A stretch of 64,000 bases of DNA from positions 1,166,718 to 1,230,717 of the forward strand of contig NZ_BMER01000001.1 of the NCBI RefSeq assembly GCF_014636865.1, written 5' to 3'. Source of the stretch: Parapedobacter pyrenivorans. Its GTDB lineage: Bacteria; Bacteroidota; Bacteroidia; Sphingobacteriales; Sphingobacteriaceae. The notes under the pieces were generated by a model. The model saw only the letters and a program-made list of their open reading frames with translations, was not told the DNA's origin and did not search any database. Positions 1-64,000 of this stretch are shown piece by piece (the stretch's first letter is position 1; each line of letters starts with the position of its first letter). The position numbers and the translations under genes are program-made.

Positions 1-760
1 AAAGTAATGTGATTAAATAACTTATCGCGTTCTGTAGCAATGACGGATACTGCTTGGGGGCGGTAATGATAAACAGGGCATCGTTGGACGGCTGGGTATT
101 GATACCGCCTGTGCTTGAAGAAAACAAATTGTGCGCCGCCCAATTATTGCCTAAATGAATACCGATTGGAAAGTACAAACTTCCTGATTTTAGCAATGCC
201 GTCGAAAACAGCCAATGCCCAAATCCTGTTGTTATCAGCCCGAACATCATGCCGTAGTTTCCCCAAGCATTAAATGCGATCCAGTGCCATATCACAAAAA
301 GGAAAGCAAAAATCAAATTAGCCCCTAGGATTCCTGCCTGATCAACCGTCCGTTTAAAACAATATCCCCTAAAGATAAGCTCTTCGACAAGCACTGCCGG
401 AAGAAGTAGCAATGCACCCTTAGTTATCAATAGGTATTCCGCATGCGTATTAACCCGGATGTGCATTCCATTATGGAGCATTTGTGTACTAAATAGTACG
501 CTGAAAAACAAAATGCCGATAATGATCCCCAAAGGAAGGAAATGGATACGCCTGCGTTTGAAGTTAAGGCCAAGTTCCGATAAATTCTGACTCTCCCGCC
601 GATATAACAGCCAGCTGAAGAGCAACAGCAGCAGTGCCGACAAAAGGCTTACGCCCGTCGAGTAATCTAGGAGTAAGCTTGGCACAAAGGGAACCGCAAA
701 AAAGAGAATGGACAGAAGTGATATCGTAATTACCGGTTTGGTGTTAAGTAGTTTTTCCAT
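1..760 (-). CDS. CPBP-family intramembrane metalloprotease (CAAX protease-like), 3' end beyond window
   Basis: The reading frame opens at an ATG at 760 and stays open to the window edge (at least 253 residues), so the C-terminus is missing. The protein is very hydrophobic, with about seven membrane segments. It carries the CPBP signature: EELIFRG (first motif, EExxxR), a later FGHWLF segment, and an HLGNNW segment matching the histidine/asparagine motif. The family (PF02517) cleaves substrates within the membrane in the CAAX-prenyl-protease/Rce1 style; bacterial members often protect against bacteriocins or process signals, but the substrate here is unknown. It is divergently transcribed from a small XRE regulator. 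Family call is secure; function is inferred only from the family. Confidence 0.85.
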   Translation of the reverse strand, partial: MEKLLNTKPVITISLLSILFFAVPFVPSLLLDYSTGVSLLSALLLLLFSWLLYRRESQNLSELGLNFKRRRIHFLPLGIIIGILFFSVLFSTQMLHNGMHIRVNTHAEYLLITKGALLLLPAVLVEELIFRGYCFKRTVDQAGILGANLIFAFLFVIWHWIAFNAWGNYGMMFGLITTGFGHWLFSTALLKSGSLYFPIGIHLGNNWAAHNLFSSSTGGINTQPSNDALFIITAPKQYPSLLQNAISYLITLL

Positions 761-776
761 CGTAAAGCAAATGTAC

Positions 777-817
777 TATCTTTGGGTAGCTCAAACGGGC
801 GTCATTTCACAATGACG
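777..817 (+). promoter_or_regulatory. Promoter -7 box and hairpin/operator before the XRE gene
   Basis: TATCTTTG at 777-784 matches the Bacteroidota -7 consensus TAnnTTTG. It is followed by an inverted repeat CGTCATT-tcac-AATGACG (800-817). The repeat lies just after the expected start site, where an XRE repressor could bind its own promoter or where a leader hairpin would form. The -33 element is weak. Confidence 0.45.
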
Positions 818-858
818 TATATATGGCGTCCCGTGTCGCATCTTTCACTGCAAAAACG

Positions 859-1323
859 ATGGGCAATTACCATAAAGAGAAAATTTCCAACCTGGTGAAG
901 GAAGGCCGCGCAAGCAAAGGGTATACGCAGCGAGAGCTTTCCGAAATCATTGGCGTAAGCCTGAGATCCATACAGCGAATTGAAAATGCAGACGTGTTGC
1001 CGCGGGCATATACATTAAAATTATTATCACAGCACCTCGGTCTCCCGCCAGATATATGGCACGAAAACAACCCCACTCCCGACAAGACACTAGCCCAGCA
1101 ATCCGGACTTGAATCATTTCACTTCAGCGCTTCCGATCGGCGGCAGCTCAATCATAGACAAAGGCTTATTCTTACTTTTGGTATTGGAATCCTATTGACG
1201 TTACTTTTGGCGGCATTTTTAACGCAGTCCTCCGCTTTCCCCGAAACGGATTTTGAATTTTTGTTGCTGTTGACGAGCACAATATGCCTTTATACATTAA
1301 TCCTTCTTTTCATCTGGAAGTAG
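859..1323 (+). CDS. XRE-family helix-turn-helix regulator with two C-terminal membrane segments
   Basis: A 155-residue protein if translation starts at 859 (MGNYHKEKI); an in-frame ATG at 823 would add 12 residues but lies only 6 bases after a hairpin. Residues about 6-62 form a helix-turn-helix of the XRE/HTH_3 type (SKGYTQRELSEIIGVSLRSI, then QRIENADVLPRA). The C-terminal third has two hydrophobic segments, so the regulator is probably anchored in the inner membrane with its DNA-binding domain inside. This short HTH-plus-two-helices layout is common in Bacteroidota. The divergent neighbour is a CPBP protease, which may be its target; that pairing is inference. Confidence 0.8.
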   Translation: MGNYHKEKISNLVKEGRASKGYTQRELSEIIGVSLRSIQRIENADVLPRAYTLKLLSQHLGLPPDIWHENNPTPDKTLAQQSGLESFHFSASDRRQLNHRQRLILTFGIGILLTLLLAAFLTQSSAFPETDFEFLLLLTSTICLYTLILLFIWK

Positions 1324-1515
1324 CCGAGTTGTTTCAACACCCAGCTGCATCGTTTTTATCAACTTTTATTTAAAAATAGTGCGGATGGGCTTTTCTAGAT
1401 GAAACCAGAAATGAGCGTCGGCGGTGCAATCCAAGGCACTGCGGGTCACGGGATAACAAGATGATACGCTACAACAAACGGAAAAAGACCCCGGCGAAAA
1501 TGTGATGCATATAAT

Positions 1516-1591
1516 ATGCATCGGTTTAAAAAAGGAACACCCGCCGAAGGGCGGGTGTTTGTGGGAGCTACTGGGTTCGAACCAGTGACCC
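1516..1591 (-). repeat. 76-bp direct repeat, copy A (terminator plus tRNA-Val 3' third)
   Basis: Identical over 76 bases to 1864-1939. It holds the first two codons of the GIY-YIG gene (ATGCAT), a rho-independent terminator and the 3' third of tRNA-Val. The two copies flank the GIY-YIG gene at a spacing of 348 bases, as a tandem duplication or a mobile-cassette footprint would produce. Confidence 0.85.
1528..1559 (-). terminator. Rho-independent terminator (copy A)
   Basis: Read on the minus strand: a 10-bp stem AACACCCGCC/GGCGGGTGTT closed by a CTTC tetraloop, followed after CC by six T. It is identical to the terminator behind tRNA-Val and here ends the GIY-YIG/tRNA-fragment transcript. 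Confidence 0.85.
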
Positions 1592-1632
1592 TCCCGACAG
1601 TATGTCGGGATGCTCTGAGCCAGCTAAGTTCC
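1562..1632 (-). pseudogene. tRNA-Val-derived fragment with intact 3' half
   Basis: The T arm and acceptor 3' strand are identical to the intact tRNA-Val gene 350 bases away. The 5' side is damaged: the D arm is shortened (TTAGCTGGCTCAGAGCA) and the acceptor 5' strand no longer pairs. The anticodon arm is replaced by a 19-nt palindrome, TCCCGAC-5 nt-GTCGGGA, which would give an arm two nucleotides too long without U33. It overlaps the stop codon of the GIY-YIG gene. Not a working tRNA. Confidence 0.75.
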
Positions 1633-1869
1633 TGCGATTAGATTTTCCACCATTCTTCGGCTCTTCCATGATTTTATTTCACGTTCGCGGGCCATTGCCG
1701 CAGTCTTGGAAGTGATGGCTTCGTGGTATACCAAGTGCCAATCGTCGGCTTTTCCGGTGAAGCCCCTGTGCTGGGAATTGTGGCGCCTGAGCCGTTGAAG
1801 AATGTCCTTGCATGCGCCGATGTAGTAGCGGTCGAGCCTCGTCGAATAGATGATATACAGGTAATGCAT
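1624..1869 (-). CDS. GIY-YIG nuclease domain protein (81 aa) inserted in a tRNA-Val locus
   Basis: A single GIY-YIG domain of 81 residues. The N-terminus YLYIIYS and the YYIGACKD segment carry the GIY and YIG motifs; the conserved arginine lies in LQRLRRHN, and the metal-binding glutamate falls in AREREIKSWKSR. The family includes UvrC N-terminal domains, homing endonucleases and the small stand-alone proteins of the UPF0213/YhbQ type, to which this belongs by length. It starts inside one copy of a 76-bp repeat directly behind the tRNA-Val terminator and ends inside a broken tRNA copy, so it is embedded in tRNA-derived DNA on both sides. This looks like a tiny mobile cassette. Nuclease activity and mobility are inferred. 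Confidence 0.85.
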   Translation of the reverse strand: MHYLYIIYSTRLDRYYIGACKDILQRLRRHNSQHRGFTGKADDWHLVYHEAITSKTAAMAREREIKSWKSRRMVENLIAGT

Positions 1870-1939
1870 CGGTTTAAAAAAGGAACACCCGCCGAAGGGC
1901 GGGTGTTTGTGGGAGCTACTGGGTTCGAACCAGTGACCC
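1864..1939 (-). repeat. 76-bp direct repeat, copy B
   Basis: Second, identical copy of 1516-1591. It contains the start of the GIY-YIG gene, the terminator and the 3' third of the intact tRNA-Val. Confidence 0.85.
1876..1907 (-). terminator. Rho-independent terminator behind tRNA-Val (copy B)
   Basis: Ten-base-pair G+C-rich stem, CTTC loop and a run of six T on the minus strand, starting three bases after the tRNA discriminator base. Confidence 0.88.
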
Positions 1940-1984
1940 CCTGCTTGTAAGGCAGGTGCTCTGAACCAGCTGAGCTAAGCTCCC
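1910..1984 (-). tRNA. tRNA-Val (anticodon UAC)
   Basis: A 75-nt cloverleaf on the minus strand. The acceptor stem is GGGAGCT/AGCTCCC with discriminator A, and the D arm is GCTC...GAGC. The anticodon arm is CCTGC-CTTACAA-GCAGG, with U33 and anticodon UAC (reads GUA). The T arm has the TTCGAAC loop. CCA is not encoded. It is transcribed from the promoter near 2073-2102, behind a 5' tRNA fragment, and ends at the terminator 1876-1907. Confidence 0.95.
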
Positions 1985-2005
1985 ATTTGTTTTGCTCTTT
2001 TGTTC

Positions 2006-2059
2006 GTGACCCTCCCGACTGTATGTCGGGATGCTCTGAACCAGCTGAGCTAAGCTCCC
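2006..2059 (-). pseudogene. tRNA-Val-derived fragment with intact 5' half
   Basis: The acceptor 5' strand and D arm are identical to the intact tRNA-Val. The anticodon arm is replaced by the same TCCCGAC-5 nt-GTCGGGA palindrome seen at 1562-1632. The T arm is lost after GGGTCAC and replaced by unrelated A-rich sequence. Joined end to end, this 5' half and the 3' half at 1562-1632 would rebuild one tRNA-like molecule, so the two look like pieces of one split gene. Confidence 0.7.
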
Positions 2060-2072
2060 TTATTTGGGTCTG

Positions 2073-2102
2073 CAAATATAGTGCAGTTACGGGACTTTCA
2101 AA
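2073..2102 (-). promoter_or_regulatory. Promoter for the tRNA-Val transcript
   Basis: On the minus strand TTTG (2099-2102) and TATATTTG (2073-2080) are separated by 18 bases, a close match to the Bacteroidota -33/-7 consensus. The predicted start is just upstream of the first tRNA fragment. Confidence 0.65.
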
Positions 2103-2299
2103 ATTATTTTTTCATTTTTTATACCTACTCAAATTGACAGCTATTAAACGGAATTGCTAAAGCGGGGTACAGTGCATTAATTCTTCTTGCCAGGTAGGTG
2201 CAACAATCCACTTTTATTTGTGTCTATATAATTGTAGTTTTACACCTCCTTGTTAGGTACTTGCTTAATGCCTTTCAAGCCTCATTAATTTCCACGCAT

Positions 2300-3652
2300 A
2301 TGAAGCATTCGCGCATATTAATCGTAGACGACGATTCTGACGTACTAACCGCCGTACGCCTATTGCTTAAACAACACGTTGGAGAAGTCATTACCGAACA
2401 TAACCCCGAGCAGATTCCTGCTATACTCACCAAAGAGACGCTGGATCTGGTATTGTTGGATATGAACTTCAAAAGCACCATCAATACCGGCAATGAGGGG
2501 CTTTATTGGCTTAATCGCATCAAAACAATCAAGCCAGACCTGCCCGTGGTCATGATTACGGCTTATGGTGCTATCGATTTGGCGGTAACATCGCTCAAAC
2601 AAGGGGCGGCGGACTTTGTGGTCAAGCCCTGGCAAAATGAACAGCTGATCGCGGTCATTACGGGCTTGTTGTCAAAAAAGGACCGCAAAAAAAATGCTGA
2701 AAACAATGTAGGGGCCGATTTGGAGCTTATTGGCAAGTCGGAAGTGATGCAAGACCTACTTTATAAAGTCAGCAAAATTGCACCCACTGACGCCAATATA
2801 CTCGTACTGGGTGAAAACGGAACGGGTAAAGACCTGATCGCAACTGCGATTCACAGGCAATCCAAGCGTGCCGATAAACCATTTATTAAGGTAGACGTGG
2901 GCGCATTGACGGAAAGTCTATTTGAAAGTGAACTTTTCGGGCATAAAAAAGGAGCGTTTACCGATGCGCGGGAAGATCGCGTAGGCCGATTTGAGGCTGC
3001 TAATGGCGGCACACTTTTCCTCGATGAAATCGGTAATATTTCACTCCAACAACAAGCTAAGCTGCTGAGCGTATTGCAAAACAGGCAGGTTATACCGCTC
3101 GGTAGCAATACGCCTATTCCGGTAGATATCCGGTTGATTTGCGCTACCAATGTGCCATTGGCTGACCTGGCCAATGAAAATCGCTTTCGAAAAGATCTCA
3201 TTTACCGCGTCAACACGGTAGATTTACAGGTGCCTCCCTTGCGGGAGCGCGATGAAGATACCATCCGGATAGCGCGGCATTTCCTCCATAAGTATGCCGA
3301 AAAGTACATGAAATCTGCTGGAGACTTTGATAAACGCGCAGAGCAGAAACTACTCAACTATCACTATCCTGGGAATGTTAGGGAGCTGCAATATAGTATC
3401 GAGCGGGCGGTAATCATGGCTGAAGGACAGATTCTGGGGGCAGATGATCTCATTTTCTCACCTATTGAGCAAGCACCGAAAAAAAGCGAAAATCAACAAG
3501 CGGTTCCTGCACAACACAATCTTGTCGAGCTCGAACGCCTTACGATCGCTAACGTGGTGGAAAAACATGGGGGAAACATCAGTAAGGCAGCCAAGGAATT
3601 GGGGATTACACGGACGGCCCTATATCGTAGGTTGAGCAAATACGATATCTAA
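2300..3652 (+). CDS. NtrC-type sigma-54-dependent response regulator
   Basis: The start at 2300 (MKHSRILIVDDD) is chosen because the receiver domain begins there; the longer reading frame from 2198 adds a hydrophobic, unrelated stretch. Residues 1-125 are the receiver, with acidic pocket DDD and phospho-acceptor Asp in LVLLDMNF. Residues about 145-375 are the AAA+ sigma-54 activation domain, with Walker A GENGTGKD, a GAFTDA loop (a common variant of GAFTGA) and Walker B GGTLFLDEIG. The C-terminus is a Fis-type helix-turn-helix (GNISKAAKELGITRTALYRR). It activates sigma-54 promoters when phosphorylated by the kinase encoded two bases downstream. Confidence 0.92.
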   Translation: MKHSRILIVDDDSDVLTAVRLLLKQHVGEVITEHNPEQIPAILTKETLDLVLLDMNFKSTINTGNEGLYWLNRIKTIKPDLPVVMITAYGAIDLAVTSLKQGAADFVVKPWQNEQLIAVITGLLSKKDRKKNAENNVGADLELIGKSEVMQDLLYKVSKIAPTDANILVLGENGTGKDLIATAIHRQSKRADKPFIKVDVGALTESLFESELFGHKKGAFTDAREDRVGRFEAANGGTLFLDEIGNISLQQQAKLLSVLQNRQVIPLGSNTPIPVDIRLICATNVPLADLANENRFRKDLIYRVNTVDLQVPPLRERDEDTIRIARHFLHKYAEKYMKSAGDFDKRAEQKLLNYHYPGNVRELQYSIERAVIMAEGQILGADDLIFSPIEQAPKKSENQQAVPAQHNLVELERLTIANVVEKHGGNISKAAKELGITRTALYRRLSKYDI

Positions 3653-3654
3653 GG

Positions 3655-4974
3655 ATGCGGCGGTTCAGGCGGTTGATTTTCTTTCGGGCGATCTTGCTTT
3701 TGGTGGCGCTGACCGGCTTGGCTTATTTACTATTTAAGGCAGCATATCTCTATGCCGTATTGCTCGGCCCCATTTGTATCTGGTTGCTGGCGCTCAATTT
3801 CCGGTCACAGTTGCGAGCGTATCGCGAATTGGAAGAATTCGCTGAAGCAGCGCGCTACCGTGATTTTACCCGCCATTTCCCACTGAGTTATGCGAAGGCG
3901 GAACTGCTGCCCCTGCGAAGCGCATTCAATGAGATTAATGCTGTTTTCAAAAAGATAAGCGGTGAGCGCGAAACACAGTATCAATACCTGCACCAGATAC
4001 TGGAAATCGTGGATACCGCAATCCTCTCTTTTAAAATCGAAACCCATGAAGTGGTATGGATGAATGATGCATTTAAAAGGCTTTTCGGTATTCCCTATTT
4101 GCATCGCTTTGGGGGGCTCGAACGAAAGAACGAAGACCTGTACCAGAAAACGATGCAATTGGTGCCGGGGGAACAAACCCTGCTCAGTGTGAATTCCGCA
4201 AAAGGGAATATAAAACTGCTGCTCACGACCAGTCATTTCCAGACCCCGGAGGGTAAATTCCAGCTCGTTGTCTACCAAAATGTCAATGAGGCCATCGATG
4301 AGACAGAAGCTAAAGCATGGCAAAAGCTGCTGAGTGTGCTTACGCATGAAATTATGAATTCCATCGCCCCGATATCATCCCTCGCGGACACGCTGAAAAA
4401 CCGATTAGACCATCTGCCCAATAGCGAGGAATTGGAGGATATCCGGTTGGGAACTGAGACCATCAAGCGTCGCAGTGAGGGGCTCCTCAAGTTTGCCGGT
4501 ACATACCGATCGCTTAATAAGATTGAACGACCAAGCCTGAGTAAGGTGTTTGCTGCCGACCTGTTTGAAAATCTCTACCAGCTCATGGAACCTTCAATCC
4601 TTCAAAAAAACATCGAATTAGATATCATCTTGAAAGATACCCGATTGCAGTTAGAGCTTGACATCAATCTCATTGAACAAGTGTTGATTAACCTGCTGCT
4701 CAACGCCATGGAGGCCGTGAAGGAAAAGGAGGATGCCTACATTTCCCTTTCGGCCTCCGTCAGTGATGGTAAGCCGAAAATCAATGTGAGTGATAATGGG
4801 AAAGGAATCCCAGCTGATTTGCTGGAAAATATTTTTATTCCATTCTTCACCACCCGCAAAACGGGAAGCGGAATAGGGCTCACGCTGAGCAAACAGATTA
4901 TGCTGTTGCACGGTGGAAATATCCTTGTACATAGTGAAGAAGGGAAAGGGAGCGTCTTTACCCTCCAGTTTTGA
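3655..4974 (+). CDS. Membrane-bound sensor histidine kinase (partner of the NtrC-like regulator)
   Basis: 439 residues. Two N-terminal membrane segments (about 8-28 and 31-48) with almost no periplasmic loop suggest that it senses signals inside the cell or membrane. A PAS-like region (about 100-215) precedes the phosphorylation site, LTHEIMNSIAPISSLADTL (His near residue 231), an NtrB/PorY-like H-box rather than the usual HExRTPL. The ATP-binding domain follows, with N box (NLLLNAMEA), G1 (DNGKGIP) and G2 (GSGIGLTLSKQI). The gene starts two bases after the regulator's stop, so they form one operon. The signal is not evident. Confidence 0.9.
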   Translation: MRRFRRLIFFRAILLLVALTGLAYLLFKAAYLYAVLLGPICIWLLALNFRSQLRAYRELEEFAEAARYRDFTRHFPLSYAKAELLPLRSAFNEINAVFKKISGERETQYQYLHQILEIVDTAILSFKIETHEVVWMNDAFKRLFGIPYLHRFGGLERKNEDLYQKTMQLVPGEQTLLSVNSAKGNIKLLLTTSHFQTPEGKFQLVVYQNVNEAIDETEAKAWQKLLSVLTHEIMNSIAPISSLADTLKNRLDHLPNSEELEDIRLGTETIKRRSEGLLKFAGTYRSLNKIERPSLSKVFAADLFENLYQLMEPSILQKNIELDIILKDTRLQLELDINLIEQVLINLLLNAMEAVKEKEDAYISLSASVSDGKPKINVSDNGKGIPADLLENIFIPFFTTRKTGSGIGLTLSKQIMLLHGGNILVHSEEGKGSVFTLQF

Positions 4975-4978
4975 TGTT

Positions 4979-5008
4979 AAAAAAAAGCGCCACCGAAGCG
5001 ACGCTTTT
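4979..5008. terminator. Bidirectional hairpin terminator after the two-component operon
   Basis: AAAAGCG...CGCTTTT forms an outer stem usable on the plus strand right after the kinase stop. On the minus strand GCGUCGC-UUCG-GUGGCGC pairs fully with wobbles and is followed by eight U. The minus-strand form is the stronger. Confidence 0.6.
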
Positions 5009-5385
5009 CCAGATACTAAAACAAACAGTTCATACTTTATTAAGTAATTTACCGTTCTTTTTCAGCCTACCGTGGGAGGTATTGCTATATCGTTAATCCT
5101 TTTTTGAATTCTGCCGATAATACATATCCTATACGATAATACTGTGCCAATACGTACGGATGCTACTGAGAACGAAACGAAGTTTCGAGAATAGTGTCCA
5201 TGCGTTTGAAAATCAGTGAGATTTTCTATCGGACAAGTTGGCCGACGTAAGCTAGTAGCCATAATTTATCGCGCCGTTTGCAATGCGCTTAACCACACAA
5301 TGTAGAACTAATTCCCCAAAGTGTTGTTTTCTTCCGTCTTCCATAGCAACTTGCATTTAAACCGGGAGTTAGCTAAGTTTGTACG
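5009..5385. other. Intergenic region without a recognised gene
   Basis: About 375 bases between the kinase operon and a small hypothetical gene. A 66-codon frame on the minus strand (5062-5262) has no recognisable domain. The only clear signals are a TAAGTTTG -7 box at 5374-5381 with TTG 20 bases upstream, which drives the next gene, and the terminator at the left edge. Confidence 0.5.
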
Positions 5386-5727
5386 GTGAATGCATCAGTG
5401 ATAAACAGGAAATGGAATGAATTGCAAGCCGATACAGCGAAGCACTTTGAGATGGAAAAACCCGACATCAAAGTGATGTTATTCCTCATCGGCGTGCAAG
5501 AGTTGGGAAAAGGCCCAATGAAATTCAACAAAAGGCAGAAGGAAGAATTAATGCATATTGCCACCTGCAGGCTTTTCAGCGAGATGGGCTTTTATGAGCT
5601 TGAAGGGCTGGATCAGGATGGGTGGCCGCATTGGCAGCTCATCAAACCCATACCCAATTACACCCTTTTGGAACAGGAAATGGTAATCAAATCGTTGATT
5701 ATTGATTATTTCGAAGAAGCGGTTTAA
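5386..5727 (+). CDS. Conserved hypothetical protein, Bacteroidota type (113 aa)
   Basis: A soluble, acidic protein of 113 residues with no signal peptide, membrane segment or known catalytic motif. The central stretch FLIGVQELGKGPMKFNKRQK and the later LEGLDQDGWPHW look conserved and structured. Translation would start at GTG 5386; an in-frame GTG at 5398 is possible. A TTG-N20-TAAGTTTG promoter ends only five bases upstream, so the message is nearly leaderless or the later start is used. It lies 47 bases before a periplasmic cyclophilin gene. Function unknown. Confidence 0.7.
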   Translation: MNASVINRKWNELQADTAKHFEMEKPDIKVMLFLIGVQELGKGPMKFNKRQKEELMHIATCRLFSEMGFYELEGLDQDGWPHWQLIKPIPNYTLLEQEMVIKSLIIDYFEEAV

Positions 5728-5774
5728 TAACTGACATCCGTTACATAGCTATACGGGATTCAACGATTCAAAAT

Positions 5775-6521
5775 ATGAAGAAACTACTTTTGCTCATCGT
5801 ATTCGCCGCGTGTCATACGTTGCTCCACGGCGCTCCACCGCATAAATACGTACGAATCACGACGACCAATGGCGATCTCCTACTAAAATTATATGATGAG
5901 ACACCCCTACATCGCGACAACTTTGTGAAGCTGGTGCGCGAAGGTTATTATCAAGATTTGTTATTTCATCGTGTCATCCAGCATTTTATGATCCAGGGCG
6001 GCGATCCCAATTCCCGGTATGCCGCGGAAAAACAGCGCCTGGGCGAAGGAGGGCCGGGTTACACGATTCCCGCAGAGTTTAATGATAGCCTCTTCCACAA
6101 GAAAGGCGTCATCGCCGCAGCGCGCGATGACAATCCGGAAAAAGCATCTAGCGGATCCCAGTTTTATCTGGTACAGGGGCGTACATTTACCGACCGAGGT
6201 CTAGACAGCCTCGAACAGCTCCGACTGGGAGGGCGCAAAATCCCACCCAATCAACGTGAAGTATATAAGACACTTGGCGGTACCCCGCACCTCGACCAAA
6301 GCTATACCGTTTTCGGCGAGTTGATTTCGGGCACGGCCGTTGTCGATAGCATTGCGGCGGAAGGAACCGACCGATATGATAGACCGCTAAAAGACCAAAG
6401 AATGGATATGTTTCTTCTTACGCGCAGGGAGGCTATTAACCTTGAGCGCGAACAGGCCGGTTTGGAACCCCGAAACGGTATCTTCACTAAATTTCTGGAT
6501 TTATTAAAACCCAAGTATTAG
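5775..6521 (+). CDS. Cyclophilin-type peptidyl-prolyl cis-trans isomerase, exported
   Basis: 248 residues. An N-terminal signal peptide (MKKLLLLIVFAACHTLLHGA) sends it to the periplasm. Residues about 28-215 are a cyclophilin domain: FHRVIQHFMIQGGDP holds the catalytic Arg/Phe/Met/Gln set, GSQFYLVQG follows, and the last core block is YTVFGELISGTAVVDSI. An insertion around residues 135-175 (DSLEQLRLGGRKIPPNQREV) is typical of Bacteroidota homologues. It catalyses proline isomerisation during folding of exported proteins. The downstream AsmA-like gene is convergent, 14 bases away. Confidence 0.92.
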   Translation: MKKLLLLIVFAACHTLLHGAPPHKYVRITTTNGDLLLKLYDETPLHRDNFVKLVREGYYQDLLFHRVIQHFMIQGGDPNSRYAAEKQRLGEGGPGYTIPAEFNDSLFHKKGVIAAARDDNPEKASSGSQFYLVQGRTFTDRGLDSLEQLRLGGRKIPPNQREVYKTLGGTPHLDQSYTVFGELISGTAVVDSIAAEGTDRYDRPLKDQRMDMFLLTRREAINLEREQAGLEPRNGIFTKFLDLLKPKY

Positions 6522-6535
6522 TCGCGGAGCTCTGG

Positions 6536-8299
6536 TCACTTTTCCTTTTTGCCAAATACACGCTTAAAGAAGCCGCCGGTCTTCTCTGATGCTTTTTTTG
6601 CTTCCTCTGCCGCATTCATTAGCCGCTGCTCGCGTTCCGGGCTGATGCCTGCGCACTCCTTGATGCCTTGAAGGAGACTCTGCCAGAGCGTCTTAAAAAA
6701 AGAATACGTCTGCGGGCGAGCGTAATTGATGCGACCGGTATGGTATTGGCCGTTGGCATCGGGATTGCTGTCATTGATAATGAAGCTGTTAGCGAGAAAG
6801 GATACGGCCTTCATCGACATTTTTTTCCCATCTTCATCGGTGGTGAGCAGGTTGAGTCGCATGTTGTCATAGTCGAAGCGAAGGGATCCGCGCGATCGAT
6901 GATCGTCTGCCTTTACATCGAAACGCACTCCCCGGATATTAGCTCGAGCCACTTCTGCGTTTAACAACGGGGTGATGATGCGGTTGAGTGATTGACCATT
7001 CATCGGGCCGAGCTTCCCTTTGTAGGTATGGCCTCCCTTATCGTCAAGGAGGTCGAAGGTAAATGCCACATCCAGTTTGCCGGTGTTCATCAGGTAAGCA
7101 GTAATGTCGGCGGCCATGGTGCTGTTATGCAGTAAGGAAAGCGTATCATTCGTCACATTTCGGAATACCCCATTCACACGATCGAAGGTAATCTTCCCTT
7201 CCTTTTTGTACTTCCTGCTCACCTCGGAGTAGCTGATAGCTATATTGTTCAGCAATAAAGAATCCAGCTTTATCGGTTGCTTCAATTTCATAAGCAACTG
7301 GTGCGGAGATTTACCGATCTTGTTGGTTGGGTGCTTGGGGTACCTTAAATCATTGGATATGGCTACCGTGCCACTGTCGATATGCAGGCTTCCGGCATGG
7401 ATTTTTTGATTTTTAACAAATTGCTGAAGGTCGATATCCTCCAAGCGGATCATGGGGAATGCCATGACGGCCATGTCCGTTGCTCGCTGTTTTCGCTTGT
7501 AAAACTCCTCCTTACTCATACGTGGCGCATATTTCAGTCCCGTCAGTTTCACTTGCTTGTACAATGTTGCGATTTGCAACCGATCAAAACTCACATAATA
7601 GAAGCTGTCTGGTGTCTCATACCGGAAGCCTGGCATTTCTATATCGATAGCCCGGGTATGATAGAACCGGGTCGAATCAAATTGAGAAAGCGAATCAACA
7701 AGGATATCCCTCACCTGTACGTTGAGGTTTTTTAAAGCGGTTTCATTGACTGTTGAGTCCGTTTTCTTCGAAAATTTGAACTGGATATTATTTAGCTGGA
7801 TGGCGGCTACACTCACCTCGTTCAGTAAACCGGATATTCGCTGGTAGAGTGTCCGCATATCACGCTTGGTCGTGACGGTATCATTGTAAGCGTGGTATTC
7901 GCTGACGATATGGATGGTCGGCGTATCGATGATGATGCCCTCAATGTTAAGCTTACGATCACTCAGAATCCGGCGGGGGTGGAACTGTCTTATCCGCAGA
8001 TTCGCGATGCGGATGTTATAAATATTATCAGGGGCCTGTTCCAATTGTACCAGCTCCGCGTATCTATTTGTATCTGCGGTCAATCGCAGATTTTTAATGG
8101 AGGCATTCCCTGTGATCAGGCTAAAGTCCAATCCATCGTAAGCGATAAGGTACAGGCTGTCTGTGGCGCTAATAATGGTTTCCTTAATCTGTGCGTCCAA
8201 TATCGGCTTCCAGTGCCTGCTTAAGTACCACGCTCCGACCGCAACGATAACCAGCAAACCGGCAACGATGCCGATTATCCATTTCCAGATTGGCTTCAT
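6536..8299 (-). CDS. AsmA-like membrane-anchored protein (587 aa), paralogue 1
   Basis: One N-terminal membrane helix (IWKWIIGIVAGLLVIVAVGAWY) is followed by about 530 residues of beta-rich periplasmic sequence. An N-terminal AsmA-like block (SLITGNASIKNLRLTADTN) is followed by repeated short beta-strand patterns (IRIANLRIRQF, LNIEGIIIDTPTIHIV). AsmA/TamB-family proteins are long beta-groove proteins that act in envelope lipid or outer-membrane homeostasis. A clear paralogue lies on the same strand at 46460-48094, sharing the order of blocks including GKSPHQ-LL, the LGPMNG/LGPMSG segment and the ending LNDSNPDANG. Specific role unknown. Confidence 0.7.
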   Translation of the reverse strand: MKPIWKWIIGIVAGLLVIVAVGAWYLSRHWKPILDAQIKETIISATDSLYLIAYDGLDFSLITGNASIKNLRLTADTNRYAELVQLEQAPDNIYNIRIANLRIRQFHPRRILSDRKLNIEGIIIDTPTIHIVSEYHAYNDTVTTKRDMRTLYQRISGLLNEVSVAAIQLNNIQFKFSKKTDSTVNETALKNLNVQVRDILVDSLSQFDSTRFYHTRAIDIEMPGFRYETPDSFYYVSFDRLQIATLYKQVKLTGLKYAPRMSKEEFYKRKQRATDMAVMAFPMIRLEDIDLQQFVKNQKIHAGSLHIDSGTVAISNDLRYPKHPTNKIGKSPHQLLMKLKQPIKLDSLLLNNIAISYSEVSRKYKKEGKITFDRVNGVFRNVTNDTLSLLHNSTMAADITAYLMNTGKLDVAFTFDLLDDKGGHTYKGKLGPMNGQSLNRIITPLLNAEVARANIRGVRFDVKADDHRSRGSLRFDYDNMRLNLLTTDEDGKKMSMKAVSFLANSFIINDSNPDANGQYHTGRINYARPQTYSFFKTLWQSLLQGIKECAGISPEREQRLMNAAEEAKKASEKTGGFFKRVFGKKEK

Positions 8300-8414
8300 A
8301 CAAAGTAACGTTAGCTGCTATAGTCCTTGTGTTTTTTGTTCCACCTTCAATCGTATTGACGGAGAAACAATAATTGGTTATGAATGTTTTCGTAAAGATA
8401 TGGATTTATCGCAT

Positions 8415-8454
8415 AAAAAAACGGAGAACCGCCTCTTTCGATTTGAATTCTCCG
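8415..8454 (-). terminator. Rho-independent terminator of candidate RNA
   Basis: On the minus strand a CGGAGAA/TTCTCCG stem (8448-8454 with 8422-8428) is followed at once by seven T. The loop is long (19 nt). No minus-strand protein gene lies upstream, so it points to an RNA transcript. Confidence 0.6.
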
Positions 8455-8785
8455 CTTTTAACCTTAAGTACAACCGTAGTTGTAAATCAGGTATCAAGTC
8501 AAGTATCTTAAGTCGGTATCCGTTTCATGTGTCTGCCCGTTAAGGCTTCTCACGTCGTCATACAGTTTGCCATTTATTGCTTCCTCCGTAGAGGTAAACA
8601 GAATGAACAAACCCCACAGCGTATGTTTTGATCGGGTCACACACTCTAAAGCAGTTAACAATCTCCGTCCGGTATGATACCTTTGAGAGCCGATCCATCG
8701 CTAAAGTCATCTGAGGTGGTAGCCTTTCGGCGATACTCCTTCTTGCGATGCTTATTTCAGGCGATTCAAAGAACTTCGTACTTGA
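8415..8785 (-). ncRNA. Candidate structured small RNA, about 370 nt
   Basis: Defined by signals only. On the minus strand TTG (8820-8822), a 20-base spacer and TACCTTAG (8792-8799) form a promoter, and a terminator lies at 8415-8454. The interval has no convincing open frame and includes a long-range GATCGG/CCGATC pairing. I looked for tmRNA, RNase P and SRP RNA hallmarks and found none. It could also be a 6S-like RNA or the leader of a tiny peptide. The start is accurate only to a few bases. Confidence 0.35.
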
Positions 8786-8791
8786 TATTGA

Positions 8792-8822
8792 CTAAGGTAT
8801 GTAATAAAAGCCTATATTTCAA
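8792..8822 (-). promoter_or_regulatory. Promoter of the candidate RNA
   Basis: TTG-N20-TACCTTAG on the minus strand, one mismatch from TAnnTTTG. The -33 element overlaps the edge of the AT-rich palindrome 8821-8844. Confidence 0.45.
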
Positions 8823-8971
8823 TAAAATAACGATTTATTTTATTAACAAGTTTTCCACCCAAAAGAGGCCGGTTATCAACAGCGCGTTCGTATCCAAAAC
8901 CACCGCCTGGCTTACCGCGTGACCTCTAAAGGCACACGTTCTCCACATTTTGGTATCATGGGTTATTAACA
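8821..8971 (+). other. Candidate replication origin: AT palindrome plus DnaA-box-like cluster
   Basis: AATAAAATAA-CGAT-TTATTTTATT (8821-8844) is followed by nonamers resembling TTATCCACA, all on the plus strand: TTATTAACA 8840-8848 (7/9), TTTTCCACC 8851-8859 (7/9), TTATCAACA 8873-8881 (8/9), TTCTCCACA 8939-8947 (8/9) and TTATTAACA 8963-8971 (7/9). Flanking genes are divergent, and most genes to the right run on the plus strand. Only a hypothesis without whole-genome skew. Confidence 0.35.
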
Positions 8972-9101
8972 CGGAAGGCGATAGCCGAAAGACCCAACCG
9001 AACAATTTTCTGCCTGATGACGCACTTTGAGAGACTGCGCTGATGAAAAAAGTAGTAATTTTATACTTTCAATTATGAGATAAGGAAAGCAGGTATTACC
9101 T

Positions 9102-10430
9102 ATGGCGGCACTCCGCAAGATTTTCGTTTTAGACACCTCTGTCATCTTGTATGACCACAATGCGTTGAACAACTTTCAGGAGCACGATGTGGCCATTCCG
9201 ATCCAGGTGCTTGAAGAACTCGATAACATGAAGGGCGGCAATGAGACCCGCAACTTCGAGGCGCGCAGTTTTATCCGGCTGATTGACGAACTCTCCAGGA
9301 AGAAGTTGATTAACCAATGGATTTATCTGAATGGGCAAACCAAGGGCAAATTCCGGGTTATTCTTTCTGGAAGAGAACAGAAGGTTGATGCAGTTGAAAT
9401 TTTCGGTAATGAAAAGTACGACCATCAAATCATCAATGCGGCGCTTATCTTGATGGCTGAAAACCCGGATAAGAAAGTGGTATTGGTTTCAAAGGATATT
9501 TGCCTGCGACTTAAGGCAAAGGCATTGAACCTGCTCGCCGAGGATTACGAAACCGGGAAGATCAAGAATGTGGAGGAACTTTATACCGGGAAAACCCAGC
9601 GCAGCGATTTTCCGGATGCGATGATCGAGCAGTTGAAACAGAAAACCCCGGCAGCTGCCGACAATATGGTACTCGACCATATCGGCGCCAATCAATTCTA
9701 CGTACTGAGACACAACCGGAAAACACTGCATGCATTCTATCATAAAAGCACACATACCTTCACACCGGTCGCAGCGGCTACCGTGTTTCGCATCAAACCC
9801 CGAAACCGTGAACAAGCCTTTGCACTCCATGCCTTGCTTGATCCCGCCATCCGGCTGGTAAGTATACAGGGCAATGCAGGCACAGGAAAAACACTCTTGG
9901 CGTTGGCAAGCGCGCTGGAACAGCGAAAAAACTACCGGCAGATCTACATCACCCGGCCGGTCGTTCCGCTAAGCAATAAGGAAATAGGTTTTCTGCCTGG
10001 CGATGCCAAATCCAAAACGGATCCGTTCCTGGCTCCCATTTGGGATAACATCCGTTTTATCAAAGAACAGTTTGCGGATGATGAAAAGATGCTTGGGAAA
10101 ATAGATGAGTTGATCACCACGGAAAAGATAGCCGTTGCACCACTGGCGTTTATCCGTGGGCGTACGCTTACCAAGATTTTCTTCATTGTAGATGAAGCGC
10201 AGAATCTTACTCCCCATGAGATCAAAACCATTATCTCCCGGGCAGGCGAGCACACCAAGATTGTCTTCACGGGTGATATTTATCAGATCGACACCCCCTA
10301 TCTCGATGCCGAAAGCAACGGACTCTCCTACCTCATCGAAAACGTGAAGGATCACCCCCTGTATGCGCACATCACTTTGCAGAAGGGCGAGCGAAGCGAG
10401 CTGGCCAATCTGGCAAATGACTTGCTATAG
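9102..10430 (+). CDS. PhoH-family ATPase with N-terminal PIN domain (PhoH2/YlaK type)
   Basis: 442 residues. Residues about 1-150 are a PIN nuclease domain (FVLDTSVILYD, IPIQVLEELD, with spaced acidic residues). Residues about 235-442 are the PhoH NTPase, with Walker A GNAGTGKT, an ITRPVVPL/IGFLPGD block typical of PhoH, and Walker B FFIVDEAQNLTPHE. PIN-PhoH fusions (PhoH2) are ATP-dependent RNA helicase/nucleases; phosphate regulation is only historical for the family. It is convergent with the rRNA methyltransferase gene six bases downstream. Length and domain order are normal. Confidence 0.93.
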   Translation: MAALRKIFVLDTSVILYDHNALNNFQEHDVAIPIQVLEELDNMKGGNETRNFEARSFIRLIDELSRKKLINQWIYLNGQTKGKFRVILSGREQKVDAVEIFGNEKYDHQIINAALILMAENPDKKVVLVSKDICLRLKAKALNLLAEDYETGKIKNVEELYTGKTQRSDFPDAMIEQLKQKTPAAADNMVLDHIGANQFYVLRHNRKTLHAFYHKSTHTFTPVAAATVFRIKPRNREQAFALHALLDPAIRLVSIQGNAGTGKTLLALASALEQRKNYRQIYITRPVVPLSNKEIGFLPGDAKSKTDPFLAPIWDNIRFIKEQFADDEKMLGKIDELITTEKIAVAPLAFIRGRTLTKIFFIVDEAQNLTPHEIKTIISRAGEHTKIVFTGDIYQIDTPYLDAESNGLSYLIENVKDHPLYAHITLQKGERSELANLANDLL

Positions 10431-10435
10431 CGGGG

Positions 10436-11794
10436 CTACATCGTTGCGATCCGCCACTCCTTTGGGTAGTAGTTATTGATCCGGTTTGGGAGTAATTTCA
10501 CCCAACCCAATGTGGCATGCTGATAGGTGGCAAGTGCCCATCCCTTAAGCCCTTGGCTATTGATGGCAGGATCCAGGTTGCCCTTACGCAGGTAGTCCAG
10601 GGCCTGATTCTTAGCTAGTGCCAACACAGGAATATCGGGGTGGCGCGCCAGGCTCAGTGCGAGATCGTGTGCGGGAATAAGATCACCCTTGGCAGGCCGC
10701 CCTACACGCGTACCGGCACTCCGGAGATAAAGCATGCGCTGGAGGATGTGCAGGTCTGCTTCTCGATCTTTGGGTAGGATATGGATATCTTCGCCAACGG
10801 TGAATGTGAAGAAGTCGTCGGCATTGGAAACCCAGTTGCGCAGTGCTGGGGTGATTGTTTTTTCCGCTTTAGGCTTGCGACGGTCGAATGTCGATTGCTT
10901 GCTTGCCTTCCGGAAAGCTGCGAGGAAAAACCCCTCCCCACGCAGCTTGTGCGGATAGAAACGATAGCCCGGGCAGGCGTGCTTGTCAGATCGCGTTTGT
11001 TCGATTCCCCACGCCTCAGGGGTGGACAAGGAAAGCGGTTCCATACCCTGGGTTTCGCATAGCCAATCGGCGATATGTTCATTCTCCTCTATCGAATAGG
11101 AGCAGGTCGAATACAGTAAGATACCACCTTCCCTGAGTGCGGGCAGGCTATCGGCCAGGATACGCCGTTGCCGCTCACTGCAAAGCTGTACGACGGCTTC
11201 TGACCACTCGTTTATGGCCTGGCGATCTTTGCGGAACATGCCGGAACCGGAACACGGAGCATCCACCAACATGACGTCTATATAACCGGGCAGGTGGCGG
11301 AATGCGGACGGATCGTTATTGCTGACAATCGTGTTTGAATGACCCCAGCGAATGAGATTGTCCGCCAATACCGTCGCCCGTGCCTTGATAAGTTCGTTGG
11401 CGATGAGCAAGCTATCGCGGTGGAGGTAGGTGTTGAGCAATGTACTCTTTCCACCGGGTGCCGCGCACAGATCCAAAGCAATCAGCGGCCGTTCATGCAG
11501 CCCCAATACCTTGATGGCATGAGCGACAAACATGGATGAAGCTTCCTGTACATAATAGCGGCCTGCGTGGAAAAGTGGATCGAGTGTGAATATCGGACGT
11601 TCTGGAAGGTAGTAGCCTGTATCACACCAAGGCACCTGGTCCGAAGAGGTGTCGAGTTGACCGGGCTTTGCCGGATTGATGCGGATGGAAGTAAGACCGC
11701 CTTCCTTTTCATGCACGGCTTCAAAAGCCGCTGTGTCGAACCCGGCCAGGCTTCCCAGTTTGCGCACCAATGCGGGCGGGATGATGTTGCTCAT
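10436..11794 (-). CDS. RsmF/NOL1-type 16S rRNA cytosine-C5 methyltransferase
   Basis: 452 residues from the preferred start at 11794 (MSNIIPPALV); an in-frame ATG at 11812 adds six residues. The class I methyltransferase core contains the SAM loop LDLCAAPGGKST and DVMLVDAPCSGSGMFRKD with the PCSGS cysteine. A second catalytic cysteine is in LYSTCSYSIEENE. The C-terminal 150 residues form the RsmF-type PUA-like RNA-binding extension (YFYPKEWR-like end: NYYPKEWRIATM). The enzyme methylates cytosine at C5 in rRNA, and the two-cysteine arrangement matches m5C methyltransferases. Confidence 0.92.
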   Translation of the reverse strand: MSNIIPPALVRKLGSLAGFDTAAFEAVHEKEGGLTSIRINPAKPGQLDTSSDQVPWCDTGYYLPERPIFTLDPLFHAGRYYVQEASSMFVAHAIKVLGLHERPLIALDLCAAPGGKSTLLNTYLHRDSLLIANELIKARATVLADNLIRWGHSNTIVSNNDPSAFRHLPGYIDVMLVDAPCSGSGMFRKDRQAINEWSEAVVQLCSERQRRILADSLPALREGGILLYSTCSYSIEENEHIADWLCETQGMEPLSLSTPEAWGIEQTRSDKHACPGYRFYPHKLRGEGFFLAAFRKASKQSTFDRRKPKAEKTITPALRNWVSNADDFFTFTVGEDIHILPKDREADLHILQRMLYLRSAGTRVGRPAKGDLIPAHDLALSLARHPDIPVLALAKNQALDYLRKGNLDPAINSQGLKGWALATYQHATLGWVKLLPNRINNYYPKEWRIATM

Positions 11795-11882
11795 GCAGGA
11801 CAAAGCTAACATTTTTTCAATTTTATTTTATACATGGAATCTGAGGATATTTGTGTGGTTTGGTTTCGTTTCCGTATTACTA

Positions 11883-11913
11883 TTGGAAAAATAAAATTTT
11901 TGCCCTAGGTTTG
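11883..11913 (+). promoter_or_regulatory. Promoter of the ECF sigma gene
   Basis: TTG (11883-11885), a 20-base spacer and TAGGTTTG (11906-11913), an exact TAnnTTTG match, lie 55 bases before the sigma factor start. Confidence 0.6.
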
Positions 11914-11967
11914 TCTTAGCATACCCAATAGTAATCCCGTTAAAATTACCGGACATATTCTTTTACA

Positions 11968-12552
11968 ATGGCTATTAGAATAGAAGTTTCCAATGCATTA
12001 ATTTCACAACTTCAGCAAGGTGATGAAACGGCATTTCGAGCAATCTATGATCAACTGCACGAACGTGTTTATCGGATGTTACGCGCATTGGTGAAAAACC
12101 ATGAACAAACAGAAGACATCTTGCAGCAAACATTTGTCAATTTGTGGGTAAACCGAGCCAAGCTCAACGAATCGCAACCATTGTATCCATATATCTATCT
12201 TACCGCCAGAAGACTAGCTATCGACCATTTCCGAAAAAAAATCAATGAAGCTGATGCGCTTTCCTACCTTAAACAGCACGTCGGTGAGCAACACGATTGC
12301 ATATCGGAATCGTTCGCGGCGGCAGACCTTCAACGGTTTACCGAAGCGGTAATCAAAACACTGCCACGGCAACAACGGACAGCTTTTCTACTGAGCCGGA
12401 ATGAAGGGCTATCTTATGATGAAATCGCCGAACGCATGCAGATTTCAAAAAATACCGTAAAGAATCACCTGATTGGCGCCTTAAAGCAACTCAAAAGACA
12501 TTTTGTAGAAAATGATATACTTTATGTCTATTTTCTCTTTTTCCTGAGTTGA
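11968..12552 (+). CDS. ECF RNA polymerase sigma factor (FecI-like, Bacteroidota SusC-associated)
   Basis: 194 residues. Region 2 (about 25-95) includes the YDQLHERVYRMLRALVKNHE and DILQQTFVNLW segments. Region 4 (about 130-180) ends in the helix-turn-helix LSYDEIAERMQISKNTVKNH. It is followed by FecR, SusC with STN domain and SusD, the classic surface-signalling order. The sigma factor is held inactive by FecR until SusC binds its substrate, then transcribes the importer genes. The predicted C-terminus YVYFLFFLS is hydrophobic, as in many Bacteroidota homologues. Confidence 0.93.
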   Translation: MAIRIEVSNALISQLQQGDETAFRAIYDQLHERVYRMLRALVKNHEQTEDILQQTFVNLWVNRAKLNESQPLYPYIYLTARRLAIDHFRKKINEADALSYLKQHVGEQHDCISESFAAADLQRFTEAVIKTLPRQQRTAFLLSRNEGLSYDEIAERMQISKNTVKNHLIGALKQLKRHFVENDILYVYFLFFLS

Positions 12553-12698
12553 ATACGGTTTTCCTCAACTACTATACTCCCATAATACGCCAATTCAGGG
12601 CGTTTCGAAAAAAGTTTCGGGCAACTAGTCCTTGGACGACCCACAGCCGTTTATCTATATTAAAGTAACCAAGGTTGTAAACCGAATATACTATAAAC

Positions 12699-13970
12699 AT
12701 GAGTTTCGATAAAGAGCGGCTTCGCTATTTGCTTGAATCGTATATCGTAAATAACATCAGGGAAGATGAATGGACAGAATTGAAAGCCTATGTTCAGCAT
12801 GCCGCCGACAATGAAAACTTATATGCCATCATTGACGAGCTATGGGCCGAAGTAGACATGCAGGCACCGATGTCTATCGCAAGTGAAGCCATCTATCAAC
12901 GTATCCTGAAGGACCCCGATGTATTGGCAGACCCGCCGCGGTCTATCGGCGGCCAAGCCAAAGCGATTCAACGCCTCCCCTGGCGCTTGGCCGGTGCGGT
13001 GGCGGCCATATTGTGTGTGGCTTTCTCGTTGTTCTATATCGTTCGGCTTAGTCCGATACCCGATTCCAACCCCGATTTAGTACGGATAGCCGATCCTGCT
13101 CAGGCAATTTTACCCGGAGGAAATGTCGCTACCCTTACCTTGGCAGATGGCAGGATCATCAAATTGAATGAGATTGATACCGGTAACTTAGCCAATGAGG
13201 TGGGTGTGCGCATCATCAAATCGGAGGAAGGCTTAATTTTCTACCAAGCTGCTCGTGGTGCTTCGGCAAACAGGGAAATCACTTATAACACGATTAACAC
13301 ACCCAAGGGCGGCGAATACCGTGTGGTGCTCCCCGATGGCACGAAGGTGTGGTTAAATGCCGCCTCTTCTTTACGATACCCGACCTCATTTACCGACGAT
13401 AAACGGGAAGTAGAATTAATGGGGGAAGCCTATTTTGAAGTGGCCAAAACTAAAAGCAGACGGACAGCGGGCGGATCGAAAAGCAAGGTAAGCATGCCCT
13501 TTATTGTGAAAACAAAAGCCCAGGCGGTGGAAGTCCTCGGTACCCATTTTAATATCAATGCATACGATGACGATGGGACGGTCAAAACGACACTGTTGGA
13601 AGGCCGTGTAAAAGTATCGTTAACTAGTGACGGACAAAATGATGGTCCGTACCGGATCCTGAAGCCCAACGAACAGGCGGTCCTAACATCAACTGATGGG
13701 GGAATTCAGGTCAATAGCGTGGACCCTGCCAATGCAATCGCTTGGAAGAACGGCTATTTTGCTTTTGATAACGAGAACATCACTGAGGTGATGAGTACCA
13801 TCGCACGTTGGTATGATATCGATGTAGACTACCAGGGGGACGTGAGCGGCAAAGTCTTCGGAGGAACCATATCGCGGTTCGAATCTTTTGAAAAATTATT
13901 GGAAACGATTGGATTGACAGGAACGATTCAATTCAAGATTACGGGAAGGAGGGTAACCGTTATGACTTAG
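12699..13970 (+). CDS. FecR-family anti-sigma factor
   Basis: 423 residues. The cytoplasmic N-terminus (1-85) would bind the sigma factor. One membrane helix (about 88-110, LAGAVAAILCVAFSLFYIV) follows. The periplasmic FecR domain has the hallmark block NTPKGGEYRVVLPDGTKVWLN near residue 200, and a C-terminal DUF4974 domain (NEQAVL...ITEVMSTIARWYDIDVDY) contacts the SusC STN domain. It lies 146 bases after the sigma gene and 134 before susC. It transmits substrate occupancy of the receptor to the sigma factor. Confidence 0.94.
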   Translation: MSFDKERLRYLLESYIVNNIREDEWTELKAYVQHAADNENLYAIIDELWAEVDMQAPMSIASEAIYQRILKDPDVLADPPRSIGGQAKAIQRLPWRLAGAVAAILCVAFSLFYIVRLSPIPDSNPDLVRIADPAQAILPGGNVATLTLADGRIIKLNEIDTGNLANEVGVRIIKSEEGLIFYQAARGASANREITYNTINTPKGGEYRVVLPDGTKVWLNAASSLRYPTSFTDDKREVELMGEAYFEVAKTKSRRTAGGSKSKVSMPFIVKTKAQAVEVLGTHFNINAYDDDGTVKTTLLEGRVKVSLTSDGQNDGPYRILKPNEQAVLTSTDGGIQVNSVDPANAIAWKNGYFAFDNENITEVMSTIARWYDIDVDYQGDVSGKVFGGTISRFESFEKLLETIGLTGTIQFKITGRRVTVMT

Positions 13971-13985
13971 CGAGTGAGACCATCA

Positions 13986-14052
13986 GGTTTAAGGCTTGCA
14001 AAGAACCAATCAAGGGCGTTGCACCGCCCCGGATTGGCTATGGCTTTAAACC
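13986..14052 (+). promoter_or_regulatory. Nested inverted repeats in the fecR-susC leader
   Basis: The outer arms are GGTTTAA (13986-13992) and TTTAAACC (14045-14052). The inner hairpin is CCAATC...GATTGG (14006-14011 with 14032-14037), which itself contains GGGCG/CGCCC. The full stack spans the fecR-susC gap and could act as an attenuator, mRNA-stabilising element or small-RNA leader. No following T run, so it is not a plain terminator. Confidence 0.5.
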
Positions 14053-14104
14053 ATCAGGATTCAATAAAAAAGATTTGGAAACCATTTTTATAAACCCTAT
14101 TCAA

Positions 14105-17100
14105 ATGTATAAAAAAAATACCACACATGGTTACTGCTATTGGAGATGTGTGTTTCTTAAATATGCCTTACGCATGAAATTATCCTGTGTTTTGCTGATG
14201 GTTGGCTTTTTGCAACTCAATGCGCATACGTATGCACAACACATCAGTATCAGCAAGCATAACGCCTCGTTGGTAGAGCTGTTCAATGATATCAAAAAGC
14301 AAAGCGGGTATCACATCTTCTACGATGCGTCAATGATCCAAGCGACGCATCCCATATCTGTTAATATCCGGAATAGGTCGTTGGAAGAAGCGTTGACCTA
14401 TGTACTCAAGGGATTGGAGCTGGGCTACAAAGTGGTTGATAAAAATGTGATCATCACGAAAGTTGAAAAAGCGAAGCTGCCCGGAAAGAATACCTACGCG
14501 CTACAGGAACGGCAGATCATCGGTAACGTAACTGACGAGCACGGGAGGCCCTTGGAAGGGGTTACCGTCTCCGTTAAGGGAACTCCCATTGTAACGACAT
14601 CTCGTGCAACCGGGGATTACCAACTGACGCTACCCGAAAATGGGAGTACATTGGTTTTTTCCATTGTCGGGTTCGAAATGCGGGAAGTGGCAGTTCCCAC
14701 AGGCAATGTGCTGAACATCTCGCTTAAAACCCACGTCAGCAACTTAGACGAAGTTGTTGTAGTAGGATATGGCACACAGCGGCGGCGGGATTTAACAGGA
14801 GCAATTTCCTCGGTCACTTCCAAGGAAATCACCGAAGTTGCCAGCCTGAATGCGATGCAAGCGATTCAGGGGAAAGTTGCTGGTGTAAATGTGATGCAAA
14901 ACGGTTGGAACCCGGGATCGGATGCGACCATCAGAATCAGGGGACGACGATCTTTCAATGCCTCAAACGATCCGTTGTATGTAATCGATGGGATCCCCAT
15001 TGTAAGGGGACTGAACGAAATAAATCCGGCTGAAATAGAGTCGATGGAAGTATTGAAAGATGCCTCTGCAACGGCTATTTATGGCTCAAGAGGTGCGAAT
15101 GGGGTCGTGCTCATTACAACGAAGCGCGGAAAAACCGGGCAGACGTCAATTACCTACGACGCCTACGTGGGAAGCCAAACGCCACTGCGCTTATTGGATA
15201 TTATGGATGGGGCCGAGTTCGCTGAATTTGTGCGAGAGACTTACCGCAACCGGACAACTAATCCTTACGACTCACCCTCGCCCAACCTGGAAGAAGACCA
15301 GCGGTTGGTGATATTCACCCAAGATCCCTACATACTGGAATCCGTTACACAGGCTTACGACGAAAGCGGGAATTACAATCCCTCAAAAGTGAGAAGCTTT
15401 GACTGGGTAGATGCCACTCTGCGCAACGGATTTATCCAAAACCACCAATTGGGCATTACCGGCGGCACGGAAAAAACACAACTAGGGATCTCGGGAGGAT
15501 ATTATACCAATAAGGGGATCACGAAAGGTATGGACTACAACAGGTACAGTATCCGGGTAAACCTCGATCATCAGGTCAGTAGCCGGATTAAAGTGGGCAC
15601 GTCTTCCGTATTTTCCTACGTCCGTGAAAACGCCGGTTCTGAGTTGTACGGCATTGCACGGCAGCAGAACCCCTTGGCTACCCCCTATAATCCTGATGGA
15701 AGTCTACTGCTGAATCCTGGCAATGACGCGTTGGCGGTGAACCCGCTTTTGAATATCGATGGCGTAATCAACGAGCACCGGAGAAACAGGACACTTACCA
15801 ACTTATATGGTGAGGTGAGCATCGTCGATGGATTAAAATTCAGGACAAATTTCGGCATTGATTTCCGGACGGCGCGAGATGGAAGGTTCCGGTCATCCAT
15901 GTCTACCAACCAAAATGGTGCTCCGGCTTGGGCAGAATATGGCGGTAACTATTCTAAAGGGTACGTATGGGAAAACATATTGACGTACGATAGGGAGTTT
16001 GATAACCATCGATTCACCGTCACGGCGCTCCAAAGTATCCAAAACGATAGAATGGAGGAATATGGGGAGACCGTCAGAGGGTTGCCGTATGAATATCAGT
16101 GGTTTTACAACGTAGGCTCTGCTACCGAAAACCTCGGCGTAAGAAGTAATTTGGCTGAATGGCGGATGATGTCTTGGATGGGTAGGGTTAACTACAGTTT
16201 CCAAGGGAAATATATGCTTACACTGTCTGGCCGGAGTGACGGGTCTTCCGTTTTGGCTCCAGGCCGCAAATACGCCTTCTTTCCGTCGGCGGCTTTGGCT
16301 TGGCGATTATCCGATGAGGAGTTATTCAAGAACATCGATCAACTGGACGATCTGAAGCTACGTATCGGATACGGGATGACCGGCAATTCAGCAATCAGCC
16401 CTTATCAGACCCAGGGATCATTGAGTTTAACACGCTATTCTTGGGACGAAAATGTGGCTATCGGTTATGCCGCCGGCGGATTTCCAAATGCCAGATTGGG
16501 ATGGGAAACGACAAGCCAAGTAAATTTCGGATTGGATTTTTCGTGGCTGCAGGGTAAAATAAGCGGGGTTATCGATGTATATCAGCAAAACACCCGTGAT
16601 TTGTTGATGGAACGTCAACTACCCGTAGTGTCCGGTTTTTCCAGTGTGTTGGAGAATGTGGGAAAAACCCGAAATACAGGTTTGGAAATCAGCTTATCAA
16701 CCGTCAACTATGAATCGAAGCGGTCCGATTTCAGTTGGAGTACGGATTGGTTATTCAATGCGAACCGGGAAGAAATCGTGGAGCTATATGGTGGGAAAAA
16801 GGACGATATCGGCAATACCTGGTTTCTCGGACATCCCATCGGTGTTTTTTATGACCACCAATTTGCAGGAATATGGCAAGATACCGAGCAGGATCGCCAG
16901 GAAATGGCTAAGTATAATGAGAACGGCCATTCTTATGAGCCAGGGTTGATCCGGTTGGTCGATCAAAACGGTGACTACCGGATCAATGCAGAAGACCGGA
17001 TTATCCTCGGCAACGACCGCGCAAAATGGATAGGCAGCCTCACCAATCGGATAAGCTGGAAGGGGTTTGATTGGTCATTTCAGCTCTATGCCAATATCGG

Positions 17101-17470
17101 CCCTTTGATCCGCTTCGATAAAGCACTGAGGCTGGAGGGCCGGTGGAATACGGTCAATGTAAATTATTGGACTCCTCAAAACCAAAGCAACGAGTATCCG
17201 AAACCCAGTGCAAACTGGGAGACGCCTCCGGATATCGGTACGGTCTATTATCAAGATGGGTCGTTTGTACGTTTAAGGTACGTGACATTGGGATATAGTA
17301 TTCCCAACGGCCTAATTGAGCGGATGAAGATGAGCCGCGCTCGCGTGTACTTTACAGCCCAGAATCCATACCTCTGGACTAAGTTTGATGGGTTGGACCC
17401 TGAAGGAGCGAGGGGATTCAATACACCTAGCCCGAAGACCTTTATGGTTGGAATAAATGTGGCTTTATAA
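14105..17470 (+). CDS. SusC/RagA-family TonB-dependent outer-membrane importer with STN signalling domain
   Basis: The start at 14105 (MYKKNTTHG) fits homologues better than 14075. A signal peptide ends near ...NAHTYAQ. An STN/secretin domain (about 45-110) marks a receptor that signals to FecR. A CarboxypepD_reg-like domain follows (IIGNVTDEHGRPLEGVTVSV), then the SusC linker LDEVVVVGYGTQRRRDLTG, the plug (with PLYVIDGIPI and ATAIYGSRGANGVVLITTKRG) and a 22-strand barrel to the C-terminus. It imports a glycan or related nutrient with the SusD lipoprotein encoded 20 bases downstream. No glycoside hydrolase is adjacent, so the substrate may be a small acid sugar. Confidence 0.95.
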   Translation: MYKKNTTHGYCYWRCVFLKYALRMKLSCVLLMVGFLQLNAHTYAQHISISKHNASLVELFNDIKKQSGYHIFYDASMIQATHPISVNIRNRSLEEALTYVLKGLELGYKVVDKNVIITKVEKAKLPGKNTYALQERQIIGNVTDEHGRPLEGVTVSVKGTPIVTTSRATGDYQLTLPENGSTLVFSIVGFEMREVAVPTGNVLNISLKTHVSNLDEVVVVGYGTQRRRDLTGAISSVTSKEITEVASLNAMQAIQGKVAGVNVMQNGWNPGSDATIRIRGRRSFNASNDPLYVIDGIPIVRGLNEINPAEIESMEVLKDASATAIYGSRGANGVVLITTKRGKTGQTSITYDAYVGSQTPLRLLDIMDGAEFAEFVRETYRNRTTNPYDSPSPNLEEDQRLVIFTQDPYILESVTQAYDESGNYNPSKVRSFDWVDATLRNGFIQNHQLGITGGTEKTQLGISGGYYTNKGITKGMDYNRYSIRVNLDHQVSSRIKVGTSSVFSYVRENAGSELYGIARQQNPLATPYNPDGSLLLNPGNDALAVNPLLNIDGVINEHRRNRTLTNLYGEVSIVDGLKFRTNFGIDFRTARDGRFRSSMSTNQNGAPAWAEYGGNYSKGYVWENILTYDREFDNHRFTVTALQSIQNDRMEEYGETVRGLPYEYQWFYNVGSATENLGVRSNLAEWRMMSWMGRVNYSFQGKYMLTLSGRSDGSSVLAPGRKYAFFPSAALAWRLSDEELFKNIDQLDDLKLRIGYGMTGNSAISPYQTQGSLSLTRYSWDENVAIGYAAGGFPNARLGWETTSQVNFGLDFSWLQGKISGVIDVYQQNTRDLLMERQLPVVSGFSSVLENVGKTRNTGLEISLSTVNYESKRSDFSWSTDWLFNANREEIVELYGGKKDDIGNTWFLGHPIGVFYDHQFAGIWQDTEQDRQEMAKYNENGHSYEPGLIRLVDQNGDYRINAEDRIILGNDRAKWIGSLTNRISWKGFDWSFQLYANIGPLIRFDKALRLEGRWNTVNVNYWTPQNQSNEYPKPSANWETPPDIGTVYYQDGSFVRLRYVTLGYSIPNGLIERMKMSRARVYFTAQNPYLWTKFDGLDPEGARGFNTPSPKTFMVGINVAL

Positions 17471-17490
17471 ATCTATAACGAACGCTAAAA

Positions 17491-19275
17491 ATGAAAACGA
17501 AGATACACATCATCTTATTTTGCATGGTATTGAGCTTATCATGCACCAATTACCTCGACGAAAAAATCGTATCGGGGATATCCTATGGTTATTATGAAAC
17601 TCCTGAGGGTGTAGACGCCGGCGTGGCATCCATCTACAGCGTGTTGAGGTGGGCTTATAACGGAGAAAACCTGCATCCCATTCAGGAATTGGGAACCGAT
17701 ACCTATCAAGAAGGGCAGGATGGGAACCTCAAGGGAGCCTTGAACCGATATGAGTCGTCACTAAATTCACAATTCGGGGTACTGTATAATTTCTGGAGTA
17801 ATTATTATACGGGGATTAGCCGGGCAAATATTGTCATCAATGCGATACCGAGCGTAACGGGTATGAGCGACGACATCAAAAATATCCGGATGGGGGAATC
17901 ACGTTTCTTGAGAGGGTTATTCTATTTTTATCTTGTGCAAACGTTTGGCCAGGTGCCTATTGTCAAGGAAGTGGACTTTGAAGTCAAGACGGATTTCAAG
18001 CGTGCTCCGGTAGCCGATGTCTATGACCTCATCATTGAAGACATCCGCTATGCCGTAGACTACTTGCCGCCGAGCCAACCGGACTATGGCCGAGCTACGA
18101 AAGGAGCGGCGCAGCACCTGCTGGCTTCGGTGTACCTTACTCGAGGTAGCGCCATCACCGCCCAGCGTGGGCAGAAAGCGACAGACATGGACAGCGCTGC
18201 CTACTATGCCGATCAAGTGATAGCTAGCGGCACGTATTCCCTTGTTCCCGATTTCAAGCAATTGTGGCATATCGACAATCAAAAAAACAGTGAAGTGATA
18301 TTCGCGGTGCAATTCTCCCAAAATATGCTATACAACAACAATTCTGGCAATAAAATACATCTGTATTACACCATGGTATACGATAATAAGCCGGGTATGA
18401 GCCGCGCGCTGGAATATGGACGCCCATGGCGGAGGGTAAGGCCCACTGATTTTACGCTTTACGAGCTCTTCGACCGTAAAAACGATGCCCGTTTCTATAA
18501 AACGTTTCGAACGGTATGGTATGCAAACAATCCGGATAATATTCCCGTATGGCAGGCCACAGCCGGATATACGCCGCCATCGGATCTGGTGGGGAAACCG
18601 AAGTTTGCGGTAGGCGATACCGCAATATGGGTTACGATGGAGCGTGTCCCCGATCACGTAAACCGCGATTCACTATATGCTTCCAAACCCTATTATTATA
18701 TTCCGCGCAACCGGCAAACCAATGCGGAGTTTCCGCAGAATTTCAAGTTTTACGATGATAAACGACCGGCAGCGAATGACGAGAATGGCTCTCGGGATTG
18801 GTACGTATTTCGGCTGGCCGAGACCTACCTGATTGCAGCAGAGGCATATGGTCGATCTGGCAACTATGCCACCGCTGTTGAACGACTGAATGAAGTGAGG
18901 AAGCGGGCTGCCTACAAAGAAGGAGAAGAAAAGCCCGGCGAATACTGGCGTGTTGAAGGTGGCGATTACGATGAACGGTTTGAAAGTACGGAGCAAGCAC
19001 TGCTCCTCTCGGTGGAAGATATCACGACGGGCCTGGGTGATTATTCCTTTATCGACTTTATGTTGGATGAACGCGCCCGCGAATTGCATGGCGAATGCAT
19101 ACGTCGTTGGGAACTCGTCAGGTGCGAGAAACTGGTTGAGCGGGTATTGGAACATAATCCGGAAGCCCAAAATATACGCGAATTCCACAAACTCATGCCC
19201 ATTCCGCAAAACCACATCGATCGCCTTGATCCGATTGGTCCATTGGAAGAAGAGCAAAACGAAGGGTATTATTAA
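17491..19275 (+). CDS. SusD/RagB-family outer-membrane nutrient-binding lipoprotein
   Basis: 594 residues. A lipoprotein signal peptide ends in LSLSC, with the lipid-bearing cysteine near residue 18. Tetratricopeptide-like helices of the SusD N-terminal domain follow (ESRFLRGLFYFYLVQTFGQVPIV) and the C-terminal RagB/SusD domain contains FRLAETYLIAAEAYGRSGN and the LDERARELHGECIRRWELVR block. It caps the SusC barrel at the cell surface and captures substrate. Stop-to-start spacing to susC is 20 bases, so they are co-transcribed. Confidence 0.95.
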   Translation: MKTKIHIILFCMVLSLSCTNYLDEKIVSGISYGYYETPEGVDAGVASIYSVLRWAYNGENLHPIQELGTDTYQEGQDGNLKGALNRYESSLNSQFGVLYNFWSNYYTGISRANIVINAIPSVTGMSDDIKNIRMGESRFLRGLFYFYLVQTFGQVPIVKEVDFEVKTDFKRAPVADVYDLIIEDIRYAVDYLPPSQPDYGRATKGAAQHLLASVYLTRGSAITAQRGQKATDMDSAAYYADQVIASGTYSLVPDFKQLWHIDNQKNSEVIFAVQFSQNMLYNNNSGNKIHLYYTMVYDNKPGMSRALEYGRPWRRVRPTDFTLYELFDRKNDARFYKTFRTVWYANNPDNIPVWQATAGYTPPSDLVGKPKFAVGDTAIWVTMERVPDHVNRDSLYASKPYYYIPRNRQTNAEFPQNFKFYDDKRPAANDENGSRDWYVFRLAETYLIAAEAYGRSGNYATAVERLNEVRKRAAYKEGEEKPGEYWRVEGGDYDERFESTEQALLLSVEDITTGLGDYSFIDFMLDERARELHGECIRRWELVRCEKLVERVLEHNPEAQNIREFHKLMPIPQNHIDRLDPIGPLEEEQNEGYY

Positions 19276-19372
19276 ACGAAGGATATTATAAAATATAGGT
19301 GTAACCCGCATGGCAAAATCCGTAAGGATTCCGAATGCGGCTATTCAGGCAAGTAATTTAATCAATAGAATA

Positions 19373-20656
19373 ATGGTATCAAGAAGAAATTTTATCAAGA
19401 TGGCCGGCGCAGTACCGGCGATAACACTGGCAGATAAGCATGCACTATTTTCAATCAACCCCTCCCGTTTTAATGGAAGGGGACCAGCCATCCGACGCAT
19501 CGAGTTGATGAATGTAACCGGCAGCTTTTATCGCTTTGTAGGAATGAATGCTTATGACACGGAGCCCAAGGGTATCAATAAAGTACAGCAGATCGCGAGG
19601 ATTACCTTAGCCGATGGTACGGAAGGACTCACGGTAATCGGCTACACCCGTATTACCGACGGGATTCTAGCTAAAATAAAAGAATTGATCGGTAAAGATC
19701 CCTTCGGCTTTTACAACTGGCAGGATGAACGGATTGCAGGGGTGGCAGAAGATTTGCACCCGTATTTTTATGATGCAGACTATTCGTGGATAGAGGGTGC
19801 GATTTTAGACGCGTTGGGCAAGGTACTGCAGGTTCCCGTTTGGAAATTATTTGGAGATGCCGTAAAAGCCGGCATCGATACCTACGATGGGACACTGTAC
19901 TTCGAGGAGATTTCACTCAACGGCGATGTTGATACGATTGCAGACATCGGAAAGCGGGTAAAAAACGATGGGTACACCGCTATAAAAATGAAATTGGGCC
20001 GACCCTCAAAATGGTTGAAAGGAGAAGCAGGCGTAGACCGTGACATCGATGTTTTTATCGCCTTAAGAGAGGCCGTGGGATGGAATTTTAATATCATGAC
20101 CGATGCCAACAATGGGTATAAAGACCAATTTGAATGGGCAGTGAAATTAATGAAAGCCTGCGCTCCTTACGAAATGTATTGGATGGAAGAACTGTTTCCG
20201 GAAGATAAGTCATTGTACCTCAAGTTACGGGAGACGTTGCTGCAAGATGGTTTTTTTATTCCCATCGCTGAGGGTGAAAATATCCGCCGACACGAACAGT
20301 TCACGTCCCTGTTGGCCGATAGTGTTTACAACTTTTTGCAACCCGATATGCGTACCTGCGGCATGAGTTATATTTTGCTGATGGCTCACGAGGCAAAAGG
20401 ACACCCGCACGTCAAGCTCATTCCTCACAATTGGCAGAGCCAAATGGGGCTCATTATGAGCCTGCATGCAGCGAAGATAAGCACCAATATCAATTTTGTT
20501 GAGGACGACCGTTTTCATAATCACGCACTTTCGACTACGAAGTATCAATTTAAGGGCGGGCAATGGTTTATACCGGATGAGCCCGGATGGGGTGTCAAAT
20601 TGGTGCCTGACTATAAGCAGTTTGTCGTCAGCGGAAGTGAAGTTGTTATCGAATAG
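19373..20656 (+). CDS. Enolase-superfamily (mandelate racemase group) enzyme with Tat signal
   Basis: The start at 19373 is chosen because it gives a twin-arginine signal, MVSRRNFIKM; the longer frame from 19310 adds unrelated residues. The catalytic barrel shows the K-x-K motif (AIKMKLG), the three metal acids (DANNGY, EELFPED, IAEGEN) and a late histidine in LIPHNW, matching the mandelate-racemase subgroup that dehydrates or epimerises acid sugars. It follows SusD, so it probably acts in the periplasm on the compound imported by this locus. The exact substrate (an aldonate, uronate or lactone) cannot be read from sequence. Confidence 0.85.
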   Translation: MVSRRNFIKMAGAVPAITLADKHALFSINPSRFNGRGPAIRRIELMNVTGSFYRFVGMNAYDTEPKGINKVQQIARITLADGTEGLTVIGYTRITDGILAKIKELIGKDPFGFYNWQDERIAGVAEDLHPYFYDADYSWIEGAILDALGKVLQVPVWKLFGDAVKAGIDTYDGTLYFEEISLNGDVDTIADIGKRVKNDGYTAIKMKLGRPSKWLKGEAGVDRDIDVFIALREAVGWNFNIMTDANNGYKDQFEWAVKLMKACAPYEMYWMEELFPEDKSLYLKLRETLLQDGFFIPIAEGENIRRHEQFTSLLADSVYNFLQPDMRTCGMSYILLMAHEAKGHPHVKLIPHNWQSQMGLIMSLHAAKISTNINFVEDDRFHNHALSTTKYQFKGGQWFIPDEPGWGVKLVPDYKQFVVSGSEVVIE

Positions 20657-20677
20657 TTACCCACCCTTCAATTTTTT

Positions 20678-20710
20678 CACCGGTGCCAATGGCACCGGTG
20701 TTTTTTTATT
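20678..20710 (+). terminator. Rho-independent terminator of the sigma/FecR/SusCD operon
   Basis: Perfect 10-bp stem CACCGGTGCC/GGCACCGGTG with an AAT loop, followed by seven T, 21 bases after the enolase-family stop. Confidence 0.92.
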
Positions 20711-20780
20711 ACCCATCCCTTGTTTACCTGAAAAAAAGACGATAATTTCGAGGCAAAAAAACGCAAAGCAAACAGTCAAT

Positions 20781-21236
20781 ATGCAATCCCCATCACCAGA
20801 GGAACCGATGTACCAGGTGCCCGCTCGGTTCCGCTTTTTTGAGAACCTGCATATTGTATTTTGGTTGATCAAAGACATCAGCTGGGCGATGCTTTGGAAG
20901 CCCCTGGGCATGGTGATGATTATTCCCACGCTGACATTGGCGATCAAGATTACTATCCAAACGCGGTATATCAAGAGTGAGCTGTACCATAATTTAGCCA
21001 TTGTTTGCTGGATCTGCGCCAACTGCACGTGGATGACATTCGAATTCTTCTGGCCTGAATATGATTACCTGCGGTACTATACGGCGATACCGTTTGTTTG
21101 CGGCATCGGTTTTATTGCCTACTACTACCTCGTTTTGTTACCGGCAACGTCGAGGCGGCCGACAGTAATACCCGCAGTCGAGCCGGTACACCTAACAAAC
21201 GAACCGGGTGATTCGACGCCTATGAATGTTGACTAG
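20781..21236 (+). CDS. Hypothetical membrane protein (151 aa)
   Basis: The start at 20781 (MQSPSPEEPMYQ) lies after the terminator 20678-20710; the longer frame from 20496 would overlap the enolase gene. There are three hydrophobic segments: about 34-56 (MLWKPLGMVMIIPTLTLAI), 70-92 and 103-122. The N-terminus is proline-rich and the C-terminal 30 residues are polar. No recognised domain; similar small three-helix proteins occur in Bacteroidota. A transcript of its own is likely because a strong terminator precedes it. The next gene is convergent. Confidence 0.65.
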   Translation: MQSPSPEEPMYQVPARFRFFENLHIVFWLIKDISWAMLWKPLGMVMIIPTLTLAIKITIQTRYIKSELYHNLAIVCWICANCTWMTFEFFWPEYDYLRYYTAIPFVCGIGFIAYYYLVLLPATSRRPTVIPAVEPVHLTNEPGDSTPMNVD

Positions 21237-21243
21237 TCACACC

Positions 21244-21390
21244 TCATTCCGTTTGCCGGAATTTACGGCGCAACCGTAAACGTTCCAACTGGTCATACAG
21301 CTCAAATGCCGTATCAAGATAAGATTTGGTATCCAAGCGCTCCCTGCTTTCCGAGAAAACGCTTTCGGGGTGTTTGGCGTGGAATGCCGA
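21244..21390 (-). pseudogene. Orphaned 3' end of the sulfotransferase gene
   Basis: Reading on from the TGA at 21391-21393 in the same frame gives about 48 further sense codons, rich in charged helix-forming residues (FHAKHPESVFSESRERLD ... QLERLRLRRKFRQTE), then a TGA at 21244-21246. It looks like the normal C-terminal helix of the sulfotransferase, cut off by one nonsense change; a CGA to TGA transition would explain it. Confidence 0.65.
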
Positions 21391-22236
21391 TCACTTAGCC
21401 GCCTCCATGATATGGGTCTCATTGAGTGCCATCCCACAGCTCGAAGCTACGTTATGTAATAAACCGAGTGGCCCTTCTTCATAATTGAGGAGCACGGCCC
21501 TGCTATCTGATGAAGCAATATCCAGATACGTGCTGAAATAGCGTTCCAATACCCGTGCCAAGTAGTCATCCAAATCTGCAGCATGGATTTCCTTGGGATC
21601 AAACCCGAAAACTACCGGCTCAATCAATCCCGGTACCGCATGCATGCCCCGGAGTTTTCGATGGGATCGAACCACTTCATCAGGCCGTCGATAAAGGAGT
21701 ATAAACGGAACCTCAGGGTATAACGCCCGAAGTTGCCGCCAAAAGAACATATGCCAACTATCCAGTTTAATGATGAGGTGCTGTTCATTGCCTATCCGTT
21801 GTTGCCCATAGAGTCGGATGGCAGCGGATAGTGTTTCGGAGACCGAAAAGCCCGACGGGGCGTCGGTTTTAAAGGGCAACCGAATAATATCGTCGAAAAA
21901 CGGCACTTCCGCCAGGCTGATGCACAGCGGATGTAGCCCTAGCAGTTGTGACAGCAGGGTAGATCCGCATCGCGATACATGGAAGATGAAGGCCGTGGGC
22001 GGAATGTGGGGTAATGCAGTACCCCAGGCCGCCAGTAGGTCGACAGCGCTCGCTGGCCGAAAACGACTGGAATTGAAAATTTTGCTCCGGCCTTTGGCCA
22101 ATGTCTCTTCAAAAAACGGATCAGTGAACGGAATGCCCTTCAGCTGCATCCATTCGCACCAAACATCCTGTTTGCTGGTGTGGAGACGAGAGGGATACCA
22201 ATTTCGAATAGGCAGCATGGAAGGCATATTATTCAT
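21391..22236 (-). CDS. Sulfotransferase-family protein, C-terminally truncated by in-frame TGA
   Basis: 281 residues to the first stop. The 5'-phosphosulfate-binding loop of PAPS-dependent sulfotransferases is clear (FHVSRCGSTLLSQLLGLHP, residues about 90-108), as is the 3'-phosphate-binding segment FILLYRRPDEVVRSHRKLRG. The family transfers sulfate from PAPS to hydroxyl or amine groups of proteins, glycans or small molecules. The reading frame continues after the stop for about 48 codons (21244-21390), so the full gene would encode about 330 residues. It overlaps the hydroxylase gene upstream by four bases, so the two are translationally coupled. Activity may be lost or altered. Confidence 0.8.
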   Translation of the reverse strand: MNNMPSMLPIRNWYPSRLHTSKQDVWCEWMQLKGIPFTDPFFEETLAKGRSKIFNSSRFRPASAVDLLAAWGTALPHIPPTAFIFHVSRCGSTLLSQLLGLHPLCISLAEVPFFDDIIRLPFKTDAPSGFSVSETLSAAIRLYGQQRIGNEQHLIIKLDSWHMFFWRQLRALYPEVPFILLYRRPDEVVRSHRKLRGMHAVPGLIEPVVFGFDPKEIHAADLDDYLARVLERYFSTYLDIASSDSRAVLLNYEEGPLGLLHNVASSCGMALNETHIMEAAK

Positions 22237-22901
22237 AGCTCGTTCTCCAATCGGTCGGCGAGTTGCGTAGCGGTTGGTGTATCCTGTAGCCGGAGCGCCG
22301 CAATGACCTGTTTTTGCAGTGCGACATCGACATCCTCAGTCTTGGTTTGCTTGTCGGCACGGTCGAAAAGCCCGCGCAACCAATCATTTACTTGGCAATC
22401 AATCACCAAATGGATACGGTCAGTCGTACCCTTATTGTGTACGTGATGCACCAGGTTGGCATTGATGTACCAGCAGGTGCCAAGGGGCATGTCCACACGG
22501 ATATCCTCCACGTAGAATTCCACCTCCGGATTGGTCACGATTGGAAAGTGGAGACGTGCCTCTCCCTTTTCAAATGCCAGTTCATGATCGCGGTGCGGCT
22601 TGATATCAGCGCCCGCCTTTAAATTCAAGAAACGCACTGATTGTACCGGGCAATCCAAGGAGCGGACCAATTCTCCAACAGACGGAAAGTGATGCATGTG
22701 TGCTGTGTAGGCATACGCTTGTTCGCCCATCAGATCCGGGACGATACTATCCTTTCCTGCTGGCGTGCGCAACGGCAAAACAGTCCATTCTCCCTGGTAA
22801 TGCAACGTATTAAAATGCGACTGCCAAGTAGCGGGATATCGAGCCAGTTCCGCCGCGACGGAGTTGGGTGGTACAAGTGGTATTTTAGCAAAACAGATCA
22901 T
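22233..22901 (-). CDS. Aspartyl/asparaginyl beta-hydroxylase-family dioxygenase
   Basis: 222 residues. A cupin/jelly-roll 2-oxoglutarate/Fe(II) dioxygenase of the Asp_Arg_Hydrox family (PF05118). The first iron ligand is in IKPHRDHE, the core strand is ARLHFPIVTNPEVEFYV, and the distal histidine is in LVHHVHNKG, followed by an arginine in DRIHLVIDC for 2-oxoglutarate. It would hydroxylate aspartate or asparagine side chains in a protein or peptide. It is translationally coupled to the sulfotransferase and divergent from a second dioxygenase gene 470 bases away; both flank the tail-collar genes. Confidence 0.88.
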   Translation of the reverse strand: MICFAKIPLVPPNSVAAELARYPATWQSHFNTLHYQGEWTVLPLRTPAGKDSIVPDLMGEQAYAYTAHMHHFPSVGELVRSLDCPVQSVRFLNLKAGADIKPHRDHELAFEKGEARLHFPIVTNPEVEFYVEDIRVDMPLGTCWYINANLVHHVHNKGTTDRIHLVIDCQVNDWLRGLFDRADKQTKTEDVDVALQKQVIAALRLQDTPTATQLADRLENEL

Positions 22902-23371
22902 AGCTAGATGGGCTAATTGAGGTAGACTTAAAACAAATTAACAAGTTTTTTAGGAGAAATGAAATTGTTTTTTTAATCCGGTATTCTAATGAAAAGGGGC
23001 TTTAGCGGAATTATTTTCAATATTAATTAACCATCGACCGATTCCAAAGGCTTCCCGACAGGTACATTTTTACCAAGCGATGTAATTTAAAAGGTAAAAA
23101 ATCATAATACTAAAATATTTTTTACATACATTAGCAGTGCAAAATATAGGATATTGCCTACAACGCGATCAGTTAGGGCAAATCTTAGCATCTACTACTA
23201 CTTATGACATTCATTTTTTAATCAAGCCCATGAAAAGGCTTTTTAATCACAGTTAATCTGCATGTACGGCATGATATCGGCATAAACCATATCGATCACG
23301 CCAACCGCAAGATAATGGTGTGTGTCGACGGTTCGTGCTAGGCGTTTCGCTTACATCAATACTATGGAACC
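22902..23371. other. AT-rich divergent intergenic region (470 bp)
   Basis: It separates the hydroxylase/sulfotransferase pair (left) from the PKHD oxygenase/tail-collar operon (right). It is clearly more AT-rich than the flanking genes. A TACATTAG -7-like box (23127-23134) points right, about 240 bases before the oxygenase start, but without a clear -33 element. No open frame or RNA gene recognised. The room suggests shared regulation of both arms. Confidence 0.5.
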
Positions 23372-24049
23372 ATGTATACTTCCTCTTCCTATTTGACCAT
23401 ATCAAGCTTTTTAAATGAGGAGCAATTGGAGCAAATTGCTCAGGCCCAAACTACCGCCATTTATGAAGATGGTAAGCATACTGCCAGGGATGGAGCCAGG
23501 GAAGTTAAAAATAACCAGCAGATGAATACCGGTTGTACCGCATATTCAACCATTCAGCAAGTTCTTCTCACGGCAATGAATCATAATGGCGTATTCAGAA
23601 ACGCCGTACTGCCTAAAAACATCTATCCCTTCTTGATCAGTAAATACACCCAGCAGATGGGATATGGTTGGCACGTGGATAGTCCGTTAATGGGCAATAT
23701 GATGCGGACCGATGTCGCGATGACTATATTTCTAAATGATCCGGAAGATTATGAGGGAGGTGAGTTGGAACTGCAATCCTCCACAGGCAATGTGCTTTAT
23801 AAATTGAAAAAGGGGGATGCCGTTTGTTATCCATGTACCCAATTGCATCAGGTCAGGGAAGTAGTCGATGGCGAACGACATGTTGCGGTAACGTGGATAC
23901 AAAGTTTGGTAAAAGTTGCTGAGCAGCGCAAATTATTGTTTGACATCCAACAGGTGATTGACAAACTGTTTATGCAAGATCGACAAAACTTGGAAGCTAA
24001 ATTTCTTCAACAAAGCCATAGTAACCTATTAAGAATGTGGTGTGAATGA
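23372..24049 (+). CDS. PKHD-type 2-oxoglutarate/Fe(II) dioxygenase (PiuC/YbiX-like)
   Basis: 225 residues, the normal length for the PKHD-hydroxylase family. The double-stranded beta-helix shows the HxD iron motif in GYGWHVDSP, the core block EGGELEL, the distal histidine in TQLHQVREV and the 2-oxoglutarate arginine in GERHVAVTWIQS. Relatives hydroxylate prolyl or other residues in proteins. It is the first gene of a plus-strand operon; its stop overlaps the next start by four bases (ATGA). Its presence before fibre-like tail-collar proteins suggests that these are substrates; that is inference. Confidence 0.9.
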   Translation: MYTSSSYLTISSFLNEEQLEQIAQAQTTAIYEDGKHTARDGAREVKNNQQMNTGCTAYSTIQQVLLTAMNHNGVFRNAVLPKNIYPFLISKYTQQMGYGWHVDSPLMGNMMRTDVAMTIFLNDPEDYEGGELELQSSTGNVLYKLKKGDAVCYPCTQLHQVREVVDGERHVAVTWIQSLVKVAEQRKLLFDIQQVIDKLFMQDRQNLEAKFLQQSHSNLLRMWCE

Positions 24050-25200
24050 AAATAGATCAACCTAATATGAATACTAACCATATCGCTATAGGCGTACTTT
24101 TGCCCGCTTCAACGATTTTACCGATGGGTAAGGATTTTGAACGCGGACTAAAGCGAACGCTGGCAGAAAAGTTAACAGCAAGTAACTGTACAGTTGAATT
24201 CATTCCCGAATTTATTGGGCAAGGAAGTAAATCGGCTGTTGAAGAAGCGATCAACAAATTAATCGGTTATCATCAGGTTGATTTGATAACAGGGGTTTTA
24301 TCGAATCAAGTAGGAATGGAGGTAGCTGAAAAATTTGAAAAGCATCGCATCCCGTTTTTGATTAATAATATCGGGGAGCACGTGCCCCATCCCAATCGAT
24401 TCAATCCCTATGTTTTTATAAACTCTACACATACCTGGCAGCAAGTGTGGTCATTGGGACACTGGGCAGTCGGCACATTCGGTAAACGCGGAATGTTTGT
24501 GGCTGGTATTTATGATGCAGGTTACTCCTTCTCCAATATGCTTAAATTAGGCATGGAGGCTGCTGACAGCCAATCCGTTTTGGCCTTTTCGATTGCACAG
24601 CTAGGGCAACCCGGCAAGACGACTGATCCCCGGGATGTATTTAAACACATTGCGACATTTGAACCAGATTTTATCTTCAGCGCATTTTGCGGGGGCGAGG
24701 CGAGTGCTTTTTTGGCGGAATACATCCGCTTGGGGTACCATAAAAATACACCACTTTTAGCATTGCCTTTTCTGTTACAGCCCTTTGATGCACAGCAGCA
24801 AGCATTGGAAATATATACCGCTGTTACATCCACATTGGACATGACGGATGTTGAGCCGGTCGTCCAGAAATTGAATACAGATCGTCCATTTGATGAATTG
24901 GGTTCGGCAACGGGATCAATACTCGCCGAGGCGCTTAGCAAAAAAGACGATAAGGGTTTAAAAGAGGCGATAAATGGAACAATCAGCCATTCGATAAGAG
25001 GCGCATTGCAGATTGATTCGTCGTGGCCGGGCAAAGCCAATTATGTATACCTGGTCAAAAACACGCACCACGGAGAAGAGAACTCCATTGAAATGGCTGT
25101 GCAGGAACCGTTGAAAACGGTAGAAATAACTGATAATGAACTCATGAAAAATATGGAAGGGCCTTCCTCCGGTTGGGGAAACCCTTATTTAGGCGTATAG
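24046..25200 (+). CDS. Periplasmic-binding-protein-fold (Peripla_BP_6-like) protein without signal peptide
   Basis: 384 residues of the type I periplasmic-binding fold, as in branched-chain amino-acid ABC receptors: IAIGVLLPASTILPMGKDFE opens the first lobe, and DLITGVLSNQ, PFLINNIGEH and FEPDFIFSAFCGGEASAFL follow. There is no signal peptide or lipobox, no ABC permease or ATPase nearby, and translation is coupled to the oxygenase gene (4-base overlap). It therefore probably works in the cytoplasm, perhaps as a small-molecule sensor or peptide carrier for the modification enzymes. An in-frame ATG at 24067 is an alternative start. Fold call strong; role unknown. Confidence 0.8.
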   Translation: MKIDQPNMNTNHIAIGVLLPASTILPMGKDFERGLKRTLAEKLTASNCTVEFIPEFIGQGSKSAVEEAINKLIGYHQVDLITGVLSNQVGMEVAEKFEKHRIPFLINNIGEHVPHPNRFNPYVFINSTHTWQQVWSLGHWAVGTFGKRGMFVAGIYDAGYSFSNMLKLGMEAADSQSVLAFSIAQLGQPGKTTDPRDVFKHIATFEPDFIFSAFCGGEASAFLAEYIRLGYHKNTPLLALPFLLQPFDAQQQALEIYTAVTSTLDMTDVEPVVQKLNTDRPFDELGSATGSILAEALSKKDDKGLKEAINGTISHSIRGALQIDSSWPGKANYVYLVKNTHHGEENSIEMAVQEPLKTVEITDNELMKNMEGPSSGWGNPYLGV

Positions 25201-25202
25201 CA

Positions 25203-26144
25203 ATGAACATCGCGGTGCTTTGTAACACGGACTCACTAGTCGCCCCGACCCTCCAGCAATTGCGGGAAAAGGGCTGGCTCGCTGGTGTGGCAATACCGGA
25301 AAAGAGTAAAGACTATTTGGTTGGAGCCTTATTCCAAATAGGCCTAACGGAAAAAGACATTACCTTGATTCCTGCCGATACGCGAAGACAGGCGCTGAAA
25401 GATTGGGTATGTGCGCTTAAACCCACCGTGGTGTTCGTTTTTGGATTTCCATGGAAAATCACTGCGGATGTTCTTGACGCACCAGTAAGAGGCTTTTTCA
25501 ACTTTCATTTTGGCGAGCTGCCGGTCTATCAAGGAGCTGATCCGATATTCTGGCAACTTCGGAACAGGGAGGACCAAGGTGAGCTTACCGTGCATCGGAT
25601 GACATCGATCGTAGACCAAGGGCCTATCGTTTGGCGGGAAAAGTGCCAGATGATTCCGGGAGAGACCTATGGTATGCTTTGTCAACGTATGGGGTACCTG
25701 GCCGCCGATATGCTACTACCGTTTACCGAACAATTGATGTCAGGAAAACTGACTGAAAAGAAACAGCAAACCGTAGTCCCCTCATTTGCAAAGAAACCCG
25801 AGACAATAGACTTATCCATCGATTGGGAGAAACAGTCGGCGGAAGAAATTGAGTGGCTGATCAATGCGGCTAATCCGAAATACGGAGGAGCGTCTACTTT
25901 ATTAAGGGGAAGGGAAATCCGATTGCTGGAAGTAGCTCCGGCAGACATGAATGGTACAGGCAATGAGGGTATGTCCATGCCAGGTACCATTGTATATGCG
26001 GATGCGGTATACGGTTTGATCATAGCTTGTAGTGATAAGAAATTCCTTAAGGTGAATGTGGTGCATCTTCCTGAAGGTTACCTTTCGGGGAGTAAGCTTT
26101 TCACGATGGGTGTAAAACCAGGAGAGCGATTTACAACTAATTAA
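25203..26144 (+). CDS. Formyltransferase-family protein (methionyl-tRNA formyltransferase-like)
   Basis: 313 residues from the ATG at 25203, two bases after the preceding stop. The catalytic triad of 10-formyl-tetrahydrofolate-dependent formyltransferases is present: Asn100 and His102 in FNFHFGELPVYQG and Asp138 in SIVDQG. A C-terminal domain of the formyl_trans_C type (about 210-310) follows. It is not a standard Fmt: loop and spacing differ, and the gene context is not translation-related. It probably formylates an amine on a peptide, sugar or small molecule made by this locus. Confidence 0.82.
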   Translation: MNIAVLCNTDSLVAPTLQQLREKGWLAGVAIPEKSKDYLVGALFQIGLTEKDITLIPADTRRQALKDWVCALKPTVVFVFGFPWKITADVLDAPVRGFFNFHFGELPVYQGADPIFWQLRNREDQGELTVHRMTSIVDQGPIVWREKCQMIPGETYGMLCQRMGYLAADMLLPFTEQLMSGKLTEKKQQTVVPSFAKKPETIDLSIDWEKQSAEEIEWLINAANPKYGGASTLLRGREIRLLEVAPADMNGTGNEGMSMPGTIVYADAVYGLIIACSDKKFLKVNVVHLPEGYLSGSKLFTMGVKPGERFTTN

Positions 26145-26170
26145 ATGTTTACATAAAAACCAATTGAATT

Positions 26171-26770
26171 ATGGAAGGAACAATGGCAGAAATCCGCCTG
26201 TTCTCCGGCGACTTTGCACCAAGAAATTGGGCGTTTTGCAATGGGAGTGTTTTGGCTATATCGAGCAATCAAGCCCTCTTTGCGTTGCTGGGTACAACCT
26301 ATGGCGGAAATGGGGTGACTACGTTTAATTTGCCCGATTTACGGGGGCGAACTGTGATTGGCCAAGGGGCCGGACCCGGCTTAAGCCCACGCAGCCTAGG
26401 CCAAATCGTAGGTACCCCCACGGAGACGCTGACATTAAACCAGCTGCCGGCACACACGCATATGGCACAGGTTACGGCAGGTACCGCAAGCGGTTCGGCT
26501 ACCCTGTATGGGGTGAATGCCGGCGGGGGGAGTGCAACGCCAGGGGGTAATTACTTAGCGGAAGACAATAGCGCGGGAGCCACGGCTTACGCATCGTCCG
26601 GAACACCGGTCGCGATGAATGCAGGCTCCGCAGCGATAACTGACGTGCAGGCTGCAACCACGGTGTCGATTGGAAATGCCGGCGGAAGCCAGCCGCATAC
26701 GAACATGCAGCCGTCGCTTGCTTTGAATTACATTATTTGCACAGCGGGCATATTCCCGTCGAGAAACTGA
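26171..26770 (+). CDS. Phage tail-collar domain protein (MdpB-like), copy 1
   Basis: 199 residues starting MEGTMAEIRLFSGDFAPRNW. The tail-collar domain (PF07484, residues about 5-60) has the typical GTTYGGNGVTTFNLPDLRGR core. It is followed by a conserved histidine block, LPAHTHMAQV, and a Gly/Ala/Ser/Thr-rich fibre-like tail ending in MQPSLALNYIICTAGIFPSRN. No signal peptide. First of three tandem paralogues with the same ends and divergent middles, 26 bases after the formyltransferase gene. Family members are phage-fibre-like proteins of unclear role (microcystin-dependent protein type); no other phage genes are nearby. Confidence 0.88.
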   Translation: MEGTMAEIRLFSGDFAPRNWAFCNGSVLAISSNQALFALLGTTYGGNGVTTFNLPDLRGRTVIGQGAGPGLSPRSLGQIVGTPTETLTLNQLPAHTHMAQVTAGTASGSATLYGVNAGGGSATPGGNYLAEDNSAGATAYASSGTPVAMNAGSAAITDVQAATTVSIGNAGGSQPHTNMQPSLALNYIICTAGIFPSRN

Positions 26771-26796
26771 TTATTAACCCAGAAAGAAACATCACC

Positions 26797-27402
26797 ATGG
26801 AAGGAACTATTGGAGAAATCCGGATTTTTGCCGGGAATTTCGCTCCGCGCAGTTGGGCGTTTTGCCAGGGGCAAACCATATCCATCGCATCCAACAATGC
26901 ACTATTTGCCATCGTGGGTACCGTTTACGGCGGAGACGGTGTTACGACCTTTAATTTACCTGATTTGAGGAGCCGTATTCCCATTGGGACCGGCCAGGGA
27001 CCGGGGTTGCCGAATTATACGTTAGGAAGTCAGGTTGGCGACGAAGGAGTAACATTAACGAGCAATCAAATGCCGGCTCATTCCCACGCGGCTACCGTCC
27101 AGCAAGCGTCGACCCCCGGTTCAGCAAAGGCGACACTCAATGGGATCAACAATGCCGGTGGGCAATCAGCCCCTGGCGGAAATTACCTGGGGCAAGACAA
27201 CAGCGCCGGAGCAACGTCTTATGCTACGGCGGGTACCCCTGTCGCGATGCACGCCAGCTCCCTTGACGCGACTATTAACGCATCCCCCCCGACAGTCAGG
27301 CTATCGCAGAATGGCGGAAACACACCGCATGAAAACGTACAGCCCATCCTCGCGACGAATTACATTATCTGTCTGGAGGGTATATTCCCATCAAGAAACT
27401 GA
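26797..27402 (+). CDS. Phage tail-collar domain protein (MdpB-like), copy 2
   Basis: 201 residues; the ATG at 26797 aligns with its paralogues, whereas the longer frame from 26737 runs back into copy 1. The collar core GTVYGGDGVTTFNLPDLRSR and the histidine block MPAHSHAATV are preserved. The middle is Ala/Gly/Ser/Thr-rich (GGQSAPGGNYLGQDNSAGA) and the C-terminus is LATNYIICLEGIFPSRN. The shared frame with different middle residues suggests a hetero-oligomeric fibre or a set of diversified binding tips. Located 26 bases after copy 1. Confidence 0.88.
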   Translation: MEGTIGEIRIFAGNFAPRSWAFCQGQTISIASNNALFAIVGTVYGGDGVTTFNLPDLRSRIPIGTGQGPGLPNYTLGSQVGDEGVTLTSNQMPAHSHAATVQQASTPGSAKATLNGINNAGGQSAPGGNYLGQDNSAGATSYATAGTPVAMHASSLDATINASPPTVRLSQNGGNTPHENVQPILATNYIICLEGIFPSRN

Positions 27403-27429
27403 TTTAATAATCTTAATAAGTGAAGAATT

Positions 27430-28032
27430 ATGGAAGGAACAATTGGAGAAATCCGCGTTTTCGCGGCTAATTTCGCGCCCAAAAACTGGGCTTCCTGCGA
27501 AGGGCAACTACTGCCGATTTCGCGCAATACGGCACTTTTCTCGATACTGGGTGTCCAGTACGGAGGCGATGGGAAGACCACATTCGCGCTTCCTGATCTT
27601 AGGGGGAGGACCGCGCTGGGCGTTGGGCAGGGCCCCGGCCTGAGCACCTACACCATCGGGGAACGTACCGGTACGGAGAACGTAACGCTGCTTACGCCGG
27701 AGATGCCCATGCATAGTCATGAGGCGACCGCCCAGGTGGGCACCGTCACCGCTACCGGCACGTTGTATGGTGTCAATAGCCCCGGTGGAGAGGCTAACCC
27801 CGGCGGAAATTTCATCGGTGAGGATAATAGCGCAGGCGCTACGCCGTATGCCGCTTCGGGTACGCCCGTTGCCATGAATGCCGGTGCGATAACGGTTACA
27901 GACGTGGTGGTACCGCCGCCTTCGGTGACCGTGGGTCCGGCCGGATCTACGTCGCCACATCCCAATATGCAACCGTCATTGGCGATGTATTACATCATTT
28001 GTATGTATGGGGTGTTTCCCGCTAGAAACTAA
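27430..28032 (+). CDS. Phage tail-collar domain protein (MdpB-like), copy 3
   Basis: 200 residues, start MEGTIGEIRVFAANFAPKNW. Collar core GVQYGGDGKTTFALPDLRGR, histidine block MPMHSHEATA, variable middle with GGEANPGGNFIGEDNSAGA, and conserved end MYYIICMYGVFPARN. DNA identity to copies 1 and 2 is highest at the two ends. It is the last gene of the oxygenase-to-collar operon; the giant secreted adhesin begins 146 bases later. Confidence 0.88.
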   Translation: MEGTIGEIRVFAANFAPKNWASCEGQLLPISRNTALFSILGVQYGGDGKTTFALPDLRGRTALGVGQGPGLSTYTIGERTGTENVTLLTPEMPMHSHEATAQVGTVTATGTLYGVNSPGGEANPGGNFIGEDNSAGATPYAASGTPVAMNAGAITVTDVVVPPPSVTVGPAGSTSPHPNMQPSLAMYYIICMYGVFPARN

Positions 28033-28110
28033 GTCATATACGAATACAGTTAATTGGTCAATGGATCCATGCCGTGGCGCATTTCCCGAAAGATGACCCA
28101 CTCGTTGGGG

Positions 28111-28138
28111 GTGTAGTGGTTTTGTAAAACCATTACAC
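28111..28138. repeat. Long perfect hairpin between collar operon and adhesin
   Basis: A 13-bp inverted repeat, GTGTAGTGGTTTT/AAAACCATTACAC, with one G-T wobble and only two loop bases, lies 79 bases after the last collar stop and 41 before the adhesin start. It lacks a following T run, so a protein-binding site or cruciform is as likely as a terminator. Confidence 0.55.
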
Positions 28139-28178
28139 TTCGACGATATGCCTCCAAATCATCATTATACACGTTGTT

Positions 28179-31100
28179 ATGAATAGACAGCTACAATTCC
28201 TGAAAAAAATAGCCGTTCTTTTTCCGGTTGCTTTACTGCTATGTTTTACCGGTATAAAGGCGCAGACCCTCAATCAGGGTGATTTGGCGGTCATTGGATG
28301 GAATGCGCTTACAGATCAGGTGCATTTGGTCACCTTGGTGGATATCCCAACCGGTACAGTCATCAAAATCACGGATAAGGGCTGGGATCAGAATACCAAT
28401 GCATTTACGGCATCCTTCACCGGCGATGGTATTGTTACTTGGACGCTATCTAATGCGGTGCCAGCCGGGACGGTGTTGGAGCTATTTTTAGGCGGTGCTG
28501 ATGACGGTACGTCATTGACCAACTTGACAACATCAGCCAGTTTAACCAGTGATATAACCGCTTCGACTTATACGATAAACGATGCGATGATTCTTACTGG
28601 CGACCAGATTTTCATTTACCAAGGTGTGGATTCGAATCCGTTTTTCATTTTTGGGATGAATAATTCCGCTGGTCCGGTGGATGCCACGAACTGGAATACC
28701 TCAATAGCTGCTTCTCTGAGGGATTCAAATCTTCCAAATGGTTCGGGCGGTAGCCAAAATGCCCTGACCAATGGTATAAATGCCATCGGCCTACCCGGAG
28801 AGGCTGCTCAACAAGACAATGTCCAATATACCGGTCCAACGGCGACTGCCGACCGGAATACGTGGTTAGCGCGCATCACCAACATTGCCAACTGGACTGG
28901 AAGTGACGAAGATGACGTTACAAATCCGATCACCTCGGCTCCGACGCCAATCGTCAATATTGCGCCACCAAACAATGCGCCTACAGACATCACCCTCAGC
29001 AATGCATCTGTAAATCAGAGCGCGGGTGCTAACGCGGTAGTAGGCACCCTCAGTTCTACCGATGCCGATGAGGATGATACACATACGTATGCTTTAGTCG
29101 AAGGTGTAGGCGATGATCATAATGATCTTTTCAATATCGCGGGGAGTATGCTGCGCGCTAATGATGCATCGGCTATGCAGGTCGGTGGAGCACCATACAC
29201 GGTGCATATCCGTACGACGGACAATGTCGGAGGATCTTACGAAAGAGCTTTTGTAATTGTCGTGGTGGATGACGTGGCACCCACGGTCAGCAGCGTAGCC
29301 GTACCGGCAAACGCAACCTATGTTGCGGGGCAGAACCTCGATTTCACTATAAACGTATCGGAAAATATAACGGTTACCGGTACGCCACAACTGCCATTGA
29401 CCATCGGAACCGCATCTGTCAATGCTACCTACAATGCAGGCGGTTCTACCGCAACGGCCTTGCTATTCCGCTATACCATCCAACCGGGCGACATGGACAC
29501 CGATGGCATAGAATTGGACAATGGCATCACCTTGAATGGCGGCACCATCGCCGATGGCGCAGACAATAACATGAATTTAGCGATTAGCTCCGCGGACGCC
29601 TCGGGCGTACTTGTCGACGGCATAGCACCATCGGTAACCAGTGTAGATGTACCTATGGCTGATACCTACGGTATTGGTGAAACGCTTAATTTTACGGTTA
29701 ATTTTGATGAAATCGTCACCGTGAACACCGGCGGCGGCACCCCTCGTTTCCCACTGACCATTGATGGCACGACCCGATATGCCTCCTACCAGTCGGGGTC
29801 AGGCACCAACACGCTGGTGTTTCAATACACCGTAGAGGAAGACGACCCTGAATCCAGTATCACGGTAGGGAACGTGATCGACCTCAACGGGAGTGCGATC
29901 ACGGATTTACCCGGAAATGCGGCTGTCACTGATTTGAACGGCATAGGCAGTACGACGAACGTGCGGGTAGATGGCATACGTCCCACGGCCACAATCGATA
30001 TCGCCGATACGGAGCTGGTCGCCGGGGAAACCACCACGGTAACCATCACGTTCAGCGAAGCCGTCTCGGGCTTTACCGCCAGCGACCTAGATGCCGCCAA
30101 TGGTAATCTCGGTATGGTCGAATCCGATGACGGCGGTATCACCTGGACAGTCACTTTCACGCCCGCCAGCGGCGTTGCCGACGCGACCAACGTGATAACG
30201 TTGGTCAGTACCGGCGTAACCGACCAAGCAGGCAACGCAGGTACTGGCACGACCGATTCGGAAAATTATTCCATCGATACCCAGCGGCCGGAGATGACAA
30301 TCACCGTTGGTAATGTAAACCTCCACAGCTGCGCCACAGCTGCCGTGACGTTTACGTTTACCAAAGCGGTTTCGGGTTTTGATAATAGTGACCTGACCGT
30401 ACCCTATGGCACCTTAACGGAAGTGAACTCAACCGATGGCGGCATTACTTGGGCGGCTACGTTCACACCCGACCTGAATGTACAGGAGACAGGCTTAGTT
30501 ATCACGTTGGATAACACCGGCGTGACGGATGACTCCGGCAATACCGGCTTGGGCACCACCGTATCCAACACGTTTGATATCAATTCCATGGGACTGGTCC
30601 TAATATCAGGGGGGCAGTCCGCCGTTTCCTGCTTTGGAGGGTCAAACGGCACCGCTACGGTGGTCGCATCGGGTGGTGTGGGTCCTTACACCTATAGTTG
30701 GAGTCCGTCTGGCGGCACGGCGGCCACCGCCACTGGCCTGATTGTTGGTACGTACACCGTCACAGTTACCGACGTCAACAACTGTCAGGCAACGTTAGAC
30801 TTCACCATTACGGAACCGCCGGCATTAGTCATCACTCCTTCTCAAACAAATATCACTTGCTTTGGTGAGGCAGACGGAACGGCTACCGTTCAAGTAACCG
30901 GCGGCGCACCACCCTATAGTTATAGCTGGACCTCCTCCGTCAGCGCGCAAGCCACGGCTACAGGTTTGTCTGCAGGAAGCTACACCGTTACCGTCACGGA
31001 TAACCACGGATGTGAGATCTCCCAAAATTTCATAATTAACGAACCCGATGAAATTGTAACGTCGATCGGCTCGATTACGCCAGTAAGCACGTACGGTGGT

Positions 31101-34100
31101 AACGACGGGTCCGCAACAGTGAGCGCCACTGGTGGTACCGGATCGCTCACCTACAGCTGGAGTACTACCCCGGTACAAACCGGGCCCGCCGCCACCGGGT
31201 TGGTAGCGGGTACTTATACCGTTACGGTTACCGACGAAAACGATTGTTCTAATGTATTGGATGTGACGATTACCGAACCCCAACCGCCTACATTCAGTAA
31301 CCTGGATGGCGATGTCATCTCTTTCACCGAAAGTGGTCCGGCAGTGCTGATCGATGCGGGTGGGGATGCCACGGTCAGCGATCCGGACAGTCCTGATTTC
31401 AATGGGGGCAGCCTGACGGTATCCATCGTGTCGAATGGCGCTGCTGGCGAAGATCGGCTGACGATCCGGGATGAAGGGACGGCCGCTGGCCAAATCGGTG
31501 TATCTGGGGGTGATGTGACCTACGGGGGGACGACGATCGGTACGCTAACCGGAGGCACTGGTGGAATCGATCTCATTGTGACGTTCAATTCGGCGGCAAC
31601 TCCCGCCGTCGCTCAGGCGCTGATCAGAAACCTGACTTACAGTAATTCTAACTCCGTAAATCCCTCGCCGGATCCACGCACGATCCGTATCACCTTGGCG
31701 GACGGCGATGGTGCCACTAGCGCTTTCCAGGAAGTTACGGTGAATATCACCTTGGTAAACGATGCGCCGATTGTCACCACTAGTGGTGGAACAGTTACGT
31801 TTACCGAACCGGAAGACGGTAATCCCGTACCGTTAATCATTGATCCGGGACTGACGGTGACGGATCCGGACAATACGACGCTTGTTTCGGCAACGGTGAG
31901 CATCACAAGCAATTTCGAATCCGGCGAAGATCTGCTTGCTTTCGTAAACGACGGCAGTATGGGCAATATCTCCGGTATTTACGATGCCGGTACAGGTATG
32001 TTTACGCTCACCTCTGCGGGTGCCGCGGCGACCTTGGCGGAATGGCAGACTGCTTTGCGTGCTATTACCTATAGCAATAGCTCACAAAAACCAAATACGG
32101 CCATCCGAACGATTAGCTTTGTAGCGAATGACGGTACGGCCAACAGCAGTCCGGCGACAAAGGATGTCAATATCGTGGCGGTAAACACGGCTCCGGTAGC
32201 GGTGAACGATGAAATAATGGTCACGGAGGACGTGCCCGCCACCGGCAATGCATTGACCAACGATTCGGATGCGGAAGGAAATGCATTGACGGCGTCCCTG
32301 GTCACCGCACCCGTTAACGGTACGGTAGTCCTCAACGCGGACGGTAGCCTGACCTATACGCCCAATAGCAACTACAATGGCCGGGACAGCCTGACCTACC
32401 AGGTTTGCGACAACGGCACACCATCGCTGTGTGATACGGCATTGGTATATTTCAACGTGGGTGCAATTAATAGTGCCCCCTCCATTACGGCCCCGGCGAC
32501 CATCGCAGCGGATGAAGACGTGCAAACCCCACTTACGGGTATTAGCTTCGCTGACGTGGACGCGGGCAGTGCCGATGTCACGGCGACATTTTCGGTAGCT
32601 GATGGTACGCTTTCTGCCGTGTCGGGCAGTGGTGTGACGGTCAGCGGGTCGGAAACAGGAACATTGGCATTGGTTGGAGCGATTGCTGACCTCAATACAT
32701 TTATCGCGGCGAACAACCTTGCCTTCACAACTGCGCTCAATGCCACCACCGATGTAACACTCACCATCGATATCGACGACGGAGGTAATACGGGCATCGA
32801 CCCCGGAAATTCAGGCACGGATGATTCGGAGGCAGCTACAACAACGGTGACGATAACCGTGACCGCCCAAAACGATGCGCCGGTAAACACTGTTCCCGCA
32901 GGCCAAACCATCGATCAGGATGAGCCGTTGGTGTTCAGCGCAGCCAGTGGTAATACCGTTTCTGTTGCCGACGTGGATGCTGGAGGCGGCACCATACAGG
33001 TTACGCTAACGGCGTCGAACGGATTACTGACATTGGGGGGGACTACCGGACTGACATTCATCAGTGGCAGCGGAACCGATGATGCCACCGTGACCTTCGT
33101 AGGAACGATTATCGATATCAATGCAGCACTGGAGGGATTGACGATGATGCCTACAATTGGTTACAGTGGTGCAGCCAGTCTCCAGATCGTCACCAACGAT
33201 CTTGGACTCACCGGCGCTGGTGGCGACCAAATGGATACCGACGTAGTCGACATTACCGTCAACGAAATCAATCCGGAAGTCACCAGTGTGAATACGACGA
33301 GTCCGGACGGCGTATATAAAATGACTGATATCATCAACTTGACGGTGACGTTCGATCAAGTGGTGACCGTGGATGAGACTGGCGGTTTGCCCACTTTGCT
33401 GCTAGAAACCGGTAGCGCCGATCGGGAGGCGGGTTATAAATCCGGCTCAGGGTCCAATACACTGGAATTTACCTATACGGTGCAGGCAGGCGACGAGACA
33501 ACGGACCTGGATTACCAATCGACCGCAGCGTTAACGCTTAATGGTGCAACCATACAGAGTGCTGCCGGCAATGATGCGGTGTTGACATTGCCTGCTGTTG
33601 GCGGGGCCAGTTCAATTGCGGGGCAGCACGCCATTATCGTCGACGGGGTGGCACCTGTCGTGACTGTTGTAGACATGCTAGCCGATGGCACCTATCGCAG
33701 CGGCGATGTACTCTCCTTTACCGTACACTACAGTGAAGACATACCCGTGGTTGGCGGCATGCTGACTTTGCCGGTAACGATTGGTACCACTACAGTGCAA
33801 GCGCCCCTTACCGATACCACCCGTAATAGGCTTATCTTTAGCTATACCGTGCAGAATGGTGAACTGGATACGGACGGTATTGAAATAGGGCCCGGCATTT
33901 TACTGAATGGAGGGGCACTGCTGGACGGCGCTGGCAACGACGCTTCCCTCGCTTTGGTTGGTGCTGGCAATACCAGCGGTGTACTGGTAGATGCCGTAGC
34001 CCCGGTGGTTACTTCGGTATCGGTGCCGGCCGATGGCTATTACCGCGAAGCGGATGTGTTGCTATTTACGGTGCATATGAGTGAGGATGTGGCGGTGAAT

Positions 34101-36071
34101 GACGCCGTCGGAACACCTTACTTGGATGTCATGATCGGAACAGCTACCGTACAGGCAACTTATACGGGTGGTTCAGGAACAGCAATGCTCGCCTTCAGCT
34201 ATACCGTACAGGCCGAAAATGAGGACTTAGATGGTATTGCCCTTGGTGAGGATATCATTCTGAATGACGGTACGATGAAGGACGCAGTGGGCAACGACGC
34301 GGCGCTCACGCTTAATGATGTGGCACCGACAGACAATATCTTTGTATATTCGAAGAGACCGTCTGTTGCCTTGTCTACTGAAGCCGCATCGCCCGTGAAC
34401 GCACCATTTAACGTTACGGCGACGTTCAGCGAGGCGGTTACCGGATTTACACTCAGTGATATTACGGTTACTAATGGCACGTTGAGCGACTTGCAGACAA
34501 GCGACAATAGTTCCTATGTGTTCGTAGTCACACCCATCATGGGTGGAAGCGTGCAACTTTCTGTTGCTGCGGATGTGGCTGTTAATATCGCAAATAATGG
34601 GAACGACGTGTCGAATACGTTGCGTTTTCAATTCAACGATATCATCACCGGCGTCACACTGGAAGACAGCACCTTTATCTACGATGGCACGGCGAAATCG
34701 CTCGTCATTATAGGCGACCTGCCGGATGGCACAAGCGTGACGTACGAAAATAACAGCCGCACAGATGCGGGCACCCAGGTGGTGACGGCTACCGTAAGCG
34801 GTGACAATTACGAGGACCTGGTGCTGACTGCTGACCTGACCATCACTGCGACCATAATCACGGGCATTACACTGGAAGACGGCAGCTTCGTATATGATGG
34901 CATGGCGAAGTCGCTGGCCATAGCGGGCGATCTGCCGGATGGCACATCGGTAAGTTACGCGAACAATAGCCGCACGGATGCGGGCACACAGGAAGTAACG
35001 GCAACCATCAGCGGTGATAATTACGAGGACCTGGTACTGACTGCTGACCTGACCATCACCGCGACCGTAATCACTGGTATTACGCTGGAAGACGGCAGCT
35101 TCGTATATGATGGCACGGCGAAGTCGCTGGCCATAGCGGGCGATCTGCCGGATGGCACATCGGTAAGTTACACCAACAATAGCCGCACGGACGCGGGCAC
35201 ACAGGAAGTGACGGCTACCGTTAGCGGTGATAATTATGAGGACCTGATGCTAACAGCAGGACTCACCGTAACGGCAGCTACGCGCAGTATAGAATTCCCG
35301 GCGATACCGGCAAAAACCTACGGTGATGCGGACTTTAACGCCGGGGCAACGGCTAGTACTGATGAGGAGGTAAGTTATACCAGCAGCGATGCCACAGTAG
35401 CCGAAATCCGCAATGGGCAAATTCACATCACGGGCGCAGGTACAGCCACGATCACAGCGTCTGTACCTGAGAACAGTAACTACAGCAACAGGCCCGAAGC
35501 TACGCAGGTGCTAACCGTGCGCAAAGCAACCCAGACCATCACATTCGATGCACCGCTGGAAGTTTATCGTGATGCAGGCAGCATCGAATTGGTTGCGACG
35601 GCCTCAAGTGGCTTGCCGCTCGTGCTTACACTGGACGACCCTGAAGTGGCTAAGCTGGAGGGCCTGACCTTGGATATCCTACGCCTCGGTACAGTACGGA
35701 TCACTGCCGTGCAACAAGGGGATGCGAACTATGAGCCGGCCGAGCCGGTCACGGTAGCGATCCGGGTCATCGACCCAGCATCGGATATGCCGATACGGAT
35801 ACACAAAGCCGTTTCGCCCAACGGCGACGGCATCAATGAGTACCTGATCATCGAAGCGATCAAGGACTATCCCGAAAACCGGGTGACTGTCTTCAACCGT
35901 AATGGTACCATTGTGTACGAAGTTTCGGGCTATAACAACGGTACCAAGGCCTTCCGGGGCATCGGTACAGGACAGCTGCGAGTAGCGGCCGGCACGTACT
36001 TCTATGTTGCTGAAATTAAGGTAGATGGTAAATGGAAATATGAAAAGGGATGGTTTGTACTTAGGTATTAA
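28179..36071 (+). CDS. Giant T9SS-secreted surface adhesin (2630 aa), SprB/MBG/Ig-like repeats
   Basis: A signal peptide (cleaved near GIKAQ) precedes an N-terminal domain of about 200 residues with [15 protein letters not shown] cadherin-like repeat (about 268-345) and several bacterial Ig-like repeats follow (AP-VTSV-VP pattern). Three SprB repeats lie at about 807-1033 ([33 protein letters not shown]), then a block of tandem cadherin-like domains. Three near-identical 71-residue MBG repeats lie at about 2155-2367. The last 90 residues are the CHU_C/gliding-motility C-terminal domain ([29 protein letters not shown]), the type B sorting signal of the type IX secretion system. It should be displayed on or shed from the cell surface. 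PorP/SprF follows 25 bases downstream. Confidence 0.93.
34641..35279 (+). repeat. Three tandem 213-bp repeats (71-aa MBG units) in the adhesin gene
   Basis: Units at 34641-34853, 34854-35066 and 35067-35279 each encode ITGxTLEDxSFxYDGxAKSL... to ...LTIT(A). Units 2 and 3 are nearly identical at the DNA level, a sign of recent duplication or gene conversion. Copy number is a likely source of strain variation. Confidence 0.9.
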
Positions 36072-36096
36072 GATAGCAGACAATAGATAAGAGACT

Positions 36097-36990
36097 ATGA
36101 AACGATATTTTTTAATGATACTAGCGGGAGCGCTGATGAGTACGGGCCTTCGGGCCCAGCAACCGCTAACCCATACACAGTATGGACAGCTCCGTACCGT
36201 ACTGAATCCAGCTGCGAGTTTAATGCAAATGGGTGGTGAAGTAAGCGTGATCGGACGCCGCCAATGGGTGGGGCTTGACGGTGCGCCCTCGGTATTCTGG
36301 GGAAGCGGACACATGGGCTTCCAACGTTTCGGCGCCACTGGCGGCATCAACATCCGCCACGAAAGCCTTGCCGTGGAGAAGCTCACCGAGGCTTCGGCTT
36401 TCTTTGCCAAATCCGTACGCATCTCACAAACGGAATATGTGGGATTATCGCTCAACGCAGGCTTCAGCTACATGGATGGCCGGTTCTCGCAATTGGACCC
36501 GCAAGACCCGGCCTTCCGTGAGGATGTCAAAGAGACCGATGCGTTGGTTGGTTTCGGCATCATGCTTTACCGCCCCGAGCGCTACTACGTGGGCCTGTCG
36601 CTGCCGCGGCTGATGCTGGGCAACTTGGGCGTGGGCGGTGACAGCCGTTACAATTTCCGTAACCTTTACCACCTCACTGCGGGCGCCTTGTTTGACATGG
36701 GTACGGACTTCCAATTCCGGCCGTCGGTGTTGGTGACCTATTCGGAAAGCCTGCGTCCTCAGGCAGAGGCTTCTGTACTGTTCTTCGTCAAGCGCGTGTT
36801 TGGTGTTGGGCTCAATGTGCGCAGCTACGGGGAAATCGCGGGCATGGCACAGTTCAACTTCGCCGGTTTCGGCCTCGGCTACAGTTACCAGTTCGGCACG
36901 CGTAATGAGGCGCTCAATCGTGGCATCAGTAACAACACCCACGAAATCGGTCTGAGTTACCGCTTCGACGGCGCGGCAAGGCTGCTTTGA
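36097..36990 (+). CDS. PorP/SprF-family type IX secretion outer-membrane protein
   Basis: 297 residues with a signal peptide (MKRYFLMILAGALMSTGLRAQ) and a beta-barrel pattern of alternating hydrophobic strands. Family blocks: QYGQLRTVLNPAAS near the N-terminus (usually NP-ay-G/S) and a terminal aromatic-rich ISNNTHEIGLSYRF strand. PorP/SprF paralogues are encoded directly behind type B T9SS cargo proteins and are needed for secretion or anchoring of that cargo (SprF for SprB). The 25-base gap to the adhesin fits this pairing. Confidence 0.92.
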   Translation: MKRYFLMILAGALMSTGLRAQQPLTHTQYGQLRTVLNPAASLMQMGGEVSVIGRRQWVGLDGAPSVFWGSGHMGFQRFGATGGINIRHESLAVEKLTEASAFFAKSVRISQTEYVGLSLNAGFSYMDGRFSQLDPQDPAFREDVKETDALVGFGIMLYRPERYYVGLSLPRLMLGNLGVGGDSRYNFRNLYHLTAGALFDMGTDFQFRPSVLVTYSESLRPQAEASVLFFVKRVFGVGLNVRSYGEIAGMAQFNFAGFGLGYSYQFGTRNEALNRGISNNTHEIGLSYRFDGAARLL

Positions 36991-37133
36991 TGATTGTTCG
37001 CTATGCAGCCCATTGTTTGCCTTGCAAAGACGGTTTCCTGATGCCTTATTTAGGCACCTGTTTATGGGTAAGCGTAGCCGATCTCTTGCAACCTCATTTA
37101 AAAACCATGGATTAGCAGGATACTGGCAACTGA

Positions 37134-37195
37134 TTATCCACATAGTGAAAGGTGGCCAATATGTGGGATATAGGTGGCGGATACGTGGTTAATAC
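37134..37195 (+). repeat. Perfect DnaA box followed by four 11-bp iterons
   Basis: TTATCCACA at 37134-37142 is a perfect DnaA box. Then come four directly repeated 11-mers of the form GTGG-N3-ATA-N (37152-37162, 37163-37173, 37174-37184, 37185-37195) in perfect 11-bp phase. Helically phased repeats imply a cooperative DNA-binding protein. They lie 88 bases before the acylphosphatase promoter. Confidence 0.6.
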
Positions 37196-37282
37196 ATGGA
37201 TCAGAAGCAATTTATGGGTAGTTCATGAATGGCAAAGGTATAAAGGGATTTAATCTGGCTGTATTTCCCGGTTTCTGTTTGG

Positions 37283-37290
37283 TATCTTTG
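37283..37290 (+). promoter_or_regulatory. Promoter -7 box of the acylphosphatase gene
   Basis: TATCTTTG matches TAnnTTTG. Its position rules out the longer reading frame at 37298 as the true start and supports the ATG at 37316. Confidence 0.5.
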
Positions 37291-37315
37291 GGCAATCTTG
37301 GGAAAATCCATTAAA

Positions 37316-37615
37316 ATGGCAACGGAAAGCAACTTCAAACACCTCGATATTACCGTCACCGGCAAGGTACAGGGCGTATTTTTCCGGCTGACTACCAAAG
37401 CGGTAGCCGACCAGCTCGGCGTGAAAGGTATGGCTCAGAACAATGCAGACGGCACAGTATATATCGAAGCAGAAGGAGATAGGTTCGCGTTGGAATCATT
37501 CTTGGAGTGGTGCCGCGAGGGGCCGGAAAAGGCGGAAGTGGAAAAAGTAACGACCATTGAGGGCGAAATGAAAAACTATCGTAACTTTGAGGTCATCAGG
37601 AAATCACGTGGCTGA
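37316..37615 (+). CDS. Acylphosphatase
   Basis: 99 residues from the ATG at 37316; the frame from 37298 starts only seven bases after a promoter box. The signature VTGKVQGVFFRLTTKAVAD carries the catalytic arginine; the second signature, GVKGMAQNNADGTVYIEAEG, carries the catalytic asparagine. The enzyme hydrolyses the carboxyl-phosphate bond of acyl phosphates such as acetyl phosphate and 1,3-bisphosphoglycerate in the cytoplasm. Normal length for the family. The flippase gene begins 17 bases downstream and may be co-transcribed. Confidence 0.93.
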   Translation: MATESNFKHLDITVTGKVQGVFFRLTTKAVADQLGVKGMAQNNADGTVYIEAEGDRFALESFLEWCREGPEKAEVEKVTTIEGEMKNYRNFEVIRKSRG

Positions 37616-37632
37616 CCTTAATGTTTTAGAAG

Positions 37633-39132
37633 TTGTCTGTACTTAGAAAATTTGCTGGACAAACCGCGATATACGGATTGAGTACCATCATCGCCCGGCT
37701 CATCAACTTCGTGCTTACACCGATTTTTGTTCGGCAGTTTTCAACAGCAATTTACGGCATCTTTACCCAGCTGTATAGCTGGGCAGCTATGATTACAGCC
37801 GTACTCGCTTTCGGCATGGAGACTACCTTTTTCCGGTACCTGCAAAAGCACGAGGGTGATAAACAAAAGGTACTGAATAACACGTTTACGGTTACGTTAT
37901 TCCTGTCTTGCCTGTTCTTGGTCACGGTTTTCCTGTTCTCTACACCCATTGCTACGTGGTTGAACGACGGTACATACGATCGTGATTACGTCCGGTACGT
38001 TCGTTACTTTGCAATCTTCCTTGCAGCAGATGCCATCGCAATCATTCCATTTGCTCAATTGCGGGCAGATGGCAAAGCGGTCCGGTTTGGCTTGCTTAAG
38101 CTGGTCAACGTTACTGCACTCGTCAGCATCAATCTGTTGTTCCTTTTTGGTATCCCCTTGTTGCTAGAGTATGTGCCTTCGTCGCGTGCTTACCTCACTT
38201 GGTACCGGCCCGAATGGTTGGGCTATGTATTTATCGCGAACCTGATCGCAAGTTTAGTGACTCTTCTGCTGCTCCTTCCCGAGCTACTACGTATCCGCCT
38301 GCGTATGGATCGCAAGCTGATGGTGGATATGCTCTCCTATAGTTTTCCTGTGCTCGTTGCGAATATTTCGTTTATCATCAATGAACATCTTGACAAGATA
38401 GCAATTCCGTTCCTCATTTCGGGGGACGAGGGTAAGATAGCGAACGGCATCTATGGTGCTGTATCCCGGATTGCGGTGTTTTTGAGTATCGCTGTGCAAG
38501 CTTTCCGCCTGGGTGCCGAACCATTCTTTTTCAGCTACGCCAAAAACGATAATGCAAGACGCGTCTACGCCTTGATTATGGACTACTTCGTGATTGCCAT
38601 GGTCATGGTCATGGTCGGTATTTCCACCAATATCGAATGGCTCAAGTATTTCATCGAGGGCGAGGATGCCGAGCAGCAGGCCCTTTATTGGTCTGGATTG
38701 CATATTGTACCCATCTTATTGTTAGGCTATGTGCTTTTAGGCGTATACATGAATCTTTCGGTGTGGTATAAGCTGACCGACCAAACCCGCTTCGGCCTGT
38801 ATATCTCGGGTATTGGGGCCTTGGTCACCATTGTATTTGATTTGATTCTGATTCCCCGGTACAGTTATGTCGGCGCTGTGTGGGTTACGGTCCTCGCCTA
38901 TGTGGTCATGGTTACCCTATCTTACCTCTGGGGGCAGCAGCGGTACCCTATTCCCTACCGCGTTGGTAAAAATTTGGCGTATATCGGTGCTGGTGCAACG
39001 CTCTGCTGGCTGCAATTTGCCGTGTTTGATCGGCACATTGTAGTCGGTAATCTACTGTTTTTGGGATTTGTCGTTACGGCCGCACTGGTGGAACGCAAGA
39101 CGTTGCTGGCGATTTGGCATCAACAGCGCTAA
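37633..39132 (+). CDS. Polysaccharide flippase (Wzx/MATE-like, MOP superfamily)
   Basis: 499 residues with 12-14 predicted membrane helices. The N-terminal GQTAIYGLSTIIARLINFVL and FSTAIYGIFTQLYSW segments are typical of polysaccharide biosynthesis proteins (PF01943), which flip undecaprenyl-linked sugars across the inner membrane. Translation appears to start at a TTG (37633), since no ATG occurs early in this frame. It lies between acylphosphatase and DusB and away from glycosyltransferases, as is often seen for this Bacteroidota lineage. Confidence 0.85.
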   Translation: MSVLRKFAGQTAIYGLSTIIARLINFVLTPIFVRQFSTAIYGIFTQLYSWAAMITAVLAFGMETTFFRYLQKHEGDKQKVLNNTFTVTLFLSCLFLVTVFLFSTPIATWLNDGTYDRDYVRYVRYFAIFLAADAIAIIPFAQLRADGKAVRFGLLKLVNVTALVSINLLFLFGIPLLLEYVPSSRAYLTWYRPEWLGYVFIANLIASLVTLLLLLPELLRIRLRMDRKLMVDMLSYSFPVLVANISFIINEHLDKIAIPFLISGDEGKIANGIYGAVSRIAVFLSIAVQAFRLGAEPFFFSYAKNDNARRVYALIMDYFVIAMVMVMVGISTNIEWLKYFIEGEDAEQQALYWSGLHIVPILLLGYVLLGVYMNLSVWYKLTDQTRFGLYISGIGALVTIVFDLILIPRYSYVGAVWVTVLAYVVMVTLSYLWGQQRYPIPYRVGKNLAYIGAGATLCWLQFAVFDRHIVVGNLLFLGFVVTAALVERKTLLAIWHQQR

Positions 39133-39148
39133 CGCTACCGTAGTTTCG

Positions 39149-40141
39149 TTAGGCAACTTCCAGCTCGAATTGCTCACTGATTTCATCAAGCACATTGTGG
39201 ATATCCGCAATATCGGTTAACGATACCAACTTCATGCGGTACTCTTTGAAGTGGGGGATGCCTTTGAAGTAGTTGGCATAATGCCTGCGCATTTCGAAGA
39301 TGCCTGTCTTTTCGCCTTTCCACTCCACGGATTTTTGCAGGTGTGTGCGGCAAACGGCCACGCGTTCCGCAGTGGTCGGTCCTGCCAGGTATTCGCCGGT
39401 TTGGAAGAAATGTTTGATTTCGCGGAATATCCACGGATAGCCGATAGCGGCGCGCCCAATCATGATGCCATCCACATCGTACTCCATCCGCCAAGCCGCG
39501 GCTTTCTCTACGCTATCCACGTCGCCGTTGCCGAAAATCGGAATGCGGATACGGGGATTGCGTTTTACCTCACGGATGAGGTGCCAATCAGCCTGCCCTT
39601 TATACATTTGTGACCGCGTGCGGCCATGGATGCTTAGCGCCTGGATTCCTACATCCTGCAGACGCTCGGCCACTTCGTATACATTTTTGGTGTTGTCGTC
39701 CCAACCCAGGCGGGTTTTCACCGTTACAGGGAGGTGGGTGGCTTCGACCACGGCTTTGGTCATCGCCGTCATTTTAACCACATCTTGCAATAAGCTGGCT
39801 CCCGCTCCGCGGCAGGCTACGTTTTTGACGGGGCAGCCATAATTGATGTCAATTAGATCGGGACCTGCTTGTGAGGCAATTTCGGTAGCCTCACGCATGG
39901 TGTCGATGTCACTGCCGAAAATCTGGATACCAATTGGCCGTTCATATTCAAAGATATCCAGCTTCTGCCTGCTCTTGGCGGCATCGCGGATAAGCCCCTC
40001 CGAAGAAATGAATTCGGTATACATCATATCCACCCCATTTTGTTTGCAGACAAAACGGAAAGGGGGATCACTCACGTCCTCCATGGGTGCAAGGAGAAGT
40101 GGAAATACCCCTAAGTCGATATTTCCGATGTTAACAGACAT
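39149..40141 (-). CDS. dusB: tRNA-dihydrouridine synthase DusB
   Basis: 330 residues. FMN-binding TIM barrel starting LLLAPMEDVSDPPFR, with the substrate cysteine in NYGCPVKNVACRGAGASLL, the phosphate-binding IPIFGNGDV block and GIMIGRAAIGYPWIFRE near the C-terminal helix bundle. It reduces specific uridines in tRNA to dihydrouridine with NADPH. The order of motifs fits the DusB/NifR3 branch. Convergent with the flippase gene; upstream is the divergent VWA gene. Confidence 0.93.
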   Translation of the reverse strand: MSVNIGNIDLGVFPLLLAPMEDVSDPPFRFVCKQNGVDMMYTEFISSEGLIRDAAKSRQKLDIFEYERPIGIQIFGSDIDTMREATEIASQAGPDLIDINYGCPVKNVACRGAGASLLQDVVKMTAMTKAVVEATHLPVTVKTRLGWDDNTKNVYEVAERLQDVGIQALSIHGRTRSQMYKGQADWHLIREVKRNPRIRIPIFGNGDVDSVEKAAAWRMEYDVDGIMIGRAAIGYPWIFREIKHFFQTGEYLAGPTTAERVAVCRTHLQKSVEWKGEKTGIFEMRRHYANYFKGIPHFKEYRMKLVSLTDIADIHNVLDEISEQFELEVA

Positions 40142-40289
40142 AGGGTGTATCAGTGTTCATCGGGTGCAAAGATACGGAAATTTAGCGATTAGGAAATCTT
40201 CCAATGGATTTGCTAAATGTGGAATAAAGATCAATTATACGCCTAATGTCAAAAATCAACCACCGATTCGTACAATCGTAAAAAACAAT

Positions 40290-40297
40290 TACCTTAG
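40290..40297 (+). promoter_or_regulatory. Promoter -7 box of the VWA/MoxR operon
   Basis: TACCTTAG, one mismatch from TAnnTTTG and identical to the box of the candidate RNA near 8795, 58 bases before the VWA start. A TTCG lies about 19 bases upstream as a weak -33. Confidence 0.35.
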
Positions 40298-40354
40298 ACT
40301 GCTGTTCCGCATAAGGAAATTACGGCTTCACCGACAAACGAATAAGCACACAAC

Positions 40355-41452
40355 ATGCGCGGCTACCATTTTTCAAAATACGTTCCTAATGAATTGCCCA
40401 AAGGCGGTTTTGACGAGCTATTGAAACTCTTTATGCAGCTGCTCCATTATACCGCGGGCGACGCTGATGAAGCCTTGGCCTGGCTCAATGAGCTGGATAA
40501 ACAGTACCGGGTTACTGACGATAGTTATGGGATAGGAGATTTCATCCAAGATCTTAAAGACAAAGGCTACCTGAGTGACAATCCGGCCTCCGGCCAATTG
40601 GCGATTACAGCCAAAAGCGAACAATCCATCCGCCAATCGGCTTTAGAGGAGATTTTTGGGAAATTGCGTAAAAGTGGCCAAGGTAACCATAACAGTAACC
40701 ACTCGGGATTGGGTGAGGAGAAAAATGCCGACCGTCGCGAATACCAATATGGTGATAGCCTCGATCAGATTGATATGACATCGTCCATTCACAATGCCCA
40801 GGTCAATCATGGTCTCGGCAACTTCATGTTGACCGAGCGTGACTTGGAAGTGGAAGAACGGGATTATAAGACGTTGACAGCTACCGTACTGATGATCGAT
40901 ATTTCCCATAGCATGATCCTCTACGGTGAAGACCGAATTACGCCAGCCAAAAAAGTGGCAATGGCCTTGGCCGAGCTCATCCATACCCGTTATCCGAAAG
41001 ACACGTTGGACATCGTCGTTTTTGGCAACGATGCGTGGCCCATCAGCCTCAAAGACTTGCCTTACCTACAGGTAGGGCCTTACCACACCAATACCTTGGC
41101 CGGGTTAGAACTTGCTACAGATTTACTACGCAGACGCAAAACACATAACAAGCAGATTTTTATGATCACCGATGGCAAACCAACATGCTTGAAGGAAAAT
41201 GGCCGCTATTATAAAAACAGCGTAGGGCTCGATCGCAAGGTGGTTAACAAAACGCTGAACATGGCCGCGCAGTGCAAGCGGCTTAATATTCCCATTACCA
41301 CCTTCATGATCGCACGCGACCCGTACCTGCAGCAGTTCGTTCGGCAGTTTACCGAAACCAATGGGGGTAGAGCGTTTTATAGCTCCCTGCAGGGCCTCGG
41401 CGAATACATCTTTGAAGATTATGTGCGCAACAGGAGGAAAACTGTGCGATAA
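40355..41452 (+). CDS. VWA-domain protein paired with a MoxR-type ATPase
   Basis: 365 residues, no signal peptide. The N-terminal half is helical and polar; the von Willebrand A domain occupies about 170-355, with the metal-adhesion site in VLMIDISHSMILYGEDR (DxSxS), a conserved threonine in the NTLAGL region and the aspartate in MITDGKPT. It forms a two-gene unit with the AAA+ ATPase 35 bases downstream. MoxR/VWA pairs act as chaperone-like machines for metal insertion or complex assembly; the client is unknown. Confidence 0.88.
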   Translation: MRGYHFSKYVPNELPKGGFDELLKLFMQLLHYTAGDADEALAWLNELDKQYRVTDDSYGIGDFIQDLKDKGYLSDNPASGQLAITAKSEQSIRQSALEEIFGKLRKSGQGNHNSNHSGLGEEKNADRREYQYGDSLDQIDMTSSIHNAQVNHGLGNFMLTERDLEVEERDYKTLTATVLMIDISHSMILYGEDRITPAKKVAMALAELIHTRYPKDTLDIVVFGNDAWPISLKDLPYLQVGPYHTNTLAGLELATDLLRRRKTHNKQIFMITDGKPTCLKENGRYYKNSVGLDRKVVNKTLNMAAQCKRLNIPITTFMIARDPYLQQFVRQFTETNGGRAFYSSLQGLGEYIFEDYVRNRRKTVR

Positions 41453-41487
41453 CCGAATTAGCAAACACAAAAGCGTATCAGCAATAA

Positions 41488-42966
41488 ATGAAGAACATCC
41501 ACACCTTAGGCGAACTCAAAAAAGCAGGATATCAATACCGAACAGTAAAAGACGAATTAAGAGCGAACCTCATCAAGCAATTGCAAGAACATAAAGCGGG
41601 CTTTGAAGGTGTTGTGGGATATGATGATACGGTAATTCCGGAATTGCAAACCGCAATTCTTTCACGACACAATATCCTGTTGTTGGGGTTACGTGGTCAA
41701 GCCAAAACGCGTATTGCCCGCCTTATGGTACAGCTGTTGGATGAGTATGTGCCCTATGTGGCTGGCAGCGAGCTGTTTGACGATCCCCTACATCCCATCT
41801 CATGGTATGCGCGCAACGAAATTGAAACCAAAGGCGACGATACAGCCATCGCTTGGCTGCACCGGTCGGCACGATACACCGAGAAACTTGCTACCCCCGA
41901 TGTTACGGTGGCCGACCTGGTGGGTGATGTCGATCCCATCAAAGCGGCTACGCTGAAGCTCACCTATAACGACGAACGCGTCATTCACTTTGGGTTGATT
42001 CCCAGGGCGCACCGCGGAATCTTTGTTATCAATGAACTTCCAGATCTCCAAGCACGCATACAGGTAGCCCTTTTCAATATGCTGCAGGAAAAGGATATCC
42101 AAATCCGGGGATTCAAGCTGCGCCTGCCGCTCGATATCCAGTTTGTATTTACCGCCAATCCCGAAGATTATACCAACCGCGGAGCCATCGTTACACCACT
42201 CAAAGACCGGATCGAAAGCCAAATACTGACCCACTATCCGAAGAGCATCGAGATATCGCGCAAAATTACCTTTCAGGAAGCACGCATCACCCCAGAGCAG
42301 CGCATTACCGTTGAGGTAGACGGATTGTTGAAGGATTTGGTGGAGCAAGTGGCGTTTGAAGCCCGTAAGAGCGAGTTCATCGATCAGAAATCGGGTGTTT
42401 CCGCTCGCCTCACCATTTCGGCGTTTGAAAACCTGGTCAGCGCCGCCGAGCGCCGCATGCTCACGGCCGGACAAGAGAAGACCGTGGCCCGCCTATCCGA
42501 TTTTGCGGGTATCATCCCTGCTGTTACCGGCAAAATCGAGCTGGTCTACGAAGGCGAACTGGAAGGACCGGTACATGTGGCGCATCGCCTGATCGGGTCA
42601 GCCGTGAAAACACTATTTACGCAATATTTTCCCCACCCCGAGAAAGCAAAGAAATCTAAAAGTGAAAACCTTTATGCCTCCATTATCGACTGGTTTACCA
42701 TGGGGAATCGCCTCGAACTGACAGATAGCCTGTCGGACAACCAATACAAAAAGGCGGTCATGCAGGTTCCCGGGCTGTATGCCTTGGTCAAAAAATTGCA
42801 TCCAAAGCTTGTTGAAGGTCAGCTATTGCTGCTCATGGAGTTTGTACTTCACGGATTGGCTGAATATTCGCAGCTCAATAAAGATTATCTTAATGGTGGC
42901 GTAGTGTTTGCCGATATGCTTGGCAGTCTTTTTGATGGCGATTTTGAGGATGACGAATTGCAATAA
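41488..42966 (+). CDS. MoxR/Mg-chelatase-like AAA+ ATPase
   Basis: 492 residues. Walker A-type loop GLRGQAKTRIARL (about 70-82), Walker B-like GIFVINELPDL with glutamate, sensor 1 FTANPEDYTNRG and sensor 2-like arginine region ARLTISAFENL. The pattern matches the Mg-chelatase/sigma-54-like helix-2-insert AAA+ class. The C-terminal 150 residues are an accessory domain of this Bacteroidota subfamily. Partner of the upstream VWA protein. The former annotation as magnesium chelatase is by homology only; no tetrapyrrole genes are nearby. Confidence 0.88.
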   Translation: MKNIHTLGELKKAGYQYRTVKDELRANLIKQLQEHKAGFEGVVGYDDTVIPELQTAILSRHNILLLGLRGQAKTRIARLMVQLLDEYVPYVAGSELFDDPLHPISWYARNEIETKGDDTAIAWLHRSARYTEKLATPDVTVADLVGDVDPIKAATLKLTYNDERVIHFGLIPRAHRGIFVINELPDLQARIQVALFNMLQEKDIQIRGFKLRLPLDIQFVFTANPEDYTNRGAIVTPLKDRIESQILTHYPKSIEISRKITFQEARITPEQRITVEVDGLLKDLVEQVAFEARKSEFIDQKSGVSARLTISAFENLVSAAERRMLTAGQEKTVARLSDFAGIIPAVTGKIELVYEGELEGPVHVAHRLIGSAVKTLFTQYFPHPEKAKKSKSENLYASIIDWFTMGNRLELTDSLSDNQYKKAVMQVPGLYALVKKLHPKLVEGQLLLLMEFVLHGLAEYSQLNKDYLNGGVVFADMLGSLFDGDFEDDELQ

Positions 42967-43026
42967 GGGCTTCTACCTGATCGACTCCGACGCGTATTCC
43001 CTAAGCACACCGTATAAAGCATAAAA

Positions 43027-44112
43027 ATGACAATACCTGAGCAGCGCTTACGCGCATTTACTTATCGCATCTTCAAATCCATCGGTTGCTCCGATGCTGA
43101 TGCTTCTTTAGCCGCAGATGTGTTGGTCTCAGCAGATTTACGTGGTATTGACTCGCATGGCGTAGCTCGCCTTAGTGGGTACGTAAGGCTGTGGGAAAAC
43201 AACCGCCTGAATGCGACTCCCAATGTTCGCATTGTACACGAAACACCTACTACGGCTACGATAGATGGCGATGGCGGGCTGGGGCTTGTGGTAGCTCCGT
43301 ATGCCATGGATGTCGCTATTGAAAAAGCGCGGCAGTACGGCTCTGGCTGGGTAGCCATCCGCAACTCCAATCACTTCGGTATTGCAGGCTATCATGCGCT
43401 CAAAGCGGTAGATCAGGAGATGATTGGTTATGCGCTCACTAATGCCAGCCCGTTAGTAGCCCCCACGTTTTCGTCGGAACGATTACTTGGTACCAATCCG
43501 ATATGCTATGCTTTTCCTGCTGGGCAATATCCACCGGTTGTGGTCGATATGGCCACTTCCGCTGCTGCCAACGGCAAGCTGGAAATTGCGGATCGTACCG
43601 GTAAACCCATCCTCGAAGGCTGGGCGCTCGACACGCAAGGTAATCCAACCACGGATGCAGCAGCAGTGAAAAAAGGAGGCGCACTTCTCCCCTTGGGCAG
43701 CGACTGCGAACATGGTAGCCATAAGGGTTTTGGACTTTCAGCCACAGTTGATATTCTCTCCGGGGTGCTTTCCGGAGCCAATTACGGACCTTGGGTACCA
43801 CCTTTTGTGGCTTATCTGCAACCAGTGGCCGATCAGCCTGGGCAGGGCATCGGCCATTTCGTGGGTGCTATGCGGGTGGATGGTTTCCGGCCCGTTTCGG
43901 AATTCAAAGCTAATATGGATCAGTGGATTGCGCGGTTCAAGGAAGCCAGACGCATCAATGAGCAGCAGCCTGTGGTCATTCCCGGTGAACCGGAATATGA
44001 GTCTGTTCAACAACGCAAAACGCATGGCATTCCATTGGTCGATGCGGTATGGCAAGATTTAATGGGATTGGCCTCCAAATTTGGAATCGAATCACCGGCC
44101 GCCGGTCACTGA
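43027..44112 (+). CDS. Ldh-family NAD(P)-dependent malate/L-lactate/ureidoglycolate dehydrogenase
   Basis: 361 residues, normal for the YlbC/AllD/MDH family (PF02615). Near residue 40 the segment ADLRGIDSHGVARLSGYV carries the catalytic Asp-Ser-His of the family. IRNSNHFGIAGYH, GTNPICYAFPAG and the VDMATS-AAA block complete the nucleotide-binding region. It oxidises a 2-hydroxy acid with NAD(P). The substrate cannot be assigned from sequence. An Rrf2 regulator gene is convergent seven bases downstream. Confidence 0.9.
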   Translation: MTIPEQRLRAFTYRIFKSIGCSDADASLAADVLVSADLRGIDSHGVARLSGYVRLWENNRLNATPNVRIVHETPTTATIDGDGGLGLVVAPYAMDVAIEKARQYGSGWVAIRNSNHFGIAGYHALKAVDQEMIGYALTNASPLVAPTFSSERLLGTNPICYAFPAGQYPPVVVDMATSAAANGKLEIADRTGKPILEGWALDTQGNPTTDAAAVKKGGALLPLGSDCEHGSHKGFGLSATVDILSGVLSGANYGPWVPPFVAYLQPVADQPGQGIGHFVGAMRVDGFRPVSEFKANMDQWIARFKEARRINEQQPVVIPGEPEYESVQQRKTHGIPLVDAVWQDLMGLASKFGIESPAAGH

Positions 44113-44119
44113 TTACCGA

Positions 44120-44557
44120 TTATACATCCAAAGCCAATCGCGACTCTTTATTGATGATATCCGCTATGCTGGTATCATTGAGAATTTGGAGCATGGCGTT
44201 TCGGACATCAATAAACGTATCACGGATACCGCAGACGTGCTCCGCCTTACATTCGTCGCAGCTCCTGTAGAAGTTGAGGCTCACACAAGGCAGCAGGGCA
44301 ATGGGGCCATCGATGAGGCGCATCACTTGCGAGAGGCGGATATCCTCGGGCGCTTTATTAAGGCTATAACCCCCGCCCGCTCCTTTCTTGCTGTACAGGA
44401 TTCCTGCGTTGCGCATTTCTAATAAGATCTGCTCGAGGAATTTTTTGGGGATACGTTCTGCTTCTGCAATGCGTAAAATCTGCATCGGCTCTTTACCGTA
44501 ATTGCGGCCCAAAACAATCAGCGCTTTGATGGCGTATTTCGTTTTCTTCGATAACAT
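44120..44557 (-). CDS. Rrf2-family transcriptional regulator
   Basis: 145 residues. The N-terminal winged helix has KKTKYAIKALIVLGRNYGKE, the recognition region IPKKFLEQILLEMRNAGILYS and the wing KKGAGGGYSLNK. Four cysteines in LPCVSLNFYRSCDECKAEHVC could bind an iron-sulfur cluster as in IscR/NsrR relatives. A TACCTTTG -7 box (minus strand, 44587-44594) lies 30 bases upstream. Targets are not evident; the neighbours are a hydroxy-acid dehydrogenase and a DUF1080 gene. Confidence 0.9.
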   Translation of the reverse strand: MLSKKTKYAIKALIVLGRNYGKEPMQILRIAEAERIPKKFLEQILLEMRNAGILYSKKGAGGGYSLNKAPEDIRLSQVMRLIDGPIALLPCVSLNFYRSCDECKAEHVCGIRDTFIDVRNAMLQILNDTSIADIINKESRLALDV

Positions 44558-44586
44558 CCCTGACTATTAGTGGTTTCTATAAAAGA

Positions 44587-44594
44587 CAAAGGTA
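44587..44594 (-). promoter_or_regulatory. Promoter -7 box of the Rrf2 gene
   Basis: TACCTTTG on the minus strand, an exact TAnnTTTG match, 30 bases before the start codon. No clear -33. Confidence 0.45.
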
Positions 44595-44814
44595 CGATTT
44601 TTCTGTAAAACTCGTGATAGCGATGGTCAATAGGTATAACGACAATTTCAAATCACTTCCCTTGTATATACCAGGTTATTATGATATTTTTGCTTTTGTT
44701 CTTTTCCAGCATGGGAAGCATTGATTGTATTTGCCTAAGATACAACCCGGAGGTTCCCTTTCGACAGCATAGAAGATGATTACCTATATATTGAATATTG
44801 ACTAATTTAATTTA

Positions 44815-45423
44815 ATGACGATGCAATCACTACTTAAAACCGCTCTAATTGCGGTGTGCCTGACGGTCCATCTTTCAGCAATCGGCCAACGCAAAAGCCT
44901 GTTCAACGGAAAAGATCTTTCCGGATGGACAATACACGGTACCGAAAAATGGTACGTGGAAGATGGAGAGTTGGTGTGTGAGAGCGGTCCGGATGCGGAA
45001 TACGGGTATTTATCCACGACAGAAACGTATAAGGACTTTGAGTTGGTGGTCCATTTTAAGCAGGAGGCTGATGGTAACAGTGGGGTTTTCATCCGTTCGG
45101 ATATCGAGGGCGTGAAAATCGAGGGCTGGCAGGTAGAGGTGGCTCCGCTTGGGAACCATACAGGTGGTATCTACGAATCCTATGGCCGCGGTTGGCTGAT
45201 ACAGCCCGCTCCCGAGGATGAGCAATACCTCAAGCCGGGCGCTTGGAATAAGATGAAGATACGCGCCGTAGGGGGCGAGGTGACTACCTGGCTCAATGGC
45301 AAGCAGATGGTACAGCTGTCTGATGAGAAAATCGGCGAGGCTACGGGCTTCATCGCTTTGCAGATCCACGACGGTGGCGGCATCAAAGTAAGGTGGAAGA
45401 AAATGTCCATCAAAGAACTCTAA
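44815..45423 (+). CDS. Exported DUF1080 (3-keto-disaccharide hydrolase-like) protein
   Basis: 202 residues with a signal peptide (MTMQSLLKTALIAVCLTVHL, cleavage near SAIGQ). The rest is a concanavalin-like DUF1080 domain: RKSLFNGKDLSGWTIHGTEK opens it, NSGVFIRS and GWQVEVAPLGNHTGGIYE are core strands, and GFIALQIHDGGGIKVRWKKM is the conserved end. The family includes periplasmic 3-keto-glycoside hydrolases. The next gene is a sugar-acid kinase (dgoK), so a sugar-catabolic role is plausible. An alternative start is ATG 44821. Confidence 0.88.
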   Translation: MTMQSLLKTALIAVCLTVHLSAIGQRKSLFNGKDLSGWTIHGTEKWYVEDGELVCESGPDAEYGYLSTTETYKDFELVVHFKQEADGNSGVFIRSDIEGVKIEGWQVEVAPLGNHTGGIYESYGRGWLIQPAPEDEQYLKPGAWNKMKIRAVGGEVTTWLNGKQMVQLSDEKIGEATGFIALQIHDGGGIKVRWKKMSIKEL

Positions 45424-45447
45424 ATAACCAAGCGAGTAATCAACAGA

Positions 45448-45455
45448 TATATTTG
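45448..45455 (+). promoter_or_regulatory. Promoter -7 box of dgoK
   Basis: TATATTTG, an exact consensus match, 11 bases before the start codon, which would give an almost leaderless mRNA. The -33 is weak. Confidence 0.4.
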
Positions 45456-45465
45456 CTGTCGTTTT

Positions 45466-46455
45466 ATGATTTTTTTTAGCGTTGACTGGGGCACTACAAA
45501 TTGTCGCATTAAATTAGTAAAGATAAGTCAGGGCGGGGTGACACTACTGGGTAGCGAGCAAGCCGCGATGGGTGTATCCGAAGTCTACAATGGATGGTTG
45601 GAGCGACCCCGTACAGATCGGGCAGATTATTACCTGACGCGGTTGCGGCCCTACCTGGAAAAAATCACGGCCGACCTTGGCCTGCCGATGCAAACGCTGC
45701 AGGAGACTCCCATTGTCATCTCCGGAATGGCTAGTTCTTCAATCGGAATAGAAGAAGTACCGTATAGCATGGTGCCGTTTGAATTAGACCCTCCAAAAAT
45801 CAATTTAAAGATTATGGAAGCGTTCGGCAACCCGCAGGTCATTTTATTGTCGGGTCTTCGGACTGAGGGCAATATTATGCGTGGCGAAGAGACCCAGCTG
45901 ATCGGATGTTGGCAGCAAACGTTCGCATCCGAACGAAAGACGTTCATCTTTCCGGGTACGCATTCCAAACACATCGACGTAGCGCATGCTACTGTTCGTG
46001 ACTTCAGGACATTCATTACCGGGGAGTTGCTTTCGCTGCTTACCAATTTCAGTACCATTAAGACAAACGTTTCGGCAACTAAACCGGCCGACATGGATGT
46101 GGATTGCTTTAACACTGGGTTATTGACCGGTAAAAAGACTGACTTGTTGGAGAATATATTCACTGTGAGGTGCAATGAAGTATTGAACAAGCTCACCAAA
46201 TCGCAGAACTATGACTTTCTGATCGGACTGCTTCTTGGCCACGAATTGAAATACCTTAGCGGGGGTGATGAAATTGTGCTCTGTGCGGGCATCCACTTAG
46301 CACCTGTTTATAACCTGGCTCTGGAACTACTGGGGTTGGCCAACCATACGACTATGGTTCCTCCGGATGTTGTTGAACAATCGGCCATACTTGGTCAATA
46401 TAAAATATTAGAACAGCTTAATTCCCTGCATCTGCAGCAATCAGAAAAGAACTGA
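45466..46455 (+). CDS. dgoK: 2-dehydro-3-deoxygalactonokinase (DgoK)
   Basis: 329 residues, ASKHA sugar-kinase fold. The N-terminal phosphate-1 loop FFSVDWGTTNCRIKLV and the GSEQAAMGVSEVYNGW segment are hallmarks of DgoK (PF05035); VISGMASSSIG and FPGTHSKHID follow. It phosphorylates 2-dehydro-3-deoxy-D-galactonate in the De Ley-Doudoroff galactonate pathway. The usual partner aldolase DgoA is not in this window, so the pathway must be completed elsewhere or the kinase has another 2-keto-3-deoxy acid substrate. It converges with the AsmA-like gene four bases away. Confidence 0.88.
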   Translation: MIFFSVDWGTTNCRIKLVKISQGGVTLLGSEQAAMGVSEVYNGWLERPRTDRADYYLTRLRPYLEKITADLGLPMQTLQETPIVISGMASSSIGIEEVPYSMVPFELDPPKINLKIMEAFGNPQVILLSGLRTEGNIMRGEETQLIGCWQQTFASERKTFIFPGTHSKHIDVAHATVRDFRTFITGELLSLLTNFSTIKTNVSATKPADMDVDCFNTGLLTGKKTDLLENIFTVRCNEVLNKLTKSQNYDFLIGLLLGHELKYLSGGDEIVLCAGIHLAPVYNLALELLGLANHTTMVPPDVVEQSAILGQYKILEQLNSLHLQQSEKN

Positions 46456-46459
46456 CGGG

Positions 46460-48094
46460 TTACAGCCCAATACATTCCTTCGTACCCTCGCGGATACTTC
46501 GCCAGATCATCTTAAAGAACGAAAACGAATACGGGCGCTCGATGTATACTTGCCCGGTATGGCGTACGCCGTTGGCATCAGGATTACTATCATTCAAGAG
46601 GAACCTATTGGCAAAGAAGGATACGATCGGTTTCGTCGAGGTTCCGCCTTCATTGTCTTCCCGTAGCATATTCACTTTCAGGTTGTCATAGTCCAGATGC
46701 AGCGTACCTGCGGTGCGCCTGTCGTTGGCCTCCATATCGAAACGCAATCCCTGGATTGCCACGTGCTCAATTTCGACGTGGAGTTGTGGTGTGAGCATTT
46801 TGTTGAACGGCGTACCGCTCATCGGGCCCAATTGAGCCCGGTACTTGTGTGCTCCCAAACTATCCCGTAGGTCGAAGCGGAAGTCGACGGTCAGATCACC
46901 GGCCCCCATGACCCGTGAACGTGCATGAAGCTCCATAAACCGGTTGCGGACCAATGCTAGTGAATCGTTCGTGAGGTTGCGTATTACACCGCTAGTCGTT
47001 TCGAATGTCACCGTACCCGCTTTGCCGGTTTGGTCACTTACTTCGGTAAAGCCGATATCAAGCGCGCCGATCAATACTGAGTCGATGGCTACCGGTTGTT
47101 CCAATCGCAGCAACTGCTGGTGCGGCGACTTACCTATTTTGTTTTCGGGCGGATTCGGTTGCGTTTTGTCTTTATAGATCGCGATGCTCCCGCTGTCGAT
47201 ATGCAGCGCCGCTGCAGCGATAGTCTGTGCACTTACCCAACGCGTTATATCAATCCCGGTAAGGCCGATGCGTGAGATGGAGATATTACTGATATCCTTT
47301 GCTAATTGTGTTCGACGGTAAAACGCCGCTTTGCTTAATGTGGGCCCATAACGGAGATTATGTAATACCAATTCCTCCTTGGTGGTCTGAAAATGTAGCG
47401 GACCGATTTGCAGATGATACAGGCTGTCCGGTCGGACGTAATCCACAGTTTCCGCTTCCAGTTGGATGGCCTTTGCACCATAAAGACGTGCGGTATCGAG
47501 TAATGAAGCCGAATCGATCCGGATATCCCGTGCAGTTCCTGTGATTTTTTGGATATGCAGGTGAGTCGCATCGTGTTCATCCGCCAATTCAAATTCGCCT
47601 GCTTGGAGCACGATACGATTCACTTTTATACCCGATAGGGTTTGGGTAATCTGCTCGTGTACCGGTTTGGAGGCCGAATCTGTGGCTCCGGTATCGACCT
47701 GCCGATGCCGGACAATACGGAATGAGGGCGTGTCGATAGTGATCGTATTGATAGTCAGACGATTGGAAATGAGTAGCCGAAGCAGTCCTACGCCGTTGAT
47801 CTTTAAACGCCCAATTCGCAGGTGGTAAATTGTTGCGGCGGGCCGATGGCGGGTATCGGCCGACATAGCTGGCGTAAGCCGGATGTTCGTAGCGGTAGCG
47901 TTGCCTGCGAGCAATGATAACTCCAGTTCGTCATACGTCAGCCGATAGTGCCCATTAGTGCCATCAACTACCCGCTTCTTCAACGCCACCTCCATTTTCG
48001 GCTTCAGTGAATAGTTTACATACCAATTGGCAATTGCTACAACTGCAATCGCGCACACCGCAACCCCGATAGACCATTTCCAAACCGATCTCAT
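46460..48094 (-). CDS. AsmA-like membrane-anchored protein, paralogue 2
   Basis: 544 residues from the ATG at 48094; a TTG at 48112 would add six residues. An N-terminal membrane helix (VWKWSIGVAVCAIAVVAIAN) precedes a beta-rich periplasmic part. It shares block order with the protein at 6536-8299: SLLAGNATATNIRLTP, GKSPHQQLLRLEQPV, AQLGPMSGTPFNKM, FRFDMEANDRR-type and LLNDSNPDANG near the end. The shared features suggest one family with related envelope roles; identity is moderate, so the duplication is old. Confidence 0.7.
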   Translation of the reverse strand: MRSVWKWSIGVAVCAIAVVAIANWYVNYSLKPKMEVALKKRVVDGTNGHYRLTYDELELSLLAGNATATNIRLTPAMSADTRHRPAATIYHLRIGRLKINGVGLLRLLISNRLTINTITIDTPSFRIVRHRQVDTGATDSASKPVHEQITQTLSGIKVNRIVLQAGEFELADEHDATHLHIQKITGTARDIRIDSASLLDTARLYGAKAIQLEAETVDYVRPDSLYHLQIGPLHFQTTKEELVLHNLRYGPTLSKAAFYRRTQLAKDISNISISRIGLTGIDITRWVSAQTIAAAALHIDSGSIAIYKDKTQPNPPENKIGKSPHQQLLRLEQPVAIDSVLIGALDIGFTEVSDQTGKAGTVTFETTSGVIRNLTNDSLALVRNRFMELHARSRVMGAGDLTVDFRFDLRDSLGAHKYRAQLGPMSGTPFNKMLTPQLHVEIEHVAIQGLRFDMEANDRRTAGTLHLDYDNLKVNMLREDNEGGTSTKPIVSFFANRFLLNDSNPDANGVRHTGQVYIERPYSFSFFKMIWRSIREGTKECIGL

Positions 48095-48131
48095 TGGTTT
48101 AGTAACGCCCAAATTGGGGGAATGTTTGAAT

Positions 48132-48326
48132 TTAATACCTAATCCTGATGTACAACATGAATAAGCAAAGCGCCGTCCCCAAAAAAAAGCAGGTGATGCA
48201 AAAACGCCTTACACTATTGCGAGCGCTGGCCGATAGAAAAGGGCGGCTATCATTTCGAGACAATAGGTAGGAGCAGAGGTACCCGCCCGCCAATAACAGT
48301 ATGGCCACTAAAAATAAAAACTTCAT
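48132..48326 (-). CDS. Small two-helix membrane protein (64 aa)
   Basis: A 64-residue frame with two hydrophobic segments (MKFLFLVAILLLAGGYLCSYL and ITCFFLGTALCLFMLYI) joined by a basic loop. The first may be a signal anchor. No known domain. It sits 37 bases upstream of the AsmA-like gene on the same strand, in position to be co-transcribed. Codon use is ordinary, but a protein this short without homologues in view remains tentative. Confidence 0.45.
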   Translation of the reverse strand: MKFLFLVAILLLAGGYLCSYLLSRNDSRPFLSASARNSVRRFCITCFFLGTALCLFMLYIRIRY

Positions 48327-48405
48327 TTTCCTTAACTAATCGAAGTGACTAACAAGGGATGAAGCTAACAATTGTCTATCATAAATCAAAAGGCAAACAA
48401 GGGGT

Positions 48406-48909
48406 CTAGCTTTTAGCTGTTTTAAATCGCAAGATTAGCCGCAACAGCGAATCTCGGTGTTTGGCATCTTTGGCCCATTTGGGTAATCGGCTTGCAATAC
48501 TGTTGTTTTGATTTGGTAAGCCGTTCCTTTCGCGCTTTCTGTCGGCGATATGGTGTTCAATTACCGAAAGATGATCCAGGTTATAGGCCCATAATGTGCC
48601 GTACGGAGTTTCAATCATGTACCATAGACCAAAACCGAAAAATGGATCACAGGTCGTGTTCAGAAACAACATTCTGCCCTGTACGGCTTTGCCCTTAGTA
48701 TTGATAAACGCCGTAAATTTTGGAGTATTGCCGTATTTGACTGCATAGCCACACGCCACGCAGGAAAAACGCACATTTTTTTCATATTCGGCAACCGATG
48801 CATAAACACTAGCACCAATTACCAATGCCTTCCGCCCGCATTTTGGACAAATTACATCTATTTTGTCCGTAAAATCACTGTGGCGGGCTGCGTAAGCATT
48901 TACGTTCAT
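48406..48909 (-). CDS. Zinc-ribbon hypothetical protein (167 aa)
   Basis: 167 residues, no signal or membrane segment. The N-terminal third holds a zinc-ribbon pattern, ICPKCGRKAL and FSCVACGYAV, about 28 residues apart (CxxC...CxxC). The middle has an aromatic block, CDPFFGFGLWYMIETPYGTLWAYN, and the C-terminus is basic (LPKWAKDAKHRDSLL), which could contact nucleic acid. The arrangement recalls small TFIIB-type zinc-finger proteins found sporadically in Bacteroidota. Function unknown. Divergent from the LuxR regulator. Confidence 0.65.
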   Translation of the reverse strand: MNVNAYAARHSDFTDKIDVICPKCGRKALVIGASVYASVAEYEKNVRFSCVACGYAVKYGNTPKFTAFINTKGKAVQGRMLFLNTTCDPFFGFGLWYMIETPYGTLWAYNLDHLSVIEHHIADRKRERNGLPNQNNSIASRLPKWAKDAKHRDSLLRLILRFKTAKS

Positions 48910-49080
48910 GGGCGTATAACGTTCTAATTACTTTTTTGTGAATAGTTTATGCAAAGTTATCTTTAAGACTTGGGCGTATAAATACCTAACCTAGGGTATT
49001 TTTGCATGCAAGATTAAAACCTTATCTTCGTGCTGTTAAAATAGCCGTCGGACCTATTAATACATTACATCTAGCCTGCA

Positions 49081-49788
49081 ATGAAATACCAATTGGATAT
49101 ACAGCTTCACGGACTTTCCAAAAGCCTGAAGAAGGGCGATATGCGAGTGCCAGATTTTGGCGAAATTGTTCCAGCATCTGTAATGCTTCAGGATCTGGAT
49201 GGCCTTAAGCCCATCGGATGCAGCTATATGAATAATTGGGGGCTGGAGCATTTGGGGTCTTCGTTGGCGGAAATCAATGCAATGGGTGAAGCTTACTACG
49301 AAAAATATTTTGTAAAGGAAGAGTCTACCGCAATATTTCAGGGGATGGGCGACTACCTGGAAGCAGGCGACTTCGATCGGCAGTATAATTTTTTTCAGCG
49401 GGTAAAACTCGATGGTGATAATGACTATACTTGGTTCTATACGGTTTGCAAGTTGGTGAGACTCCGCGTGGCGGATAGTATGGTCGACAAAGTTGTACTG
49501 CTGTCTTCTCCGGTTGCAGGTATAAATAGCCTTATAGCCCGTGTTACCAAGACGCTAGACCAAGATTCTTATATCCGGAAAAATTATAGAAAGTTTTCTG
49601 AATTGACCCCGCGCGAAAAGGAAATCATTGCCCTTTTGGCAAATGGGAAATCGTCGGTAGAGATTGCCGAAATCTTGTTTATCTCTCCAAATACCGTCTC
49701 AACACACCGGAAAAATATCATTCGTAAAATTGAATGTAGTTCCTTTGCGGAACTGCTCCGGTTTGCCATGGCTTTTGATCTGGTTTGA
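49081..49788 (+). CDS. LuxR-type transcriptional regulator with PAS-like sensor domain
   Basis: 235 residues. The N-terminal two-thirds form a PAS-like sensory domain (YMNNWGLEHLGSS...FFQRVKLDGDNDYTWFYTVCKL). The C-terminal 60 residues are a LuxR/GerE helix-turn-helix: ELTPREKEIIALLANGKSSV with recognition helix SPNTVSTHRKNIIRKI. A TTTG-N18-TATCTTCG promoter-like site lies at 49001-49030. Its last 71 bases overlap the 3' end of the convergent membrane-protein gene. Ligand and targets unknown. Confidence 0.88.
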   Translation: MKYQLDIQLHGLSKSLKKGDMRVPDFGEIVPASVMLQDLDGLKPIGCSYMNNWGLEHLGSSLAEINAMGEAYYEKYFVKEESTAIFQGMGDYLEAGDFDRQYNFFQRVKLDGDNDYTWFYTVCKLVRLRVADSMVDKVVLLSSPVAGINSLIARVTKTLDQDSYIRKNYRKFSELTPREKEIIALLANGKSSVEIAEILFISPNTVSTHRKNIIRKIECSSFAELLRFAMAFDLV

Positions 49789-50287
49789 GCCACTTTTGTC
49801 CGGGTGGTGCTACTTTTGCGAGAACGAATGGTCGGAAATTTGGTCTGCGTGTAAATGGCGAGAATGCCCACGGGATAGAAGTAAGTATGATTAGCAGGGC
49901 GATGGTATACCAAATGACCAGGGTCTTGAATTTTCCATTGTCCGTTGTTTTCTGTTTCGCCTTTGTTGAACCTATTGTGATAACCACAATTGCGATAACC
50001 ATCATGAAGCTATGTTCCATGCCGAAGAAGCGGGGTTCCCGCTGATGGACCGCTTGATTGAAATGCTGCAAGAAGTACGTGGTTATCGGGCTAATGAAAT
50101 AGAGCAAAAGGCCAAGTACTAGCTGGATATGAGCGATGGTGGCCGTCCAATGTCGCACGGAATTATCAAATCGAGAAAACTGCCGTTCTGAAATCCAACC
50201 ACGATAAGCACGGAAAAGTGCGAACAGTAAGCCAGCCAATACAAGCCAGCGGATTACCGAATGTAGCGCCAACAGGGTAGGATACAT
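49718..50287 (-). CDS. Conserved four-helix membrane protein
   Basis: 189 residues with four hydrophobic segments: ALHSVIRWLVLAGLLFALFRA, the TATIAHIQLVLGLLLYFIS region, MEHSFMMVIAIVVITIGSTK and TLVIWYTIALLIILTSIPW. Histidines within helices (LHSVIRW, TIAHIQL, MEHSFMM) resemble haem ligands of small cytochrome b-like or CopD-like proteins. The last 24 codons lie antisense to the LuxR gene. The start overlaps the deaminase stop by one base (TAATG), so the two are coupled. Family name not certain. Confidence 0.75.
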   Translation of the reverse strand: MYPTLLALHSVIRWLVLAGLLFALFRAYRGWISERQFSRFDNSVRHWTATIAHIQLVLGLLLYFISPITTYFLQHFNQAVHQREPRFFGMEHSFMMVIAIVVITIGSTKAKQKTTDNGKFKTLVIWYTIALLIILTSIPWAFSPFTRRPNFRPFVLAKVAPPGQKWLKPDQKPWQTGAVPQRNYIQFYE

Positions 50288-50772
50288 TATGCCGGCCTTA
50301 TCCTTTTTCTGTGTAACTCCCGAATCGCTTCGGCAAATTCCGGATAAGGGCCTTCGGTCTCAATCGCTGGTGCTACGTCTTTGATGCCCAAAGGATTAAT
50401 CGGTGAAGGTTTGGCATCGAATTCAACCATCCATTCCTGCAGTTGCTCGGATGAACTGGCATAGATTATTCTTCCCAACCCCACCCATGCATGTGCAGCC
50501 GAGCACATGGCGCAATGCTCGCCGGATGTATACACGGTGGCTGTTGCCCTTTCTTCCAACGTCATATTCGCCACCGCCCATTGCGCAAGGGCCAGCTCCG
50601 GATGCAGCATTTGGTTGCCGTTTACCGTACGGTTGTAATCCTCAAACAACAATTCGCCATTGGCAGCTAAAAGCAGCGAGCCAAACGGATCGTTACCTTC
50701 AGCCAGTGCCTGTTTCGCTAGGGCCACGCAACGTTGTAAATGAATGCGGTGATTTTCAGATAACGTGGTCAT
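50287..50772 (-). CDS. Nucleoside deaminase (tRNA-adenosine/guanine deaminase-like)
   Basis: 161 residues from the ATG at 50772 (MTTLSENHRIHLQR). The longer frame from 50811 adds a hydrophobic, unrelated start. Zinc-dependent deaminase fold: HPELALAQWAVAN carries the H-x-E zinc/catalytic pair (HPE here rather than HAE) and GEHCAMCSAAHAWVGL carries the CxxC zinc ligands. The size and core fit the TadA/guanine deaminase group. It deaminates a purine or pyrimidine base or nucleoside; the exact substrate is open. Coupled to the downstream membrane-protein gene. Confidence 0.87.
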   Translation of the reverse strand: MTTLSENHRIHLQRCVALAKQALAEGNDPFGSLLLAANGELLFEDYNRTVNGNQMLHPELALAQWAVANMTLEERATATVYTSGEHCAMCSAAHAWVGLGRIIYASSSEQLQEWMVEFDAKPSPINPLGIKDVAPAIETEGPYPEFAEAIRELHRKRIRPA

Positions 50773-51003
50773 GTTTCTATGTTGTTGTATCCACAAATCT
50801 AAACAAATCAACCGGTTAAACCTAGTCGTTAGGCAAGCAGATCCAAGTCAGTTTTACTCAGTGACCATCTTTACGGGGAACGTCGGTAGCCCGGCCTTTT
50901 TTGTGTATACTTGTAGGCAACCATGGCGCATTGCTTTTAAAGGCGAAGTATGGATTTCAGGAAAAACTAAATTTCAAGGGGTTTTTGATATAGGCGTTAG
51001 CTA

Positions 51004-52296
51004 ATGGAAAGTAAGGTGGCTGTTTTTTGGTTTAGGCGGGACCTACGTCTGGAAGACAACGTGGGTTTACAGTACGCCTTGTCTGCGGGAGTTCCGGTTT
51101 TGCCGGTATTTGTTTTTGATACGGATATACTCAACCTCTTGGATGACCGTTGTGATCGTCGTGTAGACTACATTTGCCAGGCATTGGGTGTGATGCATCT
51201 CACATTGCAGCAACATCAATCATCACTACATACCTATCACGGCACACCCGTAGAAGTTTTCAAGAAAATCACGCAAATCTATGCAGTTCATGCTGTTTAT
51301 TGCAACAGGGATTACGAACCTCAAGCCATCAAACGTGATCAAGCAGTAGGTGCGTATTTACAGGAAAACAATATCGGCTTCTATGATTTTAAGGATCAGG
51401 TTATCTTTGATCAATCAGAAATTTTAAAAAATGATGGCAGCCCCTATACCGTTTTCACCCCGTATGCAAGTAAATGGAAAGCTACGCTAACGACGGAACA
51501 TCAGGCCTCGTTACCAGCTTCATTCGATAATTTTTACAAAACGAAAATAAAGGAAATACATTCCCTGGCAGCAATCGGGTTTGAGAAAACCGATGTGGTA
51601 TTTCAACAGCCCAACTTGGACCTGACTATTATTGGCGACTATGACAAACACCGTAATTTTCCGGCCCATAATCATACGACCCGACTTGGCAGCGCTTTGC
51701 GATTTGGAACCATCTCCATACGCCGGTGCGTAGCTTTTGCCCGGCGGCACAATGAAACCTGGTTGTCGGAGTTGATCTGGAGGGAATTTTTCATGCAGAT
51801 TTTGTACCATTTCCCACGTGTAGTCAACAGCTGTTTTAAAACCCGATATAATTCCATTGTATGGCGGAATGACGAGGCAGAATTCCAGCGATGGTGCGAA
51901 GGTAGAACCGGCTACCCCATTGTCGATGCAGGAATGCGACAGCTCAACGAAACCGGCTTCATGCACAACCGGGTAAGGATGATCGTGGCCAGTTTCCTTT
52001 GCAAGCACCTACTTATCGATTGGCGCTGGGGTGAAGCATATTTTGCACAGAAATTAATGGACTATGAGCTGTCATCCAATAACGGGAACTGGCAGTGGGC
52101 TGCGGGCTGTGGTTGCGACGCCGCGCCGTATTTCCGCATTTTCAATCCAACTATCCAAACACAGAAATTCGACAAGGACTTACAGTATATCAAAACTTGG
52201 AACCCCGATTATCAACAACGTTTAGCAGCCCCTATCGTGTCTCACGAAATGGCAAGAGAAAGAGCGTTGAAAGCCTATCGAGACGCTTTGCACTAA
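51004..52296 (+). CDS. phrB: Deoxyribodipyrimidine photo-lyase (class I, cryptochrome/photolyase family)
   Basis: 430 residues. The N-terminal Rossmann-like antenna domain (VAVFWFRRDLRLEDNVGLQY) is followed by the FAD-binding domain, with LSELIWREFFMQILYH, the substrate-binding tryptophans, GRTGYPIVDAGMRQLNETG and the signature LSSNNGNWQWAAGCGCDAAP. It repairs UV-induced cyclobutane pyrimidine dimers with blue light. It is slightly shorter than the E. coli enzyme but complete. Independent transcription unit. Confidence 0.92.
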   Translation: MESKVAVFWFRRDLRLEDNVGLQYALSAGVPVLPVFVFDTDILNLLDDRCDRRVDYICQALGVMHLTLQQHQSSLHTYHGTPVEVFKKITQIYAVHAVYCNRDYEPQAIKRDQAVGAYLQENNIGFYDFKDQVIFDQSEILKNDGSPYTVFTPYASKWKATLTTEHQASLPASFDNFYKTKIKEIHSLAAIGFEKTDVVFQQPNLDLTIIGDYDKHRNFPAHNHTTRLGSALRFGTISIRRCVAFARRHNETWLSELIWREFFMQILYHFPRVVNSCFKTRYNSIVWRNDEAEFQRWCEGRTGYPIVDAGMRQLNETGFMHNRVRMIVASFLCKHLLIDWRWGEAYFAQKLMDYELSSNNGNWQWAAGCGCDAAPYFRIFNPTIQTQKFDKDLQYIKTWNPDYQQRLAAPIVSHEMARERALKAYRDALH

Positions 52297-52409
52297 AAGC
52301 GGAAACACTAAATTAATTCCTTTGTTCCCAACCGTGCCTTAGCGCAGAGTCAACTCTCCCCCGATGAAATTAACTTCACACGTCAGGGTGTCCGACGATT
52401 CGTTTTTGA

Positions 52410-52940
52410 AGAGGCGCATTCCATTTCATTGGCCGCACTAAAACCTGGAGCAATTATCGGCAAGTTGCGCCCTTTGGCATTGTTGGAGATATCGAAGACC
52501 CGCATATGCTGTATGATGCCGATGTAGCGAGATGGCGCATACTCACCTGTGAAAACACCGGTGGTTATAAAGCCATCATGTTAGAATCGGTTTCATTGGA
52601 ATAAGGATGATCAACGCATTGCCGAGCCGGTATCCCATAATTCGACAGGGACATCCATTCAACGTATCGGTGGGATACCTTATTGTTTTTCCGGAAGTGA
52701 TGAACGGAAGATCTTTATCTATTCGTATCCTAATCTGGAGGAATTCGGCACGTTGAAAATGGATCTGCCACCATGGGACGAACGTGCGGGTACACGGGTT
52801 TGGGCTAACATGGTGGAATTGCCAGACAGTCACTCGTTTCGATACGTGGCACTCATGATGAATCGGTTCAACTATCCGGGGTTGAAGGGCCGAATTGGAC
52901 CTCCGGCGCCTTATACCTCTATCATGGGTATACCAGCTGA
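52410..52940 (+). pseudogene. Decayed beta-propeller (glycoside hydrolase-like) gene with several frameshifts
   Basis: Three reading-frame pieces read as one protein. Frame 1 gives FHFIGRTKTWSNYRQVAPFG then EDPHMLYD and ILTCENTGGYKA up to about 52590. Frame 2 starts near 52600 with HWNKDDQRIAEPVSHNSTGT, then CFSGSDERKIFIYSYP and ALMMNRFNYPGL. Near 52888 a one-base loss moves to frame 3, which gives PNWTSGALYLYHGYTS and a stop at 52938. A stop codon lies just 5' of the first piece, so the start is lost too. The DPH/CFSGS/YLYHGY layout suggests a five-bladed propeller enzyme of a GH43-like type; the family is uncertain. Confidence 0.6.
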
Positions 52941-53006
52941 CAATTTTCACATTACGAATGAAAACCTCGCCAACAATCCGTAATATTGTGATGGACACAC
53001 TACGCT

Positions 53007-54146
53007 ATGTACGCAACGAAAGAACGTATCACACGCCCGATGCCGCCGCAGGATAATGCCGTCACTACCCGGCAAACCATCCGGTTTACCGATAAGCGAC
53101 CTGAGGCCATCACGCAAGCGAAGTTGCAACAAGCAGCCGAAAATGGGAGTCCCGGTCTTACCGGTCTACCCATGCAGCTGAAAGCCGGCATGACCAGCAT
53201 TTCACCCGTCATACAGCTGAAAAAGTATGTGATGAAGAAAAATGGAAAGGTTGTCGTCGCAAAGGATAGTTACAAGGTAAAATCCGATGAACGGGAATTA
53301 AGTAAAGACGAATATAAGGAGCACCTGTTTAAGCAGCATGGCCCCAGCAAAGGAAAGAAGTCCGGCGCACCCGGAGTGCGCGAAGACGTCCCCCAAAGGG
53401 GGCGTAAGGCAGCGGAAAAGAAAGGAGCTGATTTAGGCGGCGATTTGATATACCGGGGGATGAGTGTAAATAACCTCGCCAATCTCTATGGCGATAACCC
53501 TGCTATTTTCACGGTGCAAAACCCCGAGGGGTCAGCCACGCCCGAAGAACACATCGTTGACGATTCCCAAGATTCTCCCTACCTCTCGTTTGAGGCCGAA
53601 GGCTTGGCGGTCAGCGCCGGAAAGTATGCTCCAAAACCAGTGGATGATGATAATAAGCCCCTTGGGGTTGAAATGCTGGAAGGCGGTTTCCTTAAACAAG
53701 AAAAATCGTATACGAAAGGAAGCCAAGAGGAGCACGAAGGTAGAAAGCGTATTGGTGTTATTGCGGGGATACGCAAAAGAAGAGAACATTTAGATTTCGC
53801 TACGAAAGAAAAAGCCGCTAAACTTAAGGGGGAAAAGGCGCAGGATCTGGCCGTAGCAGATAAAGAGGTGTTGGTGAAGCCTGGAGTTGAAGGCATAAAG
53901 CGTGAAGATGTTCCCTTTTTCGCCAAGGTAAAACGGGTGCCTGAAGCGTATTATAAGAAAAATATAAAAAACCAAACCAACAAAAAGGCGCTGGGCTTTT
54001 TTGACGGCACGTATTATAAAACCCAGATCGATCAAGAAAGAAGTGCCGCTTTCGGTTTTGATGTCCATGAAGACTTGATAAGAAGTGCGGATGAGTCGGA
54101 GGACGAAATGTCTGATATCGAAGATTTGAACCTGGACCGCCAATAG
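53007..54146 (+). CDS. Candidate ADP-ribosyltransferase toxin/effector with eCIS-cargo-like N-terminus
   Basis: 379 residues. The N-terminus (RQTIRFTDKRPEAITQAKLQ at 22-41, then TGLPMQLKAGM and PVIQLKKY) resembles leaders of effector proteins linked to extracellular contractile injection systems and DUF4157 in Bacteroidota; here the usual DUF4157 metallopeptidase block is missing. After a basic linker (about 75-145) comes an ART-like region: DLIYRGMS (Arg150), SPYLSFEAEG (190-199) and an acidic strand around Glu287 (DKEVLVKPGVEGI), in the R-S-E order of ADP-ribosyltransferases. No signal peptide. A DUF4180 gene follows 43 bases downstream. The toxin call is inference from motifs; the exact catalytic residues need structural modelling. 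Confidence 0.55.
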   Translation: MYATKERITRPMPPQDNAVTTRQTIRFTDKRPEAITQAKLQQAAENGSPGLTGLPMQLKAGMTSISPVIQLKKYVMKKNGKVVVAKDSYKVKSDERELSKDEYKEHLFKQHGPSKGKKSGAPGVREDVPQRGRKAAEKKGADLGGDLIYRGMSVNNLANLYGDNPAIFTVQNPEGSATPEEHIVDDSQDSPYLSFEAEGLAVSAGKYAPKPVDDDNKPLGVEMLEGGFLKQEKSYTKGSQEEHEGRKRIGVIAGIRKRREHLDFATKEKAAKLKGEKAQDLAVADKEVLVKPGVEGIKREDVPFFAKVKRVPEAYYKKNIKNQTNKKALGFFDGTYYKTQIDQERSAAFGFDVHEDLIRSADESEDEMSDIEDLNLDRQ

Positions 54147-54188
54147 CTTTCGAGACGCGCATCTTTGTAAAGTATAATACCATTCAAA

Positions 54189-54548
54189 ATGAAGATCCAA
54201 GAACACAACATACATAACTCAAAAATTGCAGAAGTAATTTCGGAAGAAATCATCATCCAAAACACCGAAGATGCGTTGGATTTGATGGGCAATATTTATT
54301 ACCAAGGGTTTGACAAAATCATTATCCATCAAAAAGATATCACGGCCGACTTCTTCGATTTAAAGAACAAGATGGCGGGAGATATTCTTCAAAAATTTGC
54401 CAATTATCGCATCCAGCTTGCCATTGTCGGCGACTACTCAACATTTACGAGCCAAAGCCTAAAGGATTTTATCTATGAAAGTAACAAGGGAAAGCACGTC
54501 AATTTTGTCAGGTCAACAGGTGATGCTTTGAGCGCGCTAGCCAAGTAA
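54189..54548 (+). CDS. DUF4180-domain protein
   Basis: 119 residues, soluble, no signal. It matches the DUF4180 pattern: an N-terminal strand-rich part, then NTEDALDLMGNIYYQGFDKI, the acidic FFDLKNKMAGDILQKFANYR and the end FTSQSLKDFIYESNKGKHVN. DUF4180 has no established function. It lies 43 bases behind the candidate ADP-ribosyltransferase on the same strand, as an immunity gene would, but the domain also occurs alone, so the link is a hypothesis. Confidence 0.8.
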   Translation: MKIQEHNIHNSKIAEVISEEIIIQNTEDALDLMGNIYYQGFDKIIIHQKDITADFFDLKNKMAGDILQKFANYRIQLAIVGDYSTFTSQSLKDFIYESNKGKHVNFVRSTGDALSALAK

Positions 54549-54608
54549 TTTCGTTGAGTTTTCTATTTTCCTGTATCGTTTTGTAAGGGTAAAATATTAT
54601 CCAAAATA

Positions 54609-54656
54609 TTTGTACAACCAAATGGTTGTGTTTATATTTGAGCAACCATTTGGTTG
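54609..54656 (+). promoter_or_regulatory. ArsR promoter flanked by two palindromic operators
   Basis: TTTG (54609-54612), a 20-base spacer and TATATTTG (54633-54640) form a near-perfect promoter. ACAACCA-AA-TGGTTGT (54614-54629) sits in the spacer and CAACCA-TT-TGGTTG (54643-54656) covers the start site, centres 28 bases apart. A repressor bound to both would block transcription of the regulator gene starting at 54661. Confidence 0.8.
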
Positions 54657-54660
54657 TATT

Positions 54661-54975
54661 ATGATCGAACGAAGAGATATTTTTCAGGCTATTTCAGATC
54701 CTACCCGCAGGGTAATCATCCACAAATTAGCACAAGGCCCCCTCAACATTGCGCAGATTGTTGAGGATTTTGACATGAGTAGGCAGGCCATTGCCAAACA
54801 CATCAAAGTGCTCAAGGAATGTGGTATGATCTCGATTACGCAGCAGGGGCGCGAGCAGGTTTGTGAAGCCAAGATCGATCAGCTGGATGAAGTTGTAGAC
54901 TGGGTCACAAAGTCCCGCACGTTATGGAACCAGCGCTTTGAAAAGCTAGACCAATTCCTTCAGAACTCAAAATAG
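54661..54975 (+). CDS. ArsR-family winged-helix repressor
   Basis: 104 residues from the ATG at 54661; the frame from 54610 would run through the promoter and both operators. Single HTH_5/ArsR domain: AISDPTRRVIIHKLAQGPLN, the recognition helix FDMSRQAIAKHIKVLKECG and a wing with ITQQGREQVCEAK. No metal-binding cysteine pair is visible, so it belongs to the group that is paired with AHSA1/SRPBCC genes, as here (eight bases downstream). The palindromes over its own promoter indicate autorepression. Confidence 0.92.
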   Translation: MIERRDIFQAISDPTRRVIIHKLAQGPLNIAQIVEDFDMSRQAIAKHIKVLKECGMISITQQGREQVCEAKIDQLDEVVDWVTKSRTLWNQRFEKLDQFLQNSK

Positions 54976-54983
54976 CTAGTACG

Positions 54984-55469
54984 ATGAGCACAACAAAAAA
55001 GGAACTTTTAATCACGCATTTATTCGATGCCCCACGAGAAATCGTATTCCGGGCTTGGACAGATCCCGAAAAACTGAAGGTTTGGTACGCGCCCGATGGC
55101 TGTACAATTGAATACCGACATATCGAAGTTAGCCCTGGGGGAAGCTTTCATTCTTGCGTTCATGATCCCATATATGGCGATTGCTGGATTACAGGAAAGT
55201 ACCTCGAAGTATCAGCGCCTGATAAATTAGTGTTTACCATGGTACTTTCGAATGAACTTGGGAATGACGTGGCTTCAGCTGATGCTGGTAAACCGGAAGA
55301 CTGGCCCGAACGTCTGATTACCACTGTTACTTTCGAACCGATAAAACAACAAACTAAGGTCACCATTCATCAAACGGTTTTGGAAGAGGAAGCGAAAAAA
55401 ACGGGTGCTTACCAAAGCTGGCTCAAGATGTTCAATAAGCTCAGTCAGCTACTCATACGCTCAAATTAA
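54984..55469 (+). CDS. SRPBCC/AHSA1-family protein
   Basis: 161 residues, START-like helix-grip fold of the AHSA1 (activator of Hsp90 ATPase homologue 1-like) family: LLITHLFDAPREIVFRAWTD at the N-terminus, KVWYAPDGCTIEYRHIEVSP and, near the end, TGAYQSWLKMFNKLSQLL. The hydrophobic cavity binds small molecules. It is co-transcribed with the ArsR repressor, a pairing often seen in Bacteroidota. A second AHSA1-like gene lies at 61215-61664. Confidence 0.9.
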   Translation: MSTTKKELLITHLFDAPREIVFRAWTDPEKLKVWYAPDGCTIEYRHIEVSPGGSFHSCVHDPIYGDCWITGKYLEVSAPDKLVFTMVLSNELGNDVASADAGKPEDWPERLITTVTFEPIKQQTKVTIHQTVLEEEAKKTGAYQSWLKMFNKLSQLLIRSN

Positions 55470-55525
55470 GACTCAAGGCTATATTCCTATCCTTATCGGT
55501 TTTTAACAAAGATTACACTTCGTTT

Positions 55526-55640
55526 GTAACAAAATGGGAAGTTTATACGTTATATAGTCAGTTAGTAAAATTGTCTTTTCATAATTTAGGTTTATAATTG
55601 GTTAGTTAGAAAGCCCCGATTCTCCCCGTTTCGGGGCTTT
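55526..55640 (+). repeat. Promoter-plus-hairpin module, copy 1 (candidate tiny RNA)
   Basis: It shares long identical blocks with 59314-59437: gtaacaaaatgg, gttatatagtcagtt, then about 75 bases from ttgtcttttcataattt to the hairpin. TTG (55571-55573), a 19-base spacer and TATAATTG (55593-55600) form a promoter whose start falls just before a stem AAGCCCCGA/TCGGGGCTT (55611-55639) with a T-rich tail. A transcript would be only about 35 nt, essentially the terminator hairpin. Confidence 0.55.
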
Positions 55641-55643
55641 TCT
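55611..55643 (+). terminator. Rho-independent terminator (module copy 1)
   Basis: Nine-base-pair stem AAGCCCCGA/TCGGGGCTT with an 11-nt loop, followed by TTCTTTG. It may end the ArsR/AHSA1 transcript. Confidence 0.75.
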
Positions 55644-55881
55644 TTGATAAAAACGCGGGTATTCGCGTCAATTTTGTTTGGCATCGTACCTGCTTTCGTG
55701 AATCTCGGAATTTTTTGGTACGCCAGTATACTGTTAACCATGGTATTATTAAATTCAAATCATTAGGTTTGTGTTAATCAAGTCATACGCTGCTGTGAAA
55801 CCTGCTATGCCAGTGCCGATCTACACAGGAATGGCGATGAAATGCGGGTTCTAGGCAGTCATTAAAAACAAATTGTTCGGA

Positions 55882-56733
55882 ATGAAATCACTGTTGCTAT
55901 TGCTGGGTGTTTTGCTTTCTCCCATGTTATCAAGCGATAAAGACATTCAAAAAGTGTTCGACGTGCACCTTCACGGCAGTAGTGATGTTCCGGCGCAGCT
56001 TGCTGCACTGGAACAGGCGGGCGTGCATCGGGCAGCAATAAGTACCTCGTGGAATCTCCAAAATAGCTATCGAGGCAAGTCAAAAATAAATTTCCTGTAT
56101 GGCCTCATGTTTCCCTGCCCCAATGGACATGTTCCCTATAGCCTCCAACCCTGTTTTCCCAATGGGCAGGACTGGCCCTCACTTCATTGGGTCGAGGAGC
56201 AGATAAAAGCTGGAAAGATCGATTTTTTAGGCGAAATTTTAAGTCAATATTATGGTATTTCATCGTCGGATTCTCTACTGCTACCTTATTATGCTTTAGC
56301 GGAGCGGTACAACCTTCCTGTTGGCATACACACCGGCGGAGCCGGCCCCAATCATGGTGCGCCAAACTTCAAGGAAGAACTTGGTAGCCCATTACACTTT
56401 GAAAAGCTGCTTTCAACGTTTCCTAAATTAAAAGTTTGGATTATGCATGCTGGCGATAGCTATTATAGCGATGCTATTTCAATCATGACGCAAAATGAGC
56501 AGGTCTATGCAGATATTTCCGTCCTTTCCAATCCAGCGATTGTATCGGCAGATCGATTTGCCGCCATCATGAGCGCGTTCATGGAGGCTGGTTTGGAAGA
56601 TCGACTTATGTTCGGTACCGATAACGGAGACGTGCGGCAAGTCATTGCTGCGATAAACGGACTTACCTTTTTGTCAAAAAAGCAGAAAGACAAGATTTTC
56701 TTTCAGAATGCAGCGCGTTTTTTTGCGGAATAA
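55882..56733 (+). CDS. Amidohydrolase 2-family (TIM-barrel metal hydrolase) protein, probably exported
   Basis: 283 residues from the ATG at 55882 (MKSLLLLLGVLLSPMLSSDK), which gives a signal-peptide-like start; a TTG at 55873 is an alternative. Metal ligands: HxH in VFDVHLHGS, histidine in VGIHTGG, histidine in WIMHAGDS and aspartate in MFGTDNGD. The family hydrolyses or decarboxylates small ring compounds, lactones and amides. The presumed signal peptide points to the periplasm. Substrate unknown. It stands between the two copies of the promoter-hairpin module. Confidence 0.82.
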   Translation: MKSLLLLLGVLLSPMLSSDKDIQKVFDVHLHGSSDVPAQLAALEQAGVHRAAISTSWNLQNSYRGKSKINFLYGLMFPCPNGHVPYSLQPCFPNGQDWPSLHWVEEQIKAGKIDFLGEILSQYYGISSSDSLLLPYYALAERYNLPVGIHTGGAGPNHGAPNFKEELGSPLHFEKLLSTFPKLKVWIMHAGDSYYSDAISIMTQNEQVYADISVLSNPAIVSADRFAAIMSAFMEAGLEDRLMFGTDNGDVRQVIAAINGLTFLSKKQKDKIFFQNAARFFAE

Positions 56734-56875
56734 AAAGGGTTAAGCTCCGCGCTCAGGATGAGCAGCAGCGGATTTTCGACATGTATTAAATTGGTCAACA
56801 TGGGGCAGGCTATCCATGCTTTTTTTACTAGATTTGCCTTGCTGACTATTTTTAATACATTTTACAAGTGGAACC

Positions 56876-59227
56876 ATGCAAGAAGAGCAATTTCCGCATT
56901 TCCACATAACCAGTCTCCAGCACACTTTGCAGGACGCACCTATCGGTGTTATACTGGCAGACGGGCGAGGCAGGTGCTTGTTTGCCAACGAAGCCTGTTG
57001 CCAGATTTTTGGGGTCGGCAACCTCGGGATGCGTGGTTTCGGATGGGCTGGCTACCTGCCTGTTGAAGACCGACAGCCCACCATAGACACGCTGAAAAAA
57101 ACGGTGAGGAATCGGGAAAGGAAAAACCACTATAAATTCCGCATCGAACATCCTCAAAAAGGCACCCGTGATTGCTGTGCTGATGTATGCTTACTGATTG
57201 CAGAGCGCAGTAAAATACCCCATGTCATGATGTATATACGTGATGAGTCGGCCGAGTACGAAGCCGCATGCGGAGCAAAAGCAGCCAATGCCGCGTATCG
57301 GGAACTTGCCGACCGGATGAAGACCATGATGACCTTGATTGAGGATATCGTTTTTGAGATAGACGGCAATAAGATTTTCAGAGACGTATGGGTAGCGGAT
57401 GAATCACGGCTCTTCATGCCGAAGGAACGTTTTCTGGGTATGACCATAGCGGGTGCCTTCGGCAAGGAGTGGGCGCCCATGTTTGCAGATCCTGTGAATC
57501 AGGCAATCCAGACTGGCAGGCAGACGACATTGGAATACCGACACACTGACCCGGCCATCGAGAAATCGTACCGGCTTAAGGTCATACCGATTCGGCAGCG
57601 GAGCAGGCCTGAGGACCAACGGTTGATCATCGTCATCCAGGAAATTACCGAAGAGGTTGAGCGTAATCGTGCGCTGAAAGAAACCCAGGCGGGGTTGGAA
57701 CAGAGTAATGAATTGCTGAATATCAGTGAGCAGCTTAGCCATACGGGCGGCTGGGAATACAATCTTGTATCGGGTGAAGTTTCTTGGACAAATCAGATGC
57801 ATGTGATTTTAGGCGTTTCGGAGGATGCTGATTTCTCCACGTTTGACAGCAATCTCCCGCTTTTTCCAGGCCCTGACCGGGATGTGGTAATCCAAGCGCT
57901 TGAAAAATGCAAGGTAGACAAGCTTCCTTATACCATAGAGGTGCGTATAGTTACCTCGCGGCAAGAAATCAAATGGGTGCGTGTGCGAGCCGTACCCGTG
58001 GTTGAAAATAATCAAGTGGTCAGGTTACGCGGCGCTTTGATGGACATCACCAAGGAGAAGCTGGAGGCCATTGAGTTGTTGGAGGCCAAGGAAATGGCCG
58101 AACGTGCCGCTCAGGTCAAATCGGATTTCCTTTCGGTGATGAGTCATGAGATCCGGACACCATTGGTCGGGATTATCGGCGCAAGCAATCACCTGAAGCA
58201 GGTCCACTCACCTGAGCAGGAGGACATGCTAAACAATTTGCTGTTTTCGTCAGAACATCTGCTTCGACTTGTCAACGATGTACTCGATTTCAACAAAATG
58301 GAAAGCGGGCAATTACGGCTGATCCAGGCGGAGTTCAATTTGGTAGAATTGATTGAAAACATCAAGAATCAGTTTCAAGCCATGGCCGAGGCGAAGGGCA
58401 TTGAGGTGGTCGCACAGGTGGATGAGGTTGTTCCCTCCCAAATAACCGGCGATCCAACCCGTCTGAGCCAGATTCTTTATAACCTAGTCAGCAATGCCAC
58501 TAAGCACACAGACCAAGGACAGGTTACCATCGCCGTGCGCGAATTGTCGCGGGCGGACACCGATGTTACCCTGCATTTTTCGGTAAAGGACACAGGCCCC
58601 GGTATTCCGGAGGTTTACCATGAGGAGATATTTAAGAATTTTAAGCAACTAGCCCAGCTACCTAACCAACAATACGTGGGTTTTGGGTTGGGGCTTACCA
58701 TAACCAAGCGGCTTGTTGAGCTGCACAACAGCCATATCCAACTCAAGAGTTCGCCCGGCATAGGGGCCGAGTTTTGCTTCGACCTCCATTTTGCGCTTCC
58801 ATCACCGACAACTTCGCTCAAGGTCCACCCGCATCCTTCTGATCCAATTGCCCATCCAGGAAGACTCCGGGGTATGCGCGTATTGCTCGTGGAGGATAAC
58901 CAAATCAGCACCAAGGTTGTGAGCAAGCAGCTGGAACAGCTGGGCATGGTTCCCGATTGCGCGGTAGACGGGGAGGAAGCACTTCGGTATCTGGCGAGCG
59001 CGCCTTATTCAGTCGCTCTGGTTGATCTGCACATGCCCAAGATGGATGGCTATGTGCTTTCAGAAATCATCTGCAGGGAATATCCCGATATTCAGATCAT
59101 CATCCTTACTGCAGACATCATGGCCGAAACCAGGCTGAAGTTGGCGAAACTGAATATTCTGGATATTTTGAATAAACCATTCCGGCCAGCAGATCTGGTC
59201 ACTGCGCTGTCGAAGGTAAAGCTATAG
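56876..59227 (+). CDS. Hybrid sensor histidine kinase with PAS domains and receiver
   Basis: 783 residues, no membrane segment, so a cytoplasmic sensor. Three PAS/PAC-like domains (about 20-140, 150-280, 285-400) precede HisKA, with SVMSHEIRTPLVGIIGAS (His near 421). The ATPase follows with YNLVSNATKHTDQG (N box), KDTGPGIPEVY (G1) and GFGLGLTITKRLVEL (G2). A C-terminal receiver (about 660-783) has acidic VEDN, phospho-Asp in ALVDLHMPKMDGY and lysine in LNKPFRPAD. Orphan kinase: no partner gene adjacent, so the output probably passes through another phosphotransfer protein. Confidence 0.93.
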   Translation: MQEEQFPHFHITSLQHTLQDAPIGVILADGRGRCLFANEACCQIFGVGNLGMRGFGWAGYLPVEDRQPTIDTLKKTVRNRERKNHYKFRIEHPQKGTRDCCADVCLLIAERSKIPHVMMYIRDESAEYEAACGAKAANAAYRELADRMKTMMTLIEDIVFEIDGNKIFRDVWVADESRLFMPKERFLGMTIAGAFGKEWAPMFADPVNQAIQTGRQTTLEYRHTDPAIEKSYRLKVIPIRQRSRPEDQRLIIVIQEITEEVERNRALKETQAGLEQSNELLNISEQLSHTGGWEYNLVSGEVSWTNQMHVILGVSEDADFSTFDSNLPLFPGPDRDVVIQALEKCKVDKLPYTIEVRIVTSRQEIKWVRVRAVPVVENNQVVRLRGALMDITKEKLEAIELLEAKEMAERAAQVKSDFLSVMSHEIRTPLVGIIGASNHLKQVHSPEQEDMLNNLLFSSEHLLRLVNDVLDFNKMESGQLRLIQAEFNLVELIENIKNQFQAMAEAKGIEVVAQVDEVVPSQITGDPTRLSQILYNLVSNATKHTDQGQVTIAVRELSRADTDVTLHFSVKDTGPGIPEVYHEEIFKNFKQLAQLPNQQYVGFGLGLTITKRLVELHNSHIQLKSSPGIGAEFCFDLHFALPSPTTSLKVHPHPSDPIAHPGRLRGMRVLLVEDNQISTKVVSKQLEQLGMVPDCAVDGEEALRYLASAPYSVALVDLHMPKMDGYVLSEIICREYPDIQIIILTADIMAETRLKLAKLNILDILNKPFRPADLVTALSKVKL

Positions 59228-59313
59228 ATAGCCCCTAACCCATTGGGGCGAACCCGTTATCTTAAGAGTTTATCATCCCAATGACTATTTAACAAATCTT
59301 AACAATTCCACCG

Positions 59314-59437
59314 GTAACAAAATGGTATCTTCATGCGTTATATAGTCAGTTGGTAAAATTTATAAAATTGTCTTTTCATAATTTAGGTTTATAATTGGTT
59401 AGTTAACAAGCCCCGATTCTCCCCGTTTCGGGGCTTT
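59314..59437 (+). repeat. Promoter-plus-hairpin module, copy 2
   Basis: Second copy of 55526-55640. TTG (59368-59370), 19-base spacer and TATAATTG (59390-59397) are followed by the same stem. The upstream half has diverged by small insertions (tttataaaa), while the stretch from ttgtcttttcat to the end of the stem is almost unchanged. Confidence 0.55.
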
Positions 59438-59446
59438 GTTTTTTAT
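59408..59446 (+). terminator. Rho-independent terminator (module copy 2)
   Basis: Stem AAGCCCCGA/TCGGGGCTT-like with the same 11-nt loop, followed by TGTTTTTT. It may also end the hybrid-kinase transcript. Confidence 0.78.
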
Positions 59447-59527
59447 CATCATTAGGATATGTCCCTTTTTTCCAATTCCAATTAGGTTTATGAGCATAAC
59501 TTTATGCCCTTAACAAATCGTGAAAAG

Positions 59528-59980
59528 ATGAGGAAGTCGAATTTTTCTAAGCTGTGCTGGTTTTTATCTTCAGGTATTTTAATCAGCAGCGGTATACTGC
59601 ACATTCACGGGATTTTTTTCTCTTCCGACTTACATCCTGCTCCTGAACGTATTGCTGAACAATTGAAAACGACCTCCATTCAAATGGATCAAACTGGTAA
59701 TTTTTGGAATCTTTGGATAGGTTTTAATGCCATGTTTGGGGCTGGTTTAGTTTTTATGGGAAGTTTACTGCTTTATCTTACCAGGTTTCATTTCAATTTT
59801 TTAAGTAAGAAACATTACATATCGATTTTATATGTATGTACGCTATCATTTTTTGTTTGGATAGGCCAGAAATATATGATCGATGACTTTACGCTGGTTA
59901 TGATTGCGCTTTTGGCATTATATGCTATTGGGTTTGTTTTACCCGTTGTTACTAAAATTAAACCGGATGAAAACTTATAA
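59528..59980 (+). CDS. Four-helix membrane protein, LIC_13387-like
   Basis: 150 residues from ATG 59528 (MRKSNFSKLC); ATG 59504 would add eight. Four membrane segments: about 8-26, the FNAMFGAGLVFMGSLLLYLT segment, ISILYVCTLSFFVWIG and LVMIALLALYAIGFVLPVV. A short outside loop has HPAPERIAEQLKTTSI. No catalytic motif. Its stop overlaps the next gene by 14 bases, so they are coupled. Function unknown. Confidence 0.65.
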   Translation: MRKSNFSKLCWFLSSGILISSGILHIHGIFFSSDLHPAPERIAEQLKTTSIQMDQTGNFWNLWIGFNAMFGAGLVFMGSLLLYLTRFHFNFLSKKHYISILYVCTLSFFVWIGQKYMIDDFTLVMIALLALYAIGFVLPVVTKIKPDENL

Positions 59981-60326
59981 ATTATTAAGCTTGGTTATAC
60001 TGATATTTGGCTTGCTTCATCTGCTATACCCAGTCTTCTATCCTAGACCCTTTGGAGAAGAGCTGATGTGGTTTTTGTCGGGAGGAATTTCTATGTTACT
60101 AAGTTCCTCCATAAATTATGCAAACGCAAAAAGTAAATTACAAGTTCTTGAAGGGCTAACATTATACTGCAACATGATTACGACCATATTTTTCATCGTT
60201 CTATCAATTGCAATTAAAGAAATTCAAGTAGTTACCTTATTGATAATCTTTCTGATTACAACATTCCTCTCATTTAGAAAGAAGGGATACCGAGGCATCG
60301 AAATAGCCGTAGGCAAGCTGAACTAA
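59967..60326 (+). CDS. Small membrane protein (119 aa)
   Basis: 119 residues from the ATG at 59967 (MKTYKLLSLVILIFG), with four hydrophobic segments (the last LLIIFLITTFLSFRK). It overlaps the preceding gene by 14 bases and probably works with it. No known domain. It is convergent with the AraC-type regulator, one base away from its stop. Confidence 0.65.
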   Translation: MKTYKLLSLVILIFGLLHLLYPVFYPRPFGEELMWFLSGGISMLLSSSINYANAKSKLQVLEGLTLYCNMITTIFFIVLSIAIKEIQVVTLLIIFLITTFLSFRKKGYRGIEIAVGKLN

Positions 60327-60327
60327 T

Positions 60328-61140
60328 TTAACGCAAAGACTTAGTAGGAGAACATCCGTAAAAGCGTTTATATTCATTTATAAAATGTGATTGATCGTAA
60401 TAGCCAAAATCGTAGAATAGTTTATTGGTCTTTGTGTTTTTTAAAGAGGGGCCGGCTTTCAGCATATTTTGAAACCTTACAACTTGGCTGAAAGCCTTAG
60501 GCGATGCGCCTATATGTAATTCGAAATAACGCCTTAATTGTCTTTGGCTAAGCCCAATAGCTAAGTCCGAGTTTAACTTCACCGCACCACAATTCCGTAA
60601 AATCATCGTTAATGCTACCTGAAAGCGAAAATCTATTTCAATCGCATTTTTACTTATTATTTTAAGAAAGAAATTGTCCAATTTGCCTTTTATCGCAAGA
60701 TTACTATCCTGTATAGCGAAGCTGTTTTCGATGAATTGCGATGGTATTTTAAGAAATAAATTTAAGGGAACCAGCGTGTTATAAAACTCCAGCGCATCCG
60801 TGTGAAATAGTGCAGTAAACATTGCCGGGAGAAACCTTATACCTACCGCATTAAATGATTTATCGATAACAAATTCATTATTCCGATTGCAAAATCCCAT
60901 TACGAAGTTTGAGGATGGGTCGTTTAAGTCAAAAACGATATCAATACACCCATCTGCAACCACATTATAGATATAAGGTGATTGCATCTGTTCATCCGTT
61001 TTTAGAAACCAGTAACAGTAGATGTATTGTTGTAATCTTTCGTCCGGTAAGGTTTCGATGTAGGAAACATGTTGCTCAATACCCTTTATTGCCGGCTGCA
61101 CGGGCGTGTATAGCGACCTTAAATTTAAGTTTTGCTTCAT
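60328..61140 (-). CDS. AraC-family transcriptional regulator
   Basis: 270 residues. The N-terminal half is a cupin-like sensor domain (DUF6597 type: LQQYIYCYWFLKT, VVADGCIDIVFDL, AVGIRFLPAMF). The C-terminal 90 residues are a double helix-turn-helix: LAIGLSQRQLRRYFELHIGA and LFYDFGYYDQSHFINEYKRF with the family-typical Y-DQSHF-EF/YKRF-G-SP. Targets may be the neighbouring small membrane genes or the AHSA1 gene on its own strand 74 bases upstream. Confidence 0.9.
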   Translation of the reverse strand: MKQNLNLRSLYTPVQPAIKGIEQHVSYIETLPDERLQQYIYCYWFLKTDEQMQSPYIYNVVADGCIDIVFDLNDPSSNFVMGFCNRNNEFVIDKSFNAVGIRFLPAMFTALFHTDALEFYNTLVPLNLFLKIPSQFIENSFAIQDSNLAIKGKLDNFFLKIISKNAIEIDFRFQVALTMILRNCGAVKLNSDLAIGLSQRQLRRYFELHIGASPKAFSQVVRFQNMLKAGPSLKNTKTNKLFYDFGYYDQSHFINEYKRFYGCSPTKSLR

Positions 61141-61214
61141 GAATTACCTATTCTTCCGATCGGATACCATTCAAAAGTATGAAATTACAAAGATAATTTC
61201 GGTTTTCTATGGCC

Positions 61215-61664
61215 TTAGCTATCGCTTTCGAGATATAACTTATCCGCAACCCGTTTCATAAAGTCGATGGTATCCTCCCAAAGCGTTACGGTTTCTGCAT
61301 AATGGGTATCATCCCGAAACCCGGTTTGCGTGATGGTGAGCTCGGAACTGTGCTCATCCAGTTCGTTAATCTCGTATTTGATGATACAGCTTTCAGCCTC
61401 ACGCTGCGGCACATTCCAAAAAGAGCTCCAATACGTGTAGACTAATAATTTCTCATCGTGCCTGTCAATTACGCTACACTTGTCTTGATAAGGTACGCCA
61501 TCCCATTCCCCTGAGAAGCTGAAAGCCCGGCCTTTCTCCCACGATCCCGAAAATTCAGCCGCCCAGATTTCCTTGTAGGTATCTGGAGATAAAATTACCG
61601 ACCAAACAATCGATTTTGGTGCATTTACTAATTTTGAGATGCTGTATTTAATTTCTTTATTCAT
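61215..61664 (-). CDS. SRPBCC/AHSA1-family protein, second copy
   Basis: 149 residues, START-like fold. N-terminal YSISKLVNAPKSIVWSVILS, DTYKEIWAAEFSGSWEKGRAF and the C-terminal helix VTLWEDTIDFMKRVADKLYL fit the polyketide-cyclase/AHSA1 superfamily. It is not closely similar to the copy at 54984-55469. It is followed on the same strand by the AraC regulator and may share its control. Ligand unknown. Confidence 0.85.
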   Translation of the reverse strand: MNKEIKYSISKLVNAPKSIVWSVILSPDTYKEIWAAEFSGSWEKGRAFSFSGEWDGVPYQDKCSVIDRHDEKLLVYTYWSSFWNVPQREAESCIIKYEINELDEHSSELTITQTGFRDDTHYAETVTLWEDTIDFMKRVADKLYLESDS

Positions 61665-61818
61665 TGTATGTTTAATTTAGTTAAGCGTCAATCAGGGCAT
61701 TGGTAGGCAAAGAACGGCCAATACGTATTTCCAACATTGGAAAAAACGGACAGATTATAGGAAGTCAAACCCACAGATGGCGTAAGAGATGTTGGGTATC
61801 CCGGTATTTTAAAATACA

Positions 61819-61840
61819 AAGCCCCCACTTAAGGGGGCTT
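61819..61840 (-). terminator. Terminator-like hairpin behind the second SusCD operon
   Basis: Eight-base-pair stem AAGCCCCC/GGGGGCTT with a six-base loop, 24 bases after the SusD stop; on the minus strand it is followed by TGTATTTT. Confidence 0.6.
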
Positions 61841-61863
61841 AAGGTCTCATCAAAGTGGAGTTA

Positions 61864-63669
61864 TTACCAAAAAGGATTCTGGACGATCAATGGGCTTACA
61901 TTGATCGTGTTCTGATCAATCGGCCATAAGTAGTGTTTCTTATCAAAAACACGCGCCTTGAGGAATGTCCGTTCGTAATACGCATCATCGTTTAATGATG
62001 TTCCGACATGAATGTTCATACCATAGATATTTATTTTATTCGTCGTTTCTGCGATCAGCCACCTTCTGGTGTCAAAATAGCGATGGGTTTCAAAAGAAAG
62101 TTCTACGCGCCGTTCATGTCGTATTTTTTCCCGCATCGCTTCCTTGCTTAAGCCGGGTGCCAGTCCAGGTAACCCCGACCGATCCCGCACGGCATTAACG
62201 TAGGTATATACGGCATCCACCGGTCCCTGGGCTTCATTGAGTGCTTCGGCATAATTGAGGTATTGCTCTGCAAGCCTAAAATACACCCACGTTTTTAACA
62301 CAAAACGGCCCTCCCGGATGTTCACATTCTGTTCATCCATAAACTTCTTTAGCAAGTATCCGTTTACGGTGTACAGCTCCGATCCGCCCTTTGACTTTCC
62401 TTCTGCACCCGAGTTCCAGAATTGCAATTGCCGTCCCCGCCACCATGCACCGTTATAGTTGATGGTCGCGTAAAAGCGTGGCTCGCGGTTTACATACATA
62501 TTTCGTATGCCTGCCGGGTAGTAGCCCGCTGGATGGGCTTCGCTTACATAGCCTTCTTCTTTGTACCCCGAAGCAGCATTGATGATGGGTTCACCATTCG
62601 CTTGGTATCCGGTAATGGGCGTAGACCCATCGGCCATTTCGTATTCGTCTACGAGCCGTTGCAACGGACACAATCCGCTCCAGCCCCCCTCACTGTTGGG
62701 TGCACCCCCCATTTCTTGCCAAGAGTGAACGCCCAGATTACGTGCAAAAAGCACCTCTTGATTATGTCGTTCCGTAAATACCTGCTGATAATTCTGAAGC
62801 GGGTCGTTGCTCGGCGATCGATAAAGCCGATAACCAGCTGCTTCTGAGCGGTCGATACTGGCTTTTGCCGCATCAGCCGCCCGCTGCCAAAGCTGTGCAT
62901 CATACGCGGGGAATAATTTGTTGCCCTCTGTATCCGTATAATCCACGTAGTCCGGATTACCGTTAAACAGGGGGCTTGCCGCGTAAAGCAACACGCGCGA
63001 TTTGAGTGCCAATGCCGCCGCCGCTGTTATGCGGCCTTCGCTGGCTGATGGTACGGTCATCGGCAGTTTCTGAATCGCATCATCGCACCGTGCAACGATA
63101 TATTCGATGCATTCCGATAGCGTATTGCGTTTGATATTAGTGAAATCCTCTGACGGCTGATACGAATGCGCGATAACGGGTACTGGCCCGTATAGTCTCA
63201 CCAATAGAAAATGGAAGAAGCCTTTCATGAATTCAGCCTCTCCAATCCAGGTCTGTTTAACCTGTTCCTCCATGGGCGTCGTCACGATATTTTCCGTAAA
63301 TAGATTAAGCCGCCTGATGGCCTGATAAGGTATTGACCAGTGTTGATCTGAGGGGACGTCGTTAGGACCCCAAGTGCCGCCATTCATCCGGTGGGAGAAC
63401 CGGTTCAACCACGACATTTCCATATCATCGGAAGCCCCGACAAACGGGTTTCTGCCCGGCAATTCGGCAAAATCAATTCCCGTCGGCAAGTAATTATAGG
63501 TTGCCGTCAAAAAACGTTCGGCATACTGCCGTTCAGCGAAGACGTCATCTATGGTGAGGTCTTCATCAGGTGCCTTGTCCAAAAAGCCTTTTTCGCAGGA
63601 TGCGAGTACGCTCGATACCAGCATCGCCAGCATCACGTATTTTATATATCCTTTCTTCATGATTTTCAT
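61864..63669 (-). CDS. SusD/RagB-family nutrient-binding lipoprotein (second locus)
   Basis: 601 residues. The start at 63669 overlaps the SusC stop by one base (TAATG), which indicates coupling; ATG 63660 (MKKGYIKYV) is an alternative. The lipoprotein signal ends in SSVLASC. SusD helices contain GEAEFMKGFFHFLLVRLYGP and, at the C-terminal part, FRLAEQYLNYAEALNEAQGP, then RHERRVELSFETHRYFDTRRW. The sequence belongs to a different SusD branch from the first locus, so substrates differ. The end is close to a terminator-like hairpin. Confidence 0.95.
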   Translation of the reverse strand: MKIMKKGYIKYVMLAMLVSSVLASCEKGFLDKAPDEDLTIDDVFAERQYAERFLTATYNYLPTGIDFAELPGRNPFVGASDDMEMSWLNRFSHRMNGGTWGPNDVPSDQHWSIPYQAIRRLNLFTENIVTTPMEEQVKQTWIGEAEFMKGFFHFLLVRLYGPVPVIAHSYQPSEDFTNIKRNTLSECIEYIVARCDDAIQKLPMTVPSASEGRITAAAALALKSRVLLYAASPLFNGNPDYVDYTDTEGNKLFPAYDAQLWQRAADAAKASIDRSEAAGYRLYRSPSNDPLQNYQQVFTERHNQEVLFARNLGVHSWQEMGGAPNSEGGWSGLCPLQRLVDEYEMADGSTPITGYQANGEPIINAASGYKEEGYVSEAHPAGYYPAGIRNMYVNREPRFYATINYNGAWWRGRQLQFWNSGAEGKSKGGSELYTVNGYLLKKFMDEQNVNIREGRFVLKTWVYFRLAEQYLNYAEALNEAQGPVDAVYTYVNAVRDRSGLPGLAPGLSKEAMREKIRHERRVELSFETHRYFDTRRWLIAETTNKINIYGMNIHVGTSLNDDAYYERTFLKARVFDKKHYLWPIDQNTINVSPLIVQNPFW

Positions 63670-64000
63670 TAATTAAAATTAACCTGAATACCAAAGTTGA
63701 TGCTCCGCTGGATTGGATAGCTGCCTACGCCGTCGTTCGATTCGGGGTCGATCACCTTTACCTGATCCCATGTAGCCAGATTCATCCCATTCACAAATAA
63801 CCGCAGCTGTTCAATACCGATCCGTCGGCTAACTTGTGTGGGAAAGGTATAGCCGACTTCTGCATTACGCAACCTGACATAGCTCGCATCGCGTTGGTAG
63901 ATGGTGCTAAACCGATAATTGTTCGGATTAATATCATCCGTTGCTGCCGGATACAACGCATTCTCAGTATTTTCCGGTGTCCACCGGTTGTCATAAAATT
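63669..64000 (-). CDS. SusC/RagA-family TonB-dependent importer, C-terminal end only
   Basis: Only the last 110 residues lie in the window. They show the C-terminal barrel strands of SusC proteins: YRFSTIYQRDASYVRLRNAE with the family-typical SYVRLRN-e-GYTFP, then LRLFVNGMNLATWDQVKVID and the closing strand SINFGIQVNFN. The frame is open through the edge (WTPENTENA...). It is coupled to the following susD by a one-base overlap. Confidence 0.93.
   Translation of the reverse strand, partial: FYDNRWTPENTENALYPAATDDINPNNYRFSTIYQRDASYVRLRNAEVGYTFPTQVSRRIGIEQLRLFVNGMNLATWDQVKVIDPESNDGVGSYPIQRSINFGIQVNFN

Follow-up and report, generated by a model that had tools for sequence, protein, structure and literature searches.

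Phage-type collar genes in a cellular locus of Parapedobacter pyrenivorans recur with exchangeable enzyme modules that track the terminal residues of the collar proteins

Introduction

Why should a bacterial genome carry three tandem phage tail-collar genes packed among genes for modifying enzymes? When collar proteins of this kind, labelled "tail fibre" or "microcystin-dependent", turn up in cellular genomes, the usual view is that they are phage leftovers. We addressed this question in a 64,000-nucleotide stretch of Parapedobacter pyrenivorans DNA (the window), for which a first-pass annotation, made from the letters alone, had proposed a dedicated system that modifies collar proteins.

Results

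All of the genes named in that annotation were found with open reading frames and were assigned to families by profile search (Table 1). They lie inside the proposed stretch (21244..28032), but positions 21244-21390 contain none of them and the unit extends further, spanning 21391-36990, so that genes for a giant type IX adhesin and a PorP protein belong to it. The genes form two divergent units 470 bp apart (i.e., SULF-ASPH on the minus strand and all others on the plus strand), and the plus unit runs on past the collars to the adhesin and the PorP/SprF gene. The overlapping starts and stops reported earlier apply to SULF/ASPH and PKHD/PBP (4 nt each), whereas the collar genes are 26 to 27 nt apart. 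The FMT gene starts at an ATG 2 nt downstream of the PBP stop; an alternative upstream TTG at 25173 would overlap PBP. The G+C content of the locus (0.485) is similar to that of its flanks (0.474 and 0.487), and the three collars are the sole collar matches (E <= 0.001) in the whole genome.

Table 1. Genes of the collar locus (positions in the window)
Feature	Position	Strand	Evidence
SULF, sulfotransferase, 281 aa	21391..22236	-	PF13469 32 bits; motif FHVSRCGSTL
ASPH, Asp/Asn-type 2OG dioxygenase, 222 aa	22233..22901	-	PF05118 65 bits
PKHD-type 2OG dioxygenase, 225 aa, rare accessory module	23372..24049	+	PF13640; NF003974 245 bits
PBP, signal-less PBP-fold protein (Peripla_BP_6), 384 aa	24046..25200	+	PF13458 68 bits; SGWxNPYL tail
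FMT, formyltransferase, 313 aa, predicted N-terminal capping enzyme	25203..26144	+	PF00551+PF02911
Collar protein 1, 199 aa, MEGT...SRN	26171..26770	+	PF07484 97 bits
Collar protein 2, 201 aa, MEGT...SRN	26797..27402	+	PF07484 94 bits
Collar protein 3, 200 aa, MEGT...ARN	27430..28032	+	PF07484 90 bits
Giant Ig/SprB-repeat protein, type IX type B sorting domain, 2630 aa	28179..36071	+	Big_12, SprB, CHU_C
PorP/SprF type IX membrane protein, 297 aa	36097..36990	+	PF11751 121.6 bits

The three collars scored far above the PF07484 cut-off (97, 94, and 90 bits versus 24), as did ASPH for PF05118 (65.4 versus 22.6 bits); SULF exceeded that of PF13469 (32 versus 27 bits). The iron site of ASPH (HxD...H plus Arg; H103, D105, H152, and R162) is invariant in alignment A3. 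A profile search with ASPH matched solved structures 4p7w, 1e5r, and 7v4f, and its nearest solved relatives are enzymes hydroxylating free proline. FMT carries both Pfam domains and the motifs FNFH and DQGPI; it resembles Met-tRNA as well as sugar (ArnA-type) formyltransferases and lies below the cut-off of the Met-tRNA formyltransferase (fmt) equivalog (109.5 versus 201.5 bits). The giant protein matched PF13585 (CHU_C; 71 bits), which identifies it as a type IX type B adhesin, and fell slightly below the TIGR04131 cut-off (32.3 versus 35 bits). An APS kinase for PAPS supply is encoded in the window genome, and all 8 of the SULF-bearing genomes inspected for it have one. The C-terminal SGWxNPYL tail of PBP is conserved (alignment A1) and was seen by eye both with and without ASPH.

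Could the locus be a prophage, a tailocin, or a phage remnant? The collar domain does match phage tail families: a profile search returned the T4 gp12 structures 1ocy, 1pdi, and 5iv5 and the long tail fibre 8kec. A Burkholderia plasmid locus (L204) is itself phage-like, with genes for a Mor activator and a tape-measure protein close to the collar gene. Among the window proteins scanned with Pfam and PHROGs and in the lists of open reading frames, however, no phage structural, lysis, or integration gene was found besides the collars, as the first reading had stated. Of ten window proteins compared with PHROGs, structural families were matched by the collar only; PKHD and FMT fell into auxiliary families, and one membrane protein from the flank gave a single weak match to a family of unknown function. 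Identity to phage records was below 60% in all 105 (approximately 34% in the best rows), none of 58 viral-contig collar loci contained ASPH, FMT, or PBP, and no relatives of PBP or ASPH were confirmed in viral contigs. On these grounds, we rejected the reading of the window locus as a prophage, tailocin, or phage remnant as highly improbable.

The neighbourhood survey proposed as a test of the system was carried out, and the collar and enzyme families co-occurred repeatedly. Signal-less collar genes recur outside phages in several phyla, where their neighbours encode giant surface proteins and a single acyltransferase, either a formyltransferase, as in the window, or, in other lineages, a RimI-like GNAT acetyltransferase; no locus contained both (0/107 loci in three samples). 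Among 395 genomes of the class, collars were present in 25 of 28 having ASPH versus 53 of 367 lacking it. The genes for the hydroxylase, the sulfotransferase, and PBP behave as recurring modules: SULF adjoined ASPH in 9 of 9 SULF-bearing relatives, and PBP homologues had a collar adjoining or one gene off in 13 of 13 loci. At one locus (L214), a natural ASPH-SULF fusion stands next to a collar trio. A giant gene adjoins many collar loci, with PorP recurring beside it in relatives. PKHD, which had been counted as part of the system, is present in the window but rare among relatives' loci (4/31, 0/56, and 0/20 in three samples). One obligate five-enzyme kit was rejected on the basis of the locus maps; the proposal of dedicated enzymes was upheld by co-occurrence and by the residue-level tracking described below, with exchangeable modules in place of one fixed set.

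Near some collar loci (L017, L032, L063, L196, L206, and L285), we observed PqqD, B2, asparagine-synthase, or NTP_transf_5 genes, with PqqD at 2/31, 1/56, and 2/20 in the three locus samples. Seed profiles detected no RiPP (lasso-type) genes (PqqD-like RRE, B2 protease, or cyclase) in window region 11001-52000.

The enzyme type present tracked the terminal residues of the collars. An Asn-ending collar occurred in all 35 genomes with a clear ASPH versus 24 of 63 without, the first tally being 34/35 if G418 is not counted through its ASPH-linked collar (L262). We treated genomes whose ASPH matches were weak or fragmentary as a separate group (Asn in 4 of 7 with readable collars) and likewise set aside collars cut at the C terminus or only partly covered by the model. 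Two screens defined the ASPH-negative genomes, one with a single protein (E <= 1e-8) and one with a profile (E <= 1e-12). The last 13 added raised the background from 17/50 to 24/63; 7 of these have an Asn-ending collar if any collar counts and 1 if at least half must end so, and the collar tails of two (G514 and G619) are doubtful.

In the set without these 13 genomes, ASPH/C-terminal Asn was the top-scoring of 4475 column tests (with a background of 18/50 because the alignment column was scored, not the last letter), and 0 of 20000 within-family shuffles equalled the association. Unrelated columns also reached p values of approximately 1e-5 to 1e-8, and scans for SULF, PhyH, and PBP revealed no further specific site. 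Within the window family alone, Asn was present in 9/9 versus 2/13. Collars ended mostly in Asn at 13 of 13 discovery ASPH loci, and 21 of 21 linked collars at nine later ASPH loci ended in Asn or Asp. ASPH is located away from the collars in 15 of the 35 genomes, and the link was kept in all 15. Independent pairs, counted on the best collar tree, which is unsupported, and with G418 excluded, gave 11.2 to 12.9 concordant versus 0 to 0.5 discordant. Genomes G345 and G313 have a second, GNAT-type collar locus, whose collars end differently. Given Asn in 24 of 63 ASPH-less genomes and in 14 of 74 viral-contig collars, Asn is not a sufficient sign of ASPH; it may date from an ancestral collar, with ASPH doing no more than holding it in place.

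At the other end, the second residue of the collar was small at 21 of 21 GNAT loci, versus 5/25 where FMT is present and 6/43 where both enzymes are lacking (11/68 non-GNAT loci in total); three GNAT labels (L051, L059, and L062) came from record annotation, the gene having been missed by ORF picking. Collars without a recognisable start were dropped from this test and from that of the ASPH discovery loci. A second-residue rule for FMT was abandoned (FMT loci versus loci with neither, p = 0.74). Two GNAT pairs remain on supported branches of the poorly resolved collar tree. RimI was the top NCBIfam match for 4 of 4 collar-linked GNATs, at 25 to 41 bits versus a cut-off of 86.4; these enzymes are thus not RimI proper, although their mode of action may be similar.

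Discussion

We propose, with a probability of roughly 0.55, that this is a cellular (non-phage) fibre locus whose own cytoplasmic enzymes act on both ends of the collar proteins. What was observed is that the gene set recurs as modules in several phyla and that the type of enzyme follows the residues at the collar ends; from this we infer the chemistry, the trimer, and the surface location. The collar paralogues would form one (hetero)trimeric fibre, a step among the least certain. An acyltransferase would cap the N terminus: where the second residue is small, and Met presumably removable, a RimI-like GNAT would act, and in the window the formyltransferase would act on the Met-retaining MEGT collars. 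ASPH is predicted to hydroxylate the last residue of ...GIFPSRN, an Asn or, rarely, an Asp, and PAPS-dependent SULF might then sulfate the new hydroxyl, which is again among the least certain steps. Carbamoyltransferase, PhyH, PKHD, and methyltransferase genes could provide alternative or further steps. The fibre would act outside the cell together with the giant type IX adhesin, by an export route that also ranks among the least certain elements, and the PBP-fold protein may be a chaperone or carrier. The ASPH-SULF fusion, the APS kinase of SULF genomes, a 547-aa protein in which three collars are fused, and collar domains in proteins with signal-like N termini fit this proposal. Speaking against it are the Asn of some ASPH-less and viral-contig collars, the different collar ends at the second loci of G345 and G313, the incomplete Asn of weak-ASPH genomes, the lack of a second-residue difference at FMT loci, the poorly resolved collar tree, the free-proline chemistry of the nearest solved ASPH relatives, and the unlinked position of ASPH in 15 of 35 genomes.

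Going further, and only tentatively, at least four phyla may have domesticated a phage-derived fibre, turning it into a surface structure with subunits sealed at both ends. Sealing would take place in the cytoplasm, by N-terminal acetyl or formyl and by beta-hydroxylation of the C-terminal Asn followed by O-sulfation or O-carbamoylation, with enzymes dedicated to a protein's C-terminal Asn. The modified ends would be adjacent in permuted and fused collars and might form the working tip. An AlphaFold2 model built from an alignment of 14 collar rows reached a mean pLDDT of 59.4 and a pTM of 0.37 and was set aside.

Instead of the collars, the substrate of the enzymes might be the giant adhesin or a polysaccharide of the cell surface; FMT would then formylate an amino sugar, and SULF would act on a glycan. 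The likeness of FMT to ArnA-type enzymes as well as to Met-tRNA formyltransferases and the presence of an exported partner fit this explanation, which we nevertheless consider unlikely: collar termini are tracked by enzyme presence, some ASPH loci have collars and no giant gene seen (e.g., L172), and the locus maps, a weak guide since only profiled families are labelled, show no recurring glycosyltransferase or sugar-nucleotide gene. Nor do we favour a small-molecule or RiPP-like pathway in which ASPH and SULF tailor a free amino acid or peptide bound by PBP and the collars are incidental. It would suit the proline hydroxylases related to ASPH and the PqqD-type genes near some loci; however, such genes occur in few loci and are absent from the window locus by profile, no precursor peptide was identified, and a link to collar termini is not predicted, all of which makes this pathway distinctly unlikely.

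A different objection is that collar clades and enzyme genes were simply inherited together, so that the residue correlations would say nothing about enzyme and substrate. The poorly supported collar tree and the p values reached by unrelated columns lend it some weight, but the within-family shuffles, the contrast inside the window family, and the concordant pairs (on the unsupported best tree) speak against it, as do the persistence of the association where ASPH is unlinked and the fact that the top columns are those chemically expected. We therefore judge it improbable.

The proposed both-ends modification can be set against known systems. The collars share PF07484 with gp12, the short tail fibre of T4, and with the tail collars of phages; unlike these, they are small and signal-less, carry a C-terminal ...GIFPSRN tail, and are encoded in cellular genomes next to modifying enzymes and a giant secreted protein. 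ASPH shares PF05118 with proline cis-4-/3-hydroxylases and Asp/Asn beta-hydroxylases, from which it differs in its predicted substrate, a protein's C-terminal Asn. RimI-type N-terminal acetyltransferases, the best though sub-cut-off match of collar-linked GNATs, are absent from the window, where the formyltransferase takes their place. The window adhesin has the CHU_C domain, SprB repeats, and adjacent PorP of SprB-like type IX type B adhesins with PorP/SprF, but is directly linked to collar and modifying-enzyme genes. In flagellin and pilin modification islands, a surface-fibre gene likewise comes with its own strain-variable modifying enzymes; the window enzymes differ in their predicted action on chain ends, and no glycosylation genes were recognised among them. 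We know of no description of hydroxylation or sulfation of a protein C-terminal asparagine.

Such cellular collars are annotated as "Microcystin-dependent protein" MdpB/COG4675 (PMC5579227), and the first-pass annotation likewise called them MdpB-like. Our searches of an open-access library, which misses most subscription journals, found neither a gene system or chemistry described for MdpB/COG4675 nor any collar-modification system, in agreement with the earlier remark that its author knew of no described system having this combination. The tracking of collar ends by enzyme type is new here. If the proposed reading is true, cellular collars would belong to a surface system that is widespread and has a chemistry of its own, and a substrate would have been found for orphan hydroxylases, sulfotransferases, formyltransferases, and GNATs, with a prediction of collar-end modification that is exact to the residue.

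Gene content of the locus

The collar locus is laid out as two divergent units, with 4-nt overlaps between the sulfotransferase (SULF) and the Asp/Asn-type 2-oxoglutarate dioxygenase (ASPH) genes and between the genes for the second dioxygenase (PKHD) and the signal-less periplasmic-binding-fold protein (PBP). The genes named in the first-pass annotation were present, but its span left out the giant Ig/SprB-repeat protein and the PorP/SprF protein. The region upstream (14075 to 20656) looks like an ordinary uptake operon; it comprises a SusC/SusD pair together with an enolase-superfamily protein whose N terminus is twin-arginine-like.

Features of the collar locus in the window and HEAGH-motif proteins of other loci (locus:positions); SULF, ASPH, and FMT (formyltransferase) motifs are those that we take to be active-site motifs
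Feature	Position	Strand	Motif
SULF	21391-22236	-	FHVSRCGSTL
ASPH	22233-22901	-	HxD...H + Arg, retained
PKHD dioxygenase	23372-24049	+	
PBP, signal-less	24046-25200	+	
FMT	25203-26144	+	FNFH, DQGPI, retained
Three collars	26171-28032	+	
2630-aa Ig/SprB-repeat protein with CHU_C type IX sorting domain	28179-36071	+	
PorP/SprF protein	36097-36990	+	
HEAGH-motif protein	L017:1832-2341		
HEAGH-motif protein	L019:8319-9512		
HEAGH-motif proteins	L172; L202; L212		

Recurrence of the neighborhood

Among 150 related genomes, collars were present in 37, ASPH in 11, SULF in 9, and PBP homologues in 13 (i.e., including the genome of the window). SULF adjoined ASPH in 9/9 cases, a collar adjoined PBP or lay one gene apart in 13/13 loci (12 other loci and a Mucilaginibacter locus, L017), and in 9 of the 11 ASPH genomes no more than 6 kb separated that gene from collars, the exceptions having separate contigs (G011) or being fragmented (G121). 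The neighborhood survey proposed in the first-pass annotation thus revealed repeated co-occurrence.

Gene content of collar loci in three samples; giant ORFs are at least 700 aa and within 6 kb, and GNAT is a RimI-like acetyltransferase
Sample	Loci	FMT	GNAT	PBP	ASPH	SULF	Giant ORF
Relatives	31	14	1	17	10	9	24
Phylum sample	56	10	7	14	2	0	41
Plasmid records	20	1	11 by profile, three by annotation	3	1		19

FMT and GNAT occurred together in none of these 107 loci. A giant ORF by this definition was also present at 23/58 viral loci, so this feature is weak alone. At 15 annotated plasmid loci (excluding Azospirillum TSH100), the large neighbor was annotated as Ig-like, VCBS, DUF4347, YDG, choice-of-anchor, or cellulose-binding, and as hypothetical in three. 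Plasmid loci spanned Pseudomonadota, Deinococcota, Bacillota, and Bacteroidota. One of them, L050 on a Pseudoalteromonas plasmid, combined three collars with ASPH, GNAT, a methyltransferase, a giant gene, and a subtilase-like protein.

Other genes were also seen near collars: lasso-peptide-type genes for PqqD, transglutaminase-like B2, asparagine synthase, or NTP_transf_5 (L017, L032, L063, L196, L206, and L285); a histidine kinase, c12, recurring directly beside collars (L031, L035, L039, L042, L174, L178, L180, and L198), with LuxR-type regulators in several loci; a recurrent SAM-dependent methyltransferase family, c16 (L019, L050, L173, L176, L186, L202, and L203); and an adjoining metallophosphoesterase with a twin-arginine-like N terminus, c18 (L028, L038, and L040). 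On Ruegeria and Tritonibacter plasmids (L057:9592-10809 and L211), a repeat protein without a Pfam match replaces PBP between collars and GNAT.

C-terminal asparagine and ASPH

Alignment columns of 147 collars from 89 loci (the discovery set) were tested against the enzymes with one vote per locus. The best ASPH column was the last residue, Asn in 13/13 versus 28/76 loci (p = 1.3e-5). Because this signal was no stronger than that of scattered PBP columns, we took the C-terminal Asn as a hypothesis only. In the follow-up, ASPH was sought in new genomes, the loci were fetched, and their collars were read. In nine new loci with ASPH and collars, 21/21 collars ended in Asn (19) or Asp (2), and in the 13 discovery ASPH loci 26 of 28 ended in Asn and 2 in Asp.

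At least one Asn-ending collar was present in 35/35 clear-ASPH genomes (34/35 before the ASPH-linked collar of G418 was added) versus 24/63 without ASPH (17/50 before thirteen further genomes were included; p = 4.9e-11), and under stricter scoring (at least half of the collars) in 32/35 versus 11/63. A final Asn was the best of 4475 column-residue tests (p = 7.8e-11; best unrelated column, 1.4e-6). For genomes not ASPH-positive in discovery, some of whose collars were already in the discovery alignment and scored there as ASPH-negative loci, the values were 23/23 versus 24/63 (p = 3.9e-8). None of 20000 within-family shuffles of ASPH labels equaled the observed link, which held with versus without ASPH in the family of the window (9/9 versus 2/13) and in families f51 (10/10 versus 1/3) and f66 (2/2 versus 1/5); weak-ASPH genomes had an Asn-ending collar in 4/7. 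On poorly supported FastTree trees built with terminal residues removed, independent pairs were concordant in 11.2 to 12.9 cases, discordant in 0 to 0.5, and without difference in 3.6 to 5.8. Since 14/74 viral-contig collars also end in Asn, this residue alone marks nothing.

Collars and ASPH were also counted per genome. Among 395 class genomes (cutoffs: ASPH, E ≤ 1e-12; collar, E ≤ 1e-15), 28 had ASPH and 78 had collars; collars were present in 25/28 genomes with ASPH (all except G190, G441, and G572) versus 53/367 without (p = 1.5e-16), and in 18/18 with ASPH of at least 224 bits. In 15/35 clear-ASPH genomes, ASPH lay away from collars or on a different contig; its neighbors there were often APS kinase and SULF, or else the small HEAGH protein.

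N-terminal residue and acyltransferase

A small second residue (A/S/T/G/P/V, scored by majority per locus) permits Met removal, and RimI acetylates N-terminal alanine. Such a residue was found at 21/21 GNAT loci (45/48 collars) and at 5/25 FMT loci; the 43 loci with neither enzyme were small (6), acidic (31), or mixed (6). As an alignment column, in which the S of MSEP is placed opposite the M of MEGT, small residues occurred in 21/21 versus 12/68 loci (p = 2.7e-12; next unrelated column, 5.7e-8). RimI was the top NCBIfam match, below cutoff, of 4/4 GNATs scanned. Two genomes (G345 and G313) hold both kinds of locus, with GNAT-linked collars mostly small and other collars acidic. For FMT, the best columns fell within MEGT, at residues 4 and 3 (T in 11/25 versus 0/64; p = 1.2e-7).

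The last 20 loci included one clear GNAT locus (L280; 171 bits), with a small second residue in all three collars. A weak match (L276; 35 bits) lay >6 kb from acidic collars, compared with 109 to 248 bits and within 2.3 kb for earlier profile-called GNATs. Two loci (L279 and L287) had the small residue without GNAT. Independent pairs, on equally poorly supported FastTree trees without terminal residues, were concordant in 5.8 to 11.3 cases, discordant in 0, and without difference in 1.2 to 1.7; supported branches alone left 2 pairs.

Putative sulfation genes and collar architecture

Across 166 non-viral loci, some chosen for ASPH, 21/22 SULF loci contained ASPH, and L214 encodes a 575-aa ASPH-SULF fusion beside three collars, PBP, and FMT. 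PAPS is made by APS kinase, which was present in 8/8 SULF genomes checked; of five genomes with ASPH but no SULF in the locus, one had a strong match, one a weak match, and three none. The sole copy sits in the collar locus in G032, G035, G040, and G062, and outside it in the genome of the window. A small LHEAGH-motif protein (160 to 175 aa), unmatched in Pfam and NCBIfam, is found alongside ASPH in 19/20 loci; L019 encodes the two as a fusion. On a Diaphorobacter plasmid (L064:8809-10701), a 630-aa sulfotransferase has an N-terminal ASPH-type domain, with no collar recognized nearby.

Some collar-domain proteins have signal-like N termini by eye (L047, L167, L272, L273, and L274), and thus the domain can presumably work outside the cytoplasm. 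A 547-aa fusion of three collar domains (L185:9175-10818) suggests that the collars of a trio assemble with one another. In L047, L167, and L274, the collar C-terminal motif continues into a collar N terminus; therefore, the two ends probably lie close. PBPs of the window and its homologues (alignment A1) share the C-terminal tail SGWxNPYL; twin-arginine-like N termini were seen by eye in Deinococcus and L172 (L051, L059, L206, and L172) and not in the other Bacteroidota PBPs examined.

Phage origin

A prophage would account for the tail-collar domains, and one Burkholderia plasmid locus (L204) does have its collar near genes for a tape-measure protein and a Mor activator. In the window, only the collar among ten proteins scanned matched structural PHROGs families, which bears out the first-pass statement that no other phage structural genes are present. 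The collar matched 105 of 50,697 phage records, all at <60% identity (approximately 34% in the best matches listed). ASPH, FMT, and PBP were found within 10 kb in 0/58 viral-contig loci with short collars, where matches to SULF (1), GNAT (2), and carbamoyltransferase (2) were few. On the basis of these three results, we rejected the prophage reading.

Interpretation

In one source (PMC11633204), three entries annotated "phage tail collar" (AM1_3688, AM1_3689, and AM1_3690), a putative acetyltransferase (AM1_3686), and AM1_3687 are tabulated together with negative log ratios, a pattern that fits a co-regulated collar-acetyltransferase unit. In two others, COG4675 is in a soil metaproteome list with Pedobacter among the sources (PMC5579227), and collar paralogues show signs of positive selection (PMC3174227).

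The comparative evidence is firm for both the gene neighborhoods and the residue tracking. Action of the enzymes on the collar ends is the best explanation of these patterns rather than a demonstrated one. Searches of an open-access library revealed no description of a collar-enzyme system. The nearest known kind is the surface-fiber locus with modifying enzymes of its own. To our knowledge, a system of such composition or chemistry has not been described.
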